Shown here: piece after piece, positions 1 to 64,000 of the stretch
Numbering within the stretch: position 1 is the first letter of the stretch
Layout of the letters: each line of letters opens with the position of its first letter
Assembly (NCBI GenBank): GCA_000526255.1
Contig: JAFS01000001.1
Span: 930,001-994,000 of the forward strand
Source: Verrucomicrobia bacterium LP2A
Lineage (GTDB): Bacteria > Verrucomicrobiota > Verrucomicrobiia > Methylacidiphilales > Methylacidiphilaceae
Length of the DNA stretch: 64,000 bases
Direction: 5' to 3'
Position numbers and translations under genes: made by a program
The notes under the pieces: model-generated
The model's input: the letters and a program-made list of their open reading frames with translations, nothing else
The model's database searches: none
What the model was told of the DNA's origin: nothing

Positions 1-83
1 TGCAGGTCGACGGCCATAGCAAGGTCGTCCTCTACCAAGGGGCGAATCAGCCGCAGGCGCCGCAACCCGCATCGAATCGATAA
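1..83 (+). CDS. C-terminal tail of an upstream gene (partial, unidentified)
   Basis: Reading from base 3, an open frame gives 26 residues ending at a TAA at 81-83. The tail is rich in Gln, Pro and Ala near its end. The gene start lies outside the window, so the product cannot be identified. It is followed 15 bases later by the glycosyltransferase gene on the same strand, which suggests that the two are co-transcribed. That this frame is the coding one is an inference from its position and its lack of stops over only 80 bases. Confidence 0.35.
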   Translation, partial: QVDGHSKVVLYQGANQPQAPQPASNR

Positions 84-98
84 CCGAGCGCACCCCCC

Positions 99-1301
99 AT
101 GTTTCGTCGACGAGTCCTCATCCTTTCCACGAGCGCCGGCACGGGGCATCTGCGTGCCGCCGAGGCGCTCGGGAAGGTCTTCCGCCAGCAGCCGGAAACC
201 GAAGAGGTCCTGACCGTCGACGCCCTCAAGTTCACCAACAAGATCTTCCGCGACTTCTATTCAAGCCTCTACATCCAACTGGTAGAGAAGGCGCCCGCCT
301 TCCTCGGCTGGTGGTACAAGATGACCGACGAGCCGTGGAAGACCGACCGGATGCGCCTCATGCTCGATCGGCTCAATACGGGGCCCTTGGTCGAGTTCAT
401 TGAAAGCTATGCTCCGGACATCACCGTCTGCACCCACTTCCTTCCTGCGGAGCTGATCTCCCACTTGATCTCCCAGGCCGGATTGCGCACGCGCCTATCG
501 ATCGTCGTGACCGACTTCCACTTCCATGCCATGTGGCTCTGCCGCCTCTTCCACCGCTATTTCGTCGCCACTGAGGAGACGCGCGTCCATTTGAGCCGCC
601 TGGGCCTGCCGGAAGAGCGGATCACCGTCAGCGGGATCCCGATCGATCCCGTGTTTTCCCAACCCCTCAGCCGCTCCGAGGCGCGCCGGGCCTTGGGGCT
701 CGACCCCGACCTCCCACTTCTCCTGGTCTCCGCCGGGGCCCTCGGCGTCGGACCGGCCGAGGTGGTCGTCGACTCCCTGCGAGGTCTCTCCACACCCGTG
801 CAAATCGTCGTGATCTGCGGCAAGAATCCGCCCCTTCACGAGCGCCTCGCGCAAACAAGACGCGATTGGAGGAACTCCTCTCCCTTGAAAGTACTCGGCT
901 TCACCCACGAGATGCACCGGTGGATGGCCGCCGCCGACCTCCTGATCGGCAAGCCCGGAGGGCTCACCGCCTCCGAATCGATGGCCAAAGGGCTTCCGAT
1001 GGTCGTGGTGGCTCCGATCCCGGGTCAGGAAGAGCTCAACAGCGATTATCTCCTCGAGCAGCGGGCGGCCATCAAATGCCACGAGTTCACGACGCTCGCC
1101 TACAAGGTCGACTCCCTCCTTTGCGATCCCTCGCGCTTGCAGGCGATGCGTACAGCAGCTCGGGACGCGGCCCGCCCGAACGCGGCACAGATCATCGTCC
1201 GCCGCCTGCTCGAAGACGAAGCCAAGGAGCCAGAACCCGTTTGGATCAGTCGCAAACAAAAGCAGCAGATCGCCCAGGTAGCCAAGGGAGTGAAGCTCTA
1301 G
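99..1301 (+). CDS. GT28-type glycosyltransferase (MGDG synthase/UgtP-like)
   Basis: This 400-residue protein resembles processive diacylglycerol glycosyltransferases (MGDG synthase/UgtP), which transfer a sugar from a nucleotide sugar to a membrane lipid. The N-terminus has the family signature STSAGTGHLRAAEAL (around residues 10-24), the loop that holds the lipid acceptor in MGDG synthases. The C-terminal half has a GT-B nucleotide-sugar site with LIGKPGGLTASESMAKGLPMV (in two pieces, around residues 286-306), typical of MurG/UgtP folds. No signal peptide or transmembrane helix is visible, so it is probably a peripheral inner-face membrane enzyme. The ATG at 99 places the signature loop at the expected distance. 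The GH1 gene follows after 23 bases. The exact sugar and lipid cannot be read from the sequence. Confidence 0.8.
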   Translation: MFRRRVLILSTSAGTGHLRAAEALGKVFRQQPETEEVLTVDALKFTNKIFRDFYSSLYIQLVEKAPAFLGWWYKMTDEPWKTDRMRLMLDRLNTGPLVEFIESYAPDITVCTHFLPAELISHLISQAGLRTRLSIVVTDFHFHAMWLCRLFHRYFVATEETRVHLSRLGLPEERITVSGIPIDPVFSQPLSRSEARRALGLDPDLPLLLVSAGALGVGPAEVVVDSLRGLSTPVQIVVICGKNPPLHERLAQTRRDWRNSSPLKVLGFTHEMHRWMAAADLLIGKPGGLTASESMAKGLPMVVVAPIPGQEELNSDYLLEQRAAIKCHEFTTLAYKVDSLLCDPSRLQAMRTAARDAARPNAAQIIVRRLLEDEAKEPEPVWISRKQKQQIAQVAKGVKL

Positions 1302-1324
1302 CGAAGAACCTTGGCCTCCCGGGA

Positions 1325-2890
1325 ATGGCTTCTCGGGCCTCCCTCCCTCCCGCCGCCACGCCCTTGCCCCAATTCCTTTGGGGAGTCGCGACCTCCGGCT
1401 ATCAGCACGAGGGAGGCATCAACGGACCGGGAGAACCCCTCAACAATTGGGCTTGGGCCGAACGGGACCGGCTGGTCGAGGCCTCCGGCCGCGCAAGCAA
1501 TTTCTGGGAGCTCGCCGAAGCCGACCTGGAGAGGGCGGCCCGGCTGGGACTCAATGCCTTTCGCCTTGAGCTCTCCTGGAGCCGGATCCAGCCGATCCGC
1601 ACCCTTCCCGACCCGGACACGGGCGCTCCCCCGCCTCCCTTCGATTCCGAAGCTCTCGAGCGGTACGCCGCGATCCTGGCCCACTGCCGCCTCCACGGAC
1701 TCGAGCCGATCGTCACCCTCCACCATTTTACCCATCCCGCCTGGCTGGGCCTGGACGCCTGGCTGCGCACGGAGACGATCGACCACTACATCACCTACGT
1801 CCGCGAAGCCGTCCGAACCCTCCTCGCGCTGCTTGCGCAAAGGCACGGTGTCCTCCCGCCCCGCGTCTACCTTACGACCAACGAGCCTAACATGCTGGCC
1901 GCCTGCCACTACCTCTATGGCTATTTTCCCACGGGCCCGACGCGGGGAATCCATCCGACGGCCAAGGTACTGATGCATCTGCTGGAGGCTCACATCCGCG
2001 CCTACCGCGTCATCCACGACCTCTACCAAGACACCCCGGTCCGCCCGCTGGTCGGATTCAACAACTACGCCAATAACCTCTACTGGCTCGATCAGGCATG
2101 GCTCGACCTCCTCCACTGCCGCCACCGCGGGATTCCCAAGCAGAAGATTTTTTCTCACCTCTGGGAAAATGCCCGCCGCCTCGACCAGGAGTTTGGACGC
2201 GCCCGCTTCCCCACGCTTTCCCTCAGCCGAAGAGTCCTCGGCAGTGCCATCAAGACGGTGCAGCACTTCCTGGCGTACGCCTACTCCCTGGGGGATACCT
2301 GGGACCGGCTGGTCGAAGCTATCTATTCCGCCCCGACTCGGCCGCTCGATTACGTCGCCTTCGACTACTACGACCCCTTCGTCGAGCACGCCTTTCGCTG
2401 GCCCCACTGGCGCGACGAGCTCCCGCGCCAGAACAAGGCGTTCCACGAATGGGTCTTGGAAGGCTTCACGAGCAAATGGTGGGACTGGCACATGCTTCCC
2501 GAGGGGCTCGCCTTCGTCATCCAACAGCTCCGCCGCTTCGGGCTTCCCCTGCTCATCGCTGAAAACGGGATTGCCTACCGCGGCAACACCTCTGGCACCC
2601 TGGAAGACCGGGCGGATGCGGTCCGGCGGACCGACTACATTCGCGCCCACGTCCAGATGGTGACCCGCCTTTGGGAAGAGGGAGCGCCCCTCTTCGGCTA
2701 CCTCTACTGGTCCCTCGTCGACAACTACGAGTGGGGCAGCTATGCTCCCCGCTTCGGACTCTACTCGACGGGCGCCCCGGACTCTTGGGAGCGCAAGGAG
2801 AGCGGACTCGCCGGGGAAACTCCCGCGCAAGCCTATGCCGAAGAAGTGGCCCGCGCCCGTGAGCGCATGAGCCAAAGAGCCCACGCATGA
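1325..2890 (+). CDS. Glycoside hydrolase family 1 (beta-glucosidase-like)
   Basis: This 521-residue protein hydrolyses beta-linked glycosides by the retaining GH1 mechanism. The acid/base glutamate is E187 in the motif TTNEPNM, and the nucleophile is E413 in LLIAENGIAY. The N-terminal FLWGVATSGYQHEGG and the C-terminal YLYWSLVDNYEWG are further GH1 hallmarks. The open frame extends upstream to 866, but that part overlaps the glycosyltransferase gene and does not look like GH1, so I take the ATG at 1325, 23 bases after the preceding stop. No signal peptide is seen, so a cytoplasmic location is likely. Its pairing with a lipid glycosyltransferase may mean that it trims a related glycoside, which is speculation. 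The stop overlaps the next start (ATGA). Confidence 0.9.
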   Translation: MASRASLPPAATPLPQFLWGVATSGYQHEGGINGPGEPLNNWAWAERDRLVEASGRASNFWELAEADLERAARLGLNAFRLELSWSRIQPIRTLPDPDTGAPPPPFDSEALERYAAILAHCRLHGLEPIVTLHHFTHPAWLGLDAWLRTETIDHYITYVREAVRTLLALLAQRHGVLPPRVYLTTNEPNMLAACHYLYGYFPTGPTRGIHPTAKVLMHLLEAHIRAYRVIHDLYQDTPVRPLVGFNNYANNLYWLDQAWLDLLHCRHRGIPKQKIFSHLWENARRLDQEFGRARFPTLSLSRRVLGSAIKTVQHFLAYAYSLGDTWDRLVEAIYSAPTRPLDYVAFDYYDPFVEHAFRWPHWRDELPRQNKAFHEWVLEGFTSKWWDWHMLPEGLAFVIQQLRRFGLPLLIAENGIAYRGNTSGTLEDRADAVRRTDYIRAHVQMVTRLWEEGAPLFGYLYWSLVDNYEWGSYAPRFGLYSTGAPDSWERKESGLAGETPAQAYAEEVARARERMSQRAHA

Positions 2891-3528
2891 ATCCTGACCT
2901 GCAAACCTTCACTGGCGGCCCTCTCCAGACCAATGCCTACCTCTTTCCCGGCGAGGACGGCTGGATCTGCGTCGACGCGCCGCAAGGCATCGCTGCCTTT
3001 TTGCGTGAAAGGGAGCTGCGCGTCGAAACCCTCCTCCTGACCCATGGCCACTTCGACCATGTCTGGGATGCGGCCGAGCTCGTTTCCGAATTCGGAGCCG
3101 TCGCCTATGCCCATCCGGCCGACTTCCCCCTCCTCTACCATCCCATCCGGCCGCGAAACTATGGCATCTCGGGAGAGTATGCCCCTCTCCGGCAGGTAAC
3201 CCCGCTCCCCCTCTCCCCGCATGGCTCTATCCGCTGGGGCTGCAGCGGACGCGAGTTCGTCCTCTTCCACATTCCCGGCCACTGCCCCGGGAGCGTCGCC
3301 TACTACGAGCCCCGCGCCTCCCGCACCTTTGGCGGCGACATCCTCTTCGCCGGCGGCGTCGGCCGTTGGGATCTGCCCGGAGGCTCCCGCAAGGAGCTGA
3401 TCGAGGGCATCCGCCGCTACCTCCTCCCCCTCCCCGCGGAAACCATGGTCTATCCCGGCCATGGCCGCCCGACCACCATCGGGGCCGAGCGCGCGACCAA
3501 TCCCTTCCTGCAAGGAGAAGCAGAGTGA
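2887..3528 (+). CDS. MBL-fold metallohydrolase (glyoxalase II-like)
   Basis: This 213-residue protein has a metallo-beta-lactamase fold with the metal-binding motif THGHFDHVWD near residue 55, a second histidine in IPGHCPGS, and a late histidine in YPGHGRPT. These match the short glyoxalase II-like hydrolases that bind two zinc or iron ions. The true substrate cannot be told from sequence; thioesters such as S-lactoylglutathione, or persulfides, are options. The start codon overlaps the GH1 stop by four bases, so translation is probably coupled. Its stop codon lies inside the 10-bp repeat at 3525-3534, where a foreign insert begins. It may once have been directly followed by fabI. Confidence 0.85.
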   Translation: MNPDLQTFTGGPLQTNAYLFPGEDGWICVDAPQGIAAFLRERELRVETLLLTHGHFDHVWDAAELVSEFGAVAYAHPADFPLLYHPIRPRNYGISGEYAPLRQVTPLPLSPHGSIRWGCSGREFVLFHIPGHCPGSVAYYEPRASRTFGGDILFAGGVGRWDLPGGSRKELIEGIRRYLLPLPAETMVYPGHGRPTTIGAERATNPFLQGEAE

Positions 3529-3534
3529 ATAGGA
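3525..3534. repeat. Left copy of 10-bp direct repeat flanking the insert
   Basis: The sequence GTGAATAGGA occurs here and again at 5051-5060. The two copies bracket a 1.5 kb segment holding a transposase relic and two genes that look foreign to the operon. The left copy contains the stop codon of the MBL gene, and the right copy ends in the A of the fabI start codon. Such a repeat is what a target-site duplication or a recombination scar would leave. Chance identity over 10 bases cannot be excluded. Confidence 0.5.
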
Positions 3535-3633
3535 GGAGCCGGGCGAGCGACGAAGTCCCCATCCCGGGCGTCTTGAACAACCGCCCTCGCAATCGGATGA
3601 TGTGGGTGAGGTCGAGAACAAGAGGATGAGGCG

Positions 3634-3831
3634 ATGATCCGCGGCCTGTTCACGGAAGAGGAGCGCGAAGCAAAGCGGGACAAGATCGGCGATGCGCGGG
3701 GCAGTCCGATGGTCGACGCCAGCATCGTGCTGGTTCCGAAGCAGACGTTGAGCAAGGATGAGAAGGTCGTCGTTCCGCAGGACGCCACGCCCGCCGGCTG
3801 CTCGCTCTCCACGGGGTATGATGCACGATAG
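3634..3831 (+). pseudogene. Relic of an IS5-family transposase (internally deleted)
   Basis: The 65-residue frame begins like IS5-type transposases (LFTEEEREAKRDKIGD) and then jumps to what resembles a much later segment of the same family (MVDASIVLVPKQTLSKDEK, compare the usual DASIVPVP-KQRN-REEN stretch that carries a catalytic Asp). Most of the DDE domain between and after these blocks is missing. I therefore read it as a dead remnant with a large internal deletion. The family match is from memory of IS5 transposases and has not been searched. No clear terminal inverted repeats were recognised. It overlaps the start of the next gene by 14 bases. Confidence 0.5.
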
Positions 3832-4405
3832 GCTTCCATTGTTGACCTTTCCCGATGCGGCAGCCTTCGAGGCCTGGCTGACCGATCAGTCTGACGACGC
3901 GGTCGGGGCTTGGCTCAGGTTCGCCAAGAAAGGCGCGCCGGAACGGACCCTCAGCAAATCCGACGCCATTGATTGCGCCCTTTGCCATGGATGGGTGGAT
4001 GGCCAGCTCGGTCGAGTGGACACCTACTACTTCAAGACACGCTTCACGCCGCGACGGCCCAACAGCCCCTGGTCGCAAAGGAACTGCGAACGCGTCGAGC
4101 GGCTTCTAGTCGCCGGCCGCATGAAACCCAAAGGCCAAGCGGAGATCCATCGGGCGAAGGCCGATGGGCGCTGGGCCGCCGCATACCCGCCCCAATCACA
4201 GGCCACGTCGGACGACGATCTGAAGGCCGCCCTCGATGCCGAACCGCGCGCCCGCGCGTTGTTTGACGCGCTGGACCGAGCCAATCGGTATTCCGTACTC
4301 TATCGCGTGCATCAAGCGAAGACCTCGGAAAAACGCGCCACAAAAATTGCTGAACTGGTCGCAAAGCTCGCTCGCGGAGAAACCGTTCATCCCCGGCGCG
4401 GCTAA
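3818..4405 (+). CDS. YdeI/OmpD-associated family protein
   Basis: This 195-residue protein matches the YdeI/OmpD-associated family, with LRFAKKGAPERTLSKSDAID followed by ALCHGWVDGQLGR, then the FTPRRPNSPWSQRN block and a basic C-terminal half. Members are small cytoplasmic proteins of poorly known function; some are linked to peptide or bacteriocin tolerance. The ATG at 3818 is used because the family core starts a few residues later (RLPLLTFPDAAAFEAWL); a second ATG follows at once at 3821. It lies in the insert between the MBL gene and fabI, directly after a transposase relic, which suggests horizontal acquisition. Confidence 0.75.
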   Translation: MMHDRLPLLTFPDAAAFEAWLTDQSDDAVGAWLRFAKKGAPERTLSKSDAIDCALCHGWVDGQLGRVDTYYFKTRFTPRRPNSPWSQRNCERVERLLVAGRMKPKGQAEIHRAKADGRWAAAYPPQSQATSDDDLKAALDAEPRARALFDALDRANRYSVLYRVHQAKTSEKRATKIAELVAKLARGETVHPRRG

Positions 4406-4412
4406 AAAGCCC

Positions 4413-4934
4413 ATGACGAGCTACGTTGCCTTGCTGCGGGCGGTGAATGTCGGAGGCACGGGCAAGCTGCCGATGACCGAGTTGCGCACCATCTGCGAGA
4501 ACTGCGGTTTCCAGGACGTCCGCACCTATATCGCCAGCGGCAATGTGGTCTTCAAGGCCGACCTGGGCGAGACGGTGGTCCAGGCTAAGCTGGAAGCTCA
4601 GTTGCGCGGCTATGCAGGCAGGCCCGTAGGGGTCGCTGTCCGAACCGGCCCCGAGATGGCGGCCGTTCTCGCGGCCAATCCGTTCCGTGAGGCCGCGCCT
4701 AACCGGGTCGTGGCTATATTCCTGAAGGAACCGCCGCCTGCGGACCTGCTCGACAAGGTTACAGGTCTGGCCTGCGAGGAAATCGCCATCGGCGTGCGAG
4801 AGGTTTACGTCCATTATCCCGGCGGTCAGGCGGACACGAGGCTCAAGATACCCGCCGCAAGTTCCGGGACCGCGCGTAACATGAACACCGTAGCCAAACT
4901 TGTCGAACGGATGTTGGCGGCGACATCGGGATGA
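4413..4934 (+). CDS. DUF1697 family protein
   Basis: This 173-residue protein has the DUF1697 start YVALLRAVNVGGTGKLPMTEL and the following block FQDVRTYIASGNVVF. The family is widespread and its function is not known. It is cytoplasmic, with no signal or membrane segments. The ATG at 4413 sits 7 bases after the YdeI-like stop, so the two form a small unit within the inserted segment. The longer open frame upstream is rejected because it overlaps the YdeI-like gene. About 125 bases without a recognisable gene separate it from fabI. Confidence 0.8.
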   Translation: MTSYVALLRAVNVGGTGKLPMTELRTICENCGFQDVRTYIASGNVVFKADLGETVVQAKLEAQLRGYAGRPVGVAVRTGPEMAAVLAANPFREAAPNRVVAIFLKEPPPADLLDKVTGLACEEIAIGVREVYVHYPGGQADTRLKIPAASSGTARNMNTVAKLVERMLAATSG

Positions 4935-5050
4935 CCACGCTGTCGACCGCATCCATGCGGTCGCTCTCGACCGCCCTGATTCGCAGGACCATGCCCTCTC
5001 CTCTGGAACCACCACAAAAGAACGTGACTTTTGGGGAAGCGCGGGCTTCT

Positions 5051-5060
5051 GTGAATAGGA
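5051..5060. repeat. Right copy of 10-bp direct repeat flanking the insert
   Basis: GTGAATAGGA is identical to 3525-3534. Its final A is the first base of the fabI start codon at 5060. If the segment between the two copies were removed, the MBL stop and the fabI start would lie 6 bases apart, a normal operon junction. Confidence 0.5.
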
Positions 5061-5836
5061 TGAACAAGGGATTCCTCGAAGGAAAAACCGCGCTCGTCTT
5101 CGGGGTCGCCAACAAGCGAAGCCTCGCCTGGGCGATCGCACAAGCCTGGAGCTCCGAGGGAGCCTCGCTCGTCCTCGGCTATCAAGGCGAACGGCTGCGC
5201 GAAAACGCCGAAGAGCTCGCCCGGTCTCTGCCCAAGCTGGGGAAGGCGATCGGCTGCAATGTCGGCGAGGATGCAGAGCTCGATACTTTTTTTGCCGAGG
5301 TCGCCCGCGAGGCGCCCACCGTCGACCTGGTGCTCCACAGCGTCGCCTTTGCCCCGAAGGAGGCGCTCGACCACGAGCTTTCCGAGGTCAAGCGGGACGA
5401 TTTCCTCGTGAGCTTCGACATCAGCGTCTATTCGTTCCTGGCGATCGCCCGGCGCGCCAAGCCGCTGATGACCCGGGGCGGGCTTCTTCTGACCCTCACC
5501 TACTACGGCTCGGAAAAGGTGACCCCGCAATACCACATCATGGGAACCGCCAAGGCGGCTTTGGAAGCCTCGGTCCGCTACCTGGCCTACGAGCTCGGCC
5601 CCCGGGGGATCCGGGTCAACGCGCTGAGCCCGGGGCCGGTCAATACCCTTGCGGCCCGCGGCATCCCCGGCTTCGTCCAGATACTCAAGCATCACCAGGA
5701 GAAGGCCCCCTTGCGGAAGCTCGTCGAGCCGGCGGAAGTGGGTGCGGCAGCCGCCTTTCTCGCCAGCGAGGGCGGCTCCGCCATCACGGGGCAGACGATC
5801 TATCTCGACGGCGGCTATTCGATCCTGGGTGCATAG
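5060..5836 (+). CDS. fabI: Enoyl-[acyl-carrier-protein] reductase (NADH)
   Basis: This 258-residue short-chain dehydrogenase carries out the last reduction of each fatty-acid elongation cycle, using NADH to reduce enoyl-ACP. FabI features are the modified dinucleotide loop GVANKRSLAWAIA near residue 15 and the catalytic Y-x6-K arrangement in PQYHIMGTAKAALEASVRYLA. The C-terminal GQTIYLDGGYSILG is typical. The frame is open further upstream, but the ATG at 5060 fits the family start MNKGFLEGKTALV. The start codon is partly inside the 10-bp repeat that flanks the upstream insert, so the promoter or leader of this essential gene may have been altered by the insertion. The HAD gene follows after 21 bases. 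Confidence 0.93.
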   Translation: MNKGFLEGKTALVFGVANKRSLAWAIAQAWSSEGASLVLGYQGERLRENAEELARSLPKLGKAIGCNVGEDAELDTFFAEVAREAPTVDLVLHSVAFAPKEALDHELSEVKRDDFLVSFDISVYSFLAIARRAKPLMTRGGLLLTLTYYGSEKVTPQYHIMGTAKAALEASVRYLAYELGPRGIRVNALSPGPVNTLAARGIPGFVQILKHHQEKAPLRKLVEPAEVGAAAAFLASEGGSAITGQTIYLDGGYSILGA

Positions 5837-5857
5837 CCAGCAGGTTCGCCTCGGAAG

Positions 5858-6550
5858 ATGACCCCCCATCGCATCATTCTTTGGGATATCGACGGCACCC
5901 TCCTCCACAGCGGAGGCGCTGGGGAAGCGGCGATCATCCGCACCGCCCGGGCCCTCTACGGAAAGGAGCTCGCCCTGCAGGAGATCGACTACAGGGGACG
6001 GACCGACTTGCTGATCGTCCGGCAGATCTTTACGCGGTTCGGGATCTCCTGGTCCGAAGAGAGCGTCGCCCAGTTCCGCAACACCTATCTCGACTATCTG
6101 AGGGAGGAGATCTCGCACGCCTCCGGCCATCTCTTTCCCGGGGTGGAGCGGATGCTCTCGTCGATCGCGGAGATTTCCGGATGGCAGCAGGGTCTGCTTA
6201 CGGGGAACTTCGAGAGCGGAGCCAGGATCAAGCTCGATCACTTCGGGCTGGGACGCTTCTTTGGCTTCGGCGCCTTTGGTGACCGGTGGGAGTGCCGGAA
6301 TGAAGTGGCGCGCGCAGCCTTCGACCTTGTCCGGGAGCGTTGGGGGGAGAGCCTCTCGGCCCAACAGATCTTCCTGATCGGCGACACTCCGCACGACGTG
6401 CTGTGCGCCCAGGCGATCGGCGCCTATTCCATCGCTGTGGCCACCGGGGGCTACTCCCTGTCAGATCTCGCCGGCTACCGCCCTACCCTGCTCTTGCCAG
6501 ACCTGGAGCAGTTCGGACCAGTTCTCTCCCTCGTGAAAGGCCACGGCTGA
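5858..6550 (+). CDS. HAD-superfamily phosphatase (phosphoglycolate phosphatase-like)
   Basis: This 230-residue protein has the HAD motif I DIDGTLLHSGGAG near residue 10, motif II around LLTGNF, and motif IV IGDTPHDVLCAQAIG, in the order seen in phosphoglycolate phosphatase/beta-phosphoglucomutase-like enzymes. It likely removes phosphate from a small metabolite in the cytoplasm. Methanotrophs of this group fix CO2 by the Calvin cycle and need a phosphoglycolate phosphatase, so that role is possible but not shown. It lies between fabI and a flavoprotein reductase on the same strand. Confidence 0.8.
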   Translation: MTPHRIILWDIDGTLLHSGGAGEAAIIRTARALYGKELALQEIDYRGRTDLLIVRQIFTRFGISWSEESVAQFRNTYLDYLREEISHASGHLFPGVERMLSSIAEISGWQQGLLTGNFESGARIKLDHFGLGRFFGFGAFGDRWECRNEVARAAFDLVRERWGESLSAQQIFLIGDTPHDVLCAQAIGAYSIAVATGGYSLSDLAGYRPTLLLPDLEQFGPVLSLVKGHG

Positions 6551-6620
6551 ACGGATCCCGCATCGGGACGCAACGGACGCAGCGGAGGAGCCGCAGAAGC
6601 GAAAGTGGTGAGAGGAACAG

Positions 6621-8081
6621 ATGGACCCGCTCTTTGACGTCGCCGTGATCGGCGGGGGAAGTGCTGGGTTTGCCGCGGCAAGGACGGCGGCGGCCTTCGG
6701 AGCGCGCACGGCGCTCATCGATGGTTCGGAGCGGCTGGGCGGGCTTTGCATCCTGGCGGGCTGCATGCCGACCAAGGCCCTCCTCGAAGCCAGCCGACGC
6801 TGGCACGCCATCGGGGAGGCCGAGCTTTTCGGCCTGGAGGCGCAGGCCATCCGAGCCGACTTTCCCGCGATCCTGGCCCGGACCCAGCGGCTCGTCTCGG
6901 AGTTCGCGGCCGACCGGCAGAAGGATCTCACCGAAGGAAAGTTCCAGCTCATCCGCGCTCACGCCGCGTTCCTCAACCCCCATCAGGTCGAGCTCACCTA
7001 CCACGATGGGCAAAAGAGCATTCTGCGCGCCAAGGCCTTCGTGGTCGCCACGGGATCGCGGATCAGCCATCCTCCCCTGCCCGAGCTCCGGGAGATCGGC
7101 TTCTGGGACAGCAACACCGTCCTCGAACAAAAAGAGCTCCCGGAAAGCCTGATCGTCCTGGGTGGAGGGCCGGTCGCGGTCGAGTATGCGCAGTTTTTCG
7201 CGAGGCTCGGCGTCGGCGTCCGTCTCGTGCAACGGGGAGCCCACCTGCTGAAACGGTTTGACTCCGATCTCGCCCTCGTCCTGGAGGAGTCGTTTCGGGA
7301 AGAGGGGATCGAGCTCTGGACAAGCTCCTCACTCGTTTCCGCGGACTGGTGCGGAGAGCAGAAGCGGCTCCGCCTCGTCCAGCGGGGAGCCGTCCAGGAC
7401 CTGGCGGCCCGCGAGATCTTCCTGGCCACGGGACGCACGCCGGCTCTGGAGGGGCTGCACCTTCCCGCCGCGGGGATCGAGGCCCACCCGAGGGCTCCCG
7501 CGGTCGATTCCGAGATGCGGACGCGCGCACCCCACATCTTTGCGGCAGGAGACGTCGTCGGCATCGAGGAGGTCGTCCACATCGCCGTCCTCCAAGGAGA
7601 GGCGGCCGGGGAGAACGCCGCCCGAGAGGCGACGGGGGTCGGCGGACCCTTCCGCAGCCTCGACTATCGGCTCACGATGGAAATCGTCTTCACCGAGCCC
7701 CAGGTGGCCCGGCTCGGCCTGACCGAGGCGGGGGCGCGCCTGGCCGGACGGCCGCTGCTCGTCGCCCGGTATCCCTTCGCCGACCACGGCAAATCCCTCC
7801 TCATGGGAGCCACGAAGGGTTTCGTCAAGCTGCTCGCCGACCCGGAGAGCGGGGAGCTCCTGGGCGCCGGCATCGTGGGTCCAGAAGCCTCCGAGCTCGT
7901 CCACGAGCTCGTCGCCCTCCTCTCGGTCCGCGCCACGGCGGGCGATCTGGCCCGGCTGCCCCACTACCATCCGACCCTTTCTGAAATCCTGACCTATCCG
8001 GCGGAAGAGATCGACCGGCAGGTCGCTCGTTCCCGGCGGCCCGGCTCTTCCCCGTTGCATCCGAAGCCTCTCGACCCATGA
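6621..8081 (+). CDS. Class I pyridine nucleotide-disulfide oxidoreductase (MerA/Lpd-like)
   Basis: This 486-residue flavoprotein has an N-terminal FAD site (GGGSAGFAAARTAAAFG), a redox-active disulfide in GGLCILAGCMPTKALLE (C-x4-C), a second GGGPVAVEYAQ NAD(P)H site around residue 180, and the C-terminal dimerisation domain with HYHPTLSEIL. The catalytic His-Glu pair appears as HYHPTLSE, close to the HAHPTLSE of dihydrolipoamide dehydrogenases. It lacks the N-terminal HMA domain and the C-terminal Cys pair of a true mercuric reductase. No lipoyl-complex genes are nearby, so the disulfide substrate is unknown. An AGAGG ribosome site precedes the ATG at 6621. Its stop overlaps the cysS start. 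Confidence 0.82.
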   Translation: MDPLFDVAVIGGGSAGFAAARTAAAFGARTALIDGSERLGGLCILAGCMPTKALLEASRRWHAIGEAELFGLEAQAIRADFPAILARTQRLVSEFAADRQKDLTEGKFQLIRAHAAFLNPHQVELTYHDGQKSILRAKAFVVATGSRISHPPLPELREIGFWDSNTVLEQKELPESLIVLGGGPVAVEYAQFFARLGVGVRLVQRGAHLLKRFDSDLALVLEESFREEGIELWTSSSLVSADWCGEQKRLRLVQRGAVQDLAAREIFLATGRTPALEGLHLPAAGIEAHPRAPAVDSEMRTRAPHIFAAGDVVGIEEVVHIAVLQGEAAGENAAREATGVGGPFRSLDYRLTMEIVFTEPQVARLGLTEAGARLAGRPLLVARYPFADHGKSLLMGATKGFVKLLADPESGELLGAGIVGPEASELVHELVALLSVRATAGDLARLPHYHPTLSEILTYPAEEIDRQVARSRRPGSSPLHPKPLDP

Positions 8082-9475
8082 CACGCTGCCGCACCCCCCT
8101 TCATCTCTTCAACACCCTTTCCCGCAGCCGGGAAGAGTTCCATCCGATCGCTCCTCCCAAGGTCCGGCTGTATGCCTGCGGCCCGACCGTCTATGGGCGC
8201 GCCCACATCGGGAACTTCCGGACCTTTCTCTTCGTCGACCTCCTCCGCCGGGTGCTCCGCCTCTTTGGCTTCGAACCGGAATCGGTGATGAACTATACCG
8301 ACGTCGACGACAAGACGATCGCCGCGGCAGAGGCGGCTTCCCTGCCGCTCCGCGAGCTGACGAGACGCTATATCGAGCTCTTCGAGGAGGATCTCCAGAC
8401 CCTTCACATCCTGCTTCCCGACCGGCGGCCAAAGGCGACCGACCATATCGGGCTGATGATCGCGCTCATCGAGGAGCTGCTCCGGAAGGGGCATGCCTAC
8501 GTGGGCGAGGACGGCTCGGTCTACTTTCGGATCGGCTCCTTCCCCGACTACGGAAAGCTCGCCCATCTGGATCGGGGGGGGCTCCAGCCGGGAGCCCGCA
8601 TCGCCCAGGATGAATATCTCAAGGAGAGCGTCGGCGACTTTGCGCTCTGGAAAGCCTGGAAAGCCGAGGATGGAGAGGTCGGCTGGGCCTCCCCCTGGGG
8701 GAGGGGGCGTCCCGGGTGGCATGTTGAGTGCTCCGCGATGAGCATGCACTATCTCGGAGAGGAGTTCGACATCCACTGCGGAGGCACCGATCTTATCTTT
8801 CCGCACCATGAGAACGAGATCGCCCAGAGCCGCTGTGCGACCGGAAAGAGCTTCGCCCACTTCTGGCTCCACTGCAGCCATATGCTCGTGGATGGCGAGA
8901 AGATGTCGAAATCCCTGGGCAACGTCTATTCGGTCGCCGACATCCTCGCCCAAGGCTACACCGGCCGACACCTCCGCTTCCTCTTGCTGACGGCCGCCCA
9001 CTATCGCCAGACGCTGAACTTTACGTGGGAGGGGCTTGCGGCGGCCAAGGCCGCCGTCGGACGGATCGACGACTGGCTCGTGCGCTGGCGTTCTCTTCCT
9101 CCCGAGAGGTTTGCCGCCGCCTCCTCGGAAGGAGAAGAGTTCCTGACCCGATTCTGCGCCTCCCTGGCCGATGATCTCAACCTCTCGGATGCGCTCGGCC
9201 ACTTCTTCGAATTCCTCCGCGCCACCAACCGCTCGATCGATCTGGGCGCTCCGCTACCGGACCTGCCGGAGATCTGGTGCGCCCTCGACTCGGTTCTCGG
9301 CCTTGGCGAACCAGACGACACCGTTCCGCCGCATCTGCAGGAGCTCCTCTCCCGCCGAGCGGCCGCCCGGCAGCGGCGGGACTGGAAGGAGAGCGACTCC
9401 CTGCGCGCGGCGATCAAGCAGGAGGGGTGGAGCGTTCGGGATACCGCCCAGGGACAGGAGCTGCGGAGGAGATGA
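8078..9475 (+). CDS. cysS: Cysteinyl-tRNA synthetase
   Basis: This 465-residue class I aminoacyl-tRNA synthetase charges tRNA-Cys. It has the zinc/cysteine site YACGPTVYG, the HIGH-type motif AHIGNFR, the GWHVECSAMS block with a zinc-ligand Cys, and the KMSKS motif in DGEKMSKSLGN. The length is normal for CysRS. The start overlaps the preceding stop (ATGA), and its own stop overlaps the tmk start, so it lies in a tightly coupled operon with lpd-like, tmk, holB and accB. Confidence 0.96.
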   Translation: MTRCRTPLHLFNTLSRSREEFHPIAPPKVRLYACGPTVYGRAHIGNFRTFLFVDLLRRVLRLFGFEPESVMNYTDVDDKTIAAAEAASLPLRELTRRYIELFEEDLQTLHILLPDRRPKATDHIGLMIALIEELLRKGHAYVGEDGSVYFRIGSFPDYGKLAHLDRGGLQPGARIAQDEYLKESVGDFALWKAWKAEDGEVGWASPWGRGRPGWHVECSAMSMHYLGEEFDIHCGGTDLIFPHHENEIAQSRCATGKSFAHFWLHCSHMLVDGEKMSKSLGNVYSVADILAQGYTGRHLRFLLLTAAHYRQTLNFTWEGLAAAKAAVGRIDDWLVRWRSLPPERFAAASSEGEEFLTRFCASLADDLNLSDALGHFFEFLRATNRSIDLGAPLPDLPEIWCALDSVLGLGEPDDTVPPHLQELLSRRAAARQRRDWKESDSLRAAIKQEGWSVRDTAQGQELRRR

Positions 9476-10122
9476 TGCGGCCCCATCCGCGACGACTCAT
9501 CACCTTCGAGGGGTCGGAAGGAGCTGGGAAGTCGACCCAGATCCTTCGGCTCGAAGCCCGGCTGCACGCCTTGGGACAACCGGTTCTGACGGTCCGGGAG
9601 CCGGGCGGCACCCCCCTGGGGGAACGGCTCCGCCTGCTGCTCAAAGAGGCTTCTCCGGATCTTTCCGTCTGCCCGGAATCCGAGCTCCTCCTCTTCCTGG
9701 CCGCACGGGCCCAGCTCGTCCGCGAAACGATCGAGCCCGCCCTGCGCAAAGGTTCCTGGGTTCTCGCCGACCGCTTCAGCGACTCGACCCTCGCCTATCA
9801 GGGCGGAGGCCGGGGGTTGCCTCAACCCCTCCTCCGCTCCCTCAACGAGCTCGCCTGCGCGGGCCTCACCCCGGCGGTCACCTTCGTCCTCGACATCTCT
9901 TCTTCGGAAGGACGGGCACGCATCGCCCGCCGCCACGGAGAGAGCACCAAAGCCGATCGGATCGAGGCCGAGCCGCCCGAATTCTTCGAGCGGGTCCGAG
10001 CCGCCTACCTTGACCTGGCCCGGGCTGAGCCCGATCGGGTCGTGCTCATCAACGCAGAGCGGCCCGAGGAGGAGGTTGCCGCCCAGATTTGGGAGATCGT
10101 GCGCCGTGTCTTTGGACTCTGA
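9472..10122 (+). CDS. tmk: Thymidylate kinase
   Basis: This 216-residue enzyme phosphorylates dTMP to dTDP. It shows the P-loop FEGSEGAGKSTQ (near residue 15), the DR(F/Y) nucleotide site in LADRFSDSTLAYQGGGRGL, and REPGGTPLGERLR. The ATG at 9472 overlaps the cysS stop; a second ATG follows at 9475. A GGAGGAG ribosome site sits just upstream within cysS. The gene runs into holB, as in many bacteria where tmk and holB are adjacent. Confidence 0.95.
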   Translation: MMRPHPRRLITFEGSEGAGKSTQILRLEARLHALGQPVLTVREPGGTPLGERLRLLLKEASPDLSVCPESELLLFLAARAQLVRETIEPALRKGSWVLADRFSDSTLAYQGGGRGLPQPLLRSLNELACAGLTPAVTFVLDISSSEGRARIARRHGESTKADRIEAEPPEFFERVRAAYLDLARAEPDRVVLINAERPEEEVAAQIWEIVRRVFGL

Positions 10123-11017
10123 AACCATTCTTCTCCGCCTGCGGCAGGCGTTGGCCGACGACCGGCTCGCCCACGCCTATCTTCTGCTGGGCCCAAGCTC
10201 CTCTCTGCTCGAGGCGCTCGCGTTCCGGATCGCAGCCCTTCTGCTCGGGCCCCGCCCCGAAAACCATCCCGACTTCCACCTCGCCCGGGCCGAGTCCCGG
10301 CTGCGCCGCATCCCGGTCGAACGGATGCGGGCGCTCATGGAGATGCTCGCCCTCAAGCCCTACGAGAGCCGCTTTCGGGTAGCGCTGATCTGCGATGCCG
10401 AGCGGATGTGCCTCGGAGGCGGGGAAGCGGCGAACTCTTTCCTGAAAACGCTGGAAGAGCCGCCCCAGGATGTGGTGATCTTGCTCACCAGCACCCAGCC
10501 GCAGATGCTTCTTCCTACGATCTCCTCCCGGTGCATCCCGCTCGCCGTTCGGGGCGAGCCGGCAGAAGCGGCACCGGAAGATCCACGGGAAGCCCGATTC
10601 CTCGCCGACTGGTTCGCACCGGGCCCAAGCTCCCTTCTGCGGGCTTTTCGACGCGCCGCTCTTCTGGAAAGCACGTTGCTCGAGATCCGCAAGGAGATCG
10701 AATCCGAAATGGGCGAGGAGGACGAAAACGAACCCGAGGAGGTTCGCGCCGCCCTCGTCGAGTCGGCGGTCGATCTCCTGCGCGAGCGGCTTCTCGCCAA
10801 GCTCGAGGAAGCCTATGCGAAAGAGGCCAGCGCGGAGCGCGAGGGGCCTCCCGGGCGGGAGATCCGCATCCTCGAGGAGCTCTTGCGAGACCTCCGCGGG
10901 GGGCTCGATCCGGGACTCGCGTACGCCCGAGCTTGCCTCGAGATCGAGGAGTCGATCAAGATGAGCGGGTTCGACGCCAAGGAACCTTCATGGAAACCAA
11001 AGAAATTGCCGAGTTGA
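10106..11017 (+). CDS. holB: DNA polymerase III delta' subunit
   Basis: This 303-residue protein is the clamp-loader delta' subunit. It has the AAA+-like N-terminus LAHAYLLLGP, the region around the SRC motif seen here as ISSRCIPL, and the family signature ANSFLKTLEEPPQDVVILL. The usual zinc-binding cysteine group is absent, and the P-loop is degenerate, as expected for a non-ATPase delta'. The GTG at 10106, inside the end of tmk, gives the right N-terminus; no ATG fits. The end overlaps the start of accB by 28 bases. Confidence 0.85.
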   Translation: MSLDSETILLRLRQALADDRLAHAYLLLGPSSSLLEALAFRIAALLLGPRPENHPDFHLARAESRLRRIPVERMRALMEMLALKPYESRFRVALICDAERMCLGGGEAANSFLKTLEEPPQDVVILLTSTQPQMLLPTISSRCIPLAVRGEPAEAAPEDPREARFLADWFAPGPSSLLRAFRRAALLESTLLEIRKEIESEMGEEDENEPEEVRAALVESAVDLLRERLLAKLEEAYAKEASAEREGPPGREIRILEELLRDLRGGLDPGLAYARACLEIEESIKMSGFDAKEPSWKPKKLPS

Positions 11018-11439
11018 TCGAGTTGATGGCCAAGGGAAACCTCTCGGAGATCGAGGTGGAGCGTGAGGGATTCCGCCTGCGTCTCCGGAAGGAACCCCCT
11101 CTGGTTGCGGCCCACCCCCACATGGTCTACGCCTCTCCCACCTCGATCGTGGCGTCCGAAAAGCCCAAGGAGCTGGCCGGTCCCTCGGCTGAATCTTCCC
11201 GGGAGATCCGCTCCCCGATGGTCGGGGTCTTCTACCGCTCCCCCTCCCCCGACTCGGCCGCCTACGTCGAAGTCGGCCAGGAGGTGAATGAAAACACGGT
11301 CGTCTGCATCATCGAGGCGATGAAAGTCATGAACGAGATCAAGGCCGAAGCACGCGGCATCATCACCGAGGTCCTCGCCGAGAACGGGAAGGCCGTCGAC
11401 TTCGACCGTCCCCTCTTCCGGATCCGCCCTCTCCCCTGA
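10990..11439 (+). CDS. accB: Biotin carboxyl carrier protein of acetyl-CoA carboxylase
   Basis: This 149-residue protein carries the biotin used by acetyl-CoA carboxylase in the first step of fatty-acid synthesis. The C-terminal biotinyl domain has the motif CIIEAMKVMNEI, whose lysine is biotinylated. An N-terminal helix (IAELIELMAKGNLSEIEVER) and a linker precede it, giving the normal BCCP layout. The ATG at 10990 lies inside holB. The usual partner accC does not follow; instead there is a hydrolase gene after a 72-base gap. Confidence 0.93.
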   Translation: METKEIAELIELMAKGNLSEIEVEREGFRLRLRKEPPLVAAHPHMVYASPTSIVASEKPKELAGPSAESSREIRSPMVGVFYRSPSPDSAAYVEVGQEVNENTVVCIIEAMKVMNEIKAEARGIITEVLAENGKAVDFDRPLFRIRPLP

Positions 11440-11511
11440 CCTTGTCCCGACCCGGCCGCTTGCCTTTCGTTGCGCGCTGAGCGAGTCTTGTTCGTGCTCG
11501 AGGGAGACGCG

Positions 11512-12504
11512 ATGCGCAAAAGGGAGGATGCGGCGGAATCCCTCGCCCCCCCGCTTGTGTCCGAACCACGAAAACCATTCTCCCCAGGACCTGCGCCCGG
11601 CAGGCGAAAGCTTTTGCTGGCCGGAGTCGCGATCCTCGGACTGCTGACTGTCCTTCTCTCCGGGCTCAAATGGTATGTCGACTCCCTCGCCCGGGTTGCG
11701 GTCACCGTTCCGCCCCACAGCTTCCTGAGCATTGACCCTGGCCTGGCCGGCATCCCCTACGAGGACTGGACGACGACGAGCGAAGACGGGATCAAGCTCG
11801 CGGCCTGGTTCATCCCCTCCGACCGGAGCTCTTCCAAGCCTCCGCTCATCGTGGTCCACGGCCTCGGCGCAAGCAAGGAGTTCCAGATCAACTATATCGT
11901 CTTAGGCCACACGCTCGGTTTCCCCGTGTTGGCCATCGACCTCCGGGGCCACGGGAAGAGCGAGAGGACCATCACCACCCTCGGGTGGAAGGAGCCCCTC
12001 GATCTCAAGGCTTGGACGGATCAGTTGGAACGCAAGGGGCTCTCGCACCCCCTGGTGTGGGGAACCTCGCTTGGTGCCGTGACGGCCTTGCGTTTTGCTT
12101 CCGAGGATCCACGGGCCGGCGGGGTGGTCGCGGACGCCCCCTTCGACAACCTCCGCAACTCGATGGCCGTCCATGCCCGGCTCTTCTTCGGCCTCCCCGC
12201 CTTCCCCTTCGTCGACCTCGTCTCCTGGGAGCTCGAGCGCCACTACTCCCTCGACCCAGGCAAGGTCGATTGCGTCGAAGCGGCGCAGAACATCCATGTG
12301 CCGATCCTCGTCATTGCGGCCGAGGAAGATCGGAGGATGCCGATCCCCGTCGTGCAAAAAATCTACGATGCCGCCTCCGAGCCGAAGAAGTGGTGGGTGA
12401 TTCCCCACGCTTCTCACGAGGAGCGGACCTTTGCCCCCGACTTCCGCCACGTGGTGGGGGACTTCCTCGACTTCGCGGCCGCCTATCCGGCGGCGAAGCG
12501 TTGA
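11512..12504 (+). CDS. Membrane-anchored alpha/beta hydrolase
   Basis: This 330-residue protein has one N-terminal transmembrane helix (around residues 30-55, LLLAGVAILGLLTVLLSGL) and then an alpha/beta hydrolase domain. The oxyanion region is VVHGLGASKE, the nucleophile elbow is GTSLGAV, an acidic residue lies in AAEEDRRMP, and the catalytic His is probably in HASHEE. It resembles bacterial BAAT/DUF-type serine hydrolases that face the periplasm. I chose the ATG at 11512 because AGGGAG lies 5 bases upstream; a longer frame from a TTG at 11470 is less likely. Substrate unknown. Confidence 0.8.
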   Translation: MRKREDAAESLAPPLVSEPRKPFSPGPAPGRRKLLLAGVAILGLLTVLLSGLKWYVDSLARVAVTVPPHSFLSIDPGLAGIPYEDWTTTSEDGIKLAAWFIPSDRSSSKPPLIVVHGLGASKEFQINYIVLGHTLGFPVLAIDLRGHGKSERTITTLGWKEPLDLKAWTDQLERKGLSHPLVWGTSLGAVTALRFASEDPRAGGVVADAPFDNLRNSMAVHARLFFGLPAFPFVDLVSWELERHYSLDPGKVDCVEAAQNIHVPILVIAAEEDRRMPIPVVQKIYDAASEPKKWWVIPHASHEERTFAPDFRHVVGDFLDFAAAYPAAKR

Positions 12505-12655
12505 CCGGCAGGCGGTCGAACCACGCGAGCCCTTCGTGGCGGGCGAGGCACTCCTTGCTGGAAGCGATCCGTGTCGCGGGATCGCACCAGTTCCAGCAGA
12601 CTCCTATCCTTGCCCGCCATGGCAACCTTCCCCTATCCTTCGCTGCGGAGCCGCC

Positions 12656-13861
12656 ATGAACCGCCGCCAGTTCCTGCGCCTCGCCACGGCCGCTGCGCTG
12701 CCCGCACTCTCGCTCCGAGGCCGGCTCTTCGCCGCGAGCGCCGACTCGCCACGCCTCTTGTTCGTCTTCCTGCGCGGCGGCTACGATTGCAACCACCTGC
12801 TCGTACCCTATGCGAGCGACTTCTACTACGAGGCACGCCCGACCCTCGCTCTCCCCCGCCCGGGAGCGGGCGATCCGAATGCCACCATTCCGCTCGACGC
12901 CGATTGGGGACTCAATCCGGCGCTGCGCGATTCGCTCTTTTCGCTGTGGGAGAGCAAGCAGGTCGCCTTCATCCCCTTCGCTGGCACGGACGACATCTCC
13001 CGCAGCCACTTCGAGACACAGGACCGGATCGAGTGCGGGGAGCCGGGCGAGTCAAGCGGTGATTACCGCTCCGGCTTCCTCGCCCGCCTGTCGAACGTCC
13101 TGACCGGCGTCTCCCCCATCGCGTTCACCGACAACCTGCCCTTAAGCTTCCGCGGGAGCGTGCACGACGTGCCGAACCTTTCTCTCAAGGGAGATCCCAA
13201 GGCGCGCTTCGACGAGCGCCAGTCGTCCATCCTATCCGACATGTACCAGGGCACTCCCTTGGCCGCAGCCGCCCGGGAAGGCCTGGCTTTGCGCCGTTCC
13301 GCATCCGCAGATTGGCAACGCCTCGACGAGGAGATGGCCCAGGCCGGCCGCGATGCCCTCAACACGCACCATTTTGCGACCGAGGGACGACGCATCGCCG
13401 CGTTGATGCGCGACCGCTACCGCCTGGGCTTCGTGGACGTCAGCGGCTGGGACACCCACGTCAATCAGGGTGGTGCCAGCGGGCCACTCTCCACCAACCT
13501 GCGCAACCTCGGCGAGGGGCTGACCGCCTTCGCCCGTGAGCTCGGCGAAGGCTGGCGCGACACCGTCGTCGTGGTCGTCTCGGAGTTCGGCCGGACCTTC
13601 CGCGAGAATGGCGACAAGGGCACCGATCACGGGCATGGAACGGTGCACTGGGTGCTTGGCGGGCGAGTCTGCGGCGGGCGCATCGCCGGGGAGCAGGTGG
13701 CCGTGAATGAAGCCTCTCTCTTCCAGAATCGCGACTACCCTGTCCTCAACCACTATCGCAACGTCTACGCCGGCCTATTCGGGCGACTCTGGGGATTACG
13801 GTCGAGCCAGGTCCAGACCGTCTTCCCACGTTCCCGGCCGATCGACCTGGGACTAGTCTGA
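12656..13861 (+). CDS. DUF1501 family protein with Tat signal
   Basis: This 401-residue protein starts with a twin-arginine export signal (MNRRQFLRLATAAALPAL), followed by the DUF1501 core: LLFVFLRGGYDCNHLLVPY, then SRSHFETQDRIE, and late VVVVSEFGRTFRENGDKGTDHGHG. DUF1501 proteins belong to the alkaline phosphatase/sulfatase fold and are almost always next to a DUF1800 gene, as here. They are exported folded, probably to the periplasm. Function is unknown. The next gene starts 4 bases after the stop. Confidence 0.88.
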   Translation: MNRRQFLRLATAAALPALSLRGRLFAASADSPRLLFVFLRGGYDCNHLLVPYASDFYYEARPTLALPRPGAGDPNATIPLDADWGLNPALRDSLFSLWESKQVAFIPFAGTDDISRSHFETQDRIECGEPGESSGDYRSGFLARLSNVLTGVSPIAFTDNLPLSFRGSVHDVPNLSLKGDPKARFDERQSSILSDMYQGTPLAAAAREGLALRRSASADWQRLDEEMAQAGRDALNTHHFATEGRRIAALMRDRYRLGFVDVSGWDTHVNQGGASGPLSTNLRNLGEGLTAFARELGEGWRDTVVVVVSEFGRTFRENGDKGTDHGHGTVHWVLGGRVCGGRIAGEQVAVNEASLFQNRDYPVLNHYRNVYAGLFGRLWGLRSSQVQTVFPRSRPIDLGLV

Positions 13862-13865
13862 GCCC

Positions 13866-15390
13866 ATGCGGAGTCCCATCCGTCTCCTCCCCGCCTTCGC
13901 TCTGGCCCTCTTGCTCCCCTCTCGCACCTTCGCGGACGGCGGCTTGCTCGCGCCCGGTGACCTCGCCTGGTTGCGGCGGGACGGCTTCGGCCTTGACACC
14001 GTTGCCATCGACTCCTGCCGCGGCATGGGACGCCGACAGATGCTTGAGCTCCAGCTGCAGGACCGCATGCCGGGATCGCTGCCCCAGGCCGTCGCCGACC
14101 AGCTCGCCAGCAACCCGGCGCTGACCACCCGTGCGAGCGAGGCATTGGCCCAGTGGCATCAAGCGCAGGAACGCATTCGATCGATGCCCGAGGGGGAAGC
14201 CAGGAGTGCCGCGCGCAACGAGCTCCAGCGGCAAGGCAACCAATGGGTGCAGCAGGCGCGCGCCGCCGAGCTGCTTCAGGCCATCTACGGACCCAACCAG
14301 CTCAAGGAGCAGATGGTCTGGTTCTGGCTCAACCACTTCAGCGTATACGCTCCGAAGGGACGGATTCGATGGGAAGTTGGCGACTACGCGGAGCACGTGA
14401 TCCGTCCGCGCGCCCTGGGCAAGTTTCGGGAGCTTGTCCTGGCCACGCTCAAAAGCCCGGCCATGCTCGAGTACCTCGACAACGTCCAGAACGCCAAGGG
14501 TCACGTGAACGAGAACTACGCCCGGGAGCTGGTCGAGCTACACACCCTCGGCGTGGATGGCGGCTATACCCAGCAGGATGTGCAGCAGCTGGCGTTGATC
14601 CTGACCGGTGTCGGCATCGCGCCGCTTGACGGCCTTCCACGCCCCATAGCCCCCGCCCTCGCTCCGCGACTCGTGCGCGAGGGCCTCTTCGAGTTCAACC
14701 CCAACCGCCACGACTTCAGCGACAAGGTGCTCCTTGGCCACTCGATCCGGGGCAGAGGCTTCCCCGAGGTAGAGGAGGCCGTGGACTGGATCGTGCAGCA
14801 ACCCGCCTGTGGGCGCTTCCTCTCGCGCAAGCTGGCCGAGTACTTCGTCGGCGACCAGCCTCCGGCCGCCTTGGTGGAACGGATGGCGCTCGCCTTTCGC
14901 AAGAGCGAGGGCGACATCGCCGAAGTGCTGCGCACCCTCTTCGACTCGAGCGAGCTCGTCGCCGGCGCCGGCGGCAAGTTCAAGGATCCCTTTCAGCTCA
15001 TCATTTCGGCGATGCGCTTGGCCTACGATGGCCGCCCCATCTACAACCCACGGCCGCTGATCCACTTGGCTCGAGATGCTCGGCGAGCCGCTCCTCGGCC
15101 GCATTACCCCCGACGGCTGGCCGCTCGACGGGGCGAGCTGGTCGAGCTCTGGCCAGCTCGAGGCCCGCTTTGCGGTCGCCCGAGCCATCGGGAACGGCAA
15201 TCCGCAGCTCTTCCTCCCGGAAGGCTCGACGCAGCGGATGCCAGGGTTTCCCTTGCTCACCTCCCCTCTCTATTACGCAGCCTTCGAGCCATACCTGTCC
15301 GCGGCCACTCGCAACGGCCTGGCCCAGGCGCAGTCGCAAGGCGAATGGAATGGCCTGCTGCTCTCTTCGCCCGATCTCGCCTACCGCTAG
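13866..15390 (+). pseudogene. DUF1800 family protein, interrupted by a +1 frameshift
   Basis: The frame starts with a signal peptide (RLLPAFALALLLPSRTFA) and a DUF1800 domain with VWFWLNHFSVY, ENYARELVELHTLGVDGGY and [11 protein letters not shown]. After residue 399 (LIH) the frame turns to low-complexity Arg/Pro-rich sequence. Removing one T at 15066-15067 restores [20 protein letters not shown], the expected DUF1800 C-terminus, which then runs to a TAG at 15388-15390 (507 residues in all). This is either a real recent frameshift or a sequencing error. The unshifted frame continues to 15602. The gene forms a pair with the DUF1501 gene. Function of the family is unknown. Confidence 0.85.
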
Positions 15391-15598
15391 CCTCATCCGC
15401 TCGATTCCCAAGCATGCTCCTCGCCCGCAGCCGCGGGATCGGCGTCCACAGGCCAAGAGGAGCTCGTGCCTCGGCGGGCGGTCGTTGGCACGCGAGAACC
15501 CGAGAGAGTCGAACCGCAGGTCCGTGGCAGCTTCCTTGCCCGGGCACAACCGATTCCTTGGCGGTTGCCTTTTTCCTTATTTCCACAATATTGGAAGC

Positions 15599-16390
15599 AT
15601 GAAGCCAAATGAGACCGTCCGAGATGCCGTGCGCCAAGTCTACGCGCAGGTGGCGGAGAGCGCCCGAGGGTGTTGCGGGAAACCGGCGGTTGAACCCACG
15701 GCAGCCCAGGCTTTGGGCTATTCCCCCGAAGAGCTCGCGTCCGTTCCGAAAGATGCCGAAATGGGCCTGGGCTGCGGGAATCCCCAGGCCATCGCGGCGC
15801 TCCAGGCGGGAGAGACCGTGCTCGATCTCGGGAGCGGTGGCGGCTTCGACTGCTTTCTGGCAGCCCGCCAAGTAGGCAAAAGCGGCAAGGTGATCGGGGT
15901 GGACATGACTCCGGAGATGGTGGCCCGCGCGTGCGCCAATGCCCTCCGTGGCGATTACCCGAATGTCGAATTCCGGCTCGGAGAGATCGAGCGCCTGCCG
16001 GTCGCGGACAGCTCGGTCGATGTGATCCTTTCCAACTGCGTCATCAATCTTTCCCCCGAGAAACAGAAGGTCTTCGCCGAGGCTTTCCGAGTCCTGAAGC
16101 CAGGCGGCCGGCTGGCGATTTCCGACGTGGTCGCGATCGCTCCCATCTCCGAAGCGATGAAGAAGGATGCAGCGCTCCACGCCTGCTGTATCGCCGGGGC
16201 GGCCTCCGTCGCCGAGATCGAGGAGGCCCTCGCCGCTGCGGGCTTCGAAGCGATCCGCGTGGAGCCCAAGCCGGAGAGCCGGGAGTTCATCCGCCACTGG
16301 GCTTCCGGACTGAGCGTCGAGGACTACGTGGTATCGGCCACCATCGAAGCCCGGAAGCCAGCACCGGTGCACGAAGTCCTTCTCCCGTAA
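15599..16390 (+). CDS. arsM: Arsenite S-adenosylmethionine methyltransferase
   Basis: This 263-residue protein methylates As(III) with SAM, giving volatile or less retained methylarsenicals. The SAM site is [20 protein letters not shown]. Cysteines expected for As(III) binding are present: a CC pair near residue 22, C in GLGCGNP near residue 60, C in [13 protein letters not shown], and a CC pair in [10 protein letters not shown]. The sequence after the SAM site ([20 protein letters not shown]) is typical of ArsM. The ATG at 15599 is the natural start; an A/T-rich stretch (TTTTCCTTATTTCC) precedes it. No arsR, arsB or arsC is nearby; instead the mer operon follows convergently. Confidence 0.9.
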
Positions 16391-16458
16391 GCGGCCGCTG
16401 CCATGCCGCAGCTTCGCACCTCCGACCGATCGTGAGAGCCACTCGGTCATTATCCTCT

Positions 16459-16737
16459 TCAGCGGCTCCGGTGCCGGAACGCCTGGGTGGCCCGCGCCAG
16501 CGACAGCAAGAACAATCCGGTGAGCACGATGGCCGCGATGCGCCAATGGTCGCTCAGGAAGGCCCCCACCGTCGTGCCGGCGAGCACAATCGCAAGAATG
16601 CCCAGATGGCAGGGGCAGGTCAGCGCGGCAACCAAACCCCACGCATAGCCGCGCCAATGGGGTGCTTTTTGGGGTTCGATGCCTTGAGGGCTCTCCCTGA
16701 TTCCCTTCTGTCCCTCGCCACAGTCTTGCACTCGCAA
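16459..16737 (-). CDS. merE: Mercury transporter MerE
   Basis: This small membrane protein has two predicted helices and the mercury-binding motif LTCPCHLGILAIVLAGTTVG, followed by FLSDHWRIAAIVLTGLFLLS, which match MerE closely. MerE brings inorganic and organic mercury across the inner membrane. The frame as drawn begins with a TTG at 16737 (92 residues); a GTG at 16731 or a later start is possible, as MerE is usually about 78 residues. It lies 139 bases downstream of merA on the same strand and is the last gene of the mer operon. Confidence 0.82.
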   Translation of the reverse strand: MRVQDCGEGQKGIRESPQGIEPQKAPHWRGYAWGLVAALTCPCHLGILAIVLAGTTVGAFLSDHWRIAAIVLTGLFLLSLARATQAFRHRSR

Positions 16738-16876
16738 TCACCGCCTTCTTGATGACTCACCGGCTTCTTGATCGAGTCGCGCACCAGAAAACAGCCCATC
16801 GCCTGGCCGTTGCGATCGCCTTCCCGAGCTTGTTTGATGCCGGAAAGGCGCTCAGCGCGATCCTCCTTCTCCATCG

Positions 16877-18676
<1,800 letters not shown>

Positions 18677-18952
18677 TCACGGCTTGACGCTCGAGGGATA
18701 GCCCGCATCCTTGGTCGCCTTGGTGAGCTTTTCCACGCTGGTCTTGGTGTCATCGAAGGTGACGACCACTTCCCGCTTCTTAGACGCCACGTCGATCCGG
18801 CTCACCCCCTCGACCTTGGAGAGCGCCTTCTTGACCGTGATCGGGCAGGCGGCGCAGGTCATGCCGGGTACGAAGAGCGTCACGGTTTGGGTTGCGGCCC
18901 ACACGGGGGCAACGACGGCACTCAGGGCGATAGCAATCAGTAGTTTCTTCAT
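18677..18952 (-). CDS. merP: Periplasmic mercury-binding protein MerP
   Basis: This 91-residue protein has a signal peptide (MKKLLIAIALSAVVAPVWA) and one HMA domain with GMTCAACPITVKKAL. It binds Hg(II) in the periplasm through the two cysteines and passes it to MerT. It follows merT after 13 bases and precedes merA by about 100 bases. Confidence 0.95.
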   Translation of the reverse strand: MKKLLIAIALSAVVAPVWAATQTVTLFVPGMTCAACPITVKKALSKVEGVSRIDVASKKREVVVTFDDTKTSVEKLTKATKDAGYPSSVKP

Positions 18953-18965
18953 GGCAAGCTCCCGA

Positions 18966-19331
18966 TCAGTAGAAGAGTGGCAATACGTAGGGAAAAACGA
19001 GCGCGACCACGACCAGCGCGGCTACGACCCAGAAGATCCACTTGTAGGCGGTCCGAACGCGAGGAACCGCGCAGACCTCGCCCTCCTTGCAGGCGCTCGT
19101 CCGCCGGAAGATGCTTCGCCAAGCGAAGAAGAGCGAGACCAGCGCCGCGAAGATGAAGATTGGCCGGTAGGGCTCAAGCACGGTCAAATTGCCGATCCAG
19201 GCGCCGCTCAAGCCCAGGGCGACCAAGACCAAGGGCCCCAGGCAGCAGCTCAAGGCGAGGATGGCGGCCAAGCCCCCGGCGAGAAGAGCGCCCAGCCTGT
19301 TTTGCGATTGGATCTTTTGCGATTCCGACAT
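18966..19331 (-). CDS. merT: Mercuric transport protein MerT
   Basis: This 121-residue inner-membrane protein has three hydrophobic helices. The first carries the cysteine pair in LALSCCLGPLVLVALG, and the loop between helices 2 and 3 carries CKEGEVC, as in MerT. It moves Hg(II) from MerP into the cell for MerA. It is the first gene of the mer operon and starts 35 bases after one copy of the MerR operator/promoter. Its first residues (MSESQK) recur in a second small frame at 19682. Confidence 0.93.
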   Translation of the reverse strand: MSESQKIQSQNRLGALLAGGLAAILALSCCLGPLVLVALGLSGAWIGNLTVLEPYRPIFIFAALVSLFFAWRSIFRRTSACKEGEVCAVPRVRTAYKWIFWVVAALVVVALVFPYVLPLFY

Positions 19332-19365
19332 GCGCTTCTCCTTTCAAGGTTTCGCTCGACGCTAT

Positions 19366-19396
19366 AACGTACCTCCGTAGTGAAGTACGGAGTCAA
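19366..19396 (-). promoter_or_regulatory. mer promoter/operator, copy 1 (drives merT)
   Basis: On the minus strand: -35 TTGACT (19391-19396), a 19-bp spacer (19372-19390) and -10 TACGTT (19366-19371). The spacer contains the dyad CCGTA-N6-TACGG. The unusually long 19-bp spacer is the hallmark of MerR-controlled promoters, which MerR untwists when Hg(II) binds. It is followed by merT. Confidence 0.85.
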
Positions 19397-19402
19397 AGCG
19401 AA

Positions 19403-19560
19403 ATGGAAAAGACCCGGGAGAGCCTCGCCAGTCGCACCTTCGCCAAGGCCCCCGGAGTCAGCGTCGCGGCGAGCCGCTTCTCTCTCCGTAATGGATTGCT
19501 GCAGAAGAGGGAGCTGCCTGTTGCGAGCATTGGCCGGTATAGCAGGGCAGAGGGGACGGG
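19403..19560 (+). pseudogene. Decayed 5' copy of merR
   Basis: Starting at the ATG at 19403, this stretch aligns base by base with the beginning of the intact merR at 19757 (for example ATGGAAA-GACCC against ATGGAAACGACCC, and TTCGCCAAGG shared by both). Many substitutions destroy the helix-turn-helix: the block corresponding to [13 protein letters not shown] reads ASRFSLRNGLLQK. The similarity fades near 19560. It is the product of a duplication of the divergent mer control region followed by decay. It is probably not a functional regulator. Confidence 0.7.
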
Positions 19561-19682
19561 GAAGAGAGCCGTGCTACGATCCATGGCCCAAGCCCGCAGC
19601 CTAAAAGACAGAAGACGATCAGCCCGGCGACGGCAACAGGGTTCAATTTGTTTTCCGATTCGAGCTTTTGCGATTCCGACAT
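19458..19682 (-). CDS. Small MerT-start-like membrane peptide (74 aa, uncertain)
   Basis: This frame starts with MSESQKLESENKL, nearly the same as the MerT N-terminus, and then has a single hydrophobic helix with one Cys (VAVAGLIVFCLLGCGLG carries two) and a later C-x5-C-like arrangement (PCYTGQC). It sits 38 bases downstream of the second MerR-type promoter, in the place where merT would be expected. The C-terminal half overlaps the decayed merR copy on the other strand. It may be a leftover of a second transporter gene (merT- or merF-like) or still make a small mercury-inducible peptide. Confidence 0.45.
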   Translation of the reverse strand: MSESQKLESENKLNPVAVAGLIVFCLLGCGLGPWIVARLSSPSPLPCYTGQCSQQAAPSSAAIHYGERSGSPRR

Positions 19683-19719
19683 GCGCTTCTTCCTTTCGAG
19701 GTTTCGCTTGAATATGGTC

Positions 19720-19750
19720 AGCTTACCTCTGTAGTTAAGTACGGAGTCAA
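19720..19750 (-). promoter_or_regulatory. mer promoter/operator, copy 2 (next to intact merR)
   Basis: On the minus strand: -35 TTGACT (19745-19750), 19-bp spacer (19726-19744) and -10 TAAGCT (19720-19725). The spacer dyad is CCGTA-N6-TACAG, slightly weaker than in copy 1. It lies only 7 bases from the merR start at 19757, so MerR bound here would also repress its own gene. The two operators are 354 bases apart. Confidence 0.82.
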
Positions 19751-19756
19751 AGCGAA

Positions 19757-20164
19757 ATGGAAACGACCCGAGAGATCCTCACCATCGGCGCTTTCGCCAA
19801 GGCTGCGGGAGTCGGCGTCGAGACGATCCGCTTCTACCAGCGGAAGGGATTGCTGCCTGAGCCCGATCGTCCCTATGGGGGCATCCGGCGGTATGGCGGA
19901 GCGGATGTGGCACGGGTCAAATTCATCAAGTCGGCCCAGCGGCTCGGATTCAGCCTCCATGAGATCGGGGAGCTCCTCAAGCTGGAGGATGGCAGGCACT
20001 GCCACGAGACGGCCCGATTTGCGGCGCGGCGGTTGGCGGATGTGCGCGCTCGGCTCGCGGATCTCGCGCGGATGGAGGCGGTGCTCTCGAAATTGGTCGA
20101 CGAGTGCAAGACACAGCAGGGCAATGTCTTCTGCCCACTGATCGCCGCCTTGCATTCCTCTTGA
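19757..20164 (+). CDS. merR: Mercury-responsive transcriptional regulator MerR
   Basis: This 135-residue regulator has an N-terminal winged helix-turn-helix ([22 protein letters not shown]), a dimerisation helix, and cysteines C82, C117 and C126, the same positions as the three Hg(II) ligands of Tn501 MerR. It represses and, with mercury, activates the divergent mer promoter. It is transcribed away from merT. Two operator copies lie upstream, so it may control both the merT operon and the small frame at 19458-19682. Confidence 0.95.
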
Positions 20165-20349
20165 GCGGAGAGTCGAGCGGAGCAGACGATCCTTTCCGCC
20201 TGCTGAGCCAAGCTCGACTCCGGTCTCCTTGAATTCCGCGACGGTGGCCAGCGGCAAAAGATCCCGCGCCCGCCCTTGATCCTCGCCACGGTCCCTTCCC
20301 TTGCTTGCGAGAGGGGACGCGCGCTTCGGCAGGCCCCACGCTTTCCAGG

Positions 20350-22110
20350 CTACTTCGGAAGGAAGACCACCTCGACCGCCTCTCCGACCTCGACGCAGTC
20401 CGATTCCTCGGGCAGGAGAGCCAGGAGATCCGCAGAAGCGGCGGGGAAAAACCCCGCGGCATCCGCAAGGCTGACCGGGGCAAACGCAGGCTCGCCTCTC
20501 GGCCCCGAGACGAGGCGACCCGCCCAATACTCGGTCCGGCCTGCACGCTTGCGGATCCGGGAGAGCGTCGGAAGCCGCGCTCGCGCCCCAGAGGGGACCT
20601 CCCCCATCTGCGAACGGATCAGCGCACCGACCAGGTCGTAGAAGAGCACGAAGACCGCCGCGGGCGTTCCGGGCAGGCCGAAGAACGGCTTCCCGCGCCA
20701 CCGGCCAAAGAGAAACGGTCGCCCGGGCTTGACCGCGATCTGCCGGAGGACTACCGCGTCCCGCTGCGTCAGGAGCTTGCCTACGTAATCGCCCTCGCCT
20801 ACGGAAACGCCGCCCGTGGTCACCAGCAGATCGACTCGCTCCGCGAGGAAGTCGAGCCTCTCCTCCAGGAGCTTCGGGTCGTCATCGACAATTCCTCCGT
20901 CGGTCAGCTCGACCCCGAGCTCGCGAAGCGCCGCCGAAAGAAAGACCCGGTTGCTGTCGTAGACCTCCCCGGGGCCGAGCGGCTCTCCCAGGGGCCGCAG
21001 CTCCTTGCCCGTACAGAGAAGCCCGACCCGGAGCCTCGGACGCACGCAAACCGTCTCCGATCCAATTGCGGCGAGCAGTGCGAGCGCTCGGGGGCCAATC
21101 CTCGTTCCCGCGGAAAGAAGCTTCTGGCCCCGGATCAGGTTCTCGCCTCGGAGCCGAACATTCTCCCCGGATGGGAAGCCGCCGGGCAAGAGCACCTTCT
21201 CGCCCCGGAGGAGAGCCGCTTCTTGCGCAATGACCAGGTCGGTCCCCTCCGGAAGAAGGGCTCCGGTAAAGATGCGCACGCAGCTCGCCTCGGGCAGAGA
21301 GCCCGAAAAGGGTGCTCCCGCAGCGGCGGTGCCAACGACCCGGAACTCGGCTCCCCCCTCCTCCAGCAGCGAGGCACGAACGGCGTAGCCGTCCATCGCG
21401 GCGGTCGGCGCGGAGGGGAGATCGACCGGAGAGAGGAGCTCCCGCGCCAGAATACGCCCCGCGCTCTGCGACAGCGTAACCTCCTCTTCCGTCTGAGATG
21501 GAGCCATCTCCTCCCCAAGCCGTCGGCGGGCGTCCTCGAGCGAGAGCCGGTTCTTCGCCTGAGGCGGAGGTTGGCCGCGCCTGCGGGAAGCCGCAAGGCC
21601 GGAGGTCTCGAGGATCAGGCCCGCGACCCCTGCGGCATCGTTCCTGTCGAAGGAGCGGACGCCCGTAGGGAGCGAGAGAGCGCCTTCGGAAGCCACAGCC
21701 AGAAGAGCCGGATCATCCTGGCAGAAGGGGGGTCCCAGCCCCGGTGCCACGAGCTCGATCTTCGGCACCCCCTCCGCCCGAAACCCTTCCACCAGGAGCA
21801 GGTCGATCCGTCTTGGACCAAGAAGCGCGATCGCTTCCGCAAGCTCGGGCTCTTTCGAATGGACCAGCTCCTCCACCCAGGCACGACGGGTCGGAGAGAC
21901 GAGGAGGACTGGGTTCGCACCGGCCTCCCGCAAGCGCATGCTGTCCTTCCCGGGATAATCGATCTCGAAGCCTTTGTGGGCATGCTTGATCGCGGCGACC
22001 CGGAGTCCCTTGGAGGCGAGGATGCGCACGACCGAGCAGAGAAGGGTCGTCTTGCCGGCCCCGCTCCGTCCCACGAAGGCGATCACCGGGAGCGCGCTCG
22101 GTTCCCTCAC
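20350..22110 (-). CDS. MobB-MoeA fusion (molybdopterin guanine dinucleotide/molybdate insertion)
   Basis: The 586-residue product joins a MobB-like GTPase (P-loop FVGRSGAGKTTLL near residue 10; LLLVEGFRAEGVPKIELV) to a MoeA domain (PTAAMDGYAV; FTGALLPEGTDLVI; LLVTTGGVSVGEGDYV; FGLPGTPAAVFV). MoeA inserts molybdenum into molybdopterin, and MobB assists guanylation by MobA. I take the GTG at 22110, whose bases overlap the mobA stop (GTGA); the longer ATG start at 22179 would overlap mobA by 73 bases. It is the last gene of the formate dehydrogenase operon, so it probably matures that enzyme's bis-MGD cofactor. Confidence 0.9.
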   Translation of the reverse strand: MREPSALPVIAFVGRSGAGKTTLLCSVVRILASKGLRVAAIKHAHKGFEIDYPGKDSMRLREAGANPVLLVSPTRRAWVEELVHSKEPELAEAIALLGPRRIDLLLVEGFRAEGVPKIELVAPGLGPPFCQDDPALLAVASEGALSLPTGVRSFDRNDAAGVAGLILETSGLAASRRRGQPPPQAKNRLSLEDARRRLGEEMAPSQTEEEVTLSQSAGRILARELLSPVDLPSAPTAAMDGYAVRASLLEEGGAEFRVVGTAAAGAPFSGSLPEASCVRIFTGALLPEGTDLVIAQEAALLRGEKVLLPGGFPSGENVRLRGENLIRGQKLLSAGTRIGPRALALLAAIGSETVCVRPRLRVGLLCTGKELRPLGEPLGPGEVYDSNRVFLSAALRELGVELTDGGIVDDDPKLLEERLDFLAERVDLLVTTGGVSVGEGDYVGKLLTQRDAVVLRQIAVKPGRPFLFGRWRGKPFFGLPGTPAAVFVLFYDLVGALIRSQMGEVPSGARARLPTLSRIRKRAGRTEYWAGRLVSGPRGEPAFAPVSLADAAGFFPAASADLLALLPEESDCVEVGEAVEVVFLPK

Positions 22111-22778
22111 CGAGCCTCTTGCTCCGCTGCGGCTCTCCGGCAAATCCGCTCCCAATCTTCTGGGATGTTCACGTTCCAAAAATCGGCGGGTCGATCGGAA
22201 AAATCAATCGCGGCGGATCCAATCGACTGCAGAAATTCTTCGGCCCTCCTCCCACCCCGATCGAGAAAGCCTCGCAAAAGTGCTTCACTTCTCCGCTCAA
22301 AGAGCGCGCAGAGAAACTGTCCTCGCACTCCGTCATGCGCATAAGCGCTCCTCCTCGCCCCGGCGATCATCCCCTGGAAAAGTCGCTCGCCAAGATCTCG
22401 CGGCAGGAACGGGGCGTCTCCCGGAGCCGTCAACAGGAGGGACAAGCTCGGAGGCAGAGCGGCCCAGGCCGCTTCCACCCCGGCCAAGGGACCCCAAAAG
22501 CCATCGCGGCGATCGGGCAGCACCGGAAGCCCCAGGGCGGCGTATCGCTCCCTCTCCCGATTGGCGCTGATGGCAAGCCAGCTTGTCTGCGGCCGTAGCC
22601 GCTCGGCAGCATGGGCACATAGAGGCTTCCCCTGCAAGGGGAGCAGCCCCTTTTCCACACCTCCCAGGCGCATTCCCCGGCCGCCGCAAAGAAGGATGGC
22701 GCCCAGGCGCGTGGCGATCGGCAAAGCTCTTCCCTCGTCTACCGGAAGCGAGCCGTTCCTGCTCAGACCTGGAGCCAT
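22107..22778 (-). CDS. mobA: Molybdenum cofactor guanylyltransferase MobA
   Basis: This 223-residue enzyme adds GMP to Mo-molybdopterin to make the MGD cofactor. It has the nucleotidyltransferase start AILLCGGRGMRLGGVEKGLLPLQGKPL (in consecutive pieces), and a later acidic site LLTAPGDAPFLP. The ATG at 22778 lies 30 bases after the fdsD stop, and its own stop overlaps the start of mobB-moeA. Its place between fdsD and mobB-moeA ties cofactor finishing to formate dehydrogenase expression. Confidence 0.9.
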   Translation of the reverse strand: MAPGLSRNGSLPVDEGRALPIATRLGAILLCGGRGMRLGGVEKGLLPLQGKPLCAHAAERLRPQTSWLAISANRERERYAALGLPVLPDRRDGFWGPLAGVEAAWAALPPSLSLLLTAPGDAPFLPRDLGERLFQGMIAGARRSAYAHDGVRGQFLCALFERRSEALLRGFLDRGGRRAEEFLQSIGSAAIDFSDRPADFWNVNIPEDWERICRRAAAEQEAR

Positions 22779-22808
22779 CGCCCGGTCGGCGGAGTCGGCT
22801 CTCTCTTC

Positions 22809-23033
22809 CTACGCGCCTGCAACGGGCTTCTGAAGGCGAGCCAGGGCGGATCGCACCGGTTGCGACAGCTCCCTGCCGTCTTCCTCGGCATAGGCCAGGA
22901 GCTTTTCGCGCATCGAGGGAGTCCAGAACCTCTTGAGGTGATCCGCGATTCCCGCCACCGCTTCTTCCTGGGAAGGATAGCTGTCAAAGAAGTCGCCAAT
23001 CTGGTTTGCCATCTGCACCAGGTCTTCGATCAT
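22809..23033 (-). CDS. fdsD: NAD-dependent formate dehydrogenase delta subunit
   Basis: This 74-residue protein matches the small delta subunit of FdsGBAD-type formate dehydrogenases: LVQMANQIGDFFDSYPSQ near the start and a C-terminal half with HLKRFWTPSMREKLLAY. It is a cytoplasmic accessory subunit linked to assembly or stability of the holoenzyme. The ATG at 23033 lies 13 bases after the fdsA stop. The upstream extension of the frame overlaps fdsA and is rejected. Confidence 0.85.
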   Translation of the reverse strand: MIEDLVQMANQIGDFFDSYPSQEEAVAGIADHLKRFWTPSMREKLLAYAEEDGRELSQPVRSALARLQKPVAGA

Positions 23034-23046
23034 GCGTCCCCTTTGG

Positions 23047-25932
23047 CTATTCACCGGCGGCGGGCACGATCTCCCGCCGTTTCGCCGGCTTGCCGTTCTC
23101 CCGCTCTTCCGCCCGCACCGGCTCGAACACACGGGTCACCTGGACCGCCGTAACCTTGTATTCCGGGCAGTTGGTCGCCCAGTCGGAGTTCTCGGTCGTC
23201 AGCACGTTCGTCCGGTTTTCCGGAAAGTGAAAGGTGGCGTAGACCGTTCCGGGCGCAACCCGCTCGCTCACGAGGCAGCGCATGACCACACTCCCCTTGC
23301 GGCTCCGCAGCTCGGTCTTGTCTCCGTCCCGGATCCCACGCTCTTCCGCGTCGCTCGGATGAATCTCGAGCAGATCCTCCTTGCTCCAGGTTGTATTCGC
23401 GGTCCGACGAGTCTGCGTTCCCACATTGTAGTGGAAGAGGATCCGGCCTGTGGTCAGCAGCAGCGGAAACCGCTCCGAAACCTTCTCCCGGGTGGGCACG
23501 TACCCTGTCAGCGCAAAGAATCCTTTACCTCGGACGAATTCCCCGCGGTGCATGACCGGGGTCCCTTCGGGGGCTTTCTCGTTGCACGGCCACTGGATCG
23601 AGCCGAGCCGCGCAAGCTTCTCGAAGCTCACCCCGTGGAAGGTCGGAGTCAATCGGGCGACCTCGTCCATGATCTCGGAGGCGTGATGGTAGTGCATCGG
23701 ATACCCCATCGCCTGAGCGATCTCCTGCACCACCTCCCACTCCTGCTTTCCGCAGAGAGGAGGCATCACTTGGCGGACCAACTGGATGCGGCGCTCCGCG
23801 TTGGTGAAGGTCCCATCCTTTTCGAGGAAGGAGCAGCCCGGCAGGAAGACATGGGCATAGTGCGAGCTCTCGTTGAGGAAGATGTCATGGAGAACGACGA
23901 GCTCCATGTTCCGCAGCCCCGCGATGACATGGGAGGCATCGGGATCGGATTGGACCAGATCCTCTCCGTGCATGTAGAGCCCCTTGAACTCTCCGATCGT
24001 TGCGGCCGAAAGCATGTTGGTGATCCGATACCCGGGCTCGGGATCGATCTCTATGCCCCAAGCCTGCTCAAAGCCTCTGCGGGCGGTCTCATCGGAGACA
24101 TGCCGGTAGCCCGCCAGCTCGTGCGGGAAGGAGCCCATGTCGCAGGCGCCCTGCACATTGTTCTGCCCGCGCAGCGGGTTGACCCCGGCTCCGTCGAGGC
24201 CGACGTTGCCGGTGAGCATCGCGAGGTTGGCCAAGCAGATCACTCCGGTCGAGCCTTGCGAATGCTCCGTCACCCCGAGTCCGTAGTAGATCGCCGCGGG
24301 ACGGGTCGTTGCGTAGAGGCGGGCCGCCGCACGAATTGCTTCGGCGGGAACCCCGGTGACCGGACCCATCGCCTCGGGTGAGTTTTCGGGGCGCAGGATC
24401 ATCTCGCGCCACTTCGCGTAGGCCGTCAGGTCGCAGCGGGCCTCGATATACTCCCGGTTCTCGAGCTTCTCCTCGAGGATCGCATGGGCGATCGCGTTGA
24501 GCAGGGCCACGTTGGTTCCCGGCCGCAGCGGCAAATGAATGTCCGCCTCGATGTGCGGGGTGCGCACGAGATCGGTCCGGCGCGGATCGGCGACGATCAG
24601 CTTCGCCCCCGCGCGCAGCCTCTGCTTCATCCGCGAGCCGAATACCGGATGCCCGTCGGTTGGGTTCGCGCCGACGACAAAGATCAGGTTGGCTTGATCA
24701 ACCGAATCGAACGGGTTCGTCCCGGCCGATTCCCCGAACGCCTTCCGCAGCCCATAGCCGGTCGGAGAGTGGCAGACCCGGGCGCAGGTATCGATGTTGT
24801 TGTTGCGGAAGACCGCACGCACCAGCTTCTGAACGATGTAGTCCTCCTCGTTGGTGCAGCGGGAGGAGCTCACCGCCCCGATCGAATTCCGGCCGTGTTT
24901 CTCGCGAATGCGGAGAAACTCGGAGGCGACATGTTCGATCGCCTCGGTCCAGCTCACTTCCTGCCAGGGATCCTCGATCCGCTTGCGGATCATCGGCTTG
25001 GTGACGCGATCCCGCGAGGAGGCGTACGACCAGGCGAAACGCCCCTTCACGCAGGAGTGGCCATGGTTCGAGAGGCTCTCCTTGTTGGGCGTCATCCGTA
25101 CGACGGTCGTCCCCTTGGTCTCCGCGTGGAAGGAGCAGCCGACCCCGCAGTAGGCGCAGGTGGTATCGGTCGACTCACTCGGCAAGCCGAGGTCGATCAC
25201 CGCTTTCTCCATCAGCGCGGAAGTCGGGCAGGCCTGGACGCAGGCGCCGCAGGAGACGCACTCCGAGCTCAAGAACTCGCCCGTGGGTCCCGGCTGGATC
25301 AGCGAATCGAACCCGCGGCCCTCGACGGTCAAGGCGAAGGTCCCTTGAATCTCATCACAGGCCCGCACGCATCGGGAGCAGACGATGCACTTGGCGGGAT
25401 CGAAGGTGAAATAGGGATTGCTCTTCTCCTTTTCGGCCTGCAGGTGGTTCTTCCCCGCATATCCGTAGCGCACCTCGCGCAGGCCCACGTCGCCCGCCAT
25501 GTCCTGGAGCTCGCAATCTCCGTCCGCAGGGCAGGTGAGGCAATCGAGAGGATGGTCGGAGATGTAGAGCTCCATCACCCCGCGACGAAGTCCCGCCAGC
25601 CGCTCGGAGAAGGTCTTGACCTTCATTCCCGGCTCGACCGTCGTCGTGCAGGATGCGGGAAAGCCCCTCTTCCCCTCGATTTCGACCAGGCAGAGCCGGC
25701 AGGAGCCAAAGGGCTCGAGGCTGTCGGTGGCGCAAAGCTTGGGCACTCCCACCCCGGCGAGCGCGGACGCACGCAAAACCGAGGTCCCCTCGGGGACGGT
25801 AACCTCTTTCCCGTCGATCCAAACCGTAATTTGCCGCGCCCCATTTCTCATCGGGTGGTCCTGGGGATGACCGTGCCCGCATTCGCAGCCCCGGCTCGGC
25901 GTTCCGAAATCTGCGTGCCTTTCCGTCAACAT
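23047..25932 (-). CDS. fdsA: NAD-dependent formate dehydrogenase alpha (catalytic) subunit
   Basis: This 961-residue subunit oxidises formate to CO2 at a molybdenum (or tungsten) bis-MGD centre. In order it has an N-terminal [2Fe-2S] domain, a NuoG-type Fe-S segment (DHPLDCLTCPADGDCELQD), two [4Fe-4S] ferredoxin motifs (CIVCSRCVRAC and CVSCGACVQACP), the cluster motif CAYCGVGCSF, and the metal-ligand cysteine in ARVCHSPTG. The ATG at 25932 has GGAGG 9 bases upstream; a GTG at 25941 lies inside that ribosome site and is less likely. It makes the NADH that ends the methane oxidation route. Neighbours fdsB and fdsD are on the same strand. Confidence 0.95.
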   Translation of the reverse strand: MLTERHADFGTPSRGCECGHGHPQDHPMRNGARQITVWIDGKEVTVPEGTSVLRASALAGVGVPKLCATDSLEPFGSCRLCLVEIEGKRGFPASCTTTVEPGMKVKTFSERLAGLRRGVMELYISDHPLDCLTCPADGDCELQDMAGDVGLREVRYGYAGKNHLQAEKEKSNPYFTFDPAKCIVCSRCVRACDEIQGTFALTVEGRGFDSLIQPGPTGEFLSSECVSCGACVQACPTSALMEKAVIDLGLPSESTDTTCAYCGVGCSFHAETKGTTVVRMTPNKESLSNHGHSCVKGRFAWSYASSRDRVTKPMIRKRIEDPWQEVSWTEAIEHVASEFLRIREKHGRNSIGAVSSSRCTNEEDYIVQKLVRAVFRNNNIDTCARVCHSPTGYGLRKAFGESAGTNPFDSVDQANLIFVVGANPTDGHPVFGSRMKQRLRAGAKLIVADPRRTDLVRTPHIEADIHLPLRPGTNVALLNAIAHAILEEKLENREYIEARCDLTAYAKWREMILRPENSPEAMGPVTGVPAEAIRAAARLYATTRPAAIYYGLGVTEHSQGSTGVICLANLAMLTGNVGLDGAGVNPLRGQNNVQGACDMGSFPHELAGYRHVSDETARRGFEQAWGIEIDPEPGYRITNMLSAATIGEFKGLYMHGEDLVQSDPDASHVIAGLRNMELVVLHDIFLNESSHYAHVFLPGCSFLEKDGTFTNAERRIQLVRQVMPPLCGKQEWEVVQEIAQAMGYPMHYHHASEIMDEVARLTPTFHGVSFEKLARLGSIQWPCNEKAPEGTPVMHRGEFVRGKGFFALTGYVPTREKVSERFPLLLTTGRILFHYNVGTQTRRTANTTWSKEDLLEIHPSDAEERGIRDGDKTELRSRKGSVVMRCLVSERVAPGTVYATFHFPENRTNVLTTENSDWATNCPEYKVTAVQVTRVFEPVRAEERENGKPAKRREIVPAAGE

Positions 25933-25989
25933 ATCGCGCACCTCCGCTTGTCGGGCTCTCTCCCTCTTTTACATCCTCTATGACGTCCT

Positions 25990-27552
25990 TTACACCTTTT
26001 GGAGCAACGGTTCCACTTCCTCTTTCGAATACCCGAAGTCCTCCGGGAAAAACCGCAGCCCGCTCAATACGGGAAAGGGAGTCATACCCCCTAGCCCACA
26101 GAGGGAGGCGTTGACCATGACGTCGCAGAGATCGACCAGAAGCTCCGCGGCCTCGGGCCCCTTCTTTCCCGAAAGGATCTGGTCGAGCAGCTCCATGCCT
26201 CGGGTCGAGCCGATCCGGCAGGGAGTACACTTCCCACACGACTCCCCCGCGCAGTATTCCATCGCATACCGGGCCATCCGTCCCAGGTTGACCGTGTCGT
26301 CGAAGGCGACGATCCCTCCGTGGCCGACGATCCCACGGACCTTCGTCAGCTCCTCGTAATCGAGAGTCACCGGAAAGAGAGAGGGCGGTAAGAAAGGCCC
26401 GAGCGGGCCGCCGATCTGAATCGTCTTGAGCGGGCGTCCGCTCGCCGTCCCGCCGCCGTACTCGAAGAGGAGCTCTTCCAACGTGATCCCGAAAGGGACT
26501 TCGACGAGTCCCGGCCTCTTGAGGTTCCCGGAAAGCTGCACCGGGAGCGTGCCCTTGGATCGTCCCACCCCGAGCTGCGCGAAGGCCTCGGCCCCGTCGG
26601 CCAAGATGACCGGAACCGAGGCGAGCGTAATCACGTTGTTGACCACGGTCGGCTTTTGCCAGAGGCCGCGTATGGCGGGCAGCGGCGGCCGCGGACGGAC
26701 CATCCCCCGCTTCCCCTCGAGGCTCTCCAGCAGAGCGGTCTCCTCGCCGCAGACATAGGCGCCGGCCCCGATGTAGAGATTCAGAGCGAAGGACTTCCCA
26801 CTTCCCAGGATGTCGTCCCCGAGCATGCCGACGGCCCTTGCCTTCTCCAGCGCTTCCGCAAAGACCCGGCGGGCGAGCGGATATTCCGAGCGGAGATAGA
26901 CGTAGCCCTCGGTGGCGCCAACGGCCAGGCCCGCGATGATCATTCCCTCAATCAAAAGAAAGGGATCCCCCTCGATGACCATCCGGTCGGAGAAGGTGCC
27001 GGAGTCCCCCTCGTCGGCGTTGCAGACGATATACTTCCGGTCAGCCGCCGCCTGCAGGGTCGTCTTCCACTTGATTCCGGTGGGAAAGCCCGCTCCCCCG
27101 CGCCCGCGCAAGCCCGACTTGGTCACCTCCTCGACGATCTGCTGGGGAGAGAGGGTGAGCGCCCGGGTTAGCCCGGCGAGTCCGCCTTGTTGGCGATAGG
27201 CATCGAGCGAAAGCGGGTCCGTTCTTCCCATCCGGCGAAAGACGAGCCGCTTCTGCCGGCGCAGATAGGGGATCTCTTCGGGGTCGCCCAGGCGTGCGGG
27301 ATGCTCCTTTCCTTCGAGAAACCCCGCGCTAAAGAGGCCTTCGACCTCCTCTTCGGTGATCGGGCCGTAGCCGATCCTCTCCCCATTCCGTTCCACCTCC
27401 ACTAGCGGCTCGAGCCAGTAGAGCCCGCGCGATCCGTTCCGGACCAGATCGAGAGAGAGGCCCCTTCGCGCCGCCTCGCGCTCGATCGCGCGGGCAACCT
27501 CGTCCGCGCCCATGGCGCAGGCCGAATAATCGCGGGGAACGTAGACCTTCAT
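25990..27552 (-). CDS. fdsB: NAD-dependent formate dehydrogenase beta subunit (NuoF-like)
   Basis: This 520-residue subunit carries FMN, the NAD-binding site and a [4Fe-4S] cluster, and passes electrons from the Fe-S chain to NAD+. A thioredoxin-like N-terminal part is followed by the NuoF core with SGLRGRGGAGFPTGIKW and YIVCNADEGDSGTFSDR, and then the cluster motif ESCGKCTPCRIG near residue 435. Its start overlaps the fdsG stop. fdsA follows after 57 bases. Confidence 0.94.
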   Translation of the reverse strand: MKVYVPRDYSACAMGADEVARAIEREAARRGLSLDLVRNGSRGLYWLEPLVEVERNGERIGYGPITEEEVEGLFSAGFLEGKEHPARLGDPEEIPYLRRQKRLVFRRMGRTDPLSLDAYRQQGGLAGLTRALTLSPQQIVEEVTKSGLRGRGGAGFPTGIKWKTTLQAAADRKYIVCNADEGDSGTFSDRMVIEGDPFLLIEGMIIAGLAVGATEGYVYLRSEYPLARRVFAEALEKARAVGMLGDDILGSGKSFALNLYIGAGAYVCGEETALLESLEGKRGMVRPRPPLPAIRGLWQKPTVVNNVITLASVPVILADGAEAFAQLGVGRSKGTLPVQLSGNLKRPGLVEVPFGITLEELLFEYGGGTASGRPLKTIQIGGPLGPFLPPSLFPVTLDYEELTKVRGIVGHGGIVAFDDTVNLGRMARYAMEYCAGESCGKCTPCRIGSTRGMELLDQILSGKKGPEAAELLVDLCDVMVNASLCGLGGMTPFPVLSGLRFFPEDFGYSKEEVEPLLQKV

Positions 27553-28028
27553 TCGAGCGCTCCCATTCCGCGGAGCATCCGTTCGACCCGCTCGGCGCTC
27601 ATCCGGCCATAGAGCTTGCCATCAATCGCAATCGAGGGGCCGCAGGCACAATTGCCGAAGCAGTAGGTCGGCAGGAGCGTCACCTCGTCATCGGGGGTCG
27701 TCTCTCCGAAATCGATCCCCAGTCGCTCCCGGATGCGCTCGATGACGGTTGCCGATCCGTTGGCCTGACAGGCCTCGGCCCGGCAGGCGGAGACGACATG
27801 CCGTCCCGCCGGCTCATGCCGAAATTCGTGGTAGAAGGTCAACACGCCGTAGACATCCGCCTGGGAAAGGTTGAACGCGCGCGCCACCTCCGGAAGGCAC
27901 TCCTTGGGAACATAACCATACCGGTTCTGAATCGCATGAAAGGCGGGAATCAACCCGTTTGCCTGACGAGCAAACGTCTGCAGGATGCCCTCCAGCTCGT
28001 CCTTCCGCTCCACCTTGCCGTTTTCCAT
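27549..28028 (-). CDS. fdsG: NAD-dependent formate dehydrogenase gamma subunit (NuoE-like)
   Basis: This 159-residue protein is a thioredoxin-like [2Fe-2S] subunit of the NuoE family. Cysteines of the cluster appear in SACRAEACQANG and in YCFGNCACGPS. It is the first gene of the formate dehydrogenase operon, and a GGGAG ribosome site precedes the ATG at 28028. The block NRYGYVPKECLPEVARAFN is typical of the family. Confidence 0.93.
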   Translation of the reverse strand: MENGKVERKDELEGILQTFARQANGLIPAFHAIQNRYGYVPKECLPEVARAFNLSQADVYGVLTFYHEFRHEPAGRHVVSACRAEACQANGSATVIERIRERLGIDFGETTPDDEVTLLPTYCFGNCACGPSIAIDGKLYGRMSAERVERMLRGMGALE

Positions 28029-28277
28029 TCCGTCTCCCGTTGTATAGGGGAATCCCCGACCCCAATTAAGGGCAAGCTCGAATCATCTCCATTAAGTACT
28101 ATCATCCGGCCGGCCGCCGACAATGCAGAATTTGCGTTTTGGCAACTTTCTGGCTCGCTGGGGAGCCGCGGCCTCGAAAAAAGTCCTTGAGCCATGATCG
28201 TGGGACCAGTAGCTTGCCGTGTGTAGCCGGGGGGTGCGTGTAAGAAAGTGCCTTCCCAACGAGGAGCGATAAATATC
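28029..28277. promoter_or_regulatory. Divergent control region between fdsG and pqqA
   Basis: The 249 bases between the fdsG start (leftwards) and the pqqA start (rightwards) hold no gene. This segment must contain the promoters of both the formate dehydrogenase and the PQQ operons. No clear -35/-10 pair or operator was recognised. A poor sigma-54-like match lies at 28140-28155 (listed among rejected items). A GAGGAG ribosome site at 28261-28266 serves pqqA. Confidence 0.5.
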
Positions 28278-28358
28278 ATGAAGTGGGTAAAACCGGAGTT
28301 TGAGGACATCAGCCTCTGCATGGAGGTTACCGCCTACGTCAACGTGGCGGGCAAGTAA
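28278..28358 (+). CDS. pqqA: PQQ precursor peptide PqqA
   Basis: This 26-residue peptide is the substrate from which pyrroloquinoline quinone is built. The sequence begins MKWVKPEFEDI and contains EVTAYVN, with E16 and Y20 at the conserved positions that PqqE cross-links and the later enzymes turn into PQQ. It is too short for ordinary gene finding. GAGGAG lies 11 bases before the ATG. pqqB starts 99 bases later, pqqC-D-E follow, so the order matches the standard pqqABCDE operon. Confidence 0.95.
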   Translation: MKWVKPEFEDISLCMEVTAYVNVAGK

Positions 28359-28457
28359 CTCCTCGAACCTTTCAGGAACGGGGTGAGCCAGATCGGTTTG
28401 CCCCATTCCTTCCACCCACTCCCGCGCAACTCGCCCTTGGATCGGGATCCCAGCCGA

Positions 28458-29372
28458 ATGCGCGTGCTCGTCCTTGGCTCCGGAGCGGGGGGCGGGGTGC
28501 CGCAGTGGAACTGCCGCTGTCCCCAATGCACCCAAGCTCGGGAAGAGCGCGACCTTCCCGCATCGGAAAAGGTTTTCCGCCGCACCCAGTCCTCGATCGC
28601 GATCGCGGAGGCCGGAGAGCGCTGGCTCCTGATCAACGCCTCCCCCGACCTCTGTTCGCAGTTTGCGCAGGCGGCGGAACTGGCCCCTCCGGAAGGGTCG
28701 CTCCGGGGCTCCCCGCTTGCGGCTGTAGCGCTGACCGACGGCCAGCTCGATCACACGACGGGTCTCCTCTTCCTTCGGGAAGGCACGGAGATCCGCCTCG
28801 TCTGCACCGATCCGGTCTGGAAGAGCCTCACCTCGACCTTCCCGGTCGTCTCGGTTCTCCGCCATTTCCTTCCCGTCGAGCGCCACCCCTATCCCGCCGA
28901 GATTGACGGCGTCCGGATCGAGGCTCTTCCCCTCTCCGGGGGGCCGGCTCCCTACGAGGCGACCTCGGAAGAAAAGGGACAAGTCGTTGCCCTCCGCCTC
29001 ACGGGGAAGAAGAGCGGGAGGCGGGTCGTCTACGCTCCCGGCCTGCCGGAAATTTCCGAGGACTTCGCCGCCTTCGTCTCGGGGTGCGACGCGCTTTTCG
29101 TCGACGGGACCTTCTGGTCGGAAGAGGAGCTCGCCCCGATGAGCGCGGAGCGCCAAAGTTCGATCCGGCAAAGCCACCTGCCCGTTTCCGGCTCAGAGGG
29201 CACCCTCGCTTGGCTTGCCAATCTGCCCGTACCGGAGAAGTTCTATATCCATGTCAACAACACCAACCCCATCCTCGATCCGGATGCTTCCCAGGCAAAG
29301 CAGGTGAGAGAAGCGGGGGTGCGAATTGCCTATGACGGGATGCTTCTCTCCCTCTATCCTTCCCATTCATGA
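28458..29372 (+). CDS. pqqB: PQQ biosynthesis protein PqqB
   Basis: This 304-residue protein is of the MBL fold and acts in PQQ formation, probably by hydroxylating the cross-linked tyrosine. It begins [23 protein letters not shown] (in two pieces), the PqqB signature with a Cys-x-Cys-x2-Cys set, and has [11 protein letters not shown], where the canonical MBL HxHxDH is changed as is normal for PqqB. The frame is open from 28383, but the family start is the ATG at 28458. The stop overlaps the pqqC start. Confidence 0.94.
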
Positions 29373-30121
29373 GCCTGCCCTTTTATTTCCAGCTAGACGC
29401 CGAACCCCCGCTCTCCAAAAGCGATTTCGAGAAGCGGCTCCAGGCGATCGGAGAGAGCAGCTACCACGACAAGCACCCCTTCCATGTCCTGATGAACGAG
29501 GGGAAGTGCGACCCGGAGCAGATCCGCGGCTGGGTCGCCAACCGCTTCTATTACCAGGTCCAGATTCCGATCAAGGATGCGGCGATCCTCTCGATCTGCC
29601 CCGACCGGGAGCTGCGCCGGGAATGGATCTGCCGCATCCATGACCACGACGGAATCGGGGATGACCCCGGCGGCATCGAACGCTGGCTCTTGCTCGGAGA
29701 GACGGTCGGCCTCTCGCGGGAGGAGCTCCTGGAGCAGAAGCGTCTCCTTCCTGGGGTGCGCTTCGCGGTCGACGCCTACGTGAACTTCTGCCGCAGCCAC
29801 ACCTGGATCGAGGCGATGGCCTCTTCCCTCACCGAGCTCTTCGCCCCATCGATCCACCAGACCCGGATTGATGCCTTTCCGAAGTTCTACCCGTGGATCC
29901 GGGAGGAAGGGCTCCGCTACTTCCGGAAACGGCTCACCCAGGCTCCGAAGGATGTAAGCTTCACCCTCCGGCTGGTGGTTGACCGCTGCAAGACCCGAGC
30001 GGCGCAGGAAGCGGCGTTGGCCGCCCTCCGCTTCAAGTGCGAGCTGCTCTGGTCGATGCTCGACGCCATGTACATGGCCTATGTCCTCCGCATCCAGATG
30101 CCCTCCCCGGATGGACGCTGA
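29369..30121 (+). CDS. pqqC: Pyrroloquinoline-quinone synthase PqqC
   Basis: This 250-residue enzyme closes the ring and oxidises the last intermediate to PQQ, using O2 without a metal. Family blocks include [31 protein letters not shown] and the C-terminal [13 protein letters not shown]. The fold is that of the TenA/haem oxygenase-like all-helical group. It overlaps pqqB by 4 bases and pqqD by 11 bases, so translation is coupled. Confidence 0.95.
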
Positions 30122-30401
30122 TCTCAGAGCTCCCCGCATCGCCTCCAAAGCCTCCCTGCGTTGGGACGCCGTTCGGCAGAAGCCGATCCTCCTCTATCCC
30201 GAAGGAGTGCTCATCCTCAACCCTTCGGCAGAAGCGATCCTTTCCCTCTGTGACGGCCGGCGGCCGGTATCGGAGATCGTCTCGGAGCTGGCGAGCCGCT
30301 ACGGAGGGGATCCGGTTGCCCTCGAAACCGACGTGTGGAACTTTCTACAGGAGCTGCTCGACCGAGGCTTGCTCCTCTGCCCGGACCCAAAGGAGAAATA
30401 G
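30111..30401 (+). CDS. pqqD: PqqA-binding chaperone PqqD
   Basis: This 96-residue protein binds PqqA and presents it to PqqE. It has the RRE-type winged fold with [39 protein letters not shown] and [11 protein letters not shown]. The ATG at 30111 lies inside the end of pqqC. The AGGAGA ribosome site of pqqE is at its 3' end. Confidence 0.92.
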
Positions 30402-31622
30402 ATGCCATCCACTCATGCGGCTTCGACCCGATTGGAAAAGGACGCCGGGAAGCAGCCGCGAGCTTTGGATTTGGGCTTCCCTTTCTCCCTCCTCTGCGAA
30501 GTCACCTTTCGCTGTCCGCTGCAATGTCCCTACTGCAGCAATCCGCTCGGCTTCGCCCACGCCTTGCGCGACGAGCTCGACACGGCGGAGTGGATTCGCG
30601 TCCTGGAAGAGGCCGCCGGCCTCGGCGTGCTCCAAGCCCACTTCTCCGGTGGAGAGCCGCTCTTGCGTAAGGATCTGCCCGAGATGATCGCCGCCGCCCA
30701 TCGGTTCGGGCTCTATGCGAACCTCAGCACGGGCGGCACCCTTCTGACTTCCGACCTCGCCCACCGCCTCAAGGAAGCGGGGCTGGGAGGCTTTCAGCTG
30801 AGCATCCAGGACAGCCGCCCCGAGAGTGCCGAATGGGCCGCCGGGATGCGGGGCAGCTTTGCCAAAAAGGGGGAGGCCGCCCGGATGGCGCGCGATGCCG
30901 GCTTGACGCTGGGGATCAACGTAGTCCTCCACCGGCAGAACCTCGACCGCATCGAAGAGATCATCGCACTCGCCGAGTCCTGGGGCGCCGAACGGCTCGA
31001 GCTCGCCAACAGCCAATACAACGGCTGGGCGCTGCACAACCGGCGCTGGCTCCTCCCGACGCGCGCCCAAGTCGAACGCGCTTCCGAGGTCGCCTCGCTC
31101 GCCCAAGAACGGCTGCGCGGCAAGATGGAGATCCTCTTCGTCATTCCCGACTACTACGCCGCCTATCCCAAGGCCTGCCTCCACGGTTGGGGACGGGCCT
31201 TCCTTACGGTGTCCGCAGACGGCATGGTGCTTCCTTGCCAGGCGGCCCGGGAGATTACCAGCCTTTCCTTCCCCAATGTCCGGGAAGAGAACCTCCGGGA
31301 TATCTGGTTCCATTCCGCGGCGTTCCGCCGCTTTCGCGGGACGGATTGGCTGCCCGAGCCTTGCCAGAGCTGCCCGCGAAAGGAGATCGACTTCGGCGGA
31401 TGCCGCTGCCAGGCCTTCCTCCTGACGGGGGATGCTGGCGCCACCGACCCGGCATGCCTTCTCTCCCCCCATCACCACCGGATCGAAGAGGCGCTTGCGG
31501 AAGCGGAGACGCGGGAAACGGTCTCTTGGAGCTACCGCAATCCGACCGAATCGAAGCGTCTCTCCGGCGTCCCTTGCCACCCCTCCGCTCCATCCCGGGC
31601 GGAGCCGGAACCAACGCCTTAG
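30402..31622 (+). CDS. pqqE: Radical SAM enzyme PqqE
   Basis: This 406-residue radical SAM enzyme forms the Glu-Tyr carbon bond in PqqA. The SAM cluster motif is C38-x3-C42-x2-C45 in RCPLQCPYCSNP. The C-terminal SPASM region has CLHGWGRAFLTVSADGMVLPC and CQSCPRKEIDFGGCRCQA, for the auxiliary clusters. An unusual Pro/Glu-rich tail of about 30 residues ends the protein. It is immediately downstream of pqqD and convergent with the response regulator gene, whose 3' end it overlaps by 4 bases. No pqqF-type protease gene is in the window. Confidence 0.95.
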   Translation: MPSTHAASTRLEKDAGKQPRALDLGFPFSLLCEVTFRCPLQCPYCSNPLGFAHALRDELDTAEWIRVLEEAAGLGVLQAHFSGGEPLLRKDLPEMIAAAHRFGLYANLSTGGTLLTSDLAHRLKEAGLGGFQLSIQDSRPESAEWAAGMRGSFAKKGEAARMARDAGLTLGINVVLHRQNLDRIEEIIALAESWGAERLELANSQYNGWALHNRRWLLPTRAQVERASEVASLAQERLRGKMEILFVIPDYYAAYPKACLHGWGRAFLTVSADGMVLPCQAAREITSLSFPNVREENLRDIWFHSAAFRRFRGTDWLPEPCQSCPRKEIDFGGCRCQAFLLTGDAGATDPACLLSPHHHRIEEALAEAETRETVSWSYRNPTESKRLSGVPCHPSAPSRAEPEPTP

Positions 31623-32341
31623 CGGCTGTCGCTACGCAGGACGAAGCCGTAGCCGCGCATCGTGTGGAGCAGCTTGATGGGACGGCCGCGGTCGATCTTC
31701 TTGCGCAGGCTGGCCATGTGGACACGCGCCACGTTGCTGATCGTCTTGGCACGCTCGGGCTGACGCCAGACCTCCTCGGCCAAAGCCTCGAAGCTCACGG
31801 CCTTCCCTTGGTTCCGAAGCAGGTACTCGAGGATCCCGAACTCCCGGGGAGTAAGGGCGATCTCCTGCCCCGCGCGAAAGACCCTTCGACCCGAAAGATC
31901 GATTTCCAGGTCCTCCACCGCCCGGACCCAGGGAGCGGAGAGCGACCTTCGCCGCAGCAGCGCCTTGAGATGAGCGAAAAGCTCTGCCGGCGAGCAGGGC
32001 TTTTGCACGACGTCGTCGACTCCCTTTTCGTAGGCTCGGATCCGGGTCTGGGAATCCGCATTTCCGGCCAGGAGCAGAATCGGAGTCGATAGGTTGCGCC
32101 TGCGGAGCACTTCGATCACGTCGAGAACCGGCCGGCCGGGAATCTCCGAATCGAGCAGCGCGACCGCGAACTCACCGAAATTGAGATCGAGGAATGCTTC
32201 GTCGGAGGTCATGACCCGCCTCCAGCCGAGCCCCTTTCTCTGCAGCTCCGCCTCGATGGTTGCCGCAAGCTTCTCGTCGGGCTCGGCCAGAAGAACTCGT
32301 ATGTTCTGCTCGTCTGAGCTCCTACGCTGCTCTTCCCTCAT
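31619..32341 (-). CDS. OmpR/PhoB-type response regulator
   Basis: This 240-residue protein has a receiver domain (about residues 14-130) with the phospho-acceptor Asp probably in VALLDSEIPG and the conserved lysine in VVQKPCSPAELF, and a C-terminal winged helix (about residues 140-235) with LTPREFGILEYLLRNQGKAVSFEAL and the DNA-binding block NVARVHMASLRKKIDRGR. It binds DNA as a dimer when phosphorylated. No histidine kinase gene is adjacent, so the signal is unknown. It is convergent with pqqE. Confidence 0.88.
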   Translation of the reverse strand: MREEQRRSSDEQNIRVLLAEPDEKLAATIEAELQRKGLGWRRVMTSDEAFLDLNFGEFAVALLDSEIPGRPVLDVIEVLRRRNLSTPILLLAGNADSQTRIRAYEKGVDDVVQKPCSPAELFAHLKALLRRRSLSAPWVRAVEDLEIDLSGRRVFRAGQEIALTPREFGILEYLLRNQGKAVSFEALAEEVWRQPERAKTISNVARVHMASLRKKIDRGRPIKLLHTMRGYGFVLRSDSR

Positions 32342-32412
32342 GAGCCTCGTCCCCCTCTCGGAGACGCGCTGCGCGATGCGAACGACTTCCTCTGCGGAGG
32401 CAAACCGATACC

Positions 32413-32670
32413 CTACTCTTTCCCTGGCGATTCCTTGGGGCCGCTTTCGGAAGCCGCCTTCTTCTGCTTCTTCGCCTCCGACTTTTTGGCCTCTTTCTTA
32501 GCAAGCTCTTCCCGCGTATAGGCGTGACCGGAAGCACCCACCGTGATCCTCGGCCCGTTGCTCGACTCGAGCACTCGGGCCCGACTCGATGCCGCGGCAA
32601 GCCCGACAAAGCAAAACACGCCAAAGACAAGAAGCCACCCGCGCCACAATTGCTTATCTCCAAGCTTCAT
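32413..32670 (-). CDS. Small secreted or membrane-anchored Lys-rich protein (unknown)
   Basis: This 85-residue protein has an N-terminal hydrophobic segment (WLLVFGVFCFVGLAAA) that looks like a signal peptide or anchor, and a C-terminal half rich in Lys, Glu and Ala (EELAKKEAKKSEAKKQKK). I do not recognise a family. It lies 71 bases upstream of the response regulator on the same strand and may be in its operon. Confidence 0.6.
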   Translation of the reverse strand: MKLGDKQLWRGWLLVFGVFCFVGLAAASSRARVLESSNGPRITVGASGHAYTREELAKKEAKKSEAKKQKKAASESGPKESPGKE

Positions 32671-32882
32671 CGCAATCGATCCCCTTCCTTTATCTTAACG
32701 TTAATGTACAAGTGCCCTTACTCGACGAATCGGTCAAGTCTTTCTTGAAAAGCGAGCTTCGTGCCAACTTTTGCGCTCATTTTTCCGCAGCGCCGTCTCG
32801 ACGGACGCTGAGTTGCGCGGAAACAGGCGCTCGGAAGACGGACGGAGATCGCGCAAGCGATCGGCGGGAATCGACCGCGTCC

Positions 32883-33170
32883 TCAACCGAACTTGAAGAG
32901 GACGCCGAAGCCGCCGCGGGGATATTCCCAGTCGACGTTGCGGAATTCGCTGCAGATGATCCGGCAGGTGCCGCATTCGAGGCAACCGTCGGTCAGAAGC
33001 GTGATCCCGCCCTCGGATCCGAGAGTGTAGCAGCCCGCGGGGCAGCAGGCGGCGCATGACTTTTCCGAGCAGCGGGACTGGCAGACTTCGGGGTTGCGAA
33101 TGCGGATATGGGGACGCCCGGCGTCGAGACGATACCGGTTTTGATAGAGTTTCTCTTCCACCTCGTTCAT
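32883..33170 (-). CDS. fixX: Ferredoxin-like protein FixX
   Basis: This 95-residue protein is the ferredoxin-like partner of the FixABC complex. It has the FixX cysteine pattern: CQSRCSEKSCAACCPAGCY in the middle, then DGCLECGTCRIIC and the terminal block EYPRGGFGVLFKFG, which is diagnostic for FixX/ETF-QO ferredoxins. Its start overlaps the fixC stop. It is the last gene of the fixABCX group. Confidence 0.93.
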   Translation of the reverse strand: MNEVEEKLYQNRYRLDAGRPHIRIRNPEVCQSRCSEKSCAACCPAGCYTLGSEGGITLLTDGCLECGTCRIICSEFRNVDWEYPRGGFGVLFKFG

Positions 33171-34465
33171 CGGAATGCCCTCCAGAGCTTCACCGCATCG
33201 GAAACGAGCCCGCCATAGGAGCGGTGCTTCCGAAAGCTTTGGGTCACCTCCTTCTGCTTGGAGCGCTTGTCGACCCCGTCTACGCGAAGAAGGGTCTCCG
33301 CCGCTCGATTGACGAGCTCGGGATAGGTCGTGAGGAAATGGCGGTTCTGATCGAGCACCTCATGGACGTGCTGGTACTTCCGCAGGTCTTTCATCACGAA
33401 GCTCGATTCGAGCCGCTGCCGGTAACGGCGCAAATTGCGTTCGGTCAAGGGCTCCCGGGCTTGCCGGAGCTCGATGACGGTCTCCGCAGCGACCCGCCCG
33501 GTCTCCATCGCCAAGTTGGAGCCCTCCCGATGGACCGAGTTGACGAACATGCCCGCATCTCCCACGATGAGCCATCCATCGCCGGCGAGCTTTGGAATCG
33601 CCTTATAGCCGCCTTCCGGGATGAGGTGCGCCGTGTATTCCTTCATCTCGCCATCGCGCAAGAGCGCACGCAGAGCCGGGTGCTCCTTGAGATGCTCGAG
33701 CAGGACGTAGGGCGGGATCTTCTCGCGCCGGAAGTCCGAAAGGAGACAGCCGATCCCGACCGCAAGCGACTCCTTGTTCGTGTAGAGAAAGGCCGTTCCC
33801 ACCATGCCCCGGGTGATTTTCCCGACCATCTCGATCGCCACCCCCTCGTCCCCCTGGATCCCGAACCGCTCCTCCAGAGTATCCTGGGGATAGAACAAGA
33901 CCTCCTTTACCCCGAGGGCGACCTCTCCCGCCCCGAGTTCCGGCCGAATCCCGGCTTTCCGGGCCAACAGGGAGTTGACGCCGTCGGCCAGAATCACGAC
34001 ATCCGCATAAACGTCTCCGTCCTCCCGGTCGGTCCGGACCCCCACGACCCTTCGCCCTTCGCGGAGCAGATCAAGGACCGTCGTTTCGCAGAGCAAGAGG
34101 ACACCCTCTTCCTGGGCCTTCTTGGCAAACCATTTGTCGAACTGCGCCCGAAGGATCGTGTAGCGGTCCGGCTGCCCGTCCTTCGAGTCGGGGGAGCGGA
34201 AGGTGCTGCCGAGGTAGGAACGATCGTCGAGAATCCAGAGCCGCTGCTCCACCAGATGACGCTCAAGAGGCGCTTCTTCCCGAAAAGTCGGGATCAGCTT
34301 CTGGAGCGAATCCGCGTAGAGGATCGCTCCCTGCACATTCTTCGAGCCCGGGTATTCCCCCCGCTCGATTTGGAGGACCTTCCATCCTCCCCGCGCCAAG
34401 GTGAGAGCTGCGGCGGTCCCCGCGGGTCCCGCTCCGACGACGATCGCATCGAACCGTTCTTTCAT
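33167..34465 (-). CDS. fixC: FixC, ETF-quinone oxidoreductase-like flavoprotein
   Basis: This 432-residue FAD protein receives electrons from FixAB and passes them to quinone. The FAD site is IVVGAGPAGTAAALTLARGG near residue 10, followed by the family block PGSKNVQGAILY and a later GDAGMFVNSVHREGSNLAMETG motif (in two parts). The ATG at 34465 overlaps the fixB stop (ATGA); the longer frame upstream lies inside fixB. FixABCX splits NADH electrons between quinone and ferredoxin, giving low-potential electrons to nitrogenase. Confidence 0.94.
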   Translation of the reverse strand: MKERFDAIVVGAGPAGTAAALTLARGGWKVLQIERGEYPGSKNVQGAILYADSLQKLIPTFREEAPLERHLVEQRLWILDDRSYLGSTFRSPDSKDGQPDRYTILRAQFDKWFAKKAQEEGVLLLCETTVLDLLREGRRVVGVRTDREDGDVYADVVILADGVNSLLARKAGIRPELGAGEVALGVKEVLFYPQDTLEERFGIQGDEGVAIEMVGKITRGMVGTAFLYTNKESLAVGIGCLLSDFRREKIPPYVLLEHLKEHPALRALLRDGEMKEYTAHLIPEGGYKAIPKLAGDGWLIVGDAGMFVNSVHREGSNLAMETGRVAAETVIELRQAREPLTERNLRRYRQRLESSFVMKDLRKYQHVHEVLDQNRHFLTTYPELVNRAAETLLRVDGVDKRSKQKEVTQSFRKHRSYGGLVSDAVKLWRAFR

Positions 34466-35583
34466 GAGGAAGCTGACGCTCCGGTCGGAATCGTTGTCTC
34501 CACCACCAGCTGCCCGCGCACCGCGCGCGTCAGGAGAGGAAGGAGAGCGATGGCATCTCCCACGATTCCGCAATGGGCTACTTCAAAAATGGGGGCGTTG
34601 GGATCGGTGTTGATCGCCACGATCAGATTCGAGCTTTCCATGCCGACCCGATGCTGGATCGCTCCGGAGATTCCCGCGGCGATATAGAGCTTGGGCCGGA
34701 CGGTCTTGCCGGTCTGCCCAATCTGTCTCTGGTGGTCGACCCATCCCGCTTGCACGGCCGCCCGCGTAGCTCCCACCTCTCCCCCCAAGGCTCGAGCCAG
34801 CTCCTCGAGCAGGGCGAAGTTGCCGGCCGTCTGGAGCCCTTTGCCTCCGGCCACGATCACCTCGGCGAGGGCGAGATCGACCTGGTCACCGCCGGCGTGG
34901 GGGAGAAATTCCACCAACTTGGTGACGATCTCCTCCTCGCAAAGGTCGATCTCCTCCTTCCGGATCTCCCCGCTTCTCCGTCGGTCCTTCGCCGGCAGGG
35001 GAAGCACCCGCGGCCGCACCGTCGCCATCTGCGGCCGATAGTTGAGGGTCAGAATCGTGCAGAGGAGATTGCCCCCGAAGGTAGGCCGCGTCGCCGCGAG
35101 AGCGCGGCTCTCCCGATCGATGGCCAGCTCGGTGCAGTCGGCGGTAAGCCCCGTTTCCAGCGTCGTGGCGACACTGCTCGCCAGATCCCGCCCAAGGGAG
35201 GTCGCCCCGAGCAGCAAGATTTCCGGCTTATATTTTTTGACTAGCTCGCAGAGGACCCGAGCGTAAGGCTCGTTCCTATATCCGGCGAGCACGGGATGGG
35301 CGGCTACAAAGATCTGATCGGCGCCATAGGCGATTGCATCCTGGGAGTCGGCGTCGAGCGCCTCGGAAGGAGCACCCGCCACCACCGCCCCCACCACGGT
35401 GCCGAGCTGATCGGCTAACCGCCGGGCCGCGCCCAAAAGCTCCCAGGAGACCGGATGGACTCCCTCGGCATCGCGCTCGACGAACACCCAGACTCCGCGA
35501 TACTCCGCCAACCGCGGGTCGAGCGTCACCTTTCGCCGGGCGGCTCCCTTCTTTTCCACGGGCTTGCCCTCCGCTTCGCTCAT
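34462..35583 (-). CDS. fixB: FixB, electron transfer flavoprotein alpha subunit
   Basis: This 373-residue protein is the alpha subunit of the bifurcating ETF. The C-terminal FAD domain has IVAGGKGLQTAGNFALLEELA, TGKTVRPKLYIAAGISGAIQH and VAINTDPNAPIFEVAHCGIV, all ETF-alpha signatures. The start overlaps the fixA stop. Together with FixA it confurcates NADH electrons. Confidence 0.94.
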   Translation of the reverse strand: MSEAEGKPVEKKGAARRKVTLDPRLAEYRGVWVFVERDAEGVHPVSWELLGAARRLADQLGTVVGAVVAGAPSEALDADSQDAIAYGADQIFVAAHPVLAGYRNEPYARVLCELVKKYKPEILLLGATSLGRDLASSVATTLETGLTADCTELAIDRESRALAATRPTFGGNLLCTILTLNYRPQMATVRPRVLPLPAKDRRRSGEIRKEEIDLCEEEIVTKLVEFLPHAGGDQVDLALAEVIVAGGKGLQTAGNFALLEELARALGGEVGATRAAVQAGWVDHQRQIGQTGKTVRPKLYIAAGISGAIQHRVGMESSNLIVAINTDPNAPIFEVAHCGIVGDAIALLPLLTRAVRGQLVVETTIPTGASASS

Positions 35584-36464
35584 TCGGAATCTCCCTCCTC
35601 CCCCTTCCGTTCGCTCCCGCCGCCCGAAGAGTTCGCCGCCAGCTCCGGCTGACGGGAGAGAACCTTCTCCCAGAGCGCCGTAGCCGCCTTCTCGGGCTCT
35701 TCAAGATCCCACTCGATGCATTCCGCCCGTTCCGACCGGCGGGAGGGGGCAAAGACCTTTCCGACCACCGTAGGAGACCCCTTGAGTCCAATTTTGCTCA
35801 CATCCTCGATGCCCGCCGCCTTCCGGTCCCAGACCCGGATCGGCTGCCGGGCCGCCCGGATCATCTCGGGCAGCGATGCGAAACGGCCTTCATTCCTTCC
35901 TTCCAAGACGGTGATCAGGCAGGGCAGCCGGCTACTCAGCACCTGCACCCCTTTTTCGGTCCAGCGGTGCACGACGATCCTCCCGCTATTCATGTCCAAG
36001 ACGGGGATCCGGCACACATAGCTCAGCAGCTGCATCCCGAGCCTCTTGGCGACTCCGGGTCCGACTTGGCCGGTATCCCCGTCGATCGTCTGCTTGCCGG
36101 TGAAGACGAGATCGACCGCCCGTTCCTGCGACAGGCGCCCGATCGCGCTGGCCAGCGCAAAGGAGGTAGCCAACGTGTCCGAGCCGGCGAACGCGCGATC
36201 GGACACCAGCACAGCCTCGTCTGCTCCCAGCGACAGGGCTTTGCGCAGCACCGCTTCCGCCTGCGGCGGCCCCATGCAGAGCGCGACGATCCGACCGCCC
36301 AGTCGATCCTTGACCTGGAGAGCCTCTTCCAAGGCAAAGAGATCGTAGGGATTGAGCACGGCCGGAACCCCCTGGCGCATGATGGTCCCGGTCACCGGAT
36401 GGACGCGAATCTGAGCGCTATCCGGCACCTGCTTGACGCAGACCACGATATTCGGGCCTTTCAT
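35580..36464 (-). CDS. fixA: FixA, electron transfer flavoprotein beta subunit
   Basis: This 294-residue ETF beta subunit begins IVVCVKQVPDSAQIRVHP and has MNPYDLFALEE-type sequence (here VLNPYDLFALEEALQVKD), VFTGKQTIDGDTGQVGP and QLLSYVCRIPVLD, which mark the bifurcating FixA group that binds a second flavin and NADH. It overlaps the nifW stop by 4 bases, so fix genes are translated with the nif operon. Confidence 0.94.
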   Translation of the reverse strand: MKGPNIVVCVKQVPDSAQIRVHPVTGTIMRQGVPAVLNPYDLFALEEALQVKDRLGGRIVALCMGPPQAEAVLRKALSLGADEAVLVSDRAFAGSDTLATSFALASAIGRLSQERAVDLVFTGKQTIDGDTGQVGPGVAKRLGMQLLSYVCRIPVLDMNSGRIVVHRWTEKGVQVLSSRLPCLITVLEGRNEGRFASLPEMIRAARQPIRVWDRKAAGIEDVSKIGLKGSPTVVGKVFAPSRRSERAECIEWDLEEPEKAATALWEKVLSRQPELAANSSGGGSERKGEEGDSE

Positions 36465-36871
36465 GCTCCGTCCCCTCCCGAAGGAAGTTCGCTTCCTCGC
36501 TTCGCAGGCATCTCCCTTGGCACCCGCTTCGCGCGCAGCGAAGAGCGCAGATCCTCGACAGCGACCGTTGCGGAGAGGGGCTTCTTTTCCGGCGCCGGAC
36601 GATGAAAGACCGGGAAGACCTTTTCCTGCAGAGCCGACGAACGGACGAAATCCTGGTAAGCCGCTTCGAGCAGCCCCCGGTAGAAGAGACGGAGCTCCTC
36701 CTCGGCTCTGGCCTTCGGAGCGTTGGCCGAAAGCAGATACTTCTGAAAGCGCTTGAGAATGTGGAGCCGGTTGACGCGAACGACCTGGGGATCGTAGGGA
36801 ACCTCGAGATAGTCGAGAAACTCCTCCGCCGCTGAAAGGCGGCTCAGGTCGGCTAGAATGGGATCAATCAT
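36461..36871 (-). CDS. nifW: Nitrogenase-stabilising/protective protein NifW
   Basis: This 136-residue protein matches NifW, which protects or helps mature the MoFe protein: LSRLSAAEEFLDYLEVPYDPQVVRVNRLHILKRF (in consecutive pieces) is the family core. It has a basic Pro-rich tail beyond the usual ~115 residues. A sigma-54 promoter lies 24 bases upstream (36895-36910), so nifW begins a transcript that includes fixABCX. Confidence 0.85.
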   Translation of the reverse strand: MIDPILADLSRLSAAEEFLDYLEVPYDPQVVRVNRLHILKRFQKYLLSANAPKARAEEELRLFYRGLLEAAYQDFVRSSALQEKVFPVFHRPAPEKKPLSATVAVEDLRSSLRAKRVPREMPAKRGSELPSGGDGA

Positions 36872-36894
36872 CCAAATCCTCTACGGCCTGGAGC

Positions 36895-36910
36895 AGCAGG
36901 CAGCGTGCCA
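36895..36910 (-). promoter_or_regulatory. Sigma-54 promoter before nifW-fixABCX
   Basis: Minus-strand sequence TGGCACGCTGCCTGCT matches the consensus TGGCACG-N4-TTGCW except for one T to C change, with the key GG and GC pairs at the right distance. The start point would be near 36884, 13 bases before the nifW ATG. No TGT-N10-ACA site was found upstream. Confidence 0.75.
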
Positions 36911-37000
36911 ACCCTTCTCCTTTTTCGCGATTCCCAGGAGAGCGAGGCGTGCCGGAACGGAGCAAGCGGCGCATCGTGTGTCCTTCCAATCAAACGCGAC

Positions 37001-37870
37001 CTATTCTCGTGGCCTTTCCGACAATCCGCCGGCCAACGCCGGGGAGAGGGCGAAGAGCGTCTCGCAGAGCTCGTTTTGGGAAAGCGAGATCCGCTCGATC
37101 CTCATCTCCTGCAAGAAGCGCTCCTCGTTGCGGGAGAGCTCCCCCGGCAGGCTCGCCCAATGGCGATCCGAGGACCGTTTGAGGATCTGCCGCGCATAGG
37201 TCCGCTCCGTCTGGCTCGAAAAGCGGCATCCAATGAAGAGGAAGCGGCTACCCCGCCGCCGTTCCTGGACCACTGACGGGATCGGCGTCTGGATGTCGAT
37301 CTCGGTGAGCACCTCCACCAGATCCGAGTCCGAGATGACGAAATGCGCCGCGGGGCTGACCGATCCAAAAGGCTTGTAGAGCACGGTCCCCCACCGGGCG
37401 GCCTCGCTGAGCGGGGCCTCGGTTCCGTCCGGACGATAGGCTCGGGTCCAGCTTCCGGGATGCTCCGCTTGGCTCACCCCTTGAATCTCTCCCCAATCCG
37501 ACCGCGAGCCGAACGCCGCCCGAAGCGCGCCGTCATACCAGACATCGACGATCAGCGGGAGCTGGGGAAGGCTCGCCAACCGCTCGTGGAGAGCGAGCTT
37601 CGGACTCGGGACCGAAAAGGTCTCGAGCAGGAGCTTCCGCAGCGTTTTACGATGCTTCTGGCTTTCGATATATTGCGCAGCCGCCGACAGAATCTTCCTC
37701 GCCCGGCTTGGGACGGCCACCCGACGCGCGAGGCTTTCGGCAAGGCTTTCGCTGTCCGTTGGAAACGGCGCGGCGGAGTCCCCCTCTCGGGCCCAAATCC
37801 CTGGCCCCAAGTAGGGGACGAGCTTTCCCGCCTCCAGACATCCGGCCATTTCGTGCAAGAAATCGCTCAT
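37001..37870 (-). CDS. SIR2-like domain protein in the nif operon
   Basis: This 289-residue protein resembles SIR2-like (SIR2_2) proteins: its start ECLEAGKL-type segment (here AGCLEAGKLVPYLGPGIW) fits the NAD-binding loop LVPFLGAG of that fold, and later LYKPFGSV and FIGCRFSSQTER fit the domain end. It is found here between the 87-residue gene and nifW. Proteins of this kind occur in other nif clusters, but the role is not known to me. The ATG at 37870 overlaps the previous stop. NAD binding or hydrolysis is an inference. Confidence 0.6.
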   Translation of the reverse strand: MSDFLHEMAGCLEAGKLVPYLGPGIWAREGDSAAPFPTDSESLAESLARRVAVPSRARKILSAAAQYIESQKHRKTLRKLLLETFSVPSPKLALHERLASLPQLPLIVDVWYDGALRAAFGSRSDWGEIQGVSQAEHPGSWTRAYRPDGTEAPLSEAARWGTVLYKPFGSVSPAAHFVISDSDLVEVLTEIDIQTPIPSVVQERRRGSRFLFIGCRFSSQTERTYARQILKRSSDRHWASLPGELSRNEERFLQEMRIERISLSQNELCETLFALSPALAGGLSERPRE

Positions 37871-38130
37871 CCCTGCCCTCCCTTCTCCGCCACCACCTCT
37901 TCTTGGGCCTCTTGGGCCTCCGGCGCTTCCCCCCGCAGCTCCTCGAGCTCGGCCCGGGGCAGGCGGAAAATTCCCCGACCGCCGGCAAACACTTGGAACC
38001 GGTCCCCCGCTTTCTTCCACAGCCGGCTGAACCAGGCCTGCGCGACGACCCCGGACGGTCTCTCCCCGATCTCCTGCACCGTTCCGTCATTCGCGAAGCG
38101 GACATGAATGACGACCAACTCTTCGTTCAT
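37867..38130 (-). CDS. Uncharacterised small nif-operon protein (87 aa)
   Basis: This 87-residue protein starts ELVVIHVRFANDGTVQEIGE and ends with an acidic Glu-rich tail. I do not recognise a family. A perfect AGGAGG lies just before the ATG at 38130, so it is well translated. Its stop overlaps the SIR2-like start, which suggests that the two products work together. Confidence 0.7.
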   Translation of the reverse strand: MNEELVVIHVRFANDGTVQEIGERPSGVVAQAWFSRLWKKAGDRFQVFAGGRGIFRLPRAELEELRGEAPEAQEAQEEVVAEKGGQG

Positions 38131-38152
38131 AGAACCTCCTGTTGTTGCTGCC

Positions 38153-39328
38153 CTACAAATAGATCGCTGCTCCGGCCCCGACGTTGACCGAAGAGTCCTT
38201 CAGTGTCTTGACGATGAAGGCGATCTGCTCTTCGGTCAGATGGACATGAAACGGAAGAACGATGGAACGATCGGCCTCCTTCTCCGTGACCGGGAGGCGT
38301 CCCTTCCGCCAGCCGTTCTCGAGGGAATAACCCTGGAGGTGCATCGGCTGGCAATAGGCGGACGCCTCGATTTCCGCCTGGGCGAGATCTTCGAGAATTG
38401 CATCCCGGCTCGACCGGGTGAAGCGCGTCCCCAAATGGACCGGATAAAGGAACCAGTGAACCTGTCCCACCTCGGGAGCGACATAAGGGTCCTTGATCCC
38501 TTCGAAGGACTTCATCTGCTGGAAATACCAAGCTTCGACGAGCCGCCGGCGCTCCAGAATCCCCCCGATCCGATGGAGCTGGACGAGCCCCAGCGCCGCC
38601 GTGAGATTGCTCGGACCGGCATGGAGAGAAGGAACCATCGTTGCGATGCCAGAAAAGCGCTCTTCCCGGGAGCGGCTTCGGCCGTAGCGGATCTTGGCCG
38701 CCAGCTCCTCATCGTCGGTCACGACCATCCCGCCTTCTCCGCAGACCAGCGCTCCGGGCTGCGAAAAGTCGAAGACCGCCAACCGGCCGAACCCGCCAGT
38801 CATTCGATCGCCGTACCGGGAGCCGATCGACTCGGTCGAATCTTCCAGCAGGAGCAGTCCCTGCTCTTCCGCCAGCCGCTCCAGCTCCCGCCACGGCGCG
38901 GGATGGCCGAGCGTGTTTCCGGCGAGGATCGCCCGCGCTCCCTCTCGAGCCGCCTCCGCCACCCGCTCCGGAGAAAGGGCTCCCGACCAGTAGTCGATGT
39001 CGACGAAGCGGGGCTCGGCTCCGCACAAGGCTACCGCCGCTCCGACCTGGTGCCACGAATAGCCTGAAAGGATCACCCGGTCCCCGGGGCCGATGCCCAG
39101 AGCGCGGAGGGCGAGCCAGAGGCCGATGGCACCGCTGCCGACCGCCACCGCATGCTTGCGCCCTACCCAGCCGGCGAATGCGTTCTCCCACTCGTCGACC
39201 AACGCTCCTGCGCTGATCTCGGGCGACCGGAGCACCGAATCGACCGCAGCCAGCTCTTCTTCCGAGAGATCGGGATCGGAGAGCGGGATGCGCGGCAGGG
39301 GAGCTCCCGCCGAGGGTCCCGCCCTCAT
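38153..39328 (-). CDS. DegT/DnrJ-type PLP-fold protein lacking the catalytic lysine
   Basis: This 391-residue protein has the fold of sugar aminotransferases of the DegT/DnrJ/EryC1/StrS family: IPLSDPDLSEEEL at the start, AVGSGAIGLWLALRALGIGPGD, the Asp in LLLLEDSTESIGS and the block CGEGGMVVTDDEELA. In aminotransferases the segment before GEGG has a lysine seven residues into the block beginning F-x-F. Here it is VFDFSQPGALVCGEGG, with glycine (G192) at that place, so no internal aldimine with PLP is possible. The ATG at 39328 overlaps the nifT stop. It may be a binding protein or catalyse a different reaction. Confidence 0.8.
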   Translation of the reverse strand: MRAGPSAGAPLPRIPLSDPDLSEEELAAVDSVLRSPEISAGALVDEWENAFAGWVGRKHAVAVGSGAIGLWLALRALGIGPGDRVILSGYSWHQVGAAVALCGAEPRFVDIDYWSGALSPERVAEAAREGARAILAGNTLGHPAPWRELERLAEEQGLLLLEDSTESIGSRYGDRMTGGFGRLAVFDFSQPGALVCGEGGMVVTDDEELAAKIRYGRSRSREERFSGIATMVPSLHAGPSNLTAALGLVQLHRIGGILERRRLVEAWYFQQMKSFEGIKDPYVAPEVGQVHWFLYPVHLGTRFTRSSRDAILEDLAQAEIEASAYCQPMHLQGYSLENGWRKGRLPVTEKEADRSIVLPFHVHLTEEQIAFIVKTLKDSSVNVGAGAAIYL

Positions 39329-39546
39329 ACCCCTCCCTCTACGGACAAGCGCCGCGCCTCGACCGTGATGGGGAGGGGCGTATCGCCCGGCATCTCCGGA
39401 AGCTGGAAGCGCCATCCGTTGGCGAGCGTGACCATCCCGCCCCAGAGCCCGGGCTTCTCGGTGGTGACCACCGGTTCTTCCAGATCCTTTTTCGCCACGT
39501 AGACCGAAAGCTCTCCCTTGACCCCTCTCCGAAGCATGATCTTCAT
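39325..39546 (-). CDS. nifT: Nitrogen fixation protein NifT
   Basis: This 73-residue protein matches NifT/FixU: KIMLRRGVKGELSVYVAKKDLEEPVV and WGGMVTLANGWRFQLPEMP (in pieces) followed by LPITVEARRLS. The function is not settled; it is non-essential in known diazotrophs. It sits between nifS and the DegT-like gene with overlapping start and stop codons. Confidence 0.93.
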   Translation of the reverse strand: MKIMLRRGVKGELSVYVAKKDLEEPVVTTEKPGLWGGMVTLANGWRFQLPEMPGDTPLPITVEARRLSVEGGV

Positions 39547-40712
39547 CCCGCCCTTCCTCCCCCGCTTTGCGCCCCGCTGACCGCCAAAGCCTCCTCCACG
39601 ATGCCTCGAGCCGCTCGCTCCACCTGCCCGATGGTCGTCTCCTCTCCCAGGCTGAAGCGGATCGTGGCCCGCGCCTCCTCCGCCGAAAGTCCCATGGCCA
39701 GGAGAATCCGCGAGGGCTCTGTTCCCCCGCTCGCACAGGCCGAGCCCAAGGAAGCCTCGATGCCGCGCTGCTCCAGCCGGGCGAGCAGCTCTTCTCCGTC
39801 GATCCGTCCGAACCGCACGCTCGCCGTGTTAGCCACCCGAGGACTCTCTCCTCCATTGACCGCGGCAAAGGGGAGCGCCTGGAGGATCTCTTTCTCTAGC
39901 CGATCGCGGAGCCACCCCACCGCTTTTACCCGATCCGCGAGCCCACTCGCGGCCAGCCGTGCCGCCGCGCCAAACCCGACAATGCCCACAACGTTCTCGG
40001 TCCCCCCCCTCCGGCCCCGCTCCTGGTGGCCACAAAGCAGGGGAGGCAACGCAACCCCCTTTCGCAGGAAAAGGGCGCCGATCCCCTTGGGCCCTCCCAG
40101 CTTGTGAGCGGAAAACGAGAGAAGATCGAAGGGGAGCTCCCCGGCATCGACCGGGATCTTTCCCACCGCCTGCGCCGCGTCCAGGTGACAGAGGAGACCC
40201 TGCTCCTTCGCCAGAAGGAGAACCTTTTCGACCGGGCTGATCACCCCCGTCTCGTTGTTGACCCAGACCAGAGACAAGAGCGACGCCGGTCTGGCGAGCG
40301 CTTCCTCGAGGGCACCAAGATCGACCCACCCTTGCCGATCGACCGGCAGCCGGACGATCTCCACCCCGCGGTTTTCCAGCCGCTCGAAGAGCAGGCCAGT
40401 GCTCGGATGCTCCACCGTCGTGGACAAGACACGGGGCCGGTCCGGAGTCAGCTCAAGCGCTCCCAGGATCGCCTGGTGGATCGACTCGGTGCAGCCGCTC
40501 GTAAAAAGGATTTCCGGGGGCTTGGCGCCGATCAGGGCCGCCACCTCGCTCCGCGCTCGTCCGAGCGCTTCCTTGGCGAGCCCTCCGCTCAAACCCGGGC
40601 TCGAGGGATTCCCGAAGCGCTCCCGAAGATAGGGGAACATCTCCTCCAGGGCTTCCGGCCGCAAGGGGGCCGTTGCGTTGTGATCGAGATAGATCCGATC
40701 GATTTCACCCAT
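39543..40712 (-). CDS. nifS: Cysteine desulfurase NifS
   Basis: This 389-residue PLP enzyme takes sulfur from cysteine for Fe-S cluster assembly. It has YLDHNATAPLRPEALEEM, the PLP lysine in SFSAHKLGGPKGIGALF, and the active cysteine in SLGSACASGGTEPS. The ATG at 40712 overlaps the nifZ stop; an earlier ATG at 40730 would overlap nifZ further. nifU is not found in the window, so sulfur probably goes to other scaffolds. Confidence 0.94.
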   Translation of the reverse strand: MGEIDRIYLDHNATAPLRPEALEEMFPYLRERFGNPSSPGLSGGLAKEALGRARSEVAALIGAKPPEILFTSGCTESIHQAILGALELTPDRPRVLSTTVEHPSTGLLFERLENRGVEIVRLPVDRQGWVDLGALEEALARPASLLSLVWVNNETGVISPVEKVLLLAKEQGLLCHLDAAQAVGKIPVDAGELPFDLLSFSAHKLGGPKGIGALFLRKGVALPPLLCGHQERGRRGGTENVVGIVGFGAAARLAASGLADRVKAVGWLRDRLEKEILQALPFAAVNGGESPRVANTASVRFGRIDGEELLARLEQRGIEASLGSACASGGTEPSRILLAMGLSAEEARATIRFSLGEETTIGQVERAARGIVEEALAVSGAQSGGGRAG

Positions 40713-41007
40713 GATTGACCTGGGGCTCAACTGTTCCCGCTCCCTCTTCCTCCACGGGTTCCAGCTCCTTGCCCTTCATCCCGACCACGTAGCCGCGCTC
40801 GTAGAAGTCGACGCCGTAGATGTAAAAGCGCTGGAGAAAGGTACCGATGCTCGTCACCACTCCCCTCTCCCCCTTTTTGATCAAGACCTCACCGATCTCC
40901 TTTCCGGGGAAGGTCCCGTCGTTCCGGATATGCCTCCTCGAGACCACCTTTTGGCCGTAGGCGAAGGCGGGCGGCCCCTCGAGCTCGACTTCGTCGTCCA
41001 TGCCCAT
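40705..41007 (-). CDS. nifZ: NifZ, P-cluster maturation protein
   Basis: This 100-residue protein matches NifZ, which helps form the second P-cluster of the MoFe protein: FAYGQKVVSRRHIRNDGTFPG, GEVLIKKGERGVVTSIGTFLQ (in pieces) and YIYGVDFYERGYVVGMKGKEL. The ATG at 41007 is used; the longer frame overlaps the upstream TPR-type gene. It is followed by nifS with overlap. Confidence 0.9.
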   Translation of the reverse strand: MGMDDEVELEGPPAFAYGQKVVSRRHIRNDGTFPGKEIGEVLIKKGERGVVTSIGTFLQRFYIYGVDFYERGYVVGMKGKELEPVEEEGAGTVEPQVNHG

Positions 41008-41023
41008 AAGATTGTCCTTTCCT

Positions 41024-41554
41024 TCAGTCCTCGTCCTCCGTCTGCCCCCGCTCGACGATCCTCCGCAGATCCCCTCCCCGCAGCAGGCCCTTGGGGTCGA
41101 GCTCCTCCAGCTTGCGCAGAGCCGCAAGCCCCTTCTCCCGCTCGCCCAGGCGGCTCTCGAGATAGCCGTAGGCTTTCAGGGCAAAGAGGTAGAGGCGGAA
41201 GAGGGGATCTTCCTGGGCCCTCTCTTCCCGACGGGCAGCGCAAACCGTGCTCCACTCTTGGGGAAGGCCTGCCTTCCTCGCTACGGCCTCCAGGCAAGCG
41301 AGCGCCCAGTCCCGGGCCTCCACGAGCTTCCCCGAGTAGAAGGCGTACCGATAGTTGCCGATCAGGACGGAGATATGCTCCGGATCGGCCTCGATTGCTT
41401 CGCGCAAGAGCGCTTCGGCCCGGGACTGCGCCCGACCCGAACGGCCCGCCGCGCGGAGGAGCTCTTCGGCGCGGCTCGAAAGCGACCCCCAATACGCCTC
41501 AGCGAGCGCACCCACGCCGGGAAGCGCTTCCGCAAGAGGAGCTTCGGTTCCCAT
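41024..41554 (-). CDS. TPR-type protein of the nif operon (unknown role)
   Basis: This 176-residue helical protein contains a repeat-like block LLREAIEADPEHISVLIGNY, then AFYSGKLVEARDWALACLEA, which resembles tetratricopeptide repeats, and a later LEELDPKGLLRGGDL. Such proteins usually bind other proteins. It lies between iscA-like and nifZ in the nif operon. I do not know a defined function. Confidence 0.65.
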   Translation of the reverse strand: MGTEAPLAEALPGVGALAEAYWGSLSSRAEELLRAAGRSGRAQSRAEALLREAIEADPEHISVLIGNYRYAFYSGKLVEARDWALACLEAVARKAGLPQEWSTVCAARREERAQEDPLFRLYLFALKAYGYLESRLGEREKGLAALRKLEELDPKGLLRGGDLRRIVERGQTEDED

Positions 41555-41569
41555 AAGCGCCCTCGCCTG

Positions 41570-41929
41570 CTATTCCGCTTGCCCGGGCGCGCCCTCGACG
41601 GACGCAGCCGCCTCCTGGGAGCAGGAGCAACTCCCCGCCGGCCCGGAAAGAACGATCAGCCGCGTCTCCATCGGGTTTTCGACGAAATGAAGGATTGCCT
41701 CTTGGAGAAGCGGCTGGCTCGCCGGCGGAATGAACAGCCGGCAGCCTTTCCCTTCCCAAATCGCATCTCCTTCCTTGGGCCCGGGCTCGACAGTAAATTC
41801 GGTCGCGAGCCCTGAGCAGCCGCCGGGGCTGGCGGTCAAGCGCATCCCGGCATCGGGGTCGCCGCCGCTGCCCAGCCGGATCATCCGCAGGATGAACGCC
41901 TCGGCCTTCGGGGTGAGCGTGATTTTCAT
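41570..41929 (-). CDS. A-type Fe-S carrier protein (IscA/HesB family), copy 1
   Basis: This 119-residue protein has the A-type carrier fold with the three conserved cysteines in GGCSGL (one) and SCSCSQ (two). It holds a cluster or iron and passes it to target proteins. The ATG at 41929 overlaps the ferredoxin stop. It is one of three A-type carrier genes in this nif region. Confidence 0.87.
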
Positions 41930-42144
41930 TTCTGGTACCGCGGAAGGCTCTTGTCGATGATGCAGGTATGGTCGACCGGACAGACAGCAACGCATTGCGG
42001 CTCATCGAAAAAACCGATGCACTCGGTGCACTTCTTGGGATCGATCAGGAAGATCCCATCCTTTTCCGATATCGCCTTGTTTGGACACTCCGGCTCGCAG
42101 GCCGAGCAGCCCGTGCACTGCGAAGCCACGATCTTGTATGACAT
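41926..42144 (-). CDS. fdxN: 2[4Fe-4S] ferredoxin (FdxN type)
   Basis: This 72-residue ferredoxin has two clusters: [12 protein letters not shown] and a second set with [18 protein letters not shown], where the long insert between the second and third cysteines is typical of nif-linked ferredoxins. It likely donates electrons to nitrogenase or NifB, and could be the acceptor of FixABCX. It follows nifB after 36 bases. Confidence 0.9.
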
Positions 42145-42180
42145 CGATTTTCTTCCCTTCCTTTCGTTTCCCTTTGCGCT

Positions 42181-43764
42181 TTAGGCCGCCTGGCCCGCAG
42201 GCGCGCTCAACTCGATAAACGCCCCCTGCCGAATCATCGCGTCCCCGCGCTCGATATCGACAAGCTCTCCGTTCTTCAACCTCTCCAAGTAGCTCCGGTA
42301 GTAGGAGATCGTAGCGGTCTCAATGTAGCCGTAGGCATACTGGTCGACCGGCTCGATTCCCGCCTTCCGCAGCTCTTCCTTGGGACAACCCCCGATCTTG
42401 GCCACGAAGACCGCGACACAGTCATTGATCGCACGAATGACCCCCGCGAGGGCGTCCTCTTCCCCGTAGCCGCCCTGGCAGTAGAGATCGACGCGCCGAT
42501 GCCCCACGAACTTGGAGCCGGCCACGCTCAGCTCGTAGATCTGAAACTCCTTGGCGTGCCCGAAATGTTCGTTTACCTTTCCGCCGCCCTTGGTAGCGAC
42601 CGCCACCAGGATCTTCCGATCGCTGTTCTCTCCCGCCAGCGTGAGGAGCTCCTGCTCCCGCGCCGCTTTCCTGACCTCCCGCTCGATCTCCACCGAGTCC
42701 CGATAGGACCGGCGCTTCGCGGCGTCGTACTCGACCTCCATCGACTCGATCCGCTCGGTCGTGAACTCGGCCCCCCGGTCCTCGCCGAGCAAGCCGACCG
42801 CGTCGGCCCGGCACTGGCGGCAGTGGCGCATCATGTTCATCTCTCCCTCGCACTTGTCCTGGAGCGCCTTGAGCTCCTGAGCGGATGGCCCGCGCTGTCC
42901 GGAAAGCCCGAAGACCGTTCCATGCTCTGGCGAAGAGATGAGTGGCATGATGTTGTGCAGGAAGGCTCCTCGGCTCTTGACCGCCTTATTCACCTCGACC
43001 AGGTGATCGTCGTTGATCCCGGGGATCATCACCGAATTGACCTTGCAGAGGATTCCCGCTTGGGTCAGCATTTCGAGACCCTCCAGCTGCCTCTCCGTAA
43101 GGAGCTTCGCCGCATCCTTCCCCGTGTAGCGCTTGTGACGGAAGAAGACCCAGGGATAGATCCGGGCGCCCACCTCGGGATCGACCATGTTGATCGTGAT
43201 CGTGACATGATCCACCTTGAAATCCTTGATCCGCTCGACGTAGTCGGGCAGCGCAAGCCCGTTGGTCGAAAGGCAGAGCTTGATGTCCGGAGCGGCCTTG
43301 AACACGAAGTCAAAGGTCTGGAAGGTCTTGTCCGGATTAGCCAGGGGATCTCCGGGCCCGGCGATTCCGAGGACCGTCATCTGCGGGATCTCGGAAGCCA
43401 CGGCGAGAACCTTCTTCGCCGCCTGCTCCGGGGTCAGCCGTTCGCTCACCACTCCGGGACGGCTCTCGTTGGCGCAATCGTACTTCCGGTTGCAGTAGTT
43501 ACACTGAATGTTGCAAGCGGGGGCGACCGCCACGTGCATCCGCGCATAGTGGTGATGCGCTTCCTCGCTGTAGCAGGGATGATTCTTGACCTTCTCCCAA
43601 ATTTCCGAGGGCAGATCGCCCGAACCGGCACTCGAGCCGCAGCTCGACTTGCCGCTTCCCCCGCTCGATCCGCAACCTTTATGGGGTGCTACGGGGATCG
43701 TCAGCCCCTTCAAATTCGAAAACCGAGCAATCACGCCTTGTCCAGGTTCCTTAAGAGCTTCCAT
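42181..43764 (-). CDS. nifB: FeMo-cofactor biosynthesis radical SAM protein NifB
   Basis: This 527-residue protein makes NifB-co, the Fe8-S9-C precursor of the nitrogenase cofactor. The radical SAM motif is in [20 protein letters not shown] (C-x3-C-x2-C). A Gly/Ser-rich region with two Cys ([16 protein letters not shown]) precedes it. A NifX-like C-terminal domain (about residues 390-510; [23 protein letters not shown]) holds the product. The ATG at 43764 lies 77 bases downstream of a sigma-54 start site. It heads the long minus-strand operon ending with fixX or before nifW. Confidence 0.96.
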
Positions 43765-43851
43765 CGCTTCTTCCCTTTCTGGCGGCTTCTTCGTTGTTGC
43801 GAGCGTTCCCCGCGCCTTCCATCGCGGAAAACCACGCATCGAGAGGGATCG

Positions 43852-43867
43852 AGCAAAGAACGTGCCA
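43852..43867 (-). promoter_or_regulatory. Sigma-54 promoter before nifB
   Basis: Minus-strand sequence TGGCACGTTCTTTGCT matches TGGCACG-N4-TTGCW at every fixed position. The predicted transcription start is near 43841, 77 bases upstream of the nifB ATG. Confidence 0.9.
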
Positions 43868-43940
43868 AGTCGGCGATCGCCTCTCTTCCTCGGAGAGCGG
43901 AGCAGTCGAGATTTCCGCCCGACGTCTGGGGAGCCCGCCC

Positions 43941-43956
43941 TGTCGTAACCGTGACA
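43941..43956. promoter_or_regulatory. NifA upstream activator site (TGT-N10-ACA) for nifB
   Basis: TGT (43941-43943), ten bases, then ACA (43954-43956), the NifA-binding consensus. Its centre is about 107 bases upstream of the predicted nifB start site, the usual distance. It lies in the 341-base stretch between nifB and the iscA-like gene, which holds no gene. Confidence 0.85.
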
Positions 43957-44105
43957 CAGGATGTTGTTTTCTTTTGTCCGCTTCTCCACAGCGGCCAAAC
44001 GGACCAAGGAGGGCGGCTCGAGCGCACAGGCCCGGGAAGGCGGACATCCGCCGAAAAGAAAAGGAAACCCCGCGCCAAGCGGTGGGAGGCACCGGCTTTC
44101 GCTGC

Positions 44106-44429
44106 TTAGGTGTTGAAGCTCTGACCGCAGCCGCACTCGCTCTTCGCCTTCGGGTTATGGAATGCGAAACCCTCGGCAAACGGCTGACGAACATAGTCCA
44201 AGAGAAGACCGTCGAGCAGCGGAAGACTCTCGGAGGCGACGACGAGGCGGAGCCCGCGGCTTTCAAAAACCTGGTCGTCGGGAGAAATCGACTCCGCTTT
44301 TTCCAGCAGATAACTCCATCCGGCACACCCGGAGCGGGTGAGCCCGATGCGGAAGGTCGCCCCTTCGGATTTGCCCTTGAGAAAAGAGCGGAGGCGGTCG
44401 GCCGCCGCATCCGTGAGCTCAATCGCCAT
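44106..44429 (-). CDS. A-type Fe-S carrier protein (IscA/HesB family), copy 2
   Basis: This 107-residue protein has the full IscA cysteine pattern: SGCAGWS and ECGCGQSF. It is the classic size for IscA. It overlaps the erpA-like gene by 11 bases and precedes nifB on the same strand. It probably delivers clusters to nitrogenase proteins. Confidence 0.9.
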
Positions 44430-44865
44430 GATCGTGCGCCTCCGCCTGCTCCTCCGATTGGGAGCAGGTCGAAAATGAGGAGCCGCAGCTGCAGGTGGAA
44501 GCCGCGTTCGGATTGACCACCACGAAACGCGCGCCGTTCAGATCCTCTTCGTACCGGATTTGGGCCCCCGCCAGAAAAGGGAGGCTCCGCGAATCAATCA
44601 CCACGGTCACTCCCCCCGATTCGATGGAGAAGTCGTCCTCTTCCTCCCTTTCATCGAAGGCGAAATTGTACTGGAAACCGGCGCAGCCTCCTCCCGTTAC
44701 ATAGACGCGCAGCTTGAGATCCGTTCGACCGTCTTCCTCGAGGAGGCTCCGGATCTTTTCCACCGCGTCCTCCATCAGGGTGACTGCGGGAGCGGCCTCC
44801 GAGTCCGTCCTGCTCACGGTGCTCAGCCCCTCTGTTTTCTTCGATACCGTTGTGCTTCCTTCCAT
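44419..44865 (-). CDS. A-type Fe-S carrier protein (ErpA-like), copy 3
   Basis: This A-type carrier has GGGCAGFQYNF and STCSCGSSF, the ErpA/IscA cysteine pattern, and a C-terminal His-containing tail ([15 protein letters not shown]). The start is uncertain. The ATG at 44865 (148 residues) would lie only 2 bases after the predicted sigma-54 start site. A GTG at 44817 with AGGGG upstream gives a family-sized 132-residue protein and a 50-base leader. ATGs at 44898 and 44946 lie upstream of the predicted start site. It is divergent from nifA. Confidence 0.82.
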   Translation of the reverse strand: MEGSTTVSKKTEGLSTVSRTDSEAAPAVTLMEDAVEKIRSLLEEDGRTDLKLRVYVTGGGCAGFQYNFAFDEREEEDDFSIESGGVTVVIDSRSLPFLAGAQIRYEEDLNGARFVVVNPNAASTCSCGSSFSTCSQSEEQAEAHDHGD

Positions 44866-44877
44866 GAATGTGCATCG

Positions 44878-44893
44878 AGCATCTTGCGTGCCA
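44878..44893 (-). promoter_or_regulatory. Sigma-54 promoter before the erpA-like/iscA-like pair
   Basis: Minus-strand TGGCACGCAAGATGCT matches TGGCACG-N4-TTGCW apart from one T to A. The predicted start is near 44867. It faces away from the weaker site for nifA at 44920-44935. No TGT-N10-ACA site was found nearby. Confidence 0.78.
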
Positions 44894-44919
44894 GACATGC
44901 CACGATCCGTGCGAAAGGT

Positions 44920-44935
44920 TGGCAAGGAATCTGCT
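44920..44935 (+). promoter_or_regulatory. Possible sigma-54 promoter before nifA
   Basis: Plus-strand TGGCAAGGAATCTGCT keeps the GG and GC pairs at the right spacing, with C to A and T to C changes relative to TGGCACG-N4-TTGCW. The start would be near 44946, 39 bases before the nifA ATG. It would allow NifA to raise its own level. Confidence 0.6.
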
Positions 44936-44984
44936 TCCTTTATCATGGAGACCGAGCGCCGATCGGAATCCCCATCAGAAAGCG

Positions 44985-46568
44985 ATGCAGCCCTTCAACC
45001 TCGAGCTCACGACGATTTACGAGATCAGCAAGCTCCTCAACTCCTCCCTCGATTTGGAGTATTCGTTCCGCGGTGTCCTCAAGCTTCTAGCCGCCTACCT
45101 GGGAATCGAGCGAGGAATGGTCGTTTTGGGCGAAGGCGAGATGTTGCATGCGGTCGCCTGGCTCGGCTTTCCTCAAGAGCAGCTCGGACCGGATCGGATG
45201 GCCGGGGCGGGGTCGGTTATCCGTTATATTCAAAAGACAGGTTTCCCGACGGCGGTCCCCGACGAAAGCCAGGAGCCCCTGCTCGCGGGCTATGTCGCCG
45301 GCTTCCCCCACCGGAAGGGCCCTCCGATCTCCTTCCTCGGGATCCCCATCCTCCACGATCGGGAGTGCCTCGGGGTGCTCATCCTCGAGCGGCGATCGGC
45401 CGGACCGTCCGCCCGGCTCCGCGAGGATACCCGGCTCCTCCAGCTCGTCGCCAACCTGATGGGCCAAGCGATCCGCTTATGCGACAAGATCGCCGAGGAG
45501 CAGCGTCGTCTCGTCGCGGAACGAGACCGCCTCCGGACCGAGTTAGCGACCAAGCATCGGATCGAGAATGTGATCGGTCAGAGCAAGCGGATGCAGGAGG
45601 TGATCGCGCTTACCCACCAGGTCGCCTCCAGCCGCTCCACCGTTCTCCTGCGAGGCGAGAGCGGGACGGGAAAGGAAGCGATCGCCCGCGCCATCCACTT
45701 CCTGAGCCCACGAAAGAACGGCCCCTTCATCAAGCTCAACTGCGCGGCCCTGCCCGAATCGCTCCTCGAGTCGGAGCTTTTCGGACACGAGAAAGGGGCG
45801 TTCACGGGAGCCCTCCACGAACGGAAGGGACGTTTCGAGCTGGCGCACGGAGGAACGCTCTTTCTCGACGAGATCGGGGACATCTCGCCGGCTGTGCAGG
45901 TCAAGCTCCTGCGCGTCCTCCAGGAACGGGAGTTCGAGCGGCTGGGCGGGAGCCGGACCATCCACATAGACGTCCGGCTGATCACCGCAACCAACCGGAA
46001 TCTCGAGGAGGCCGTGCTCAAGGCTGAATTCCGATCCGACCTCTACTACCGGATCAACGTGGTCAGCATTTTCCTGCCTCCCTTGCGGGAGAGAACCGAC
46101 GACATTCCGCTCCTGGTCGAGCATTTCCTCCATAAGATGGGGGAGGATTTCGGGCGGCAGCTCTCGATTTCGAGTCGGGCCTTGGACGTTCTCGTCCGCT
46201 GCCAATGGCCGGGGAACGTCCGCGAGCTCCAAAACTGCCTCGAGCGCGCGGTCAACGCCGCCGCGTGCGGCCGGATCGAGGAGAGCAACGTCTCCTGCCA
46301 GAGCGGCCAGTGCTTATCTTCCCTGCTCTGGAAGCGGGAGCTGACTCCGCTCCCCACCCCGATTGTCGTCCAGCCGGCGCCGGTCCCGGAAAGCTGCCTG
46401 GATAAGCAGAGCCTGGCGCGCTCGCCTTCGGGCGCGCGGGAGCAGCTCCTCGAAGCGATGGAGCGATGCGGCTGGGTTCAAGCCAAAGCGGCCCGGATGC
46501 TCCACCTCACCCCGCGCCAGCTGGGTTACGCCCTTCGCAAGTATGAGATTCCGATCAAGAAGTTTTGA
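44985..46568 (+). CDS. nifA: Nif-specific sigma-54 activator NifA (oxygen-sensitive type)
   Basis: This 527-residue enhancer-binding protein turns on nif genes. It has an N-terminal GAF domain (about residues 1-165), an AAA+ domain with Walker A GESGTGKE (224-231), the sigma-54 contact loop GAFTGA (271-276) and Walker B TLFLDEIG (291-298), and a C-terminal helix-turn-helix (around 495-520). Cysteines C406, C418, C438 and C443 give exactly C-X11-C-X19-C-X4-C, the motif needed for oxygen and metal response in rhizobial NifA and absent from NifL-controlled NifA. The ATG at 44985 fits; the longer frame overlaps the promoter region. It is divergent from the erpA-like gene. Confidence 0.93.
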
Positions 46569-47125
46569 TCCGGAAATCCCATGCGAAACCGCTGACGGCC
46601 CCGAGGTTGGGAGGATTGGCCGTCGCCATCGCCTTGGCGCCCCTGCGAGATCAAGCGAGCCGACGCCATCCTCTTTGTCGCCGTCCCTAGAGTCATAGGA
46701 GGCTTATCCCCAAGTGACTGGGAAAGCATCCCCTGATTGATCTGGGCCGCGGCTTGGCTCTAGGAGACCGGGATCACGGAGGTCTCGGGTCCGGAGATCC
46801 CCGACCCTGCGCTCTCGATCATCTTCTCCGCGGGGGGAAGGTCCTTTTCCTTATCCTGACGGCTGCAACATCCGCCAAAGCTTGGCCTTCGCGTGGCGCC
46901 TGGGAGTTGTCAGCGCCACAAGAGGCGGATCAAGATCCTGCCAGACATGTGAGAGCATCTGCCGCGGGAGAAGGAAAGCATGGACGGCTGGATCGACCCG
47001 ATCCTCAATGGTCACAGGACCGGAAAACCCAAAAAAGCCCAGCAGGAATCCAATTCCCGGAAGTCGCCGAGTTCCTGTGTGTTGACGGCTCATCCGACCA
47101 AGGCCTGGGCGATGGCGGCTCCGCG
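46569..47125. other. 557-base stretch without a recognised gene
   Basis: Between nifA and the coiled-coil gene (both ends are 3' ends) I find no frame with family similarity. A minus-strand frame of 80 residues at 46851-47093 is open but unrecognised. No obvious terminator hairpin with a T-run was seen after nifA. Confidence 0.4.
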
Positions 47126-48136
47126 CTACAGGCCCTCGATGCCGGGGCCATTCCTGAACTTGGCGAAGATCACGTCCCGCCTTTCCGCTTCCCCGCGTGC
47201 CTCATCGGTGATGCTCCTGCCAACCACAAGACCGAACGCTTTCGAGGGCTCCGCCGAAAAAATGCGCCGCCACTGCGCCGGCTTCTGCCGAACTGCGGCC
47301 TGCGCGGCCTTGAGGAAGATCTTCGAGCGCTCCTCGGCCCGATCGACATCCTCGACGTTAACCTTTGCCGATACCTCAGCAGCAACGCACACAGGCTCTC
47401 CCGTCCCCTTATCCTGACCTACTGCAAGCGCGTCCGCCTCCGCGATGCTGTCATGCTCGTCCTCGGAAATCGCGTTGGCTTTTTGGGCAGCATCAAGCAT
47501 GCGGCTCACCAGACGGGGCTCGAGCACCTCAACCGGACTGATCCTCCGATGCAGATAGTTGTGCAACTTCGCGAGCACCAGGCTCTCAATCAGCAGGCCC
47601 TCGTGATTACGCAGCACATCCAGGATGGATTTCCGAAAGACCTGCGTGGATTCCATGAAGAGCCTGAACGTGGCCTCCGTCTTCTCCTGGGCGATAGCCA
47701 ATTGACCCACCCTGGCCTCCGTCTTCTCCTGGGCGGCGGCCAATTGCCCCACCCTGGCCTCCGTCTTCTCCTGGGCGGCGGCCAATTGACCCACCCTGGC
47801 CTCTGTCTTCTCCTGGGCGGCAGCCAGCCTGCTCTGGCCCTCCCCAAGCTCCCGGACCGCCTCCAAGATGCTTCTTCGGTCTTCCCTCCACTCCTCCTCC
47901 GCCCTTTTGAATTCTCCGGGAAGGCGCAGAAGGTCGTCGGTCAGGATCTTTTGACGGATCCTGTCCATCCGCCGCTGGCTAGAGAGAAGCGCGTCAAAGA
48001 CAGCATCGGCCCAGTCCGGATGATTTTCCAGAGCGGCGAGAATATCGCCAGTCGAGCGGATCTCGATGCTCACGTTTTCAGTATGCGTCGTTGAGTTGCC
48101 TCGCGCAACCGGTCCCAATCCGGCCGCGCTCACCAC
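47126..48136 (-). CDS. Coiled-coil protein with 14-residue repeats (nuclease-like C-terminus)
   Basis: This protein of up to 336 residues has an N-terminal part (GDILAALENHPDWADAVFDALL), a coiled-coil made of tandem AAQEKTEARVGQL units (about residues 105-160), and a C-terminal domain with VCVAAEVSAKVNVEDVDRAEERSKIF that recalls PD-(D/E)XK nuclease-like proteins common in cyanobacteria (DUF3782 group). The drawn start at 48136 may be too early; a GTG at 48073 gives SIEIRSTGDIL as N-terminus. It is not linked to nitrogen fixation in any known way. Nuclease activity is not shown. Confidence 0.65.
   Translation of the reverse strand: MVSAAGLGPVARGNSTTHTENVSIEIRSTGDILAALENHPDWADAVFDALLSSQRRMDRIRQKILTDDLLRLPGEFKRAEEEWREDRRSILEAVRELGEGQSRLAAAQEKTEARVGQLAAAQEKTEARVGQLAAAQEKTEARVGQLAIAQEKTEATFRLFMESTQVFRKSILDVLRNHEGLLIESLVLAKLHNYLHRRISPVEVLEPRLVSRMLDAAQKANAISEDEHDSIAEADALAVGQDKGTGEPVCVAAEVSAKVNVEDVDRAEERSKIFLKAAQAAVRQKPAQWRRIFSAEPSKAFGLVVGRSITDEARGEAERRDVIFAKFRNGPGIEGL
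47684..47830. repeat. Tandem 42-bp repeats inside the coiled-coil gene
   Basis: Three nearly identical 42-base units (47684-47725, 47726-47767, 47768-47809) and part of a fourth encode the 14-residue heptad-pair units. A partial unit also precedes them. Copies differ by only a few bases, so the array probably expands and contracts by slippage or recombination. Confidence 0.9.
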
Positions 48137-48231
48137 CAGAAGCCGTGCTTCTTCTTTTGGATGGCCTTCTTCTTGAGTGCTTCCATCTCATTCTTGGAGA
48201 GAGGCTTCTTTTTCTCGTCCGGCCCGGACAT
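48130..48231 (-). CDS. Small basic protein (33 aa), unknown
   Basis: This short frame reads MSGPDEKKKPLSKNEMEA and ends in a Lys-rich stretch and HGFWW. A GGGAG lies about 10 bases before the ATG. It lies upstream of the coiled-coil gene on the same strand and just overlaps its drawn 5' end. The composition (charged helix, Trp-Trp end) looks like a real peptide rather than noise, but I recognise no family. Confidence 0.45.
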   Translation of the reverse strand: MSGPDEKKKPLSKNEMEALKKKAIQKKKHGFWW

Positions 48232-48588
48232 CTTTTTTGTCTCCCTCTTGCGATGCCGGTCTTCCGACGACGCCCCCAACCCCGCATTCCTCGCCGCCCA
48301 TCCGTTTCCCGGATTGGGCAGAAGGCCGCTCGCCACCGGACGCTGCGGCAGCCCGCGCCGTCCGATCGACTGCAGCGAGAACGGAATTTCCGAGCTGGGC
48401 CGGAAGCGATCGCCGGGAGCCGATCGGGGCCCGATCACCGAGGTGGGCGCCAGGAGAAGCCCGCCTGTGGCGGGCCTTCCGCATCTCGAGCATCGGCCGG
48501 TCCGGATCGAAGAGAAGCGCGGGCCCGGAGGCAGTTCCCCCGAAGGCCCGCGCTGCGCAATCCGATGCGGTAACGCGTGGGCTCGCCG
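48232..48588. other. 357-base stretch without a recognised gene
   Basis: The segment lies between the 33-residue gene and the sulfurtransferase 3' end. Several frames are open in it because of the high GC content, but none shows family similarity or a plausible ribosome site. Nothing else was recognised. Confidence 0.4.
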
Positions 48589-49446
48589 CTACGGACGGGT
48601 GACCGGGGCGCCGACCTTGTTGCCCCACTCGGTCCACGACCCATCGTAGTTGCGGACCTTCTTGTGACCGAGCAGATAGGTGAGGACGAACCAGGTGTGG
48701 CTCGATCGCTCGCCAATCCGGCAGTAGACGACCGTGTCGCTTTCCGGGGTGAGTCCGCACTCTCCCTCATAGGTCTTCCGAAGCTCTTCCGGAGACTTGA
48801 AGGTGGCATCCTCCCTTACCGCGGTTTTCCAGGGCATGCCCTTGGCCCCGGGAATGTGGCCGCCGCGGAGCGCCCCTTCCTGCGGATACTCGGGCATGTG
48901 GAGCAGCTCGCCCGTGTACTCGCCCGGGCTCCGCACGTCGATCAGCGGCAGCCCCGCGCGCTGGTGGGCGAGGGTCTGCTCGTAGAAGGCGCGGATCTCC
49001 CCATCTCGCCGAGCCGCCGGCGTCGGATAGGCCGTCTCCCGGTAGGAAGGCTTCTCCCGAGTCAGCTCCCTTCCTTCGCTGGTCCACTTGTCTCGGCCGC
49101 CGTTGAGGATCTTGGCGTTCCGGTGGCCATAGAGCTCAAAGGCCCAAAGGGCATAGCAGGCCCACCAGTTCGATTTGTCCCCGTAGAAGATGCAGGTTGT
49201 CTCCGGGGTGATGCCGTTTCGGCGACAGAGCGCCGCAAAAGCCTCCGGGGAGATGTAATCGCGAATCATCTGGTCCTGCAGGTCGCGCCGCCAGTCGATA
49301 TGGACCGCTCCCGGGACATGCCCGGTATCGTAGAGAAGCACGTCTTCATTGCTCTCCACGATGCGGATTCCCGGGTCGTTCCGGTGCTCCGCGAGCCATT
49401 CGGTCTCGACCAGCTTCTCCGGATGAGCATAGGCAATCGTCGTCAT
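48589..49446 (-). CDS. Two-domain sulfurtransferase (rhodanese family)
   Basis: This 285-residue protein has two rhodanese domains. The second has the active cysteine in [14 protein letters not shown]; the first has DKSNWWA in place of a cysteine, as is normal for the inactive domain. [14 protein letters not shown] and [14 protein letters not shown] mark the two domains. It transfers sulfane sulfur, for example from thiosulfate. The ATG at 49446 lies 22 bases after the nifQ stop, so it is likely to be read with the nifHDKENX operon and may supply sulfur for cofactor assembly (inference). Confidence 0.9.
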
Positions 49447-49468
49447 CGTTCTCTCCTTTGGTTGTTTC

Positions 49469-50026
49469 CTAATCCTTTCCGAAACAGATTGCGTAATCGG
49501 TGCATTCCCGACAGCTCGGCGCCTTGCAAGCCTGAAATCCCGCCCGCTCGCAGAGCTGCCTGTAGAAGAACCTCTTCCAGCGCATGTCTCCGACGTTTCG
49601 GTCGCGCAGCGGACGGAAGTGGCCCTCGAGGAGGAGGCTGAGCGCCTTCCGGTCGGGGAGGCCAAGATCCTGCCAGAGATGATCGTCCGCCAGGCAGGCT
49701 GCGGCAATGGCGTGCGCGATCCATCTCGACTCTTCCGATCCATCCCCTGACTGAGCCAAGAGGGAGACGAGCTCCCAAAAATCCTCCGGGATCACGCTGG
49801 CTGGACAAGCCGGTTTCCTTTCGGCCTCGCAAAAGGCGAGCAGCCGCTCAAACGAGCGGTCGTCGAGACCGAGGCGGGGCACGCAGGGGAAGGCTCCCCT
49901 GGCGGCAAAGCGCCGGACGACGTAGCGGAACATCCCGCGCAGCATCGCCCTCTCCTCCGCAGCACCGATAGATGGGGCCAATACGGAGAGAGTCGGCATC
50001 GTCGGAGCGGCCGCGCAGGTAACCAT
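49469..50026 (-). CDS. nifQ: NifQ, molybdenum donor for FeMo-cofactor
   Basis: This 185-residue protein matches NifQ by its C-terminus: [17 protein letters not shown] followed by C167-x4-C172-x2-C175-x5-C181, the site of its Mo-Fe-S cluster. It brings molybdenum to NifEN/NifH for cofactor completion. It starts 6 bases after the DUF269 stop. Confidence 0.9.
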
Positions 50027-50032
50027 GACCTC

Positions 50033-50503
50033 TTATCCCCCGTAGCGGGCGACCTCCGGGAACTTCTCGATCATCTCCAGCGCCGCCGTGATATGCTTTC
50101 CCCCCGCCTCCGCGAGCTTTTCGCGATTGGGAAAGCCGAAGCGATGGACATCCCGGAGCACCTTGTTGACGACCGCCAGCCGGCCCGCGAGGAGGACCAT
50201 CTTTCCAAAGCCTTCGTGGTGCATCGACATCATCGGGACCACCATCACCCCCGTCTTCCGTTCGATCGTGAGCCCGACCGCGTTGAAGAAGAGCTCCACC
50301 CGCTCGAGGGTTTCAGGGTCAGGGTCGCCCACAATCGGAATCTGCCTCCGCTTCTCGGCATCGAGGATAAAGGGCTCCAGCAGCTCCTCGTCCTTCTTTC
50401 CGTCCCAGACGCCATAGGTGTCCTGGGCCCGCTGCTGCTTCACGAGCTCGCGAAGAAACCCTTCCCGCAGCTCGCTGGTCACGGTCTCCAGCTCGGTCGT
50501 CAT
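50033..50503 (-). CDS. NifX-associated protein (DUF269)
   Basis: This 156-residue protein matches the NifX-associated family: [37 protein letters not shown] and [15 protein letters not shown]. It is regularly placed after nifX; its biochemical role is not clear. The ATG at 50503 lies 2 bases after the nifX stop. Confidence 0.9.
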
Positions 50504-50505
50504 CT

Positions 50506-50910
50506 TCACTCCATTTCCTCCTTGAAGTCCCATGTTTTCTCCTTTCCTTTCAAAAGCGCCTTTCGCAGCCATGGCGGGGGAGTCCCCCGGAGGACTTCCT
50601 GGAGCTTTTCCAAGATCTCGCGGATCGGCTCCAGATCCTTCGCCTTCACCGGATGGATCTTCTGCGCCACCACGCGCGCCGCCCCGGAAGCGCCGATCGC
50701 CGCCACGTAGAGAATGGCGCAATCCTTGATCGCCGCGAGCTTGGGCTCGAGCTTATCCTCGTTTCCGTCCTCCTCGAGGTCCCCGGAAAAATCGACCGTC
50801 TTCCAATGGCGCGCCTCGGTTTCGTCGATCTCGTAGATCGCGATCGTCTTCGCCCAACCGAAATGGGCATTCACCCGAATTCCATCCTGTGTCGCAAAAG
50901 CCACTTTCAT
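50506..50910 (-). CDS. nifX: NifX, cofactor carrier
   Basis: This 134-residue protein holds NifB-co or VK-cluster between NifB, NifEN and the apo-MoFe protein. It has [26 protein letters not shown], the NifX/NifB C-terminal fold, and [16 protein letters not shown]. The ATG at 50910 overlaps the nifN stop. The longer frame upstream is in nifN. Confidence 0.92.
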
Positions 50911-52289
50911 CCCGTCTTCTGATCCTCCTCTTGGCATTCGCATGCCCGAGCGGCTTCTTCGTGAGGCCCCCGCCCGGGCCAATGAGTTCCTTCTTCCTCT
51001 TCCCGAGCCGTAATGAGCAGATTGGCGACGTCGAAAAGGAAGTTCCGGCTCCCCCGGTAGCCGACCAACACCTGGTGGGCTGCACCCAACCGGTCGAAGA
51101 TCGGGAGGCCGATCCGATAAAAGGGAATCTGTAGCCGGGCGGCCATCTGGCGGCCGTGCGAATGGGTCAACAGGAGCTGACATCCGAGCGCCTCCCGCTC
51201 CAGATCCTCCAGGTCCCCGATGCGGACCCGCTCCGCGGGCAGGTCGGCAAAGACGATCGACTCGGTCGTCGAAACCGCTGCCTTGAGCTCGCATCCGAGC
51301 TCCGCGAGCCAGTGGCCCACGTTCTGAAGGAGATCGGGCTCAGCACCAATGGCGACCTTCACGCCGCCGAAGAAAAAGTGGCCGTCAAGCATCGCGTCGA
51401 CCAGTTGCGATCGCTGCCGGTGATAGATCTGCGGCACGGGCCGACCCGAGAGCTCTGCAAGAAGATGGAGGAAGCGATCGACGGACCGGAGGCCCATGAG
51501 GCGGTCGACGAGGATGTGAGGCACCCCGGTCTTCATCTCGAGGGCCAGGGCCGCCCCCCGCATCTGCTCGCCGATTGCGATCGTCGCCCGGGAAGAGCCC
51601 ATCCTGCGGATCTCTTCCAAGCGTGTGCCGCCCAAGGTCGTGGGCGTGAAATCCTCGGGAATGTGCCCGTCGAGGGAGCCCGAGAGATCGGGAAGCAGGA
51701 TCGTCCGGAAACCGAAGGACTCCACGATCTGCCGGATCTCCTCAAGGTCCCCGGGAGAAAGGTGGCTTCCCGCCAAGAGGTTGATTTGATCGTCGATCCG
51801 CATCGCCGCGGGCTCGACCAGCTCTTCGACAATTTGAGAAACCGTCTTCGCCCAGCCGTCCTGGAAGGCTCCTTTGAAGTCGGGGGTCGAGACGTAGACA
51901 ACCGGGAGATCCGCCAGCTCGGGCCTCCGCTGCCGGATCAGCTTCAGGTACCCGACGACATCGTCCCCCTTGGTCTCCGTCAGCCCTGTGGAGCAGATCC
52001 CGACGATCTGGGGCTTGGCTCGCTGCGCGATATTGAGCAGCGCCTGCTCGATATTCTCCATCCCGCCGAGAATGGTGGTGACCTCGTTCATGGCCGTCGT
52101 CTGCAGCGGAATCATCTCGCGGAAGTGGCGGACGAAGAGGACGAGCCCGAAGGCGGTGCATCCTTGAGAGCCATGCAGGACCGGCATGCAGCCGTGAATG
52201 CCCATCAGCGCGAGAGCCCCGCCGATCGGCTGGCTCATCTTGAGCGGGCTTACGCTGCACGCCTTTCTCGAGGTAATGACATCGGCCAT
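50907..52289 (-). CDS. nifN: NifN, FeMo-cofactor scaffold subunit
   Basis: This 460-residue protein pairs with NifE to form the scaffold on which the cofactor is finished. It has VSPLKMSQPIGGALALMGI, VLHGSQGCTAFGLV with the cluster cysteine, ICSTGLTETKGDDV, and later blocks of the nitrogenase alpha/beta family. A tail rich in acidic residues and two cysteines (CECQEEDQ) ends it. The ATG at 52289 is chosen over an upstream frame without similarity. nifE ends 29 bases before. Confidence 0.95.
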   Translation of the reverse strand: MADVITSRKACSVSPLKMSQPIGGALALMGIHGCMPVLHGSQGCTAFGLVLFVRHFREMIPLQTTAMNEVTTILGGMENIEQALLNIAQRAKPQIVGICSTGLTETKGDDVVGYLKLIRQRRPELADLPVVYVSTPDFKGAFQDGWAKTVSQIVEELVEPAAMRIDDQINLLAGSHLSPGDLEEIRQIVESFGFRTILLPDLSGSLDGHIPEDFTPTTLGGTRLEEIRRMGSSRATIAIGEQMRGAALALEMKTGVPHILVDRLMGLRSVDRFLHLLAELSGRPVPQIYHRQRSQLVDAMLDGHFFFGGVKVAIGAEPDLLQNVGHWLAELGCELKAAVSTTESIVFADLPAERVRIGDLEDLEREALGCQLLLTHSHGRQMAARLQIPFYRIGLPIFDRLGAAHQVLVGYRGSRNFLFDVANLLITAREEEEGTHWPGRGPHEEAARACECQEEDQKTG

Positions 52290-52318
52290 GGTCCCTTCCC
52301 CTTCTTGCGCTTCGCCCT

Positions 52319-53704
52319 CTATGCTTCCTGCCACGGAGCCGGAAGACGTACCTCCTGCCAAACCGGGTTGCTGAGCGCCCGGTCGATCTCGGCGACCAGA
52401 GCGACCATCCCGTCATAGCCGGCATAGGCATGATGGCGCTCCTGGTTGATGTCGAGCCAGGGCATCTTCGCCTTTAGGGCGACGAATTGAGAACGGCCTC
52501 CAGAAAGCATGATATCCGCCCGGGCTTCCTTGAGCATCCGGTACATCTCCCGGGGCGTCATCTCCTCGATCATATGGGCTTCTTCGCCCATCAGCTTCTT
52601 GATCCGCTCCTTGTCCTCGTCCGTCGACTTTTTCACACTCGTCCCGACGATTTCCATGCCCACCTCCTGCAAGGCGGAAACCACCGACCAGGACTTGACC
52701 CCTCCGGTGATCAGCAGCACCCGCTTGCCGGCGAGCTGCTTCTGGTAGGTCTTGAGCTTCTCCCACGCCTTCTGCTCCTCCCGCCGGATCAAGATCTCGG
52801 TCTTGGAAAGCAGCTCTTCGGGAGCGCCACGTCCCACGAGCAATCTTGCCAGATGGCGAAGGGCGTCGCTCATGTCGGAGATCCCGTAGAAGGAGCCCTC
52901 GAAGAAGGGGATTCCGTACTTCTCCTCCATCTTGCGGGCGATATTGATCATCGCCTTGGAGCAGACCAGTATGGTCGCCTTCGCCCGATGACAGGAGGCA
53001 ATCTCCTGGTACTTGGCGTTCCCGGAGATGCAGGCCAGGATCCGAATGCCGAGCTGATCGAGGAGCGGCTTCACCTGCCAGAGCTCGCCCGCCAGGTTGT
53101 ACTCCCCGATGATGTTCACGTCGCAGGGAGTCGTATAGGCCGGCTCCTCGGTCCCGATGACATGATCGAGCAGCGCCTCCCCGGCGAGCTTGTTGCCCAG
53201 GTTCTTGCTGCCGGCGAAGCCGGGTGACTGGACCGGGACAATCGGGCGTCCAAACTGCTTCTTGGCCGCTTGGCAGACAGCGTCAATATCGTCGCCAATC
53301 AGAGCGGGGACGCAGGTCTGGTAGACGAAGACTGCGGGAGGGTCGTAGCGGTCGATCGCCTCCTTGATTGCGCGAAAGAGGCGCTTCTCCCCCCCGTAGA
53401 CCACGTCCATTTCCTGAATGTCAGTCGTGAAGCCCATCCGGTAGAGATGGGAATCGGAGGACTTGGACCCCCGATTGTCCCAGGAATTTCCTTCGCAGGC
53501 GATCGGCCCGTGGACGAGGTGGACCACGTCGGTGATCGGCTGGAGGGCGATCTTCGCCCCGTCGAAGGCACAGCCTCCGGCGGCGGCCCCCGGCTGGAGC
53601 TGCTTGGTGCAGCCCTTCTTCCGCTCCTTATCCGATTTCGCCCGGTTCTTGACGCAACCGGGCTCCTGGAAGACCGCCTGGACCTTTTCCGACAGGTTGC
53701 TCAT
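52319..53704 (-). CDS. nifE: NifE, FeMo-cofactor scaffold subunit
   Basis: This 461-residue NifD-like subunit of NifEN has CAFDGAKIALQPITDVVHLVHGP (in pieces), VYQTCVPALIGDDIDAVC, PVQSPGFAGSKNLGN and YEGYDG-type end (here AYAGYDGMVALV). It holds the L-cluster made by NifB and swaps in molybdenum and homocitrate. It lies 27 bases after nifK. Confidence 0.95.
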   Translation of the reverse strand: MSNLSEKVQAVFQEPGCVKNRAKSDKERKKGCTKQLQPGAAAGGCAFDGAKIALQPITDVVHLVHGPIACEGNSWDNRGSKSSDSHLYRMGFTTDIQEMDVVYGGEKRLFRAIKEAIDRYDPPAVFVYQTCVPALIGDDIDAVCQAAKKQFGRPIVPVQSPGFAGSKNLGNKLAGEALLDHVIGTEEPAYTTPCDVNIIGEYNLAGELWQVKPLLDQLGIRILACISGNAKYQEIASCHRAKATILVCSKAMINIARKMEEKYGIPFFEGSFYGISDMSDALRHLARLLVGRGAPEELLSKTEILIRREEQKAWEKLKTYQKQLAGKRVLLITGGVKSWSVVSALQEVGMEIVGTSVKKSTDEDKERIKKLMGEEAHMIEEMTPREMYRMLKEARADIMLSGGRSQFVALKAKMPWLDINQERHHAYAGYDGMVALVAEIDRALSNPVWQEVRLPAPWQEA

Positions 53705-53731
53705 CCCGGCTCCTTTCGGCCCCTTTCCCTC

Positions 53732-55312
53732 CTACCGAATGATGTCGAAGCTGTAGTCCGACTTTGCGGGAACGTTGGTGTTCCGATCCATCTCGTCGAA
53801 GATCTTGTCCAAGATCCAGACGAGCACGTTGAGTGCGCCCTGATAGCCCCAGACCGGATACCGGTGATGGTGGTGGCGATCGAAGATCGGGAATCCAAGC
53901 CGGATCAGCGGCGTTCCCGTGTCGCGCTCGAGATACTTGGCATAGGTGTTCCCGATCATGAAGTCGACCGGCTCCGTGAAGAGAAGCGAGCGCAGATGCC
54001 AGAGATCCTTTCCGGGATAGACCTGGCAGCCGGCTCCAAAGGGTGAGGAGCTGAAGAGCTCGCGCACCTTCCCTTCCCACGCCGCGTCGGCGTTGGTCGC
54101 CAACACGTGCGCCGGCTCCGCTCCGAGCTCAAGCAGGAATCCCGTGATCCCAAGCGCCACATCGGGATCGGCATAGACCGCGAACCGCTTCCCGTGGATA
54201 TGCGCACTCGAATCGGCGATCGCATCGACGAGCCGGCCACGCTCCTTTTCGAGCGACTCGGGAATCGGCTTCCCCGAGAGGCGGGAGACCTCCTGGAGGA
54301 AGCGGTCGGTCGCCGCGATCCCGATCGGGTAATGGAGGCCGATGGTCTCCTGCCCTTTCTTCTCGATGTAGGGGAGCGTCTTGGGCGTGCAGAAGCTCTG
54401 CATCGAGATCGTCGCCTTGGAATGCAAGGCGTCGGAGATCTCGGAGAGCTTGGTGCCGCCGTCGTACATCCGAAAGGTCCCGTCGGCCGGGGTATCCCAG
54501 ACGTCGCTGTTGTCGGAGACGATCAGGTAGTCGACCCCCATCAGATCAAGAATCCGTCGGACCTCCCGGACGTTCCCCACCACATTGCCGTCGAAGCCGA
54601 TGATCAGGTTGATCCTTCCGTTGGGCTCGCGCACAAGCGGGGGCACGGTCTTGGCCTTGCCGTCCCAGAAGTACTCGAGGATCCCCTTCATCATGTTGTC
54701 ATACCCGGTGATATGACTGCCCACGAACGAAGGCGTGTGGGCGAAGGGAACGTCGAAGTCCTGCGGAACGCTCCCCTTCTCCCGTGCGTTCTTGATAAAC
54801 GCATTGAGATCGTCCCCGATCACTTCCGCCATGCAGGTCGTCGAGACCGCAATCATCTTCGGCTTGTAGAGCGCGTAGCTGTTGGCCAGGCCATCGATCA
54901 TGTTATTGAGACCGCCAAAGACCGCCGCGTCCTCGGTCATCGAGGAGGAGACACAGCCGCTCGGCTCCTTGAAGTGACGGCTGAAATGGCTCCGGAAGTA
55001 GGCGACACACCCCTGCGACCCGTGGACGAAGGGGAGGGTTCCCTCGAACCCGACCGCCGCGAAGATCGCCCCCAAAGGCTGGCAGGCCTTCGCGGGGTTG
55101 ATCGTGATCGCCTCGCGGGCGAAGTTCTTGTCCCGATATTCCTTGGTCTTCGTCCACTCGCGAATCCGTTCGACCTCGTCCGAGCAGGTGGGATCCTCGA
55201 ACTCCCGCTTCTTCCGCTCGAACATCTCCAGGTATTGCGGCTGCCGAAAGAGATGAAAGTGGTCGAGAACGTTTTCCGCGTTCTGACTCTTGGTCTCTCC
55301 ATTTGTCTCCAT
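53732..55312 (-). CDS. nifK: Nitrogenase MoFe protein beta chain
   Basis: This 526-residue protein forms the alpha2-beta2 MoFe protein with NifD. P-cluster cysteines lie in [32 protein letters not shown] and [14 protein letters not shown]. The length and blocks such as [21 protein letters not shown] are as in molybdenum nitrogenase. It follows nifD after 53 bases and ends before nifE. Confidence 0.97.
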
Positions 55313-55365
55313 ATCTTCTCCCTTTCTTGGTTAGTGAGTTACTCCCAGACTCTCTTTCCGCCGCT

Positions 55366-56841
55366 TCAGTCCTTCTTCCAGGGTGCCTTGGTCAGCGCCC
55401 AGACCGGGCTGTTGATCGCCATGTCCATGTCACGGGCGAAGATCGCGAAGCCGTCATAGCCGTGGTAGGGGCCGGAATAGTCCCAGGAGTGCATCTGACG
55501 GAAGGGGACGCCCATCTTCTGGAAGACATACTTCTCCTTGATCCCGGAGCCGACGAGATCGGGCTCGAGCTTCTCCACGAACTTCTCGAACTCATATCCC
55601 GTCACGTCGTCGTAGATCAGCGTCCCATCTTTCACATCGTGGCTCGTCCGCTGGTAGTCGTCGTTATGGCCGAACTCGTAGCCGGTGCCGATGACCTCCA
55701 TGCCCAGATCCTCGTAGGCGCCGATCACGTGACGCGGCCGCAGCCCGCCCACGAAGAGCATCACCTTCTTGCCGGCAAGCCGCGGCCGGAACTTCTCGAT
55801 CACCGCGTCGGCCATGGAGCGATACTTGGCGATCACCCGCTCGGCCCCCTCCTTGATCTTGTCGTCAAAGTGGCTCGCGATCTTCCGGAGGGACTCTTCG
55901 ATCTTCGTCGGGCCGAAGAAGTTATACTCGACCCACGGAATCCCGAATTTCTCCTCCATATGGCGGCTGATGTAGTTCATCGACCGGTAGCAGTGGAGGA
56001 TGTTGAGCTTCACCTTGGGTGTCCGTTCGAGCTCCTTGATCGTTCCATCTCCCGACCATTGCGCGACCACCCGGAGCCCCATCTCCTCGAGCAGGATGCG
56101 GGAAGACCAGGCATCGCCGCCGATGTTGTAGTCCCCGATGATCGCAACGTCGTAGGGAGTGGAGACCCATTCGGGCTCCTTTCCTGCGGTCTTGTCGAGC
56201 ACCCAATCCCGGATGCTGTCGTTGGCGATATGATGCCCCAGGGATTGCGAAACACCCCGGAATCCCTCGCAGCGGACTGGAACGATCGTCTTGCCCTCGA
56301 ACTCCTTGGTCTTGGTTTTGGCGACCGCTTCAATGTCGTCGCCGATCAGGCCGATCGGGCATTCCGACTGAATCGTGATCCCCTTATTGAGGGGGAAGAG
56401 ATCCTGGAGCTCGTCAAGCGCTTTCGCAAGCTTCTTATCCCCCCCAAAGACGATGTCGCGCTCCTGGAAATCGGTCGTGAACTGCATGGTCACGAAGGTG
56501 TCGATACCGGTCGTGCCGATGTAGTAGTTCCTCCGGGAGGCCCAAGAGTACTGCCCGCAGCCAACCGGACCGTGGCTGATGTGGATCATGTCCTTGATCG
56601 GACCCCAGACGACCCCCTTGGAACCCGCATAAGCGCAGCCCCGGATCGTCATGACACCCGGCAGCGACTTGATGTTCGACTTGACCCCGCAATCGGGCTT
56701 TCCCTCTTCAAATACCCCCAAATGCTTGGAGCGCTTCTTGACTGCCTTTTCCGGATAGGTTTTTAGGACCTCCTCGATCAGTTGGCGGTTCCGGGCGCTC
56801 GCTTCCTGGCTGTTCTCTGCCGCAGGCGTTGTCAGGCTCAT
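55366..56841 (-). CDS. nifD: Nitrogenase MoFe protein alpha chain
   Basis: This 491-residue protein holds the FeMo-cofactor and half of the P-cluster. P-cluster cysteines are C69 (IRGCAYAG), C95 ([10 protein letters not shown]) and C161 ([13 protein letters not shown]). Cofactor ligands are C284 ([11 protein letters not shown]) and H451 ([17 protein letters not shown]). The ATG at 56841 fits the family; the longer frame overlaps the intergenic region to nifH. It is molybdenum-type by these residues and by the presence of nifEN, nifB and nifQ. Confidence 0.97.
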
Positions 56842-56939
56842 AGTCTTTCTTCCCTCCGCGGTTTCGCTATTCCCTCGCACGCAAGGGACTGCCGGCTGGG
56901 AAACCGCCCACCCAGCCGGCCAATCCTTCCTTCCGATCC

Positions 56940-57848
<909 letters not shown>

Positions 57849-57913
57849 TTATTCCTTTTTCCCGGAGGGCGATCGTTTCCCGCTTTCACCCTTCGGCGCT
57901 TTGCGAACGATTG

Positions 57914-57929
57914 AGCAGATCGCGTGCCA
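57914..57929 (-). promoter_or_regulatory. Sigma-54 promoter of nifHDKENX
   Basis: Minus-strand TGGCACGCGATCTGCT matches TGGCACG-N4-TTGCW except for one T to C. The predicted start near 57903 leaves a leader of about 75 bases before the nifH ATG. Confidence 0.88.
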
Positions 57930-58123
57930 ACGTGGATGACGAGGAGTCGCCTCCGGTGCTCGCTTGGAGGGACGGCCCCAGGGCTTCCGCGCGTGGAGCC
58001 CAGGAAAAAGCTCAATCTTCGGATTCGGGGCGCCTCCTCCCTTGATGAGGGAGAGCCCGAGCTTCGCCTGCTTCCGCTCCACGCCCGTCGGCAACGTGCC
58101 AAAGACAACAAACGACCGGCCAA

Positions 58124-58139
58124 TGTCACAAAGCAAACA
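58124..58139. promoter_or_regulatory. NifA upstream activator site shared by nifH and nifV
   Basis: TGT (58124-58126), ten bases, ACA (58137-58139). It is the only such site between the divergent nifH and nifV promoters. Its centre is about 229 bases from the nifH start and 76 bases from the predicted nifV start, so one bound NifA could serve both. The symmetric site works in either direction. Confidence 0.8.
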
Positions 58140-58180
58140 GGCTCGACCAACTCCTGCCCGGCTCGGCGAAGTGCAGCTTC

Positions 58181-58196
58181 TGGCACGTTTCCTGCT
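58181..58196 (+). promoter_or_regulatory. Sigma-54 promoter before nifV
   Basis: Plus-strand TGGCACGTTTCCTGCT matches TGGCACG-N4-TTGCW except for one T to C. The predicted start is near 58207, only 2 bases before the GTG of nifV at 58209, so the mRNA would have almost no leader. Confidence 0.8.
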
Positions 58197-58208
58197 CGAA
58201 AGCAGAGC

Positions 58209-59393
58209 GTGGCGTCCCCACGCAAAGCACGCACGGTTCCGCGGCTGGTCGATACCACCCTCCGGGATGGCGAGCAGGCTCCCGGTGTGGCCTTCTCGCG
58301 GGAGGAGAAGCTCCGACTGGCCCAAGCCCTCCTCTCCGCAGGCGTGCCCGAGATCGAAGCGGGCATTCCGGTGATGGGCCCTGCGGAGCAGGACGCGCTT
58401 CGGGCGATGGCGGCGCTTGCCGGTCCCTGCTGTCGGCTCATTTCCTGGGGGAGGATGCATGCCGCCGATTTGGCGGCGATCCAAGCCCTGCCGATCCGCT
58501 TCGCCAACCTCTCCATTCCGGTTTCGGATCTCCAGATCGAGAAGAAGCTCCGAAAGTCGCGCGGCTGGGTGCTCGAGACGGTCCGCCGGTTCGTTCGGGA
58601 GGCGATCGGCCTCGGGCTTGAGGTGGCGGTCGGCGGCGAGGATTCTTCCCGCGCCGACCTGGACTTCGTCGTCCAGGTGGCAGAAACGGCGCAATCGGCT
58701 GGCGCCGTGCGCTATCGATTTGCCGACACCCTCGGCATCCTCGATCCCTTCTCGACCTTCCGCTCGATGCGTAAGCTTCGTCGTGCCCTCGACATCGACC
58801 TCGAGATCCACGCGCACGACGATCTGGGGATGGCGACCGCCAATTCGTTGGCAGCCTACCGGGCGGGCGCAACGCACATCAGCGTCACGGTGAACGGATT
58901 AGGCGAGCGGGCGGGGAACGCTCCGCTCGAGGAGGTCGTGGCAGCCTTGCGCTACGGCAGCCGAATCGATTGCGGGGTGCGGAGCGATTCCCTCCTTTCG
59001 CTTTCGCAGCTCGTGGCCGAAATGTCCGGGCGTCCGGTCCCTGAGGCGAAGAGCATTGTCGGAGAATCCGTCTTCACCCATGAATCGGGGATCCACATCG
59101 ACGGTCTGCTCAAGGATCCCTGGAATTACCAAGCTTTCGACCCCAAGGATCTCGGCCGCTCCCACGAGCTCGTCCTCGGCAAGCATTCGGGCCCACGGGC
59201 GATCCAGTGGGGCTATCGGCATCTGGGAATCGAACTGTCGCTTTCCGAAGCCGAAGCGATGCGTCAACCCATCGCCGCGTTCGTGACCGCCCGCAAGCGC
59301 TCGCCGCAGGTCTCTGAGCTCCTCCGCCTCCTCTCGGCTACGGTCGCCAACACCGCGCATCCCTCCGCGCAGGTGCGCCACCTCGTGCCCTAG
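58209..59393 (+). CDS. nifV: Homocitrate synthase NifV
   Basis: This 394-residue enzyme joins acetyl-CoA and 2-oxoglutarate to give homocitrate, the organic ligand of FeMo-cofactor. It has [17 protein letters not shown] near the start, [13 protein letters not shown], the metal site [16 protein letters not shown] and [17 protein letters not shown], as in NifV and isopropylmalate synthases. The only start that keeps the conserved N-terminus is a GTG at 58209 with no ribosome site. A sigma-54 promoter lies directly upstream. It is divergent from nifH and convergent with the desaturase gene. Confidence 0.93.
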
Positions 59394-59397
59394 CCGG

Positions 59398-60495
59398 CTA
59401 CGAAGCCAGAATGCTCGCCCCCAGCTTCAATTGAGCCAGCGCAAGCCGCAGCTCCCGCCGGATCATCAGGAGCATCTCTTGCGAAATGCGCTTCTTCTCC
59501 TCGATCGCCGAGCTCACTTCTTCCCGGTAGGCGGCGAGGGAAGCGGCTACTTGGTGCAGACACTCATGCCAAGCTGCGGCAATGCGGCACATCGATTCGC
59601 CGGTCGGCACGCGGGAAAGATGGGAAGCAATCCTCTGCTGGGCGGCCACGAGCTCGGCCAAGAGGATCTTCTCCGAGGGAACCCGCTTCAGGTTGCTCAC
59701 CAGACCGAGCCGATTCAGCAGCCAGATCGTCCACTTCGTCGGATCCCACTGCCAGGGCTTCACCCCGTTCCGGTAGTCGTGCTGAAACTCATGGTGAAAA
59801 TTATGGTAGCCCTCGCCGAAGGTGAAGAGCGCCATGAGCCAACTGTCCCGAGCGGTGCAACGGAACGAATAGGGCTGATCCCCGATCATGTGGCAGAGCG
59901 AATTGATAAAAAAGGTCATCTGCTGCACCACGACTACCCGGGCGATTCCCCCGACCAGAAATCCCCCCAGGGCACCGATCCACCCCGCGTGGAGCGCACC
60001 CAAGGCCGTGGGCAGGCCAAACCCAGCCAGAAATGCCAACGGCACCAAATACTTATCCTGCCATCGGCAAAGAGGATCGGAGAGAAGATCCTTTACGTTA
60101 TCGAGCGACCGCGGCGCCTGGAACTTTACAAGGAGCCATCCCATGTGCGCGTGGAAGAATCCCTTCCGAATATCATAGGGGTCCTCGTCATGATCGACAT
60201 GCTTGTGGTGGTACCGGTGGTCGGCGGCCCAACCGATCGCCGATCCTTCAAACGAGGCCGCGCCGAAGAGCAGCACGAAGAAGCGTACCGGCCACTTCGC
60301 CTGAAAGGATCGATGGGAAAAGAGACGGTGGTAGCCGAGGGTGATGCTCAATCCGGTCGCCAGGAAGAACCCCAGAAAAAGCAGCCACAGGTACCAGTCA
60401 ATTCCGTAGACGAAGGCGTAAGCCGGGGTCGCCGTTAACGCGAGAATCAAGGTAGAGATCAAAAAAATGCTCGTCGGCCAATTTACACGATTCAC
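59398..60495 (-). CDS. Membrane fatty-acid (acyl-CoA) desaturase
   Basis: This 365-residue membrane di-iron enzyme introduces a double bond, probably at position 9, into a fatty acyl chain. The three histidine boxes are HRLFSH, HRYHHKHVD and EGYHNFHHEF, with about four membrane helices between. A C-terminal helical extension of about 90 residues (from SEKILLAELVAAQQRI) may be a cytoplasmic coiled-coil. The start is a GTG at 60495 with AGGAGA upstream. It ends 4 bases from the nifV stop on the other strand. Confidence 0.92.
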   Translation of the reverse strand: MNRVNWPTSIFLISTLILALTATPAYAFVYGIDWYLWLLFLGFFLATGLSITLGYHRLFSHRSFQAKWPVRFFVLLFGAASFEGSAIGWAADHRYHHKHVDHDEDPYDIRKGFFHAHMGWLLVKFQAPRSLDNVKDLLSDPLCRWQDKYLVPLAFLAGFGLPTALGALHAGWIGALGGFLVGGIARVVVVQQMTFFINSLCHMIGDQPYSFRCTARDSWLMALFTFGEGYHNFHHEFQHDYRNGVKPWQWDPTKWTIWLLNRLGLVSNLKRVPSEKILLAELVAAQQRIASHLSRVPTGESMCRIAAAWHECLHQVAASLAAYREEVSSAIEEKKRISQEMLLMIRRELRLALAQLKLGASILAS

Positions 60496-60733
60496 TCGCC
60501 ATTCTCCTAGGGATGCACCAAGACATGAAGATAGGTTTCCATCAAAAAACAGAGGGAAGACCGTCTGCCTTTGTCATAAGTGCGCTGATCAAGATCCAGA
60601 TACAATGAAAAAGAAGAAATTAGCCCCCTCCCTTGCGTAGCATAATCCGCAGGCCGCTCGCGTTGACAGCCAATTTTTCGCATTCGACGCATCGGAATTG
60701 CGAAGGAGCCCCTTTGGCTCGCCCGACCCGAAA

Positions 60734-62107
60734 TCAGGAAACGCGCAGCCGCAGATCATCGAGCAGCTCGGCGATCCGGACGCGTTCCTGGCGCATGCTG
60801 TCGCGCTCACGGACGGTGACCGTCTCCTTCTCCCCGGCGAACGGTCCGGTACGCGCTCCTTCCAGGGTTTCGAAGTCGATCGTCACCCCGAAGGGGGTTC
60901 CCACCTCATCCATCCGGCGATAGCGGCGGCCGATCGCCCCGCTCTCGTCGTAGAAGATCCGCAAGTGCCCCCGGAGGAGGTCGGCGACCTCGCGCGCCTT
61001 CCGGACCAGCTCCTCGTTGTTCTTGACGAGAGGAAAGACGCCGGCCTTGATCGGCGCAACCCGGGGGGAAAGATGGAGGACGACCCGCTTCTCGACCTTC
61101 CCTCCCTCGGCGACCACATTCTCCTCGTCGTACGCTTCGCAGAGGATGGCCAGGAAAGTCCGATCCACACCCCCGCTCGGTTCGATCACGTGCGGGATAT
61201 ATTTCTGCCCGGTCTCCTCGTCGAAATACTCGAGCGGCTTGCCGCTGGCCACGGCGTGCTGGCGTAGGTCGAAATCGGTCCGGTAGGCGATCCCTTCGAG
61301 CTCCTGGCGCCCAAAGGGGAAGGTGTACTCCAGATCGTAGGTCTTTTCCGAATAAAAGGCCCTCTCCCCTTCCGGAACGTCCCGCACATGAATGTGCTGC
61401 CGCGGCAGCCCGATCGATTCGTACCAGGCGAGGCGAGCCTCCTTCCACTTCTCCAGCTCCTCGAGCCCGGTCCCCGGTCGGACGAAATATTCGACCTCCA
61501 TCTGCTCGAACTCGCGGGAGCGGAAGAGGAAGTTCCGGGGATTGACCTCGTTGCGGAAGGACTTGCCGATCTGCGCAATCCCGAACGGGATCTTCTTCCT
61601 CGAGGTTTCGAGCACGTTGCGGAACTGGACGAAGATCGCCTGCGCCGTTTCGGGCCGCAGGTAGGTAAGGGAGCTCTCCTCTTCCAATGGTCCGACGTAG
61701 GTCCGAAAGAGGAGATTGAATCTGCGCGGCTCGGTCAGCTCCCCGCCGCACTCCCCCGGATGTCGGGAAGGCTTTTGCGGGCAGCGCGCATCGGCGAGCT
61801 GATCGGTGCGGAAGCGCGCCTTGCAGACCTTGCAGTCGACTAGCCAGTCGACAAACTGCTCCTCGTGCGTGCTCGCCTTCCAGACCGCCCGGTTCATGAG
61901 AATGGAGCCGTCGAGACCGACGATGTCGTCACGCAACTGGGTCATCGAGCGCCACCAGAGCTCCTTGATATTTCTCTTGAGCTCGACGCCGAGCGGGCCG
62001 AAGTCCCATAGGCCGTTGAGTCCCCCGTAGATCTCGGAGGAGGGATAGACGAAGCCGCGACGCTTGCAGAGCGCAACGAGCTTTTCCATGAGAGGTTCTT
62101 CTGTCAT
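60734..62107 (-). CDS. glyQS: Glycyl-tRNA synthetase (dimeric, class II)
   Basis: This 457-residue enzyme charges tRNA-Gly. Class II features are YGGLNGLWDFGPLGVELKRN at the N-terminus, LRPETAQAIFVQF (motif 2 region start), FRNEVNPRNFLFRSREFEQME (in pieces) and motif 3 in EPSGGVDRTFLAIL. A zinc-like set of cysteines is in CKVCKARF and CGGELTEPR. The single-chain length is typical of the alpha2 form. It is divergent from the AsmA-like gene. Confidence 0.95.
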   Translation of the reverse strand: MTEEPLMEKLVALCKRRGFVYPSSEIYGGLNGLWDFGPLGVELKRNIKELWWRSMTQLRDDIVGLDGSILMNRAVWKASTHEEQFVDWLVDCKVCKARFRTDQLADARCPQKPSRHPGECGGELTEPRRFNLLFRTYVGPLEEESSLTYLRPETAQAIFVQFRNVLETSRKKIPFGIAQIGKSFRNEVNPRNFLFRSREFEQMEVEYFVRPGTGLEELEKWKEARLAWYESIGLPRQHIHVRDVPEGERAFYSEKTYDLEYTFPFGRQELEGIAYRTDFDLRQHAVASGKPLEYFDEETGQKYIPHVIEPSGGVDRTFLAILCEAYDEENVVAEGGKVEKRVVLHLSPRVAPIKAGVFPLVKNNEELVRKAREVADLLRGHLRIFYDESGAIGRRYRRMDEVGTPFGVTIDFETLEGARTGPFAGEKETVTVRERDSMRQERVRIAELLDDLRLRVS

Positions 62108-62166
62108 AAGAAATCAGCGGCGCGCGCTGAGCCCGGACGTGCGGCAACAAGAGCGGTTACGAATCG

Positions 62167-64000
62167 ATGTCACCAAGATCCAAGACAAGGAAAAAACCCC
62201 TTCCCTCTCGCACATCTGTTCTGCGGATCCTTTCCGGTTTCGCCGCCCGAATCGCCAGCCATTTCGTTCTCGCGACCGTTGGGCTGCTTGCCGCGATCCT
62301 CGTCGCCGCCTTTCTCCTATTACGGTTCTCCGGAGTTCCCACGCAAATCAAAAACGTCCTCCTGGCCGAGCTGGAGGCGCGAGACATCACCATCTCCGTC
62401 GGCCGCCTCTCCCTCGACCCGCTGGGCCATCTCATCGCCAGCCGAGTCGCCGTCTTTCGCAATCGGGACCGGCAAGAGGTCTGGCTCCAGATCGACCGCA
62501 TCCGGCTTTCGGTCGCCTGGCTCGCCTGGTGGAAAGGCAAGCCCTGGATCAAGAACGCCTCCGTCCACAACGCCACGATCCGTCTTCCGATCACTCCGCA
62601 GAGCGAGGTGGAGCTATCCCAGGTGTCCGCCCGAGTCAACTTTGTCCCGGGCGCCCTGGAAATCCTGAGTGCGAGCGCCCGCGTCCTCAATCTCGAGCTC
62701 CGCCTCAAAGGGCGCATCCTCCTCAACGGATACCCCTCGCTTCCGCCCGCCACGCCCGAGCAGCGCCAGGAGACCGATCTCCTCTGGCATCGCATTCTCG
62801 CCGCCGTCGACGAGATCGAAACCCAACGGCCGATCCCCGCAGAGGTCGAGCTTTCGATGGCGACCAAGGACCCTTGGGAGGCGAGCATTCACTGCCGGAT
62901 TCTCTCTTCCCCGATTGCCTGGCAGCAGATTCCCCTCGGGCGTCTGACAGGAGACCTCCGGCTCGCTGGACGAATTCTCCGCCTGGAAGAGCTCAGACTC
63001 GGATTTCCCCGAGGGGAGATCTCCCTGTGGGGGGAAGCCGATCTGCCGCAACAGACGGGATTCATCGAATTTCTGAGCAACGCCGACCCGACCGTTCTCC
63101 GCCCTTCGCTTCCGGACAGTGTCGCGGCCGTCGTCCAAGAATTTCATTTCATCGATCTTCCCAGCTTGAGCGGACGGCTGACGGCCAAGTGGGGCAGCGA
63201 GCCATCCCTCCGCCTCTCAGCCGACCTCCATTGGCACCACTTCCGCTACCGGGGCCATCCCTTCGACGAGTTTTCGATCCCCCTCGCCTACGATGGCGCC
63301 AAGCTCTTCATCCCGGAAGCGAAGCTCCGTTCTCCCGGAGGCAATGTTGACGCGGAGCTGCTCTACGAGAGCGCGCCGCCCAAGCTGCGCATCAAGGCGG
63401 AATCGACGATCGACCCGACCGTTTTCCTGGGTCTGGCCGGCAACGCCGCCGACCGGTTCTTGGAATCGCTCTCCTTCCCCAAGGAGCCTCCCTGGGCCCG
63501 AGGGGAGATTACGAGCCAAAAGCCGCTGGATCCCAAGAGCTGGGAGGTGCATGGCAGCTTTTTAGCGAAGAACTGCTCTTACCGGGGAGTGGCCGTTCGC
63601 TCGATCCAGTCCGACATCGGATTCCAGGATCAGATTCTCCGGTTTTCGCACTTCGGGGCGGCCCGGCCCGAAGGAACGATCTCGGGGAACTTCGACAACG
63701 ATTTCGGCCACAAGATCGTGACCGTTCACGATCTCGCCTCCTCGGTCGACGTGATCGCCTCTGCCCCGGCTCTGGGAGACAAGTTCCCCGCCTACGTGCA
63801 ACCCTACCCCTTCGAAAAGCCGCCCCAACTCAAGGTGAATGGCGTTGTCGATCTTAACGAGGGGACCAGGAACCCGGTCAGCAACCTCCGGGTCGAGGTC
63901 CAGTCCGATTCCGTGCTCAACTATGTCCTCTTCGGACGCAACTTCCCAATCGTCTCCCCCAGGGGCAAGATCCTCCTCCGCCGCAACGAGCTCACCGTCC
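62167..64000 (+). CDS. AsmA-like envelope protein (N-terminal part, runs off the window)
   Basis: From the ATG at 62167 the frame stays open to the last base (611 codons). It has a basic N-terminal segment (PRSKTRKKPLPSRTS), one transmembrane helix (about residues 33-55, LATVGLLAAILVAAFLLL) and then a long beta-rich region of AsmA/YhdP type, with repeated short blocks such as ITISVGRLSLDPLGHLIASR, GRLTGDLRLAGRILRLEELR and VNGVVDLNEG. Such proteins bridge the periplasm and are linked to phospholipid transport to the outer membrane. The family call is by pattern, not by search. Confidence 0.7.
   Translation, partial: MSPRSKTRKKPLPSRTSVLRILSGFAARIASHFVLATVGLLAAILVAAFLLLRFSGVPTQIKNVLLAELEARDITISVGRLSLDPLGHLIASRVAVFRNRDRQEVWLQIDRIRLSVAWLAWWKGKPWIKNASVHNATIRLPITPQSEVELSQVSARVNFVPGALEILSASARVLNLELRLKGRILLNGYPSLPPATPEQRQETDLLWHRILAAVDEIETQRPIPAEVELSMATKDPWEASIHCRILSSPIAWQQIPLGRLTGDLRLAGRILRLEELRLGFPRGEISLWGEADLPQQTGFIEFLSNADPTVLRPSLPDSVAAVVQEFHFIDLPSLSGRLTAKWGSEPSLRLSADLHWHHFRYRGHPFDEFSIPLAYDGAKLFIPEAKLRSPGGNVDAELLYESAPPKLRIKAESTIDPTVFLGLAGNAADRFLESLSFPKEPPWARGEITSQKPLDPKSWEVHGSFLAKNCSYRGVAVRSIQSDIGFQDQILRFSHFGAARPEGTISGNFDNDFGHKIVTVHDLASSVDVIASAPALGDKFPAYVQPYPFEKPPQLKVNGVVDLNEGTRNPVSNLRVEVQSDSVLNYVLFGRNFPIVSPRGKILLRRNELTV

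Follow-up and report, generated by a model that had tools for sequence, protein, structure and literature searches.

A conserved DegT-fold protein of nif operons with an apparently lost PLP site

The window analysed here, a stretch of 64,000 nucleotides from Verrucomicrobia bacterium LP2A, contains a nif operon with the gene order nifB - ferredoxin - IscA-like - Orf176 - nifZ - nifS-type - nifT - degT - orf87 - SIR2_2 - nifW (Table 1). The degT gene codes for a protein of 391 amino acids, here called nif-DegT, whose match to the Pfam profile PF01041 (264 bits against a cut-off of 19.8) covers positions 2 to 359 of 360; by fold and by sequence, it belongs to the DegT/DnrJ/EryC1/StrS family. A tight coupling of degT to nifT had been proposed in a preliminary description of this locus and is borne out by the overlapping stop and start codons. 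A sigma54-type pattern is found twice in the window (0.73 matches expected), and two NifA-type TGT-N10-ACA sites are located ahead of nifB (43941-43956 and 43975-43990). Each of these patterns is singly only mildly enriched compared to shuffled sequences; however, they occur together at the expected place. Judging from this arrangement, translation of nif-DegT is coupled to that of nifT, and both genes follow a putative sigma54/NifA-type promoter. The two genes on the other side of degT had both been called unknown, which holds for Orf87: it has no match above the cut-off in Pfam, and its structural model (pLDDT 85) retrieved no PDB match with E <= 0.001. The second one, in contrast, contains a SIR2_2 domain. 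A SIR2_2-domain gene is present near nif-DegT in most loci, and Rcc03262, the SIR2_2-domain counterpart of Rhodobacter capsulatus, is undetected without NifA (PMC6925177). Orf176 (41024-41554, minus strand) is also without a Pfam match, but TPR repeats are present in the Methylococcus gene at the syntenic place (L025, 7998-8501); there, a 4Fe4S leucine-rich-repeat (LRV) gene comes next, none of which was seen between Orf176 and nifZ of the window. The corresponding operon of Paraburkholderia sprentiae has an intact degT, but its nifS-type gene (L027, 10982-11401) is annotated with a length of only 420 bp and looks truncated.

Table 1. Position of nif-DegT, its diagnostic residues and neighbouring features in the window
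Feature	Coordinates	Strand	Basis or remark
SIR2_2-domain protein	37001..37870	-	PF13289, 74 bits; ATG overlaps Orf87 stop (ATGA)
Orf87, small conserved partner (HVRFAPDG..EIGERP..WF..GGRG.FR), 70-90 aa	37867..38130	-	co-occurrence with nif-DegT
nif-DegT, putative DegT-fold pseudo-aminotransferase, 391 aa	38153..39328	-	PF01041, 264 bits
C-terminal tail NVGAGAAIYL, residues 382-391, clade-specific	38156..38185	-	not present in ordinary DegT
Codon of G192 (GGA), Schiff-base lysine position	38753..38755	-	aligned with K186 of perosamine synthase
Codon of D187 (GAC), phosphate-binding serine position	38768..38770	-	comparison of clade and ordinary DegT
nifT	39325..39546	-	PF06988, TIGR02934; stop overlaps nif-DegT start (ATGA)
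nifS-type cysteine desulfurase, own lysine present (SFSAHK)	39543..40730	-	TIGR03402, 410 bits, under model cut-off of 530.75
nifZ	40705..41022	-	PF04319, 110 bits
Putative sigma54-type -24/-12 promoter TGGCACGTTCTTTGCT	43852..43867	-	pattern search; about 90 bp before presumed nifB start at 43764

The segment VFDFSQPGALVCGEGG comprises residues 185-200 of nif-DegT (window 38729-38776) and contains the site at which DegT aminotransferases carry the Schiff-base lysine. In a HMMER alignment, G192 is aligned with residue 186 of GDP-perosamine synthase, which is Lys in the structures 3bn1 and 3dr7 and the engineered K186A exchange in 3dr4. The structure of the nif-DegT monomer was predicted with AlphaFold2 (five models, from an input alignment without two plasmid-record rows) with a mean pLDDT of 90.4 and a pTM of 0.90, and the best PDB match of the model is 3dr4 (Z 48.6, 1.8 A over 364 residues). 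According to this model, the DegT type I fold is intact; since G192 is aligned with Lys186 and the best match of the model is the K186A mutant, the lysine is truly missing, as had been stated in the preliminary description. Gly is also found at this position in six other sequences of the genus, and the agreement of all seven, together with the comparison of the clade with ordinary DegT proteins described below, rules out chance or a sequencing error at the G192 codon. Orthologs of the same genus are 80-94% identical to nif-DegT, and those of Proteobacteria and of Methylacidiphilum-type genomes 51-62%. The ortholog of Methylacidimicrobium tartarophylax, with 83% identity, places the window in the genome of a Methylacidimicrobium-like verrucomicrobial methanotroph.

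To put this site into context, 149 distinct proteins of the nif clade, drawn from a one-genome-per-species scan (80 of 437 relatives), plasmid records and group searches and covering Alpha-, Beta- and Gammaproteobacteria and Verrucomicrobia, were compared with 43 ordinary DegT proteins, using the PLP ligands as named for Spr1654 (PMC5936713). At the Schiff-base lysine position, the nif clade has Ser (81 proteins), Gly (45), Phe (17), Leu (3) or Ala (3) and in no case Lys, whereas Lys is present in all 43 ordinary proteins. Because five different residues occupy this position, Gly192 itself is not fixed among the nif-cluster homologs and is not a specific signal of a binding or scaffolding function, as had been suggested; it is characteristic of the genus of the window and is found in a minority of proteins elsewhere, Ser being commoner overall. 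Fixed instead is an acidic residue at position 187 (Asp in 148 proteins, Glu in one), at which all 43 ordinary proteins carry Ser. In Spr1654, Ser194 binds the PLP phosphate, and the phosphate charge is neutralized by a helix dipole (PMC5936713); the corresponding helix of nif-DegT is formed by residues 66-76. The aspartate of the motif LLEDSTES that binds the pyridine nitrogen, Asp163, is kept in 149 of 149 proteins, in line with the earlier description, the ring-stacking aromatic residue in nearly all and the phosphate-binding Thr67 in most of them, the window protein having Ala at the latter position; Glu166 and Glu198 are also retained. The further claim that the pocket is otherwise preserved did not stand up, as the phosphate serine is replaced by Asp187 and the position which we mapped to the Asn of the second subunit is occupied by Gln, Arg or His. 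The protein of the window thus has the ring-nitrogen aspartate (D163) of a PLP-dependent DegT aminotransferase and lacks its Schiff-base lysine (G192) and its phosphate serine (D187). Another lysine that could take over the PLP site was ruled out: the only near-invariant lysines of the clade, K279 and K377, do not align to the pocket, which agrees with the initial view that lysine-dependent transamination is impossible. However, crystal structures of K-to-A mutants of DegT family members contain a ligand, namely PLP, an aldimine or a sugar (4oca, 3nys, 4ztc and 3dr4), so nothing beyond the failure of normal transamination can be concluded from the missing lysine, and PLP could still be bound. 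The fixed Asp at the phosphate site is the better argument against PLP, which is probably absent from nif-DegT.

The whole fold of nif-DegT is similar to that of the DegT sugar aminotransferases GDP-perosamine synthase of Caulobacter crescentus (3bn1, 3dr7, 3dr4), ArnB, PseC and Spr1654 (Z 46-49, 24-32% identity), with which it shares the ring-nitrogen Asp, the stacking aromatic residue and, in most cases, the phosphate-binding Thr. It differs from them by the exchanges of Lys, Ser and Asn, by an extra C-terminal tail and by its location in nif clusters instead of sugar-pathway clusters. GDP-4-keto-6-deoxymannose-3-dehydratase (ColD) likewise has a DegT fold without the Schiff-base lysine; it carries a catalytic His at the lysine site and binds PMP. 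In contrast, none of the 149 nif homologs has His at this site, and their phosphate cup is altered; as no homolog has the His, ColD-type chemistry is excluded as a trait of the family. By fold and sequence, nif-DegT is thus a DegT-family protein; by chemistry, its residues indicate neither a PLP aminotransferase nor a ColD-type dehydratase.

In a tree with 149 tips, the nif-DegT proteins form one group without any ordinary member inside (support 0.78); an earlier tree with 89 tips had no ordinary member inside the clade either, but almost no branch support. Searches of 201 and 399 genomes from two further orders revealed no lysine-bearing intermediates within the clade; in these two orders, clade members are at least 58% identical to the query (E < 1e-140, full-length matches) and ordinary DegT proteins at most 39%. 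Residues that are new to the clade comprise N138, W146, E166, D187, Q190-P191, the HLGTRF loop (298-303), H361 and the tail NVGAGAAIY, in which G384, A385, G386 and I389 are invariant and N382, A388 and Y390 nearly invariant. Within the genus, dN/dS of nif-DegT is about 0.13 (dN 0.10, dS 0.72-0.79); the gene is under purifying selection, which is as strict as that on nifT and nifZ and stricter than that on nifS, SIR2_2 and orf87. The earlier interpretation holds in so far as nif-DegT is not a lysine-dependent transaminase and is a conserved nif gene, and is not supported where it relied on Gly as a signal and on an intact pocket.

The one-genome-per-species scan yielded 437 nif-DegT relatives or loci, and nif genes are located close to nif-DegT in all 80 loci examined (80 of the 437 relatives); the presence in nif clusters or operons across distant lineages establishes it as a nif-associated gene, as had been assumed from the single locus. 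No relatives were found among viral contigs. In the family of the window, nif-DegT is present in 12 of 12 nifH-positive genomes and missing from the sole nifH-negative one. Among 248 genomes of the Xanthobacteraceae, 30 contain nif-DegT, which adjoins nifZ in each of them; nifH was detected in at least 22 of these 30 and in at least 35 of the 218 other genomes (Fisher p 3e-10), both counts being lower bounds as the best nine candidates per genome were scored. A large number of diazotrophs are without nif-DegT, among them 35 of the 57 Xanthobacteraceae scored as nifH-positive (a lower bound as well) and six verrucomicrobial genomes, so the gene is not a general requirement for nitrogenase. In this respect it resembles NifT, NifZ, NifW and other nif accessory proteins, which are encoded in the same operon or cluster and are likewise kept in part of the diazotrophs, although the folds of NifT, NifZ and NifW are unrelated to that of nif-DegT. 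Methylacidiphilum-type genomes retain the block nifT-degT-orf87-SIR2. In Methylacidiphilum fumariolicum SolV grown on N2, expression of fixU/nifT increases from 164 to 2265 RPKM and that of nifW from 62 to 2260 (PMC3404531); the gap between the locus tags of fixU (690015) and nifW (690011) is just wide enough for the three genes degT, orf87 and SIR2, and by analogy with these neighbors degT itself probably rises on N2 as well.

The gene has been listed before. BRADO5411 of Bradyrhizobium ORS278, a DegT protein, was counted among the nitrogen-fixation genes that are common to nod-independent photosynthetic bradyrhizobia and not found in B. japonicum USDA110 (PMC3899966). It is listed beside genes for NifZ-domain, LRV-FeS4 and TPR proteins and is presumably the same nif-DegT gene; the accessible part of that study reports it as 'putative Aminotransferase, DegT/DnrJ/EryC1/StrS family' and does not mention a loss of the PLP site. 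The searchable papers on DegT and nif, with subscription journals lying mostly outside, mention the gene solely under the name 'putative aminotransferase', and none that describes how the lysine was lost came to light. On the basis of its residues, nif-DegT is rated here as a conserved pseudoenzyme of the nif operon whose lost site is apparently undescribed, and the public annotation as an aminotransferase appears to be mistaken throughout the clade (437 loci matched with one genome per species, the site having been read in 149).

Of the 248 Xanthobacteraceae genomes, 31 encode Orf87; 29 of these 31 also contain nif-DegT, corresponding to 29 of the 30 DegT-positive genomes; in the sole genome with degT only, the contig ends soon after degT. 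In the two genomes with Orf87 only (L229, about 9955-10480; L230, 6979-8219), a stop lies inside the Orf87 match and other nif genes remain; one of them has a degenerate degT remnant, and in the other a degT-free stretch of about 1 kb separates nifZ from orf87. Both are Bradyrhizobium-type genomes and carry nodC. Furthermore, degT is frameshifted and contains a stop on a plasmid of a peanut-nodule Bradyrhizobium (L028, 11835-12951), in which other nif genes remain. A third nodC genome (G169) keeps degT with a partial Orf87 match only, and two genomes, G077 and G121, the latter of which is under the nodC cut-off, keep both genes. This pattern, from a small sample of two genomes and one frameshifted plasmid copy, together with the listing of BRADO5411 mentioned above, hints that the DegT/Orf87 pair can be spared inside nodules and benefits fixation by free-living cells, and the linked loss in nodule-forming bradyrhizobia provides a direct, testable clue to when nif-DegT matters. 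At L232 (8261-8464, corresponding to G107:C1:3866260-3866454), a second, diverged Orf87 copy is located within about 3 kb of a further nifH, with no match to nif-DegT in this region; such copies also occur at G105:C16:609820 and G265:C33:162773.

As nif-DegT is strictly conserved despite the loss of its PLP ligands, it probably helps to build or protect nitrogenase and does so not as a B6 enzyme. We consider it probable, though far from certain, that nif-DegT is a PLP-free relative of sugar aminotransferases, which has become a dedicated accessory protein of nitrogen fixation and is mainly needed outside nodules; the last point derives from the decay of degT and Orf87 in the two Bradyrhizobium-type genomes that carry nodC and have retained nif. 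D187 would cap the helix that formerly neutralized the phosphate, fill the cup permanently and stabilize an empty acidic pocket. The nif-DegT homodimer may then act by binding proteins, possibly as a scaffold, or by holding a non-PLP ligand; the surfaces that set the clade apart, namely the HLGTRF loop and the NVGAGAAIY tail, would mediate this action together with Orf87, and the step served would be the maturation or protection of nitrogenase. Only tentatively can this be extended to a scenario in which the fold of a B6 enzyme was converted to a cofactor-free factor for nitrogenase maturation or oxygen protection that is paired with Orf87, in which a built-in carboxylate replaces the PLP phosphate and which is kept by fixers of open environments and lost by nodule specialists. 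Being selected as strictly as nifT and nifZ, nif-DegT is a candidate for a missing part in the transfer of nitrogenase to new hosts, especially where nitrogen is to be fixed by free-living cells exposed to oxygen.

Alternatively, the pocket could have been rebuilt for another small ligand or a metal, with D163, E166, D187 and E198 acting together with H142 and H330, and nif-DegT would be a sensor, a carrier or a non-PLP enzyme of the nif pathway and not a simple scaffold. The mapped pocket positions are indeed more conserved than the remaining core (mean entropy 0.48 versus 1.14 bits, P 0.005), D163, E166 and P328 are invariant and D187 nearly so, and N138, W146 and H361 are new to the clade. 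However, part of this conservation is inherited from the fold, and the variability of the lysine position would hardly be tolerable in a precise binding site, which leaves a rebuilt pocket a possible, if rather doubtful, explanation. Since D163, E166, Glu198, the stacking aromatic residue and mostly Thr67 are kept, a changed ligand or a weak binding of pyridoxamine phosphate may be considered as well. A regular non-covalent use of this cofactor in the manner of the ColD-type dehydratases is nevertheless quite improbable: the ligand-bound K-to-A mutants and the mostly retained Asp163, Thr67 and aromatic residue would permit it, but the His needed by ColD is absent throughout, Asp187 places a negative charge at the phosphate seat, and the second-subunit Asn position is altered. 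It is very unlikely that nif-DegT pairs with a lysine-bearing DegT enzyme as the regulatory, catalytically dead subunit of a heterodimer, comparable to LCB1 in serine palmitoyltransferase. DegT active sites are located at the dimer interface (PMC5936713) and at least one ordinary DegT protein is encoded in the same genome; these ordinary copies, however, belong to distant subfamilies, no lysine-bearing DegT was found beside nif-DegT in the loci examined, and the pocket residues of the second subunit are altered as well. That nif-DegT is a dispensable relic in decay, as the frameshifted, degenerate or missing copies in some nodule-forming Bradyrhizobium-type genomes might suggest, is scarcely credible, as it is contradicted by the strong purifying selection, by the invariant tail residues and near-invariant D187 across two phyla and by the presence of the gene in every nifH-positive genome of its own family.

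Follow-up and report, generated by a model that had tools for sequence, protein, structure and literature searches.

Cysteine-type NifA proteins form a well known class in alpha- and beta-proteobacteria (Bradyrhizobium, Rhizobium, Azospirillum, Herbaspirillum), in which a GAF domain, an AAA+ domain, an interdomain linker and a helix-turn-helix (HTH) domain are combined with a four-cysteine motif, and no NifL partner is present. Experiments on these cysteines in Bradyrhizobium were reportedly carried out by Fischer et al. in 1988. In the alpha- and beta-proteobacterial proteins the cysteines have been tied to redox or oxygen sensitivity, possibly by way of a metal centre whose nature is left undefined (PMC10590331, PMC9866876), and the positions given for Herbaspirillum and Azospirillum, C414/426/446/451, correspond to C-X11-C-X19-C-X4-C (PMC9866876). 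An acidophile is also among the described cases: the Acidithiobacillus ferrooxidans NifA is reported to have no accompanying nifL, to carry a CXXXXC motif and to group with beta-proteobacterial proteins (PMC2607301). The NifL-dependent type is represented by Azotobacter vinelandii NifA (PDB 9qq6), which works with NifL and lacks, in our alignment, counterparts of three of the four cysteines (C406, C438 and C443 in the numbering used below).

The DNA analysed here, referred to as the window, is a stretch of 64,000 nucleotides from Verrucomicrobia bacterium LP2A (Methylacidiphilaceae). It encodes a NifA with the exact C-X11-C-X19-C-X4-C motif, 48% identical to the Bradyrhizobium and Rhizobium etli proteins and, in the sequences compared, sharing their alignment positions for the motif. 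What is new is a member of the cysteine-type class in another phylum; a search of full-text literature, most subscription journals lying outside its coverage, turned up neither an account of such cysteines in a verrucomicrobial NifA nor an experiment on one of these proteins. Unlike the alpha/beta class, the host family belongs to the verrucomicrobial relatives of acidophilic methanotrophs, and its NifAs show an additional cysteine in the GAF domain (C128) and one member with altered spacing. A. vinelandii NifA shares domain order and fold with the window protein, but the NifL-dependent class is not matched, since the window gene has no adjoining NifL and the cysteine set is present. A. ferrooxidans, likened to the window NifA through its published description (PMC2607301), is an acidophile but a proteobacterium. 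A close counterpart is the plasmid-borne NifA of Methylococcus sp. EFPC2, with the same motif and 51% identity. The family is very probably one of verrucomicrobial methanotrophs, and we infer that the window host is a methanotroph as well; such organisms hold an oxygen-requiring methane monooxygenase and an oxygen-damaged nitrogenase in one cell.

The nifA gene and its nif cluster

The gene (44985..46568, plus strand) encodes 527 residues with, in Pfam order, a GAF domain (residues 24-163, 45054..45473), an AAA+ sigma-54 interaction domain with its lid (PF00158 and PF25601, residues 196-435, 45570..46289) and an HTH_8 DNA-binding domain (residues 485-520, 46437..46544), all on the plus strand and renumbered from a longer 566-residue frame; GAFTGA and Walker A motifs are seen in the translation. 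With the NifA equivalog model TIGR01817 the protein reaches 635 bits, where the curated cut-off stands at 528.85. The longer frame results from an upstream ATG at 44868, which was rejected as the start. A -24/-12 site (44920-44935) sits between the two ATGs, downstream of the first, and the beginning of the shorter protein, MQP(F/I)NLEL, is found at the same place in four (L219, L090, L094, L095) of the five same-genus relatives tried, the start of the fifth, L220, having not been located; 44985 is therefore the better start.

Divergently from nifA lies an erpA-like gene for an Fe-S insertion protein (44419..44946, minus; NF010147, 149.8 bits, cut-off 117), whose ORF is over-extended at its 5' end. 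It is followed on the same strand by a second IscA/ErpA-like gene (44106..44429, PF01521), by nifB (42181..44136; Radical_SAM and Nitro_FeMo-Co domains, over-extended, with its promoter inside the ORF), by a further iscA-like gene between nifB and nifZ, by nifZ (40705..41127) and by a class-V aminotransferase of nifS type (39543..40730), its family assigned by domain and its name from the cluster. A DegT-family gene (38153..39868) and a SIR2-like gene (37001..38020) precede nifW (36461..36871) and the probable fixA, fixB and fixC (33167..36464; two ETF subunits and an FAD oxidoreductase, named from domains and order), again on the minus strand. The DegT and SIR2-like genes (37001-39868) recur within the nif clusters of this family and of a number of proteobacteria. 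On the other side of nifA, also on the minus strand, lie genes for a rhodanese, nifQ and a DUF269 protein (48589..50722), and nifH, D, K, E, N and X (50506..57827), with nifH identified by its equivalog model and the others by domain and order.

Putative sigma-54 promoters were scored out of 11 against the -24/-12 consensus with GG-N10-GC. Six sites in the window reach at least 10, against 0.8 expected and with none of 200 simulated sequences holding as many. Four of the six precede erpA (44878..44893, minus, 10 of 11), nifB (43852..43867, minus, 11 of 11, with TGT-N10-ACA elements at 43941 and 43975), nifW (at 36895, 10 of 11) and nifH (57914..57929, minus, 10 of 11, with TGT-N10-ACA at 58124). 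The remaining two, each scoring 10, have no gene identified ahead: 58181 (plus) points away from nifH and 32751 (minus) lies beyond fixC. The exact TGT-N10-ACA element shows no excess over the whole window, where 4 copies were found against 2.5 expected and 46 of 200 simulations reach 4. The site of nifA itself (44920..44935, plus) scores 9 of 11, and since sites of at least 9 number only 16 against 9.3 expected, its assignment rests on conservation: the divergent nifA/erpA pair is seen in nine of 11 family loci, window included, with a nifA site of at least 9, the two exceptions being L095, where the contig ends, and L092, whose start was not located. The gene for sigma-54, rpoN, was found in all six family genomes searched. 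Profile scores and predicted promoters thus confirm the window gene as a NifA in a nif cluster with sigma-54-type promoters.

The four cysteines and their distribution

Counted from the ATG at 44985, the protein holds ten cysteines (128, 166, 253, 406, 418, 428, 438, 443, 471 and 495), four of which, C406, C418, C438 and C443 (46200..46313, plus strand; codons starting at 46200, 46236, 46296 and 46311), build the quadruple. Placing ten cysteines at random in 527 residues produced it in 10 of 200,000 trials (about 5e-5), and L001, L003, L004 and L005, further sigma-54 activators encoded in this genome, lack it. C406 and C418 lie in the AAA+ lid, and C438 and C443 just behind it, at the start of the linker. 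In an AlphaFold model built on 32 rows, 5 of them motif-bearing, mean pLDDT is 87 and the ten-residue blocks containing C406, C418, C438 and C443 reach 91, 94, 85 and 67, respectively; with only moderate confidence in its block (441-450), C443 is not firmly placed, and residues 456-479 fall below 50.

An earlier note on this DNA had read the gene as a NifA with the exact rhizobial cysteine arrangement at the end of the AAA+ domain and in the linker. The gene, the spacing and the placement all held, and the cysteines align with those of the rhizobial proteins of R. etli CFN42 (L110), S. fredii NGR234 (L111) and Bradyrhizobium embrapense (L010); the label rhizobial stood only in part, since some beta- and gamma-proteobacteria, Methylococcus sp. 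EFPC2 among them, show the same spacing. All 7 NifA places in the class of Bradyrhizobium bear the motif; the share is 9 of 33 for the class that contains a Rubrivivax genome and 7 of 69 for the order that contains a Methylomicrobium genome (EFPC2 and six others). The exact motif is also carried by the rhizobial plasmid NifAs L110, L111 and L113 (six of 102 plasmid records examined), and a scan of named genomes gave four motif-bearing loci among 80 (L009, L010, L013, L016), all from proteobacteria. Judging from these genes, the X11-X19-X4 spacing is not specially rhizobial: alpha-, some beta- and some gamma-proteobacteria carry it. In Nitrospirota, 4 of the 50 places read (110 listed) show a C-X11-C-X19-C-X2-C variant; these NifAs (L246-L249, from G1229, G1201, G1211 and G1220) form a well-supported clade of their own outside Pseudomonadota.

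Within the family, for which a search of 40 genomes supplied six of the same genus and six from elsewhere in the family, 11 NifAs were found in 13 genomes, with none over the cut-off in G002 (83% complete) and G008. All 11 keep the four cysteines, ten with the exact spacing and one (L092, from G005) with X21 in place of X19 owing to a two-residue insertion. The exact motif is present in the NifA of G007 (L089/L214), which is taken as M. fumariolicum SolV. Between the two genera compared (L098, L089) identity is 53-57% over the whole protein and falls to 28-31% in the linker (424-480), where both cysteines are nevertheless retained. Outside the family the motif occurs in none of the 29 verrucomicrobial loci read, of which 24 were among the 30 best-scoring hits of one search and five came from another.

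Columns were compared in an alignment of 96 NifA rows, a selection of loci. Its proteobacterial part had been divided according to whether a protein carries the motif, and the 29/29 and 0/24 found there follow by construction. In the 24 motif-less proteobacterial rows a cysteine is found at C406 in none, at C438 in none, at C443 in one and at C418 in 15. Among rows that were not chosen by motif, comprising 16 from other Verrucomicrobiota and 16 from elsewhere, no cysteine stands at the positions of C406, C438 or C443 in either set, against 14 of 16 and 8 of 16, respectively, for C418. Consequently C406, C438 and C443 are diagnostic, whereas C418, common in motif-less NifA, is not; C253 is nearly universal in the alignment.

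Ancestry and relation to NifL

Phylogenetic relationships were derived from a careful tree of 58 selected rows with the cysteine columns omitted. The family and the motif-bearing proteobacterial NifAs form one clade (100/98); as this grouping does not depend on the cysteine columns, the motif goes with a lineage. A clade of the family with other verrucomicrobial NifA is rejected, with p-AU 1.95e-6 in the careful tree and 1.6e-5 in a first tree, cysteine columns again omitted. Within the clade the window NifA groups, less firmly, with beta and gamma rows rather than with the alphas (93/95, unstarred). A specially rhizobial origin is not upheld; a position of the family as sister to all proteobacterial members gives p-AU 0.10 and is not rejected. 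On the sequence evidence, therefore, the ancestry of the family NifA lies inside or beside the proteobacterial cysteine-type clade. An earlier quick tree of 96 rows proved not to be optimal: two constrained topologies exceeded the unconstrained one by 33 and 34 log units, one keeping the family out of the proteobacterial class (p-AU 0.897) and one joining it to the alphas, a grouping that was not rejected there (p-AU 0.885). For this reason the careful tree was relied on.

Gene order points the same way. The order nifB-iscA-(unnamed)-nifZ-nifS-DegT-SIR2 is common to the window, the EFPC2 plasmid, G218 and G300, and partly to G311, and Hou et al. had already noted that the nif operons of M. infernorum resemble those of Methylococcus capsulatus (PMC2474590). 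The window cluster being partly collinear with proteobacterial ones, transfer of a cluster is supported, and the four-cysteine NifA apparently came in with a proteobacterial-type nif cluster by horizontal transfer. The nearest row in the quick tree, L126 (G352, contig C342), is a cysteine-type NifA at bases 3-1670, near the end of its contig; the order to which its genome belongs otherwise showed 26 NifAs, all motif-less and with NifL. The contig is probably misbinned, and no donor is named from it.

The earlier note had also proposed a shared ancestry with the proteobacterial regulators and control without NifL. Just as the tree bears out the former, the latter agrees with the NifL search, in which the model stays below its cut-off in each of the 12 family genomes searched (all but G002). 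The same model exceeds the cut-off in all five genomes taken as NifL-type controls and, among 19 proteobacterial genomes picked for cysteine-type NifA, in three (G439, which is EFPC2, G469 and G478). These three genomes of the Methylomicrobium order, among its seven with the motif, differ from the window family in adding a second, motif-less NifA with NifL beside it. In EFPC2 the cysteine-type NifA lies on a plasmid that also carries a part-length NifL about 8 kb away.

Across the flanks examined in Pseudomonadota, NifL (own profile, above 100 bits, repeated loci counted once) adjoins none of 23 cysteine-type NifA genes and 104 of 109 others; with the limit at 60 bits, L013 has a weak 82-bit match and L109 picks up the plasmid NifL. 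It should be noted that each type is essentially one clade, and the exclusion between motif and NifL is thus to be read at clade level, not as 132 independent events. Five proteobacterial NifAs (L129, L133, L138, L144, L316) have neither the cysteine set nor an adjoining NifL, longer flanks having been inspected for four of the five as far as the contigs reached; NifA is apparently workable without either device beside it. Allochromatium is published as having neither (PMC3368242).

Proposed oxygen response and competing readings

The best explanation, which we consider likely, is that the family has a NifL-independent, redox- or oxygen-responsive cysteine-type NifA. In its favour stand the exact motif, its retention in a linker that has otherwise diverged, the place in the cysteine-type clade, the absence of NifL over the cut-off, the mutual exclusion of motif and NifL in Pseudomonadota, rpoN and the sigma-54 sites. 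The two cysteine pairs, one in the AAA+ lid and one at the linker start, would bind a metal or form a redox centre that NifA requires when oxygen is low and that is lost or oxidised in air. Transcription from the nif promoters and from that of nifA itself would then fall silent in oxygen without NifL, and fixed nitrogen would be signalled separately, through the GAF domain, PII and Ntr. Published work on SolV also speaks for such a scheme: in the chemostat it grew on N2 only below 0.5% oxygen saturation, no nifL was identified according to the report, and the table puts nifA at 1080 RPKM in N2-fixing cells against 123 otherwise (a 30-fold rise in the text), the effect of high oxygen on nif expression without ammonium or nitrate being left there to be addressed (PMC3404531). 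The low-oxygen need of SolV may, however, just reflect nitrogenase damage. The motif alone is no proof of an oxygen-off switch, because in Methylosinus sp. 3S-1, whose cysteines are conserved, nif mRNA is reported to be higher at 20% than at 2% oxygen (PMC12727197).

That observation speaks for a different reading, to which we give a minor but real share: the cysteines would form a structural metal site required for NifA function, with nitrogen controlling nif and oxygen hitting only the nitrogenase. It fits with the SolV nif genes tracking nitrogen supply, being described as unexpressed under oxygen limitation with ammonium (PMC3404531). It is weakened by the link of the same residues in characterised alpha/beta NifAs to oxygen or redox sensitivity (PMC10590331, PMC9866876), and by the fact that the motif replaces NifL across the sampled Pseudomonadota, as expected if both serve oxygen or redox control. 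Oxygen might also act further upstream, on nifA transcription, through another regulator of FNR-like or two-component type, the cysteines being a relic. The -24/-12 promoter of nifA, conserved in nine of 11 family loci, implies that nifA needs an activator and so lends this some credit; a relic, though, would hardly have kept all four residues in a linker region that has otherwise diverged so far between genera, and we regard the proposal as improbable. Independent origin of the pattern within the verrucomicrobial proteins would profit from C418, already a cysteine in 14 of 16 other verrucomicrobial rows, but is contradicted by the tree tests (p-AU 1.6e-5 and 2.0e-6 for a clade with these proteins), by the 29 verrucomicrobial loci read outside the family, none with the motif, and by the gene order common to proteobacterial clusters. 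Convergence was rejected on the tree tests, and we assign it next to no probability.

The motif names a specific candidate oxygen sensor together with the residues to alter, in a family of which strains are in culture, and oxygen control in these methanotrophs becomes directly testable. An acid-adapted cysteine-type family also provides material for finding what the cysteines bind, called unknown in PMC10590331. More tentatively, and with the odds rather against it, the cysteine switch could be viewed as an old, transferable oxygen or redox module, exchangeable with NifL and no rhizobial speciality, whose cysteines the NifL lineage lost once NifL took over. Outside Pseudomonadota its holders are the verrucomicrobial family, with all 11 NifAs found, and the Nitrospirota group with the X2 variant. 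Were this true, the X21 and X2 variants would mean separate cysteine ligand pairs serving one centre and joined by a flexible stretch.

A final point concerns two cysteines outside the quadruple. C128 in the GAF domain (45366-45368) and C495 in the HTH region (46467-46469) are invariant in all 11 family NifAs, and C128 is found in only one of the 85 other alignment rows; they may constitute a second redox site or reflect chance fixation.
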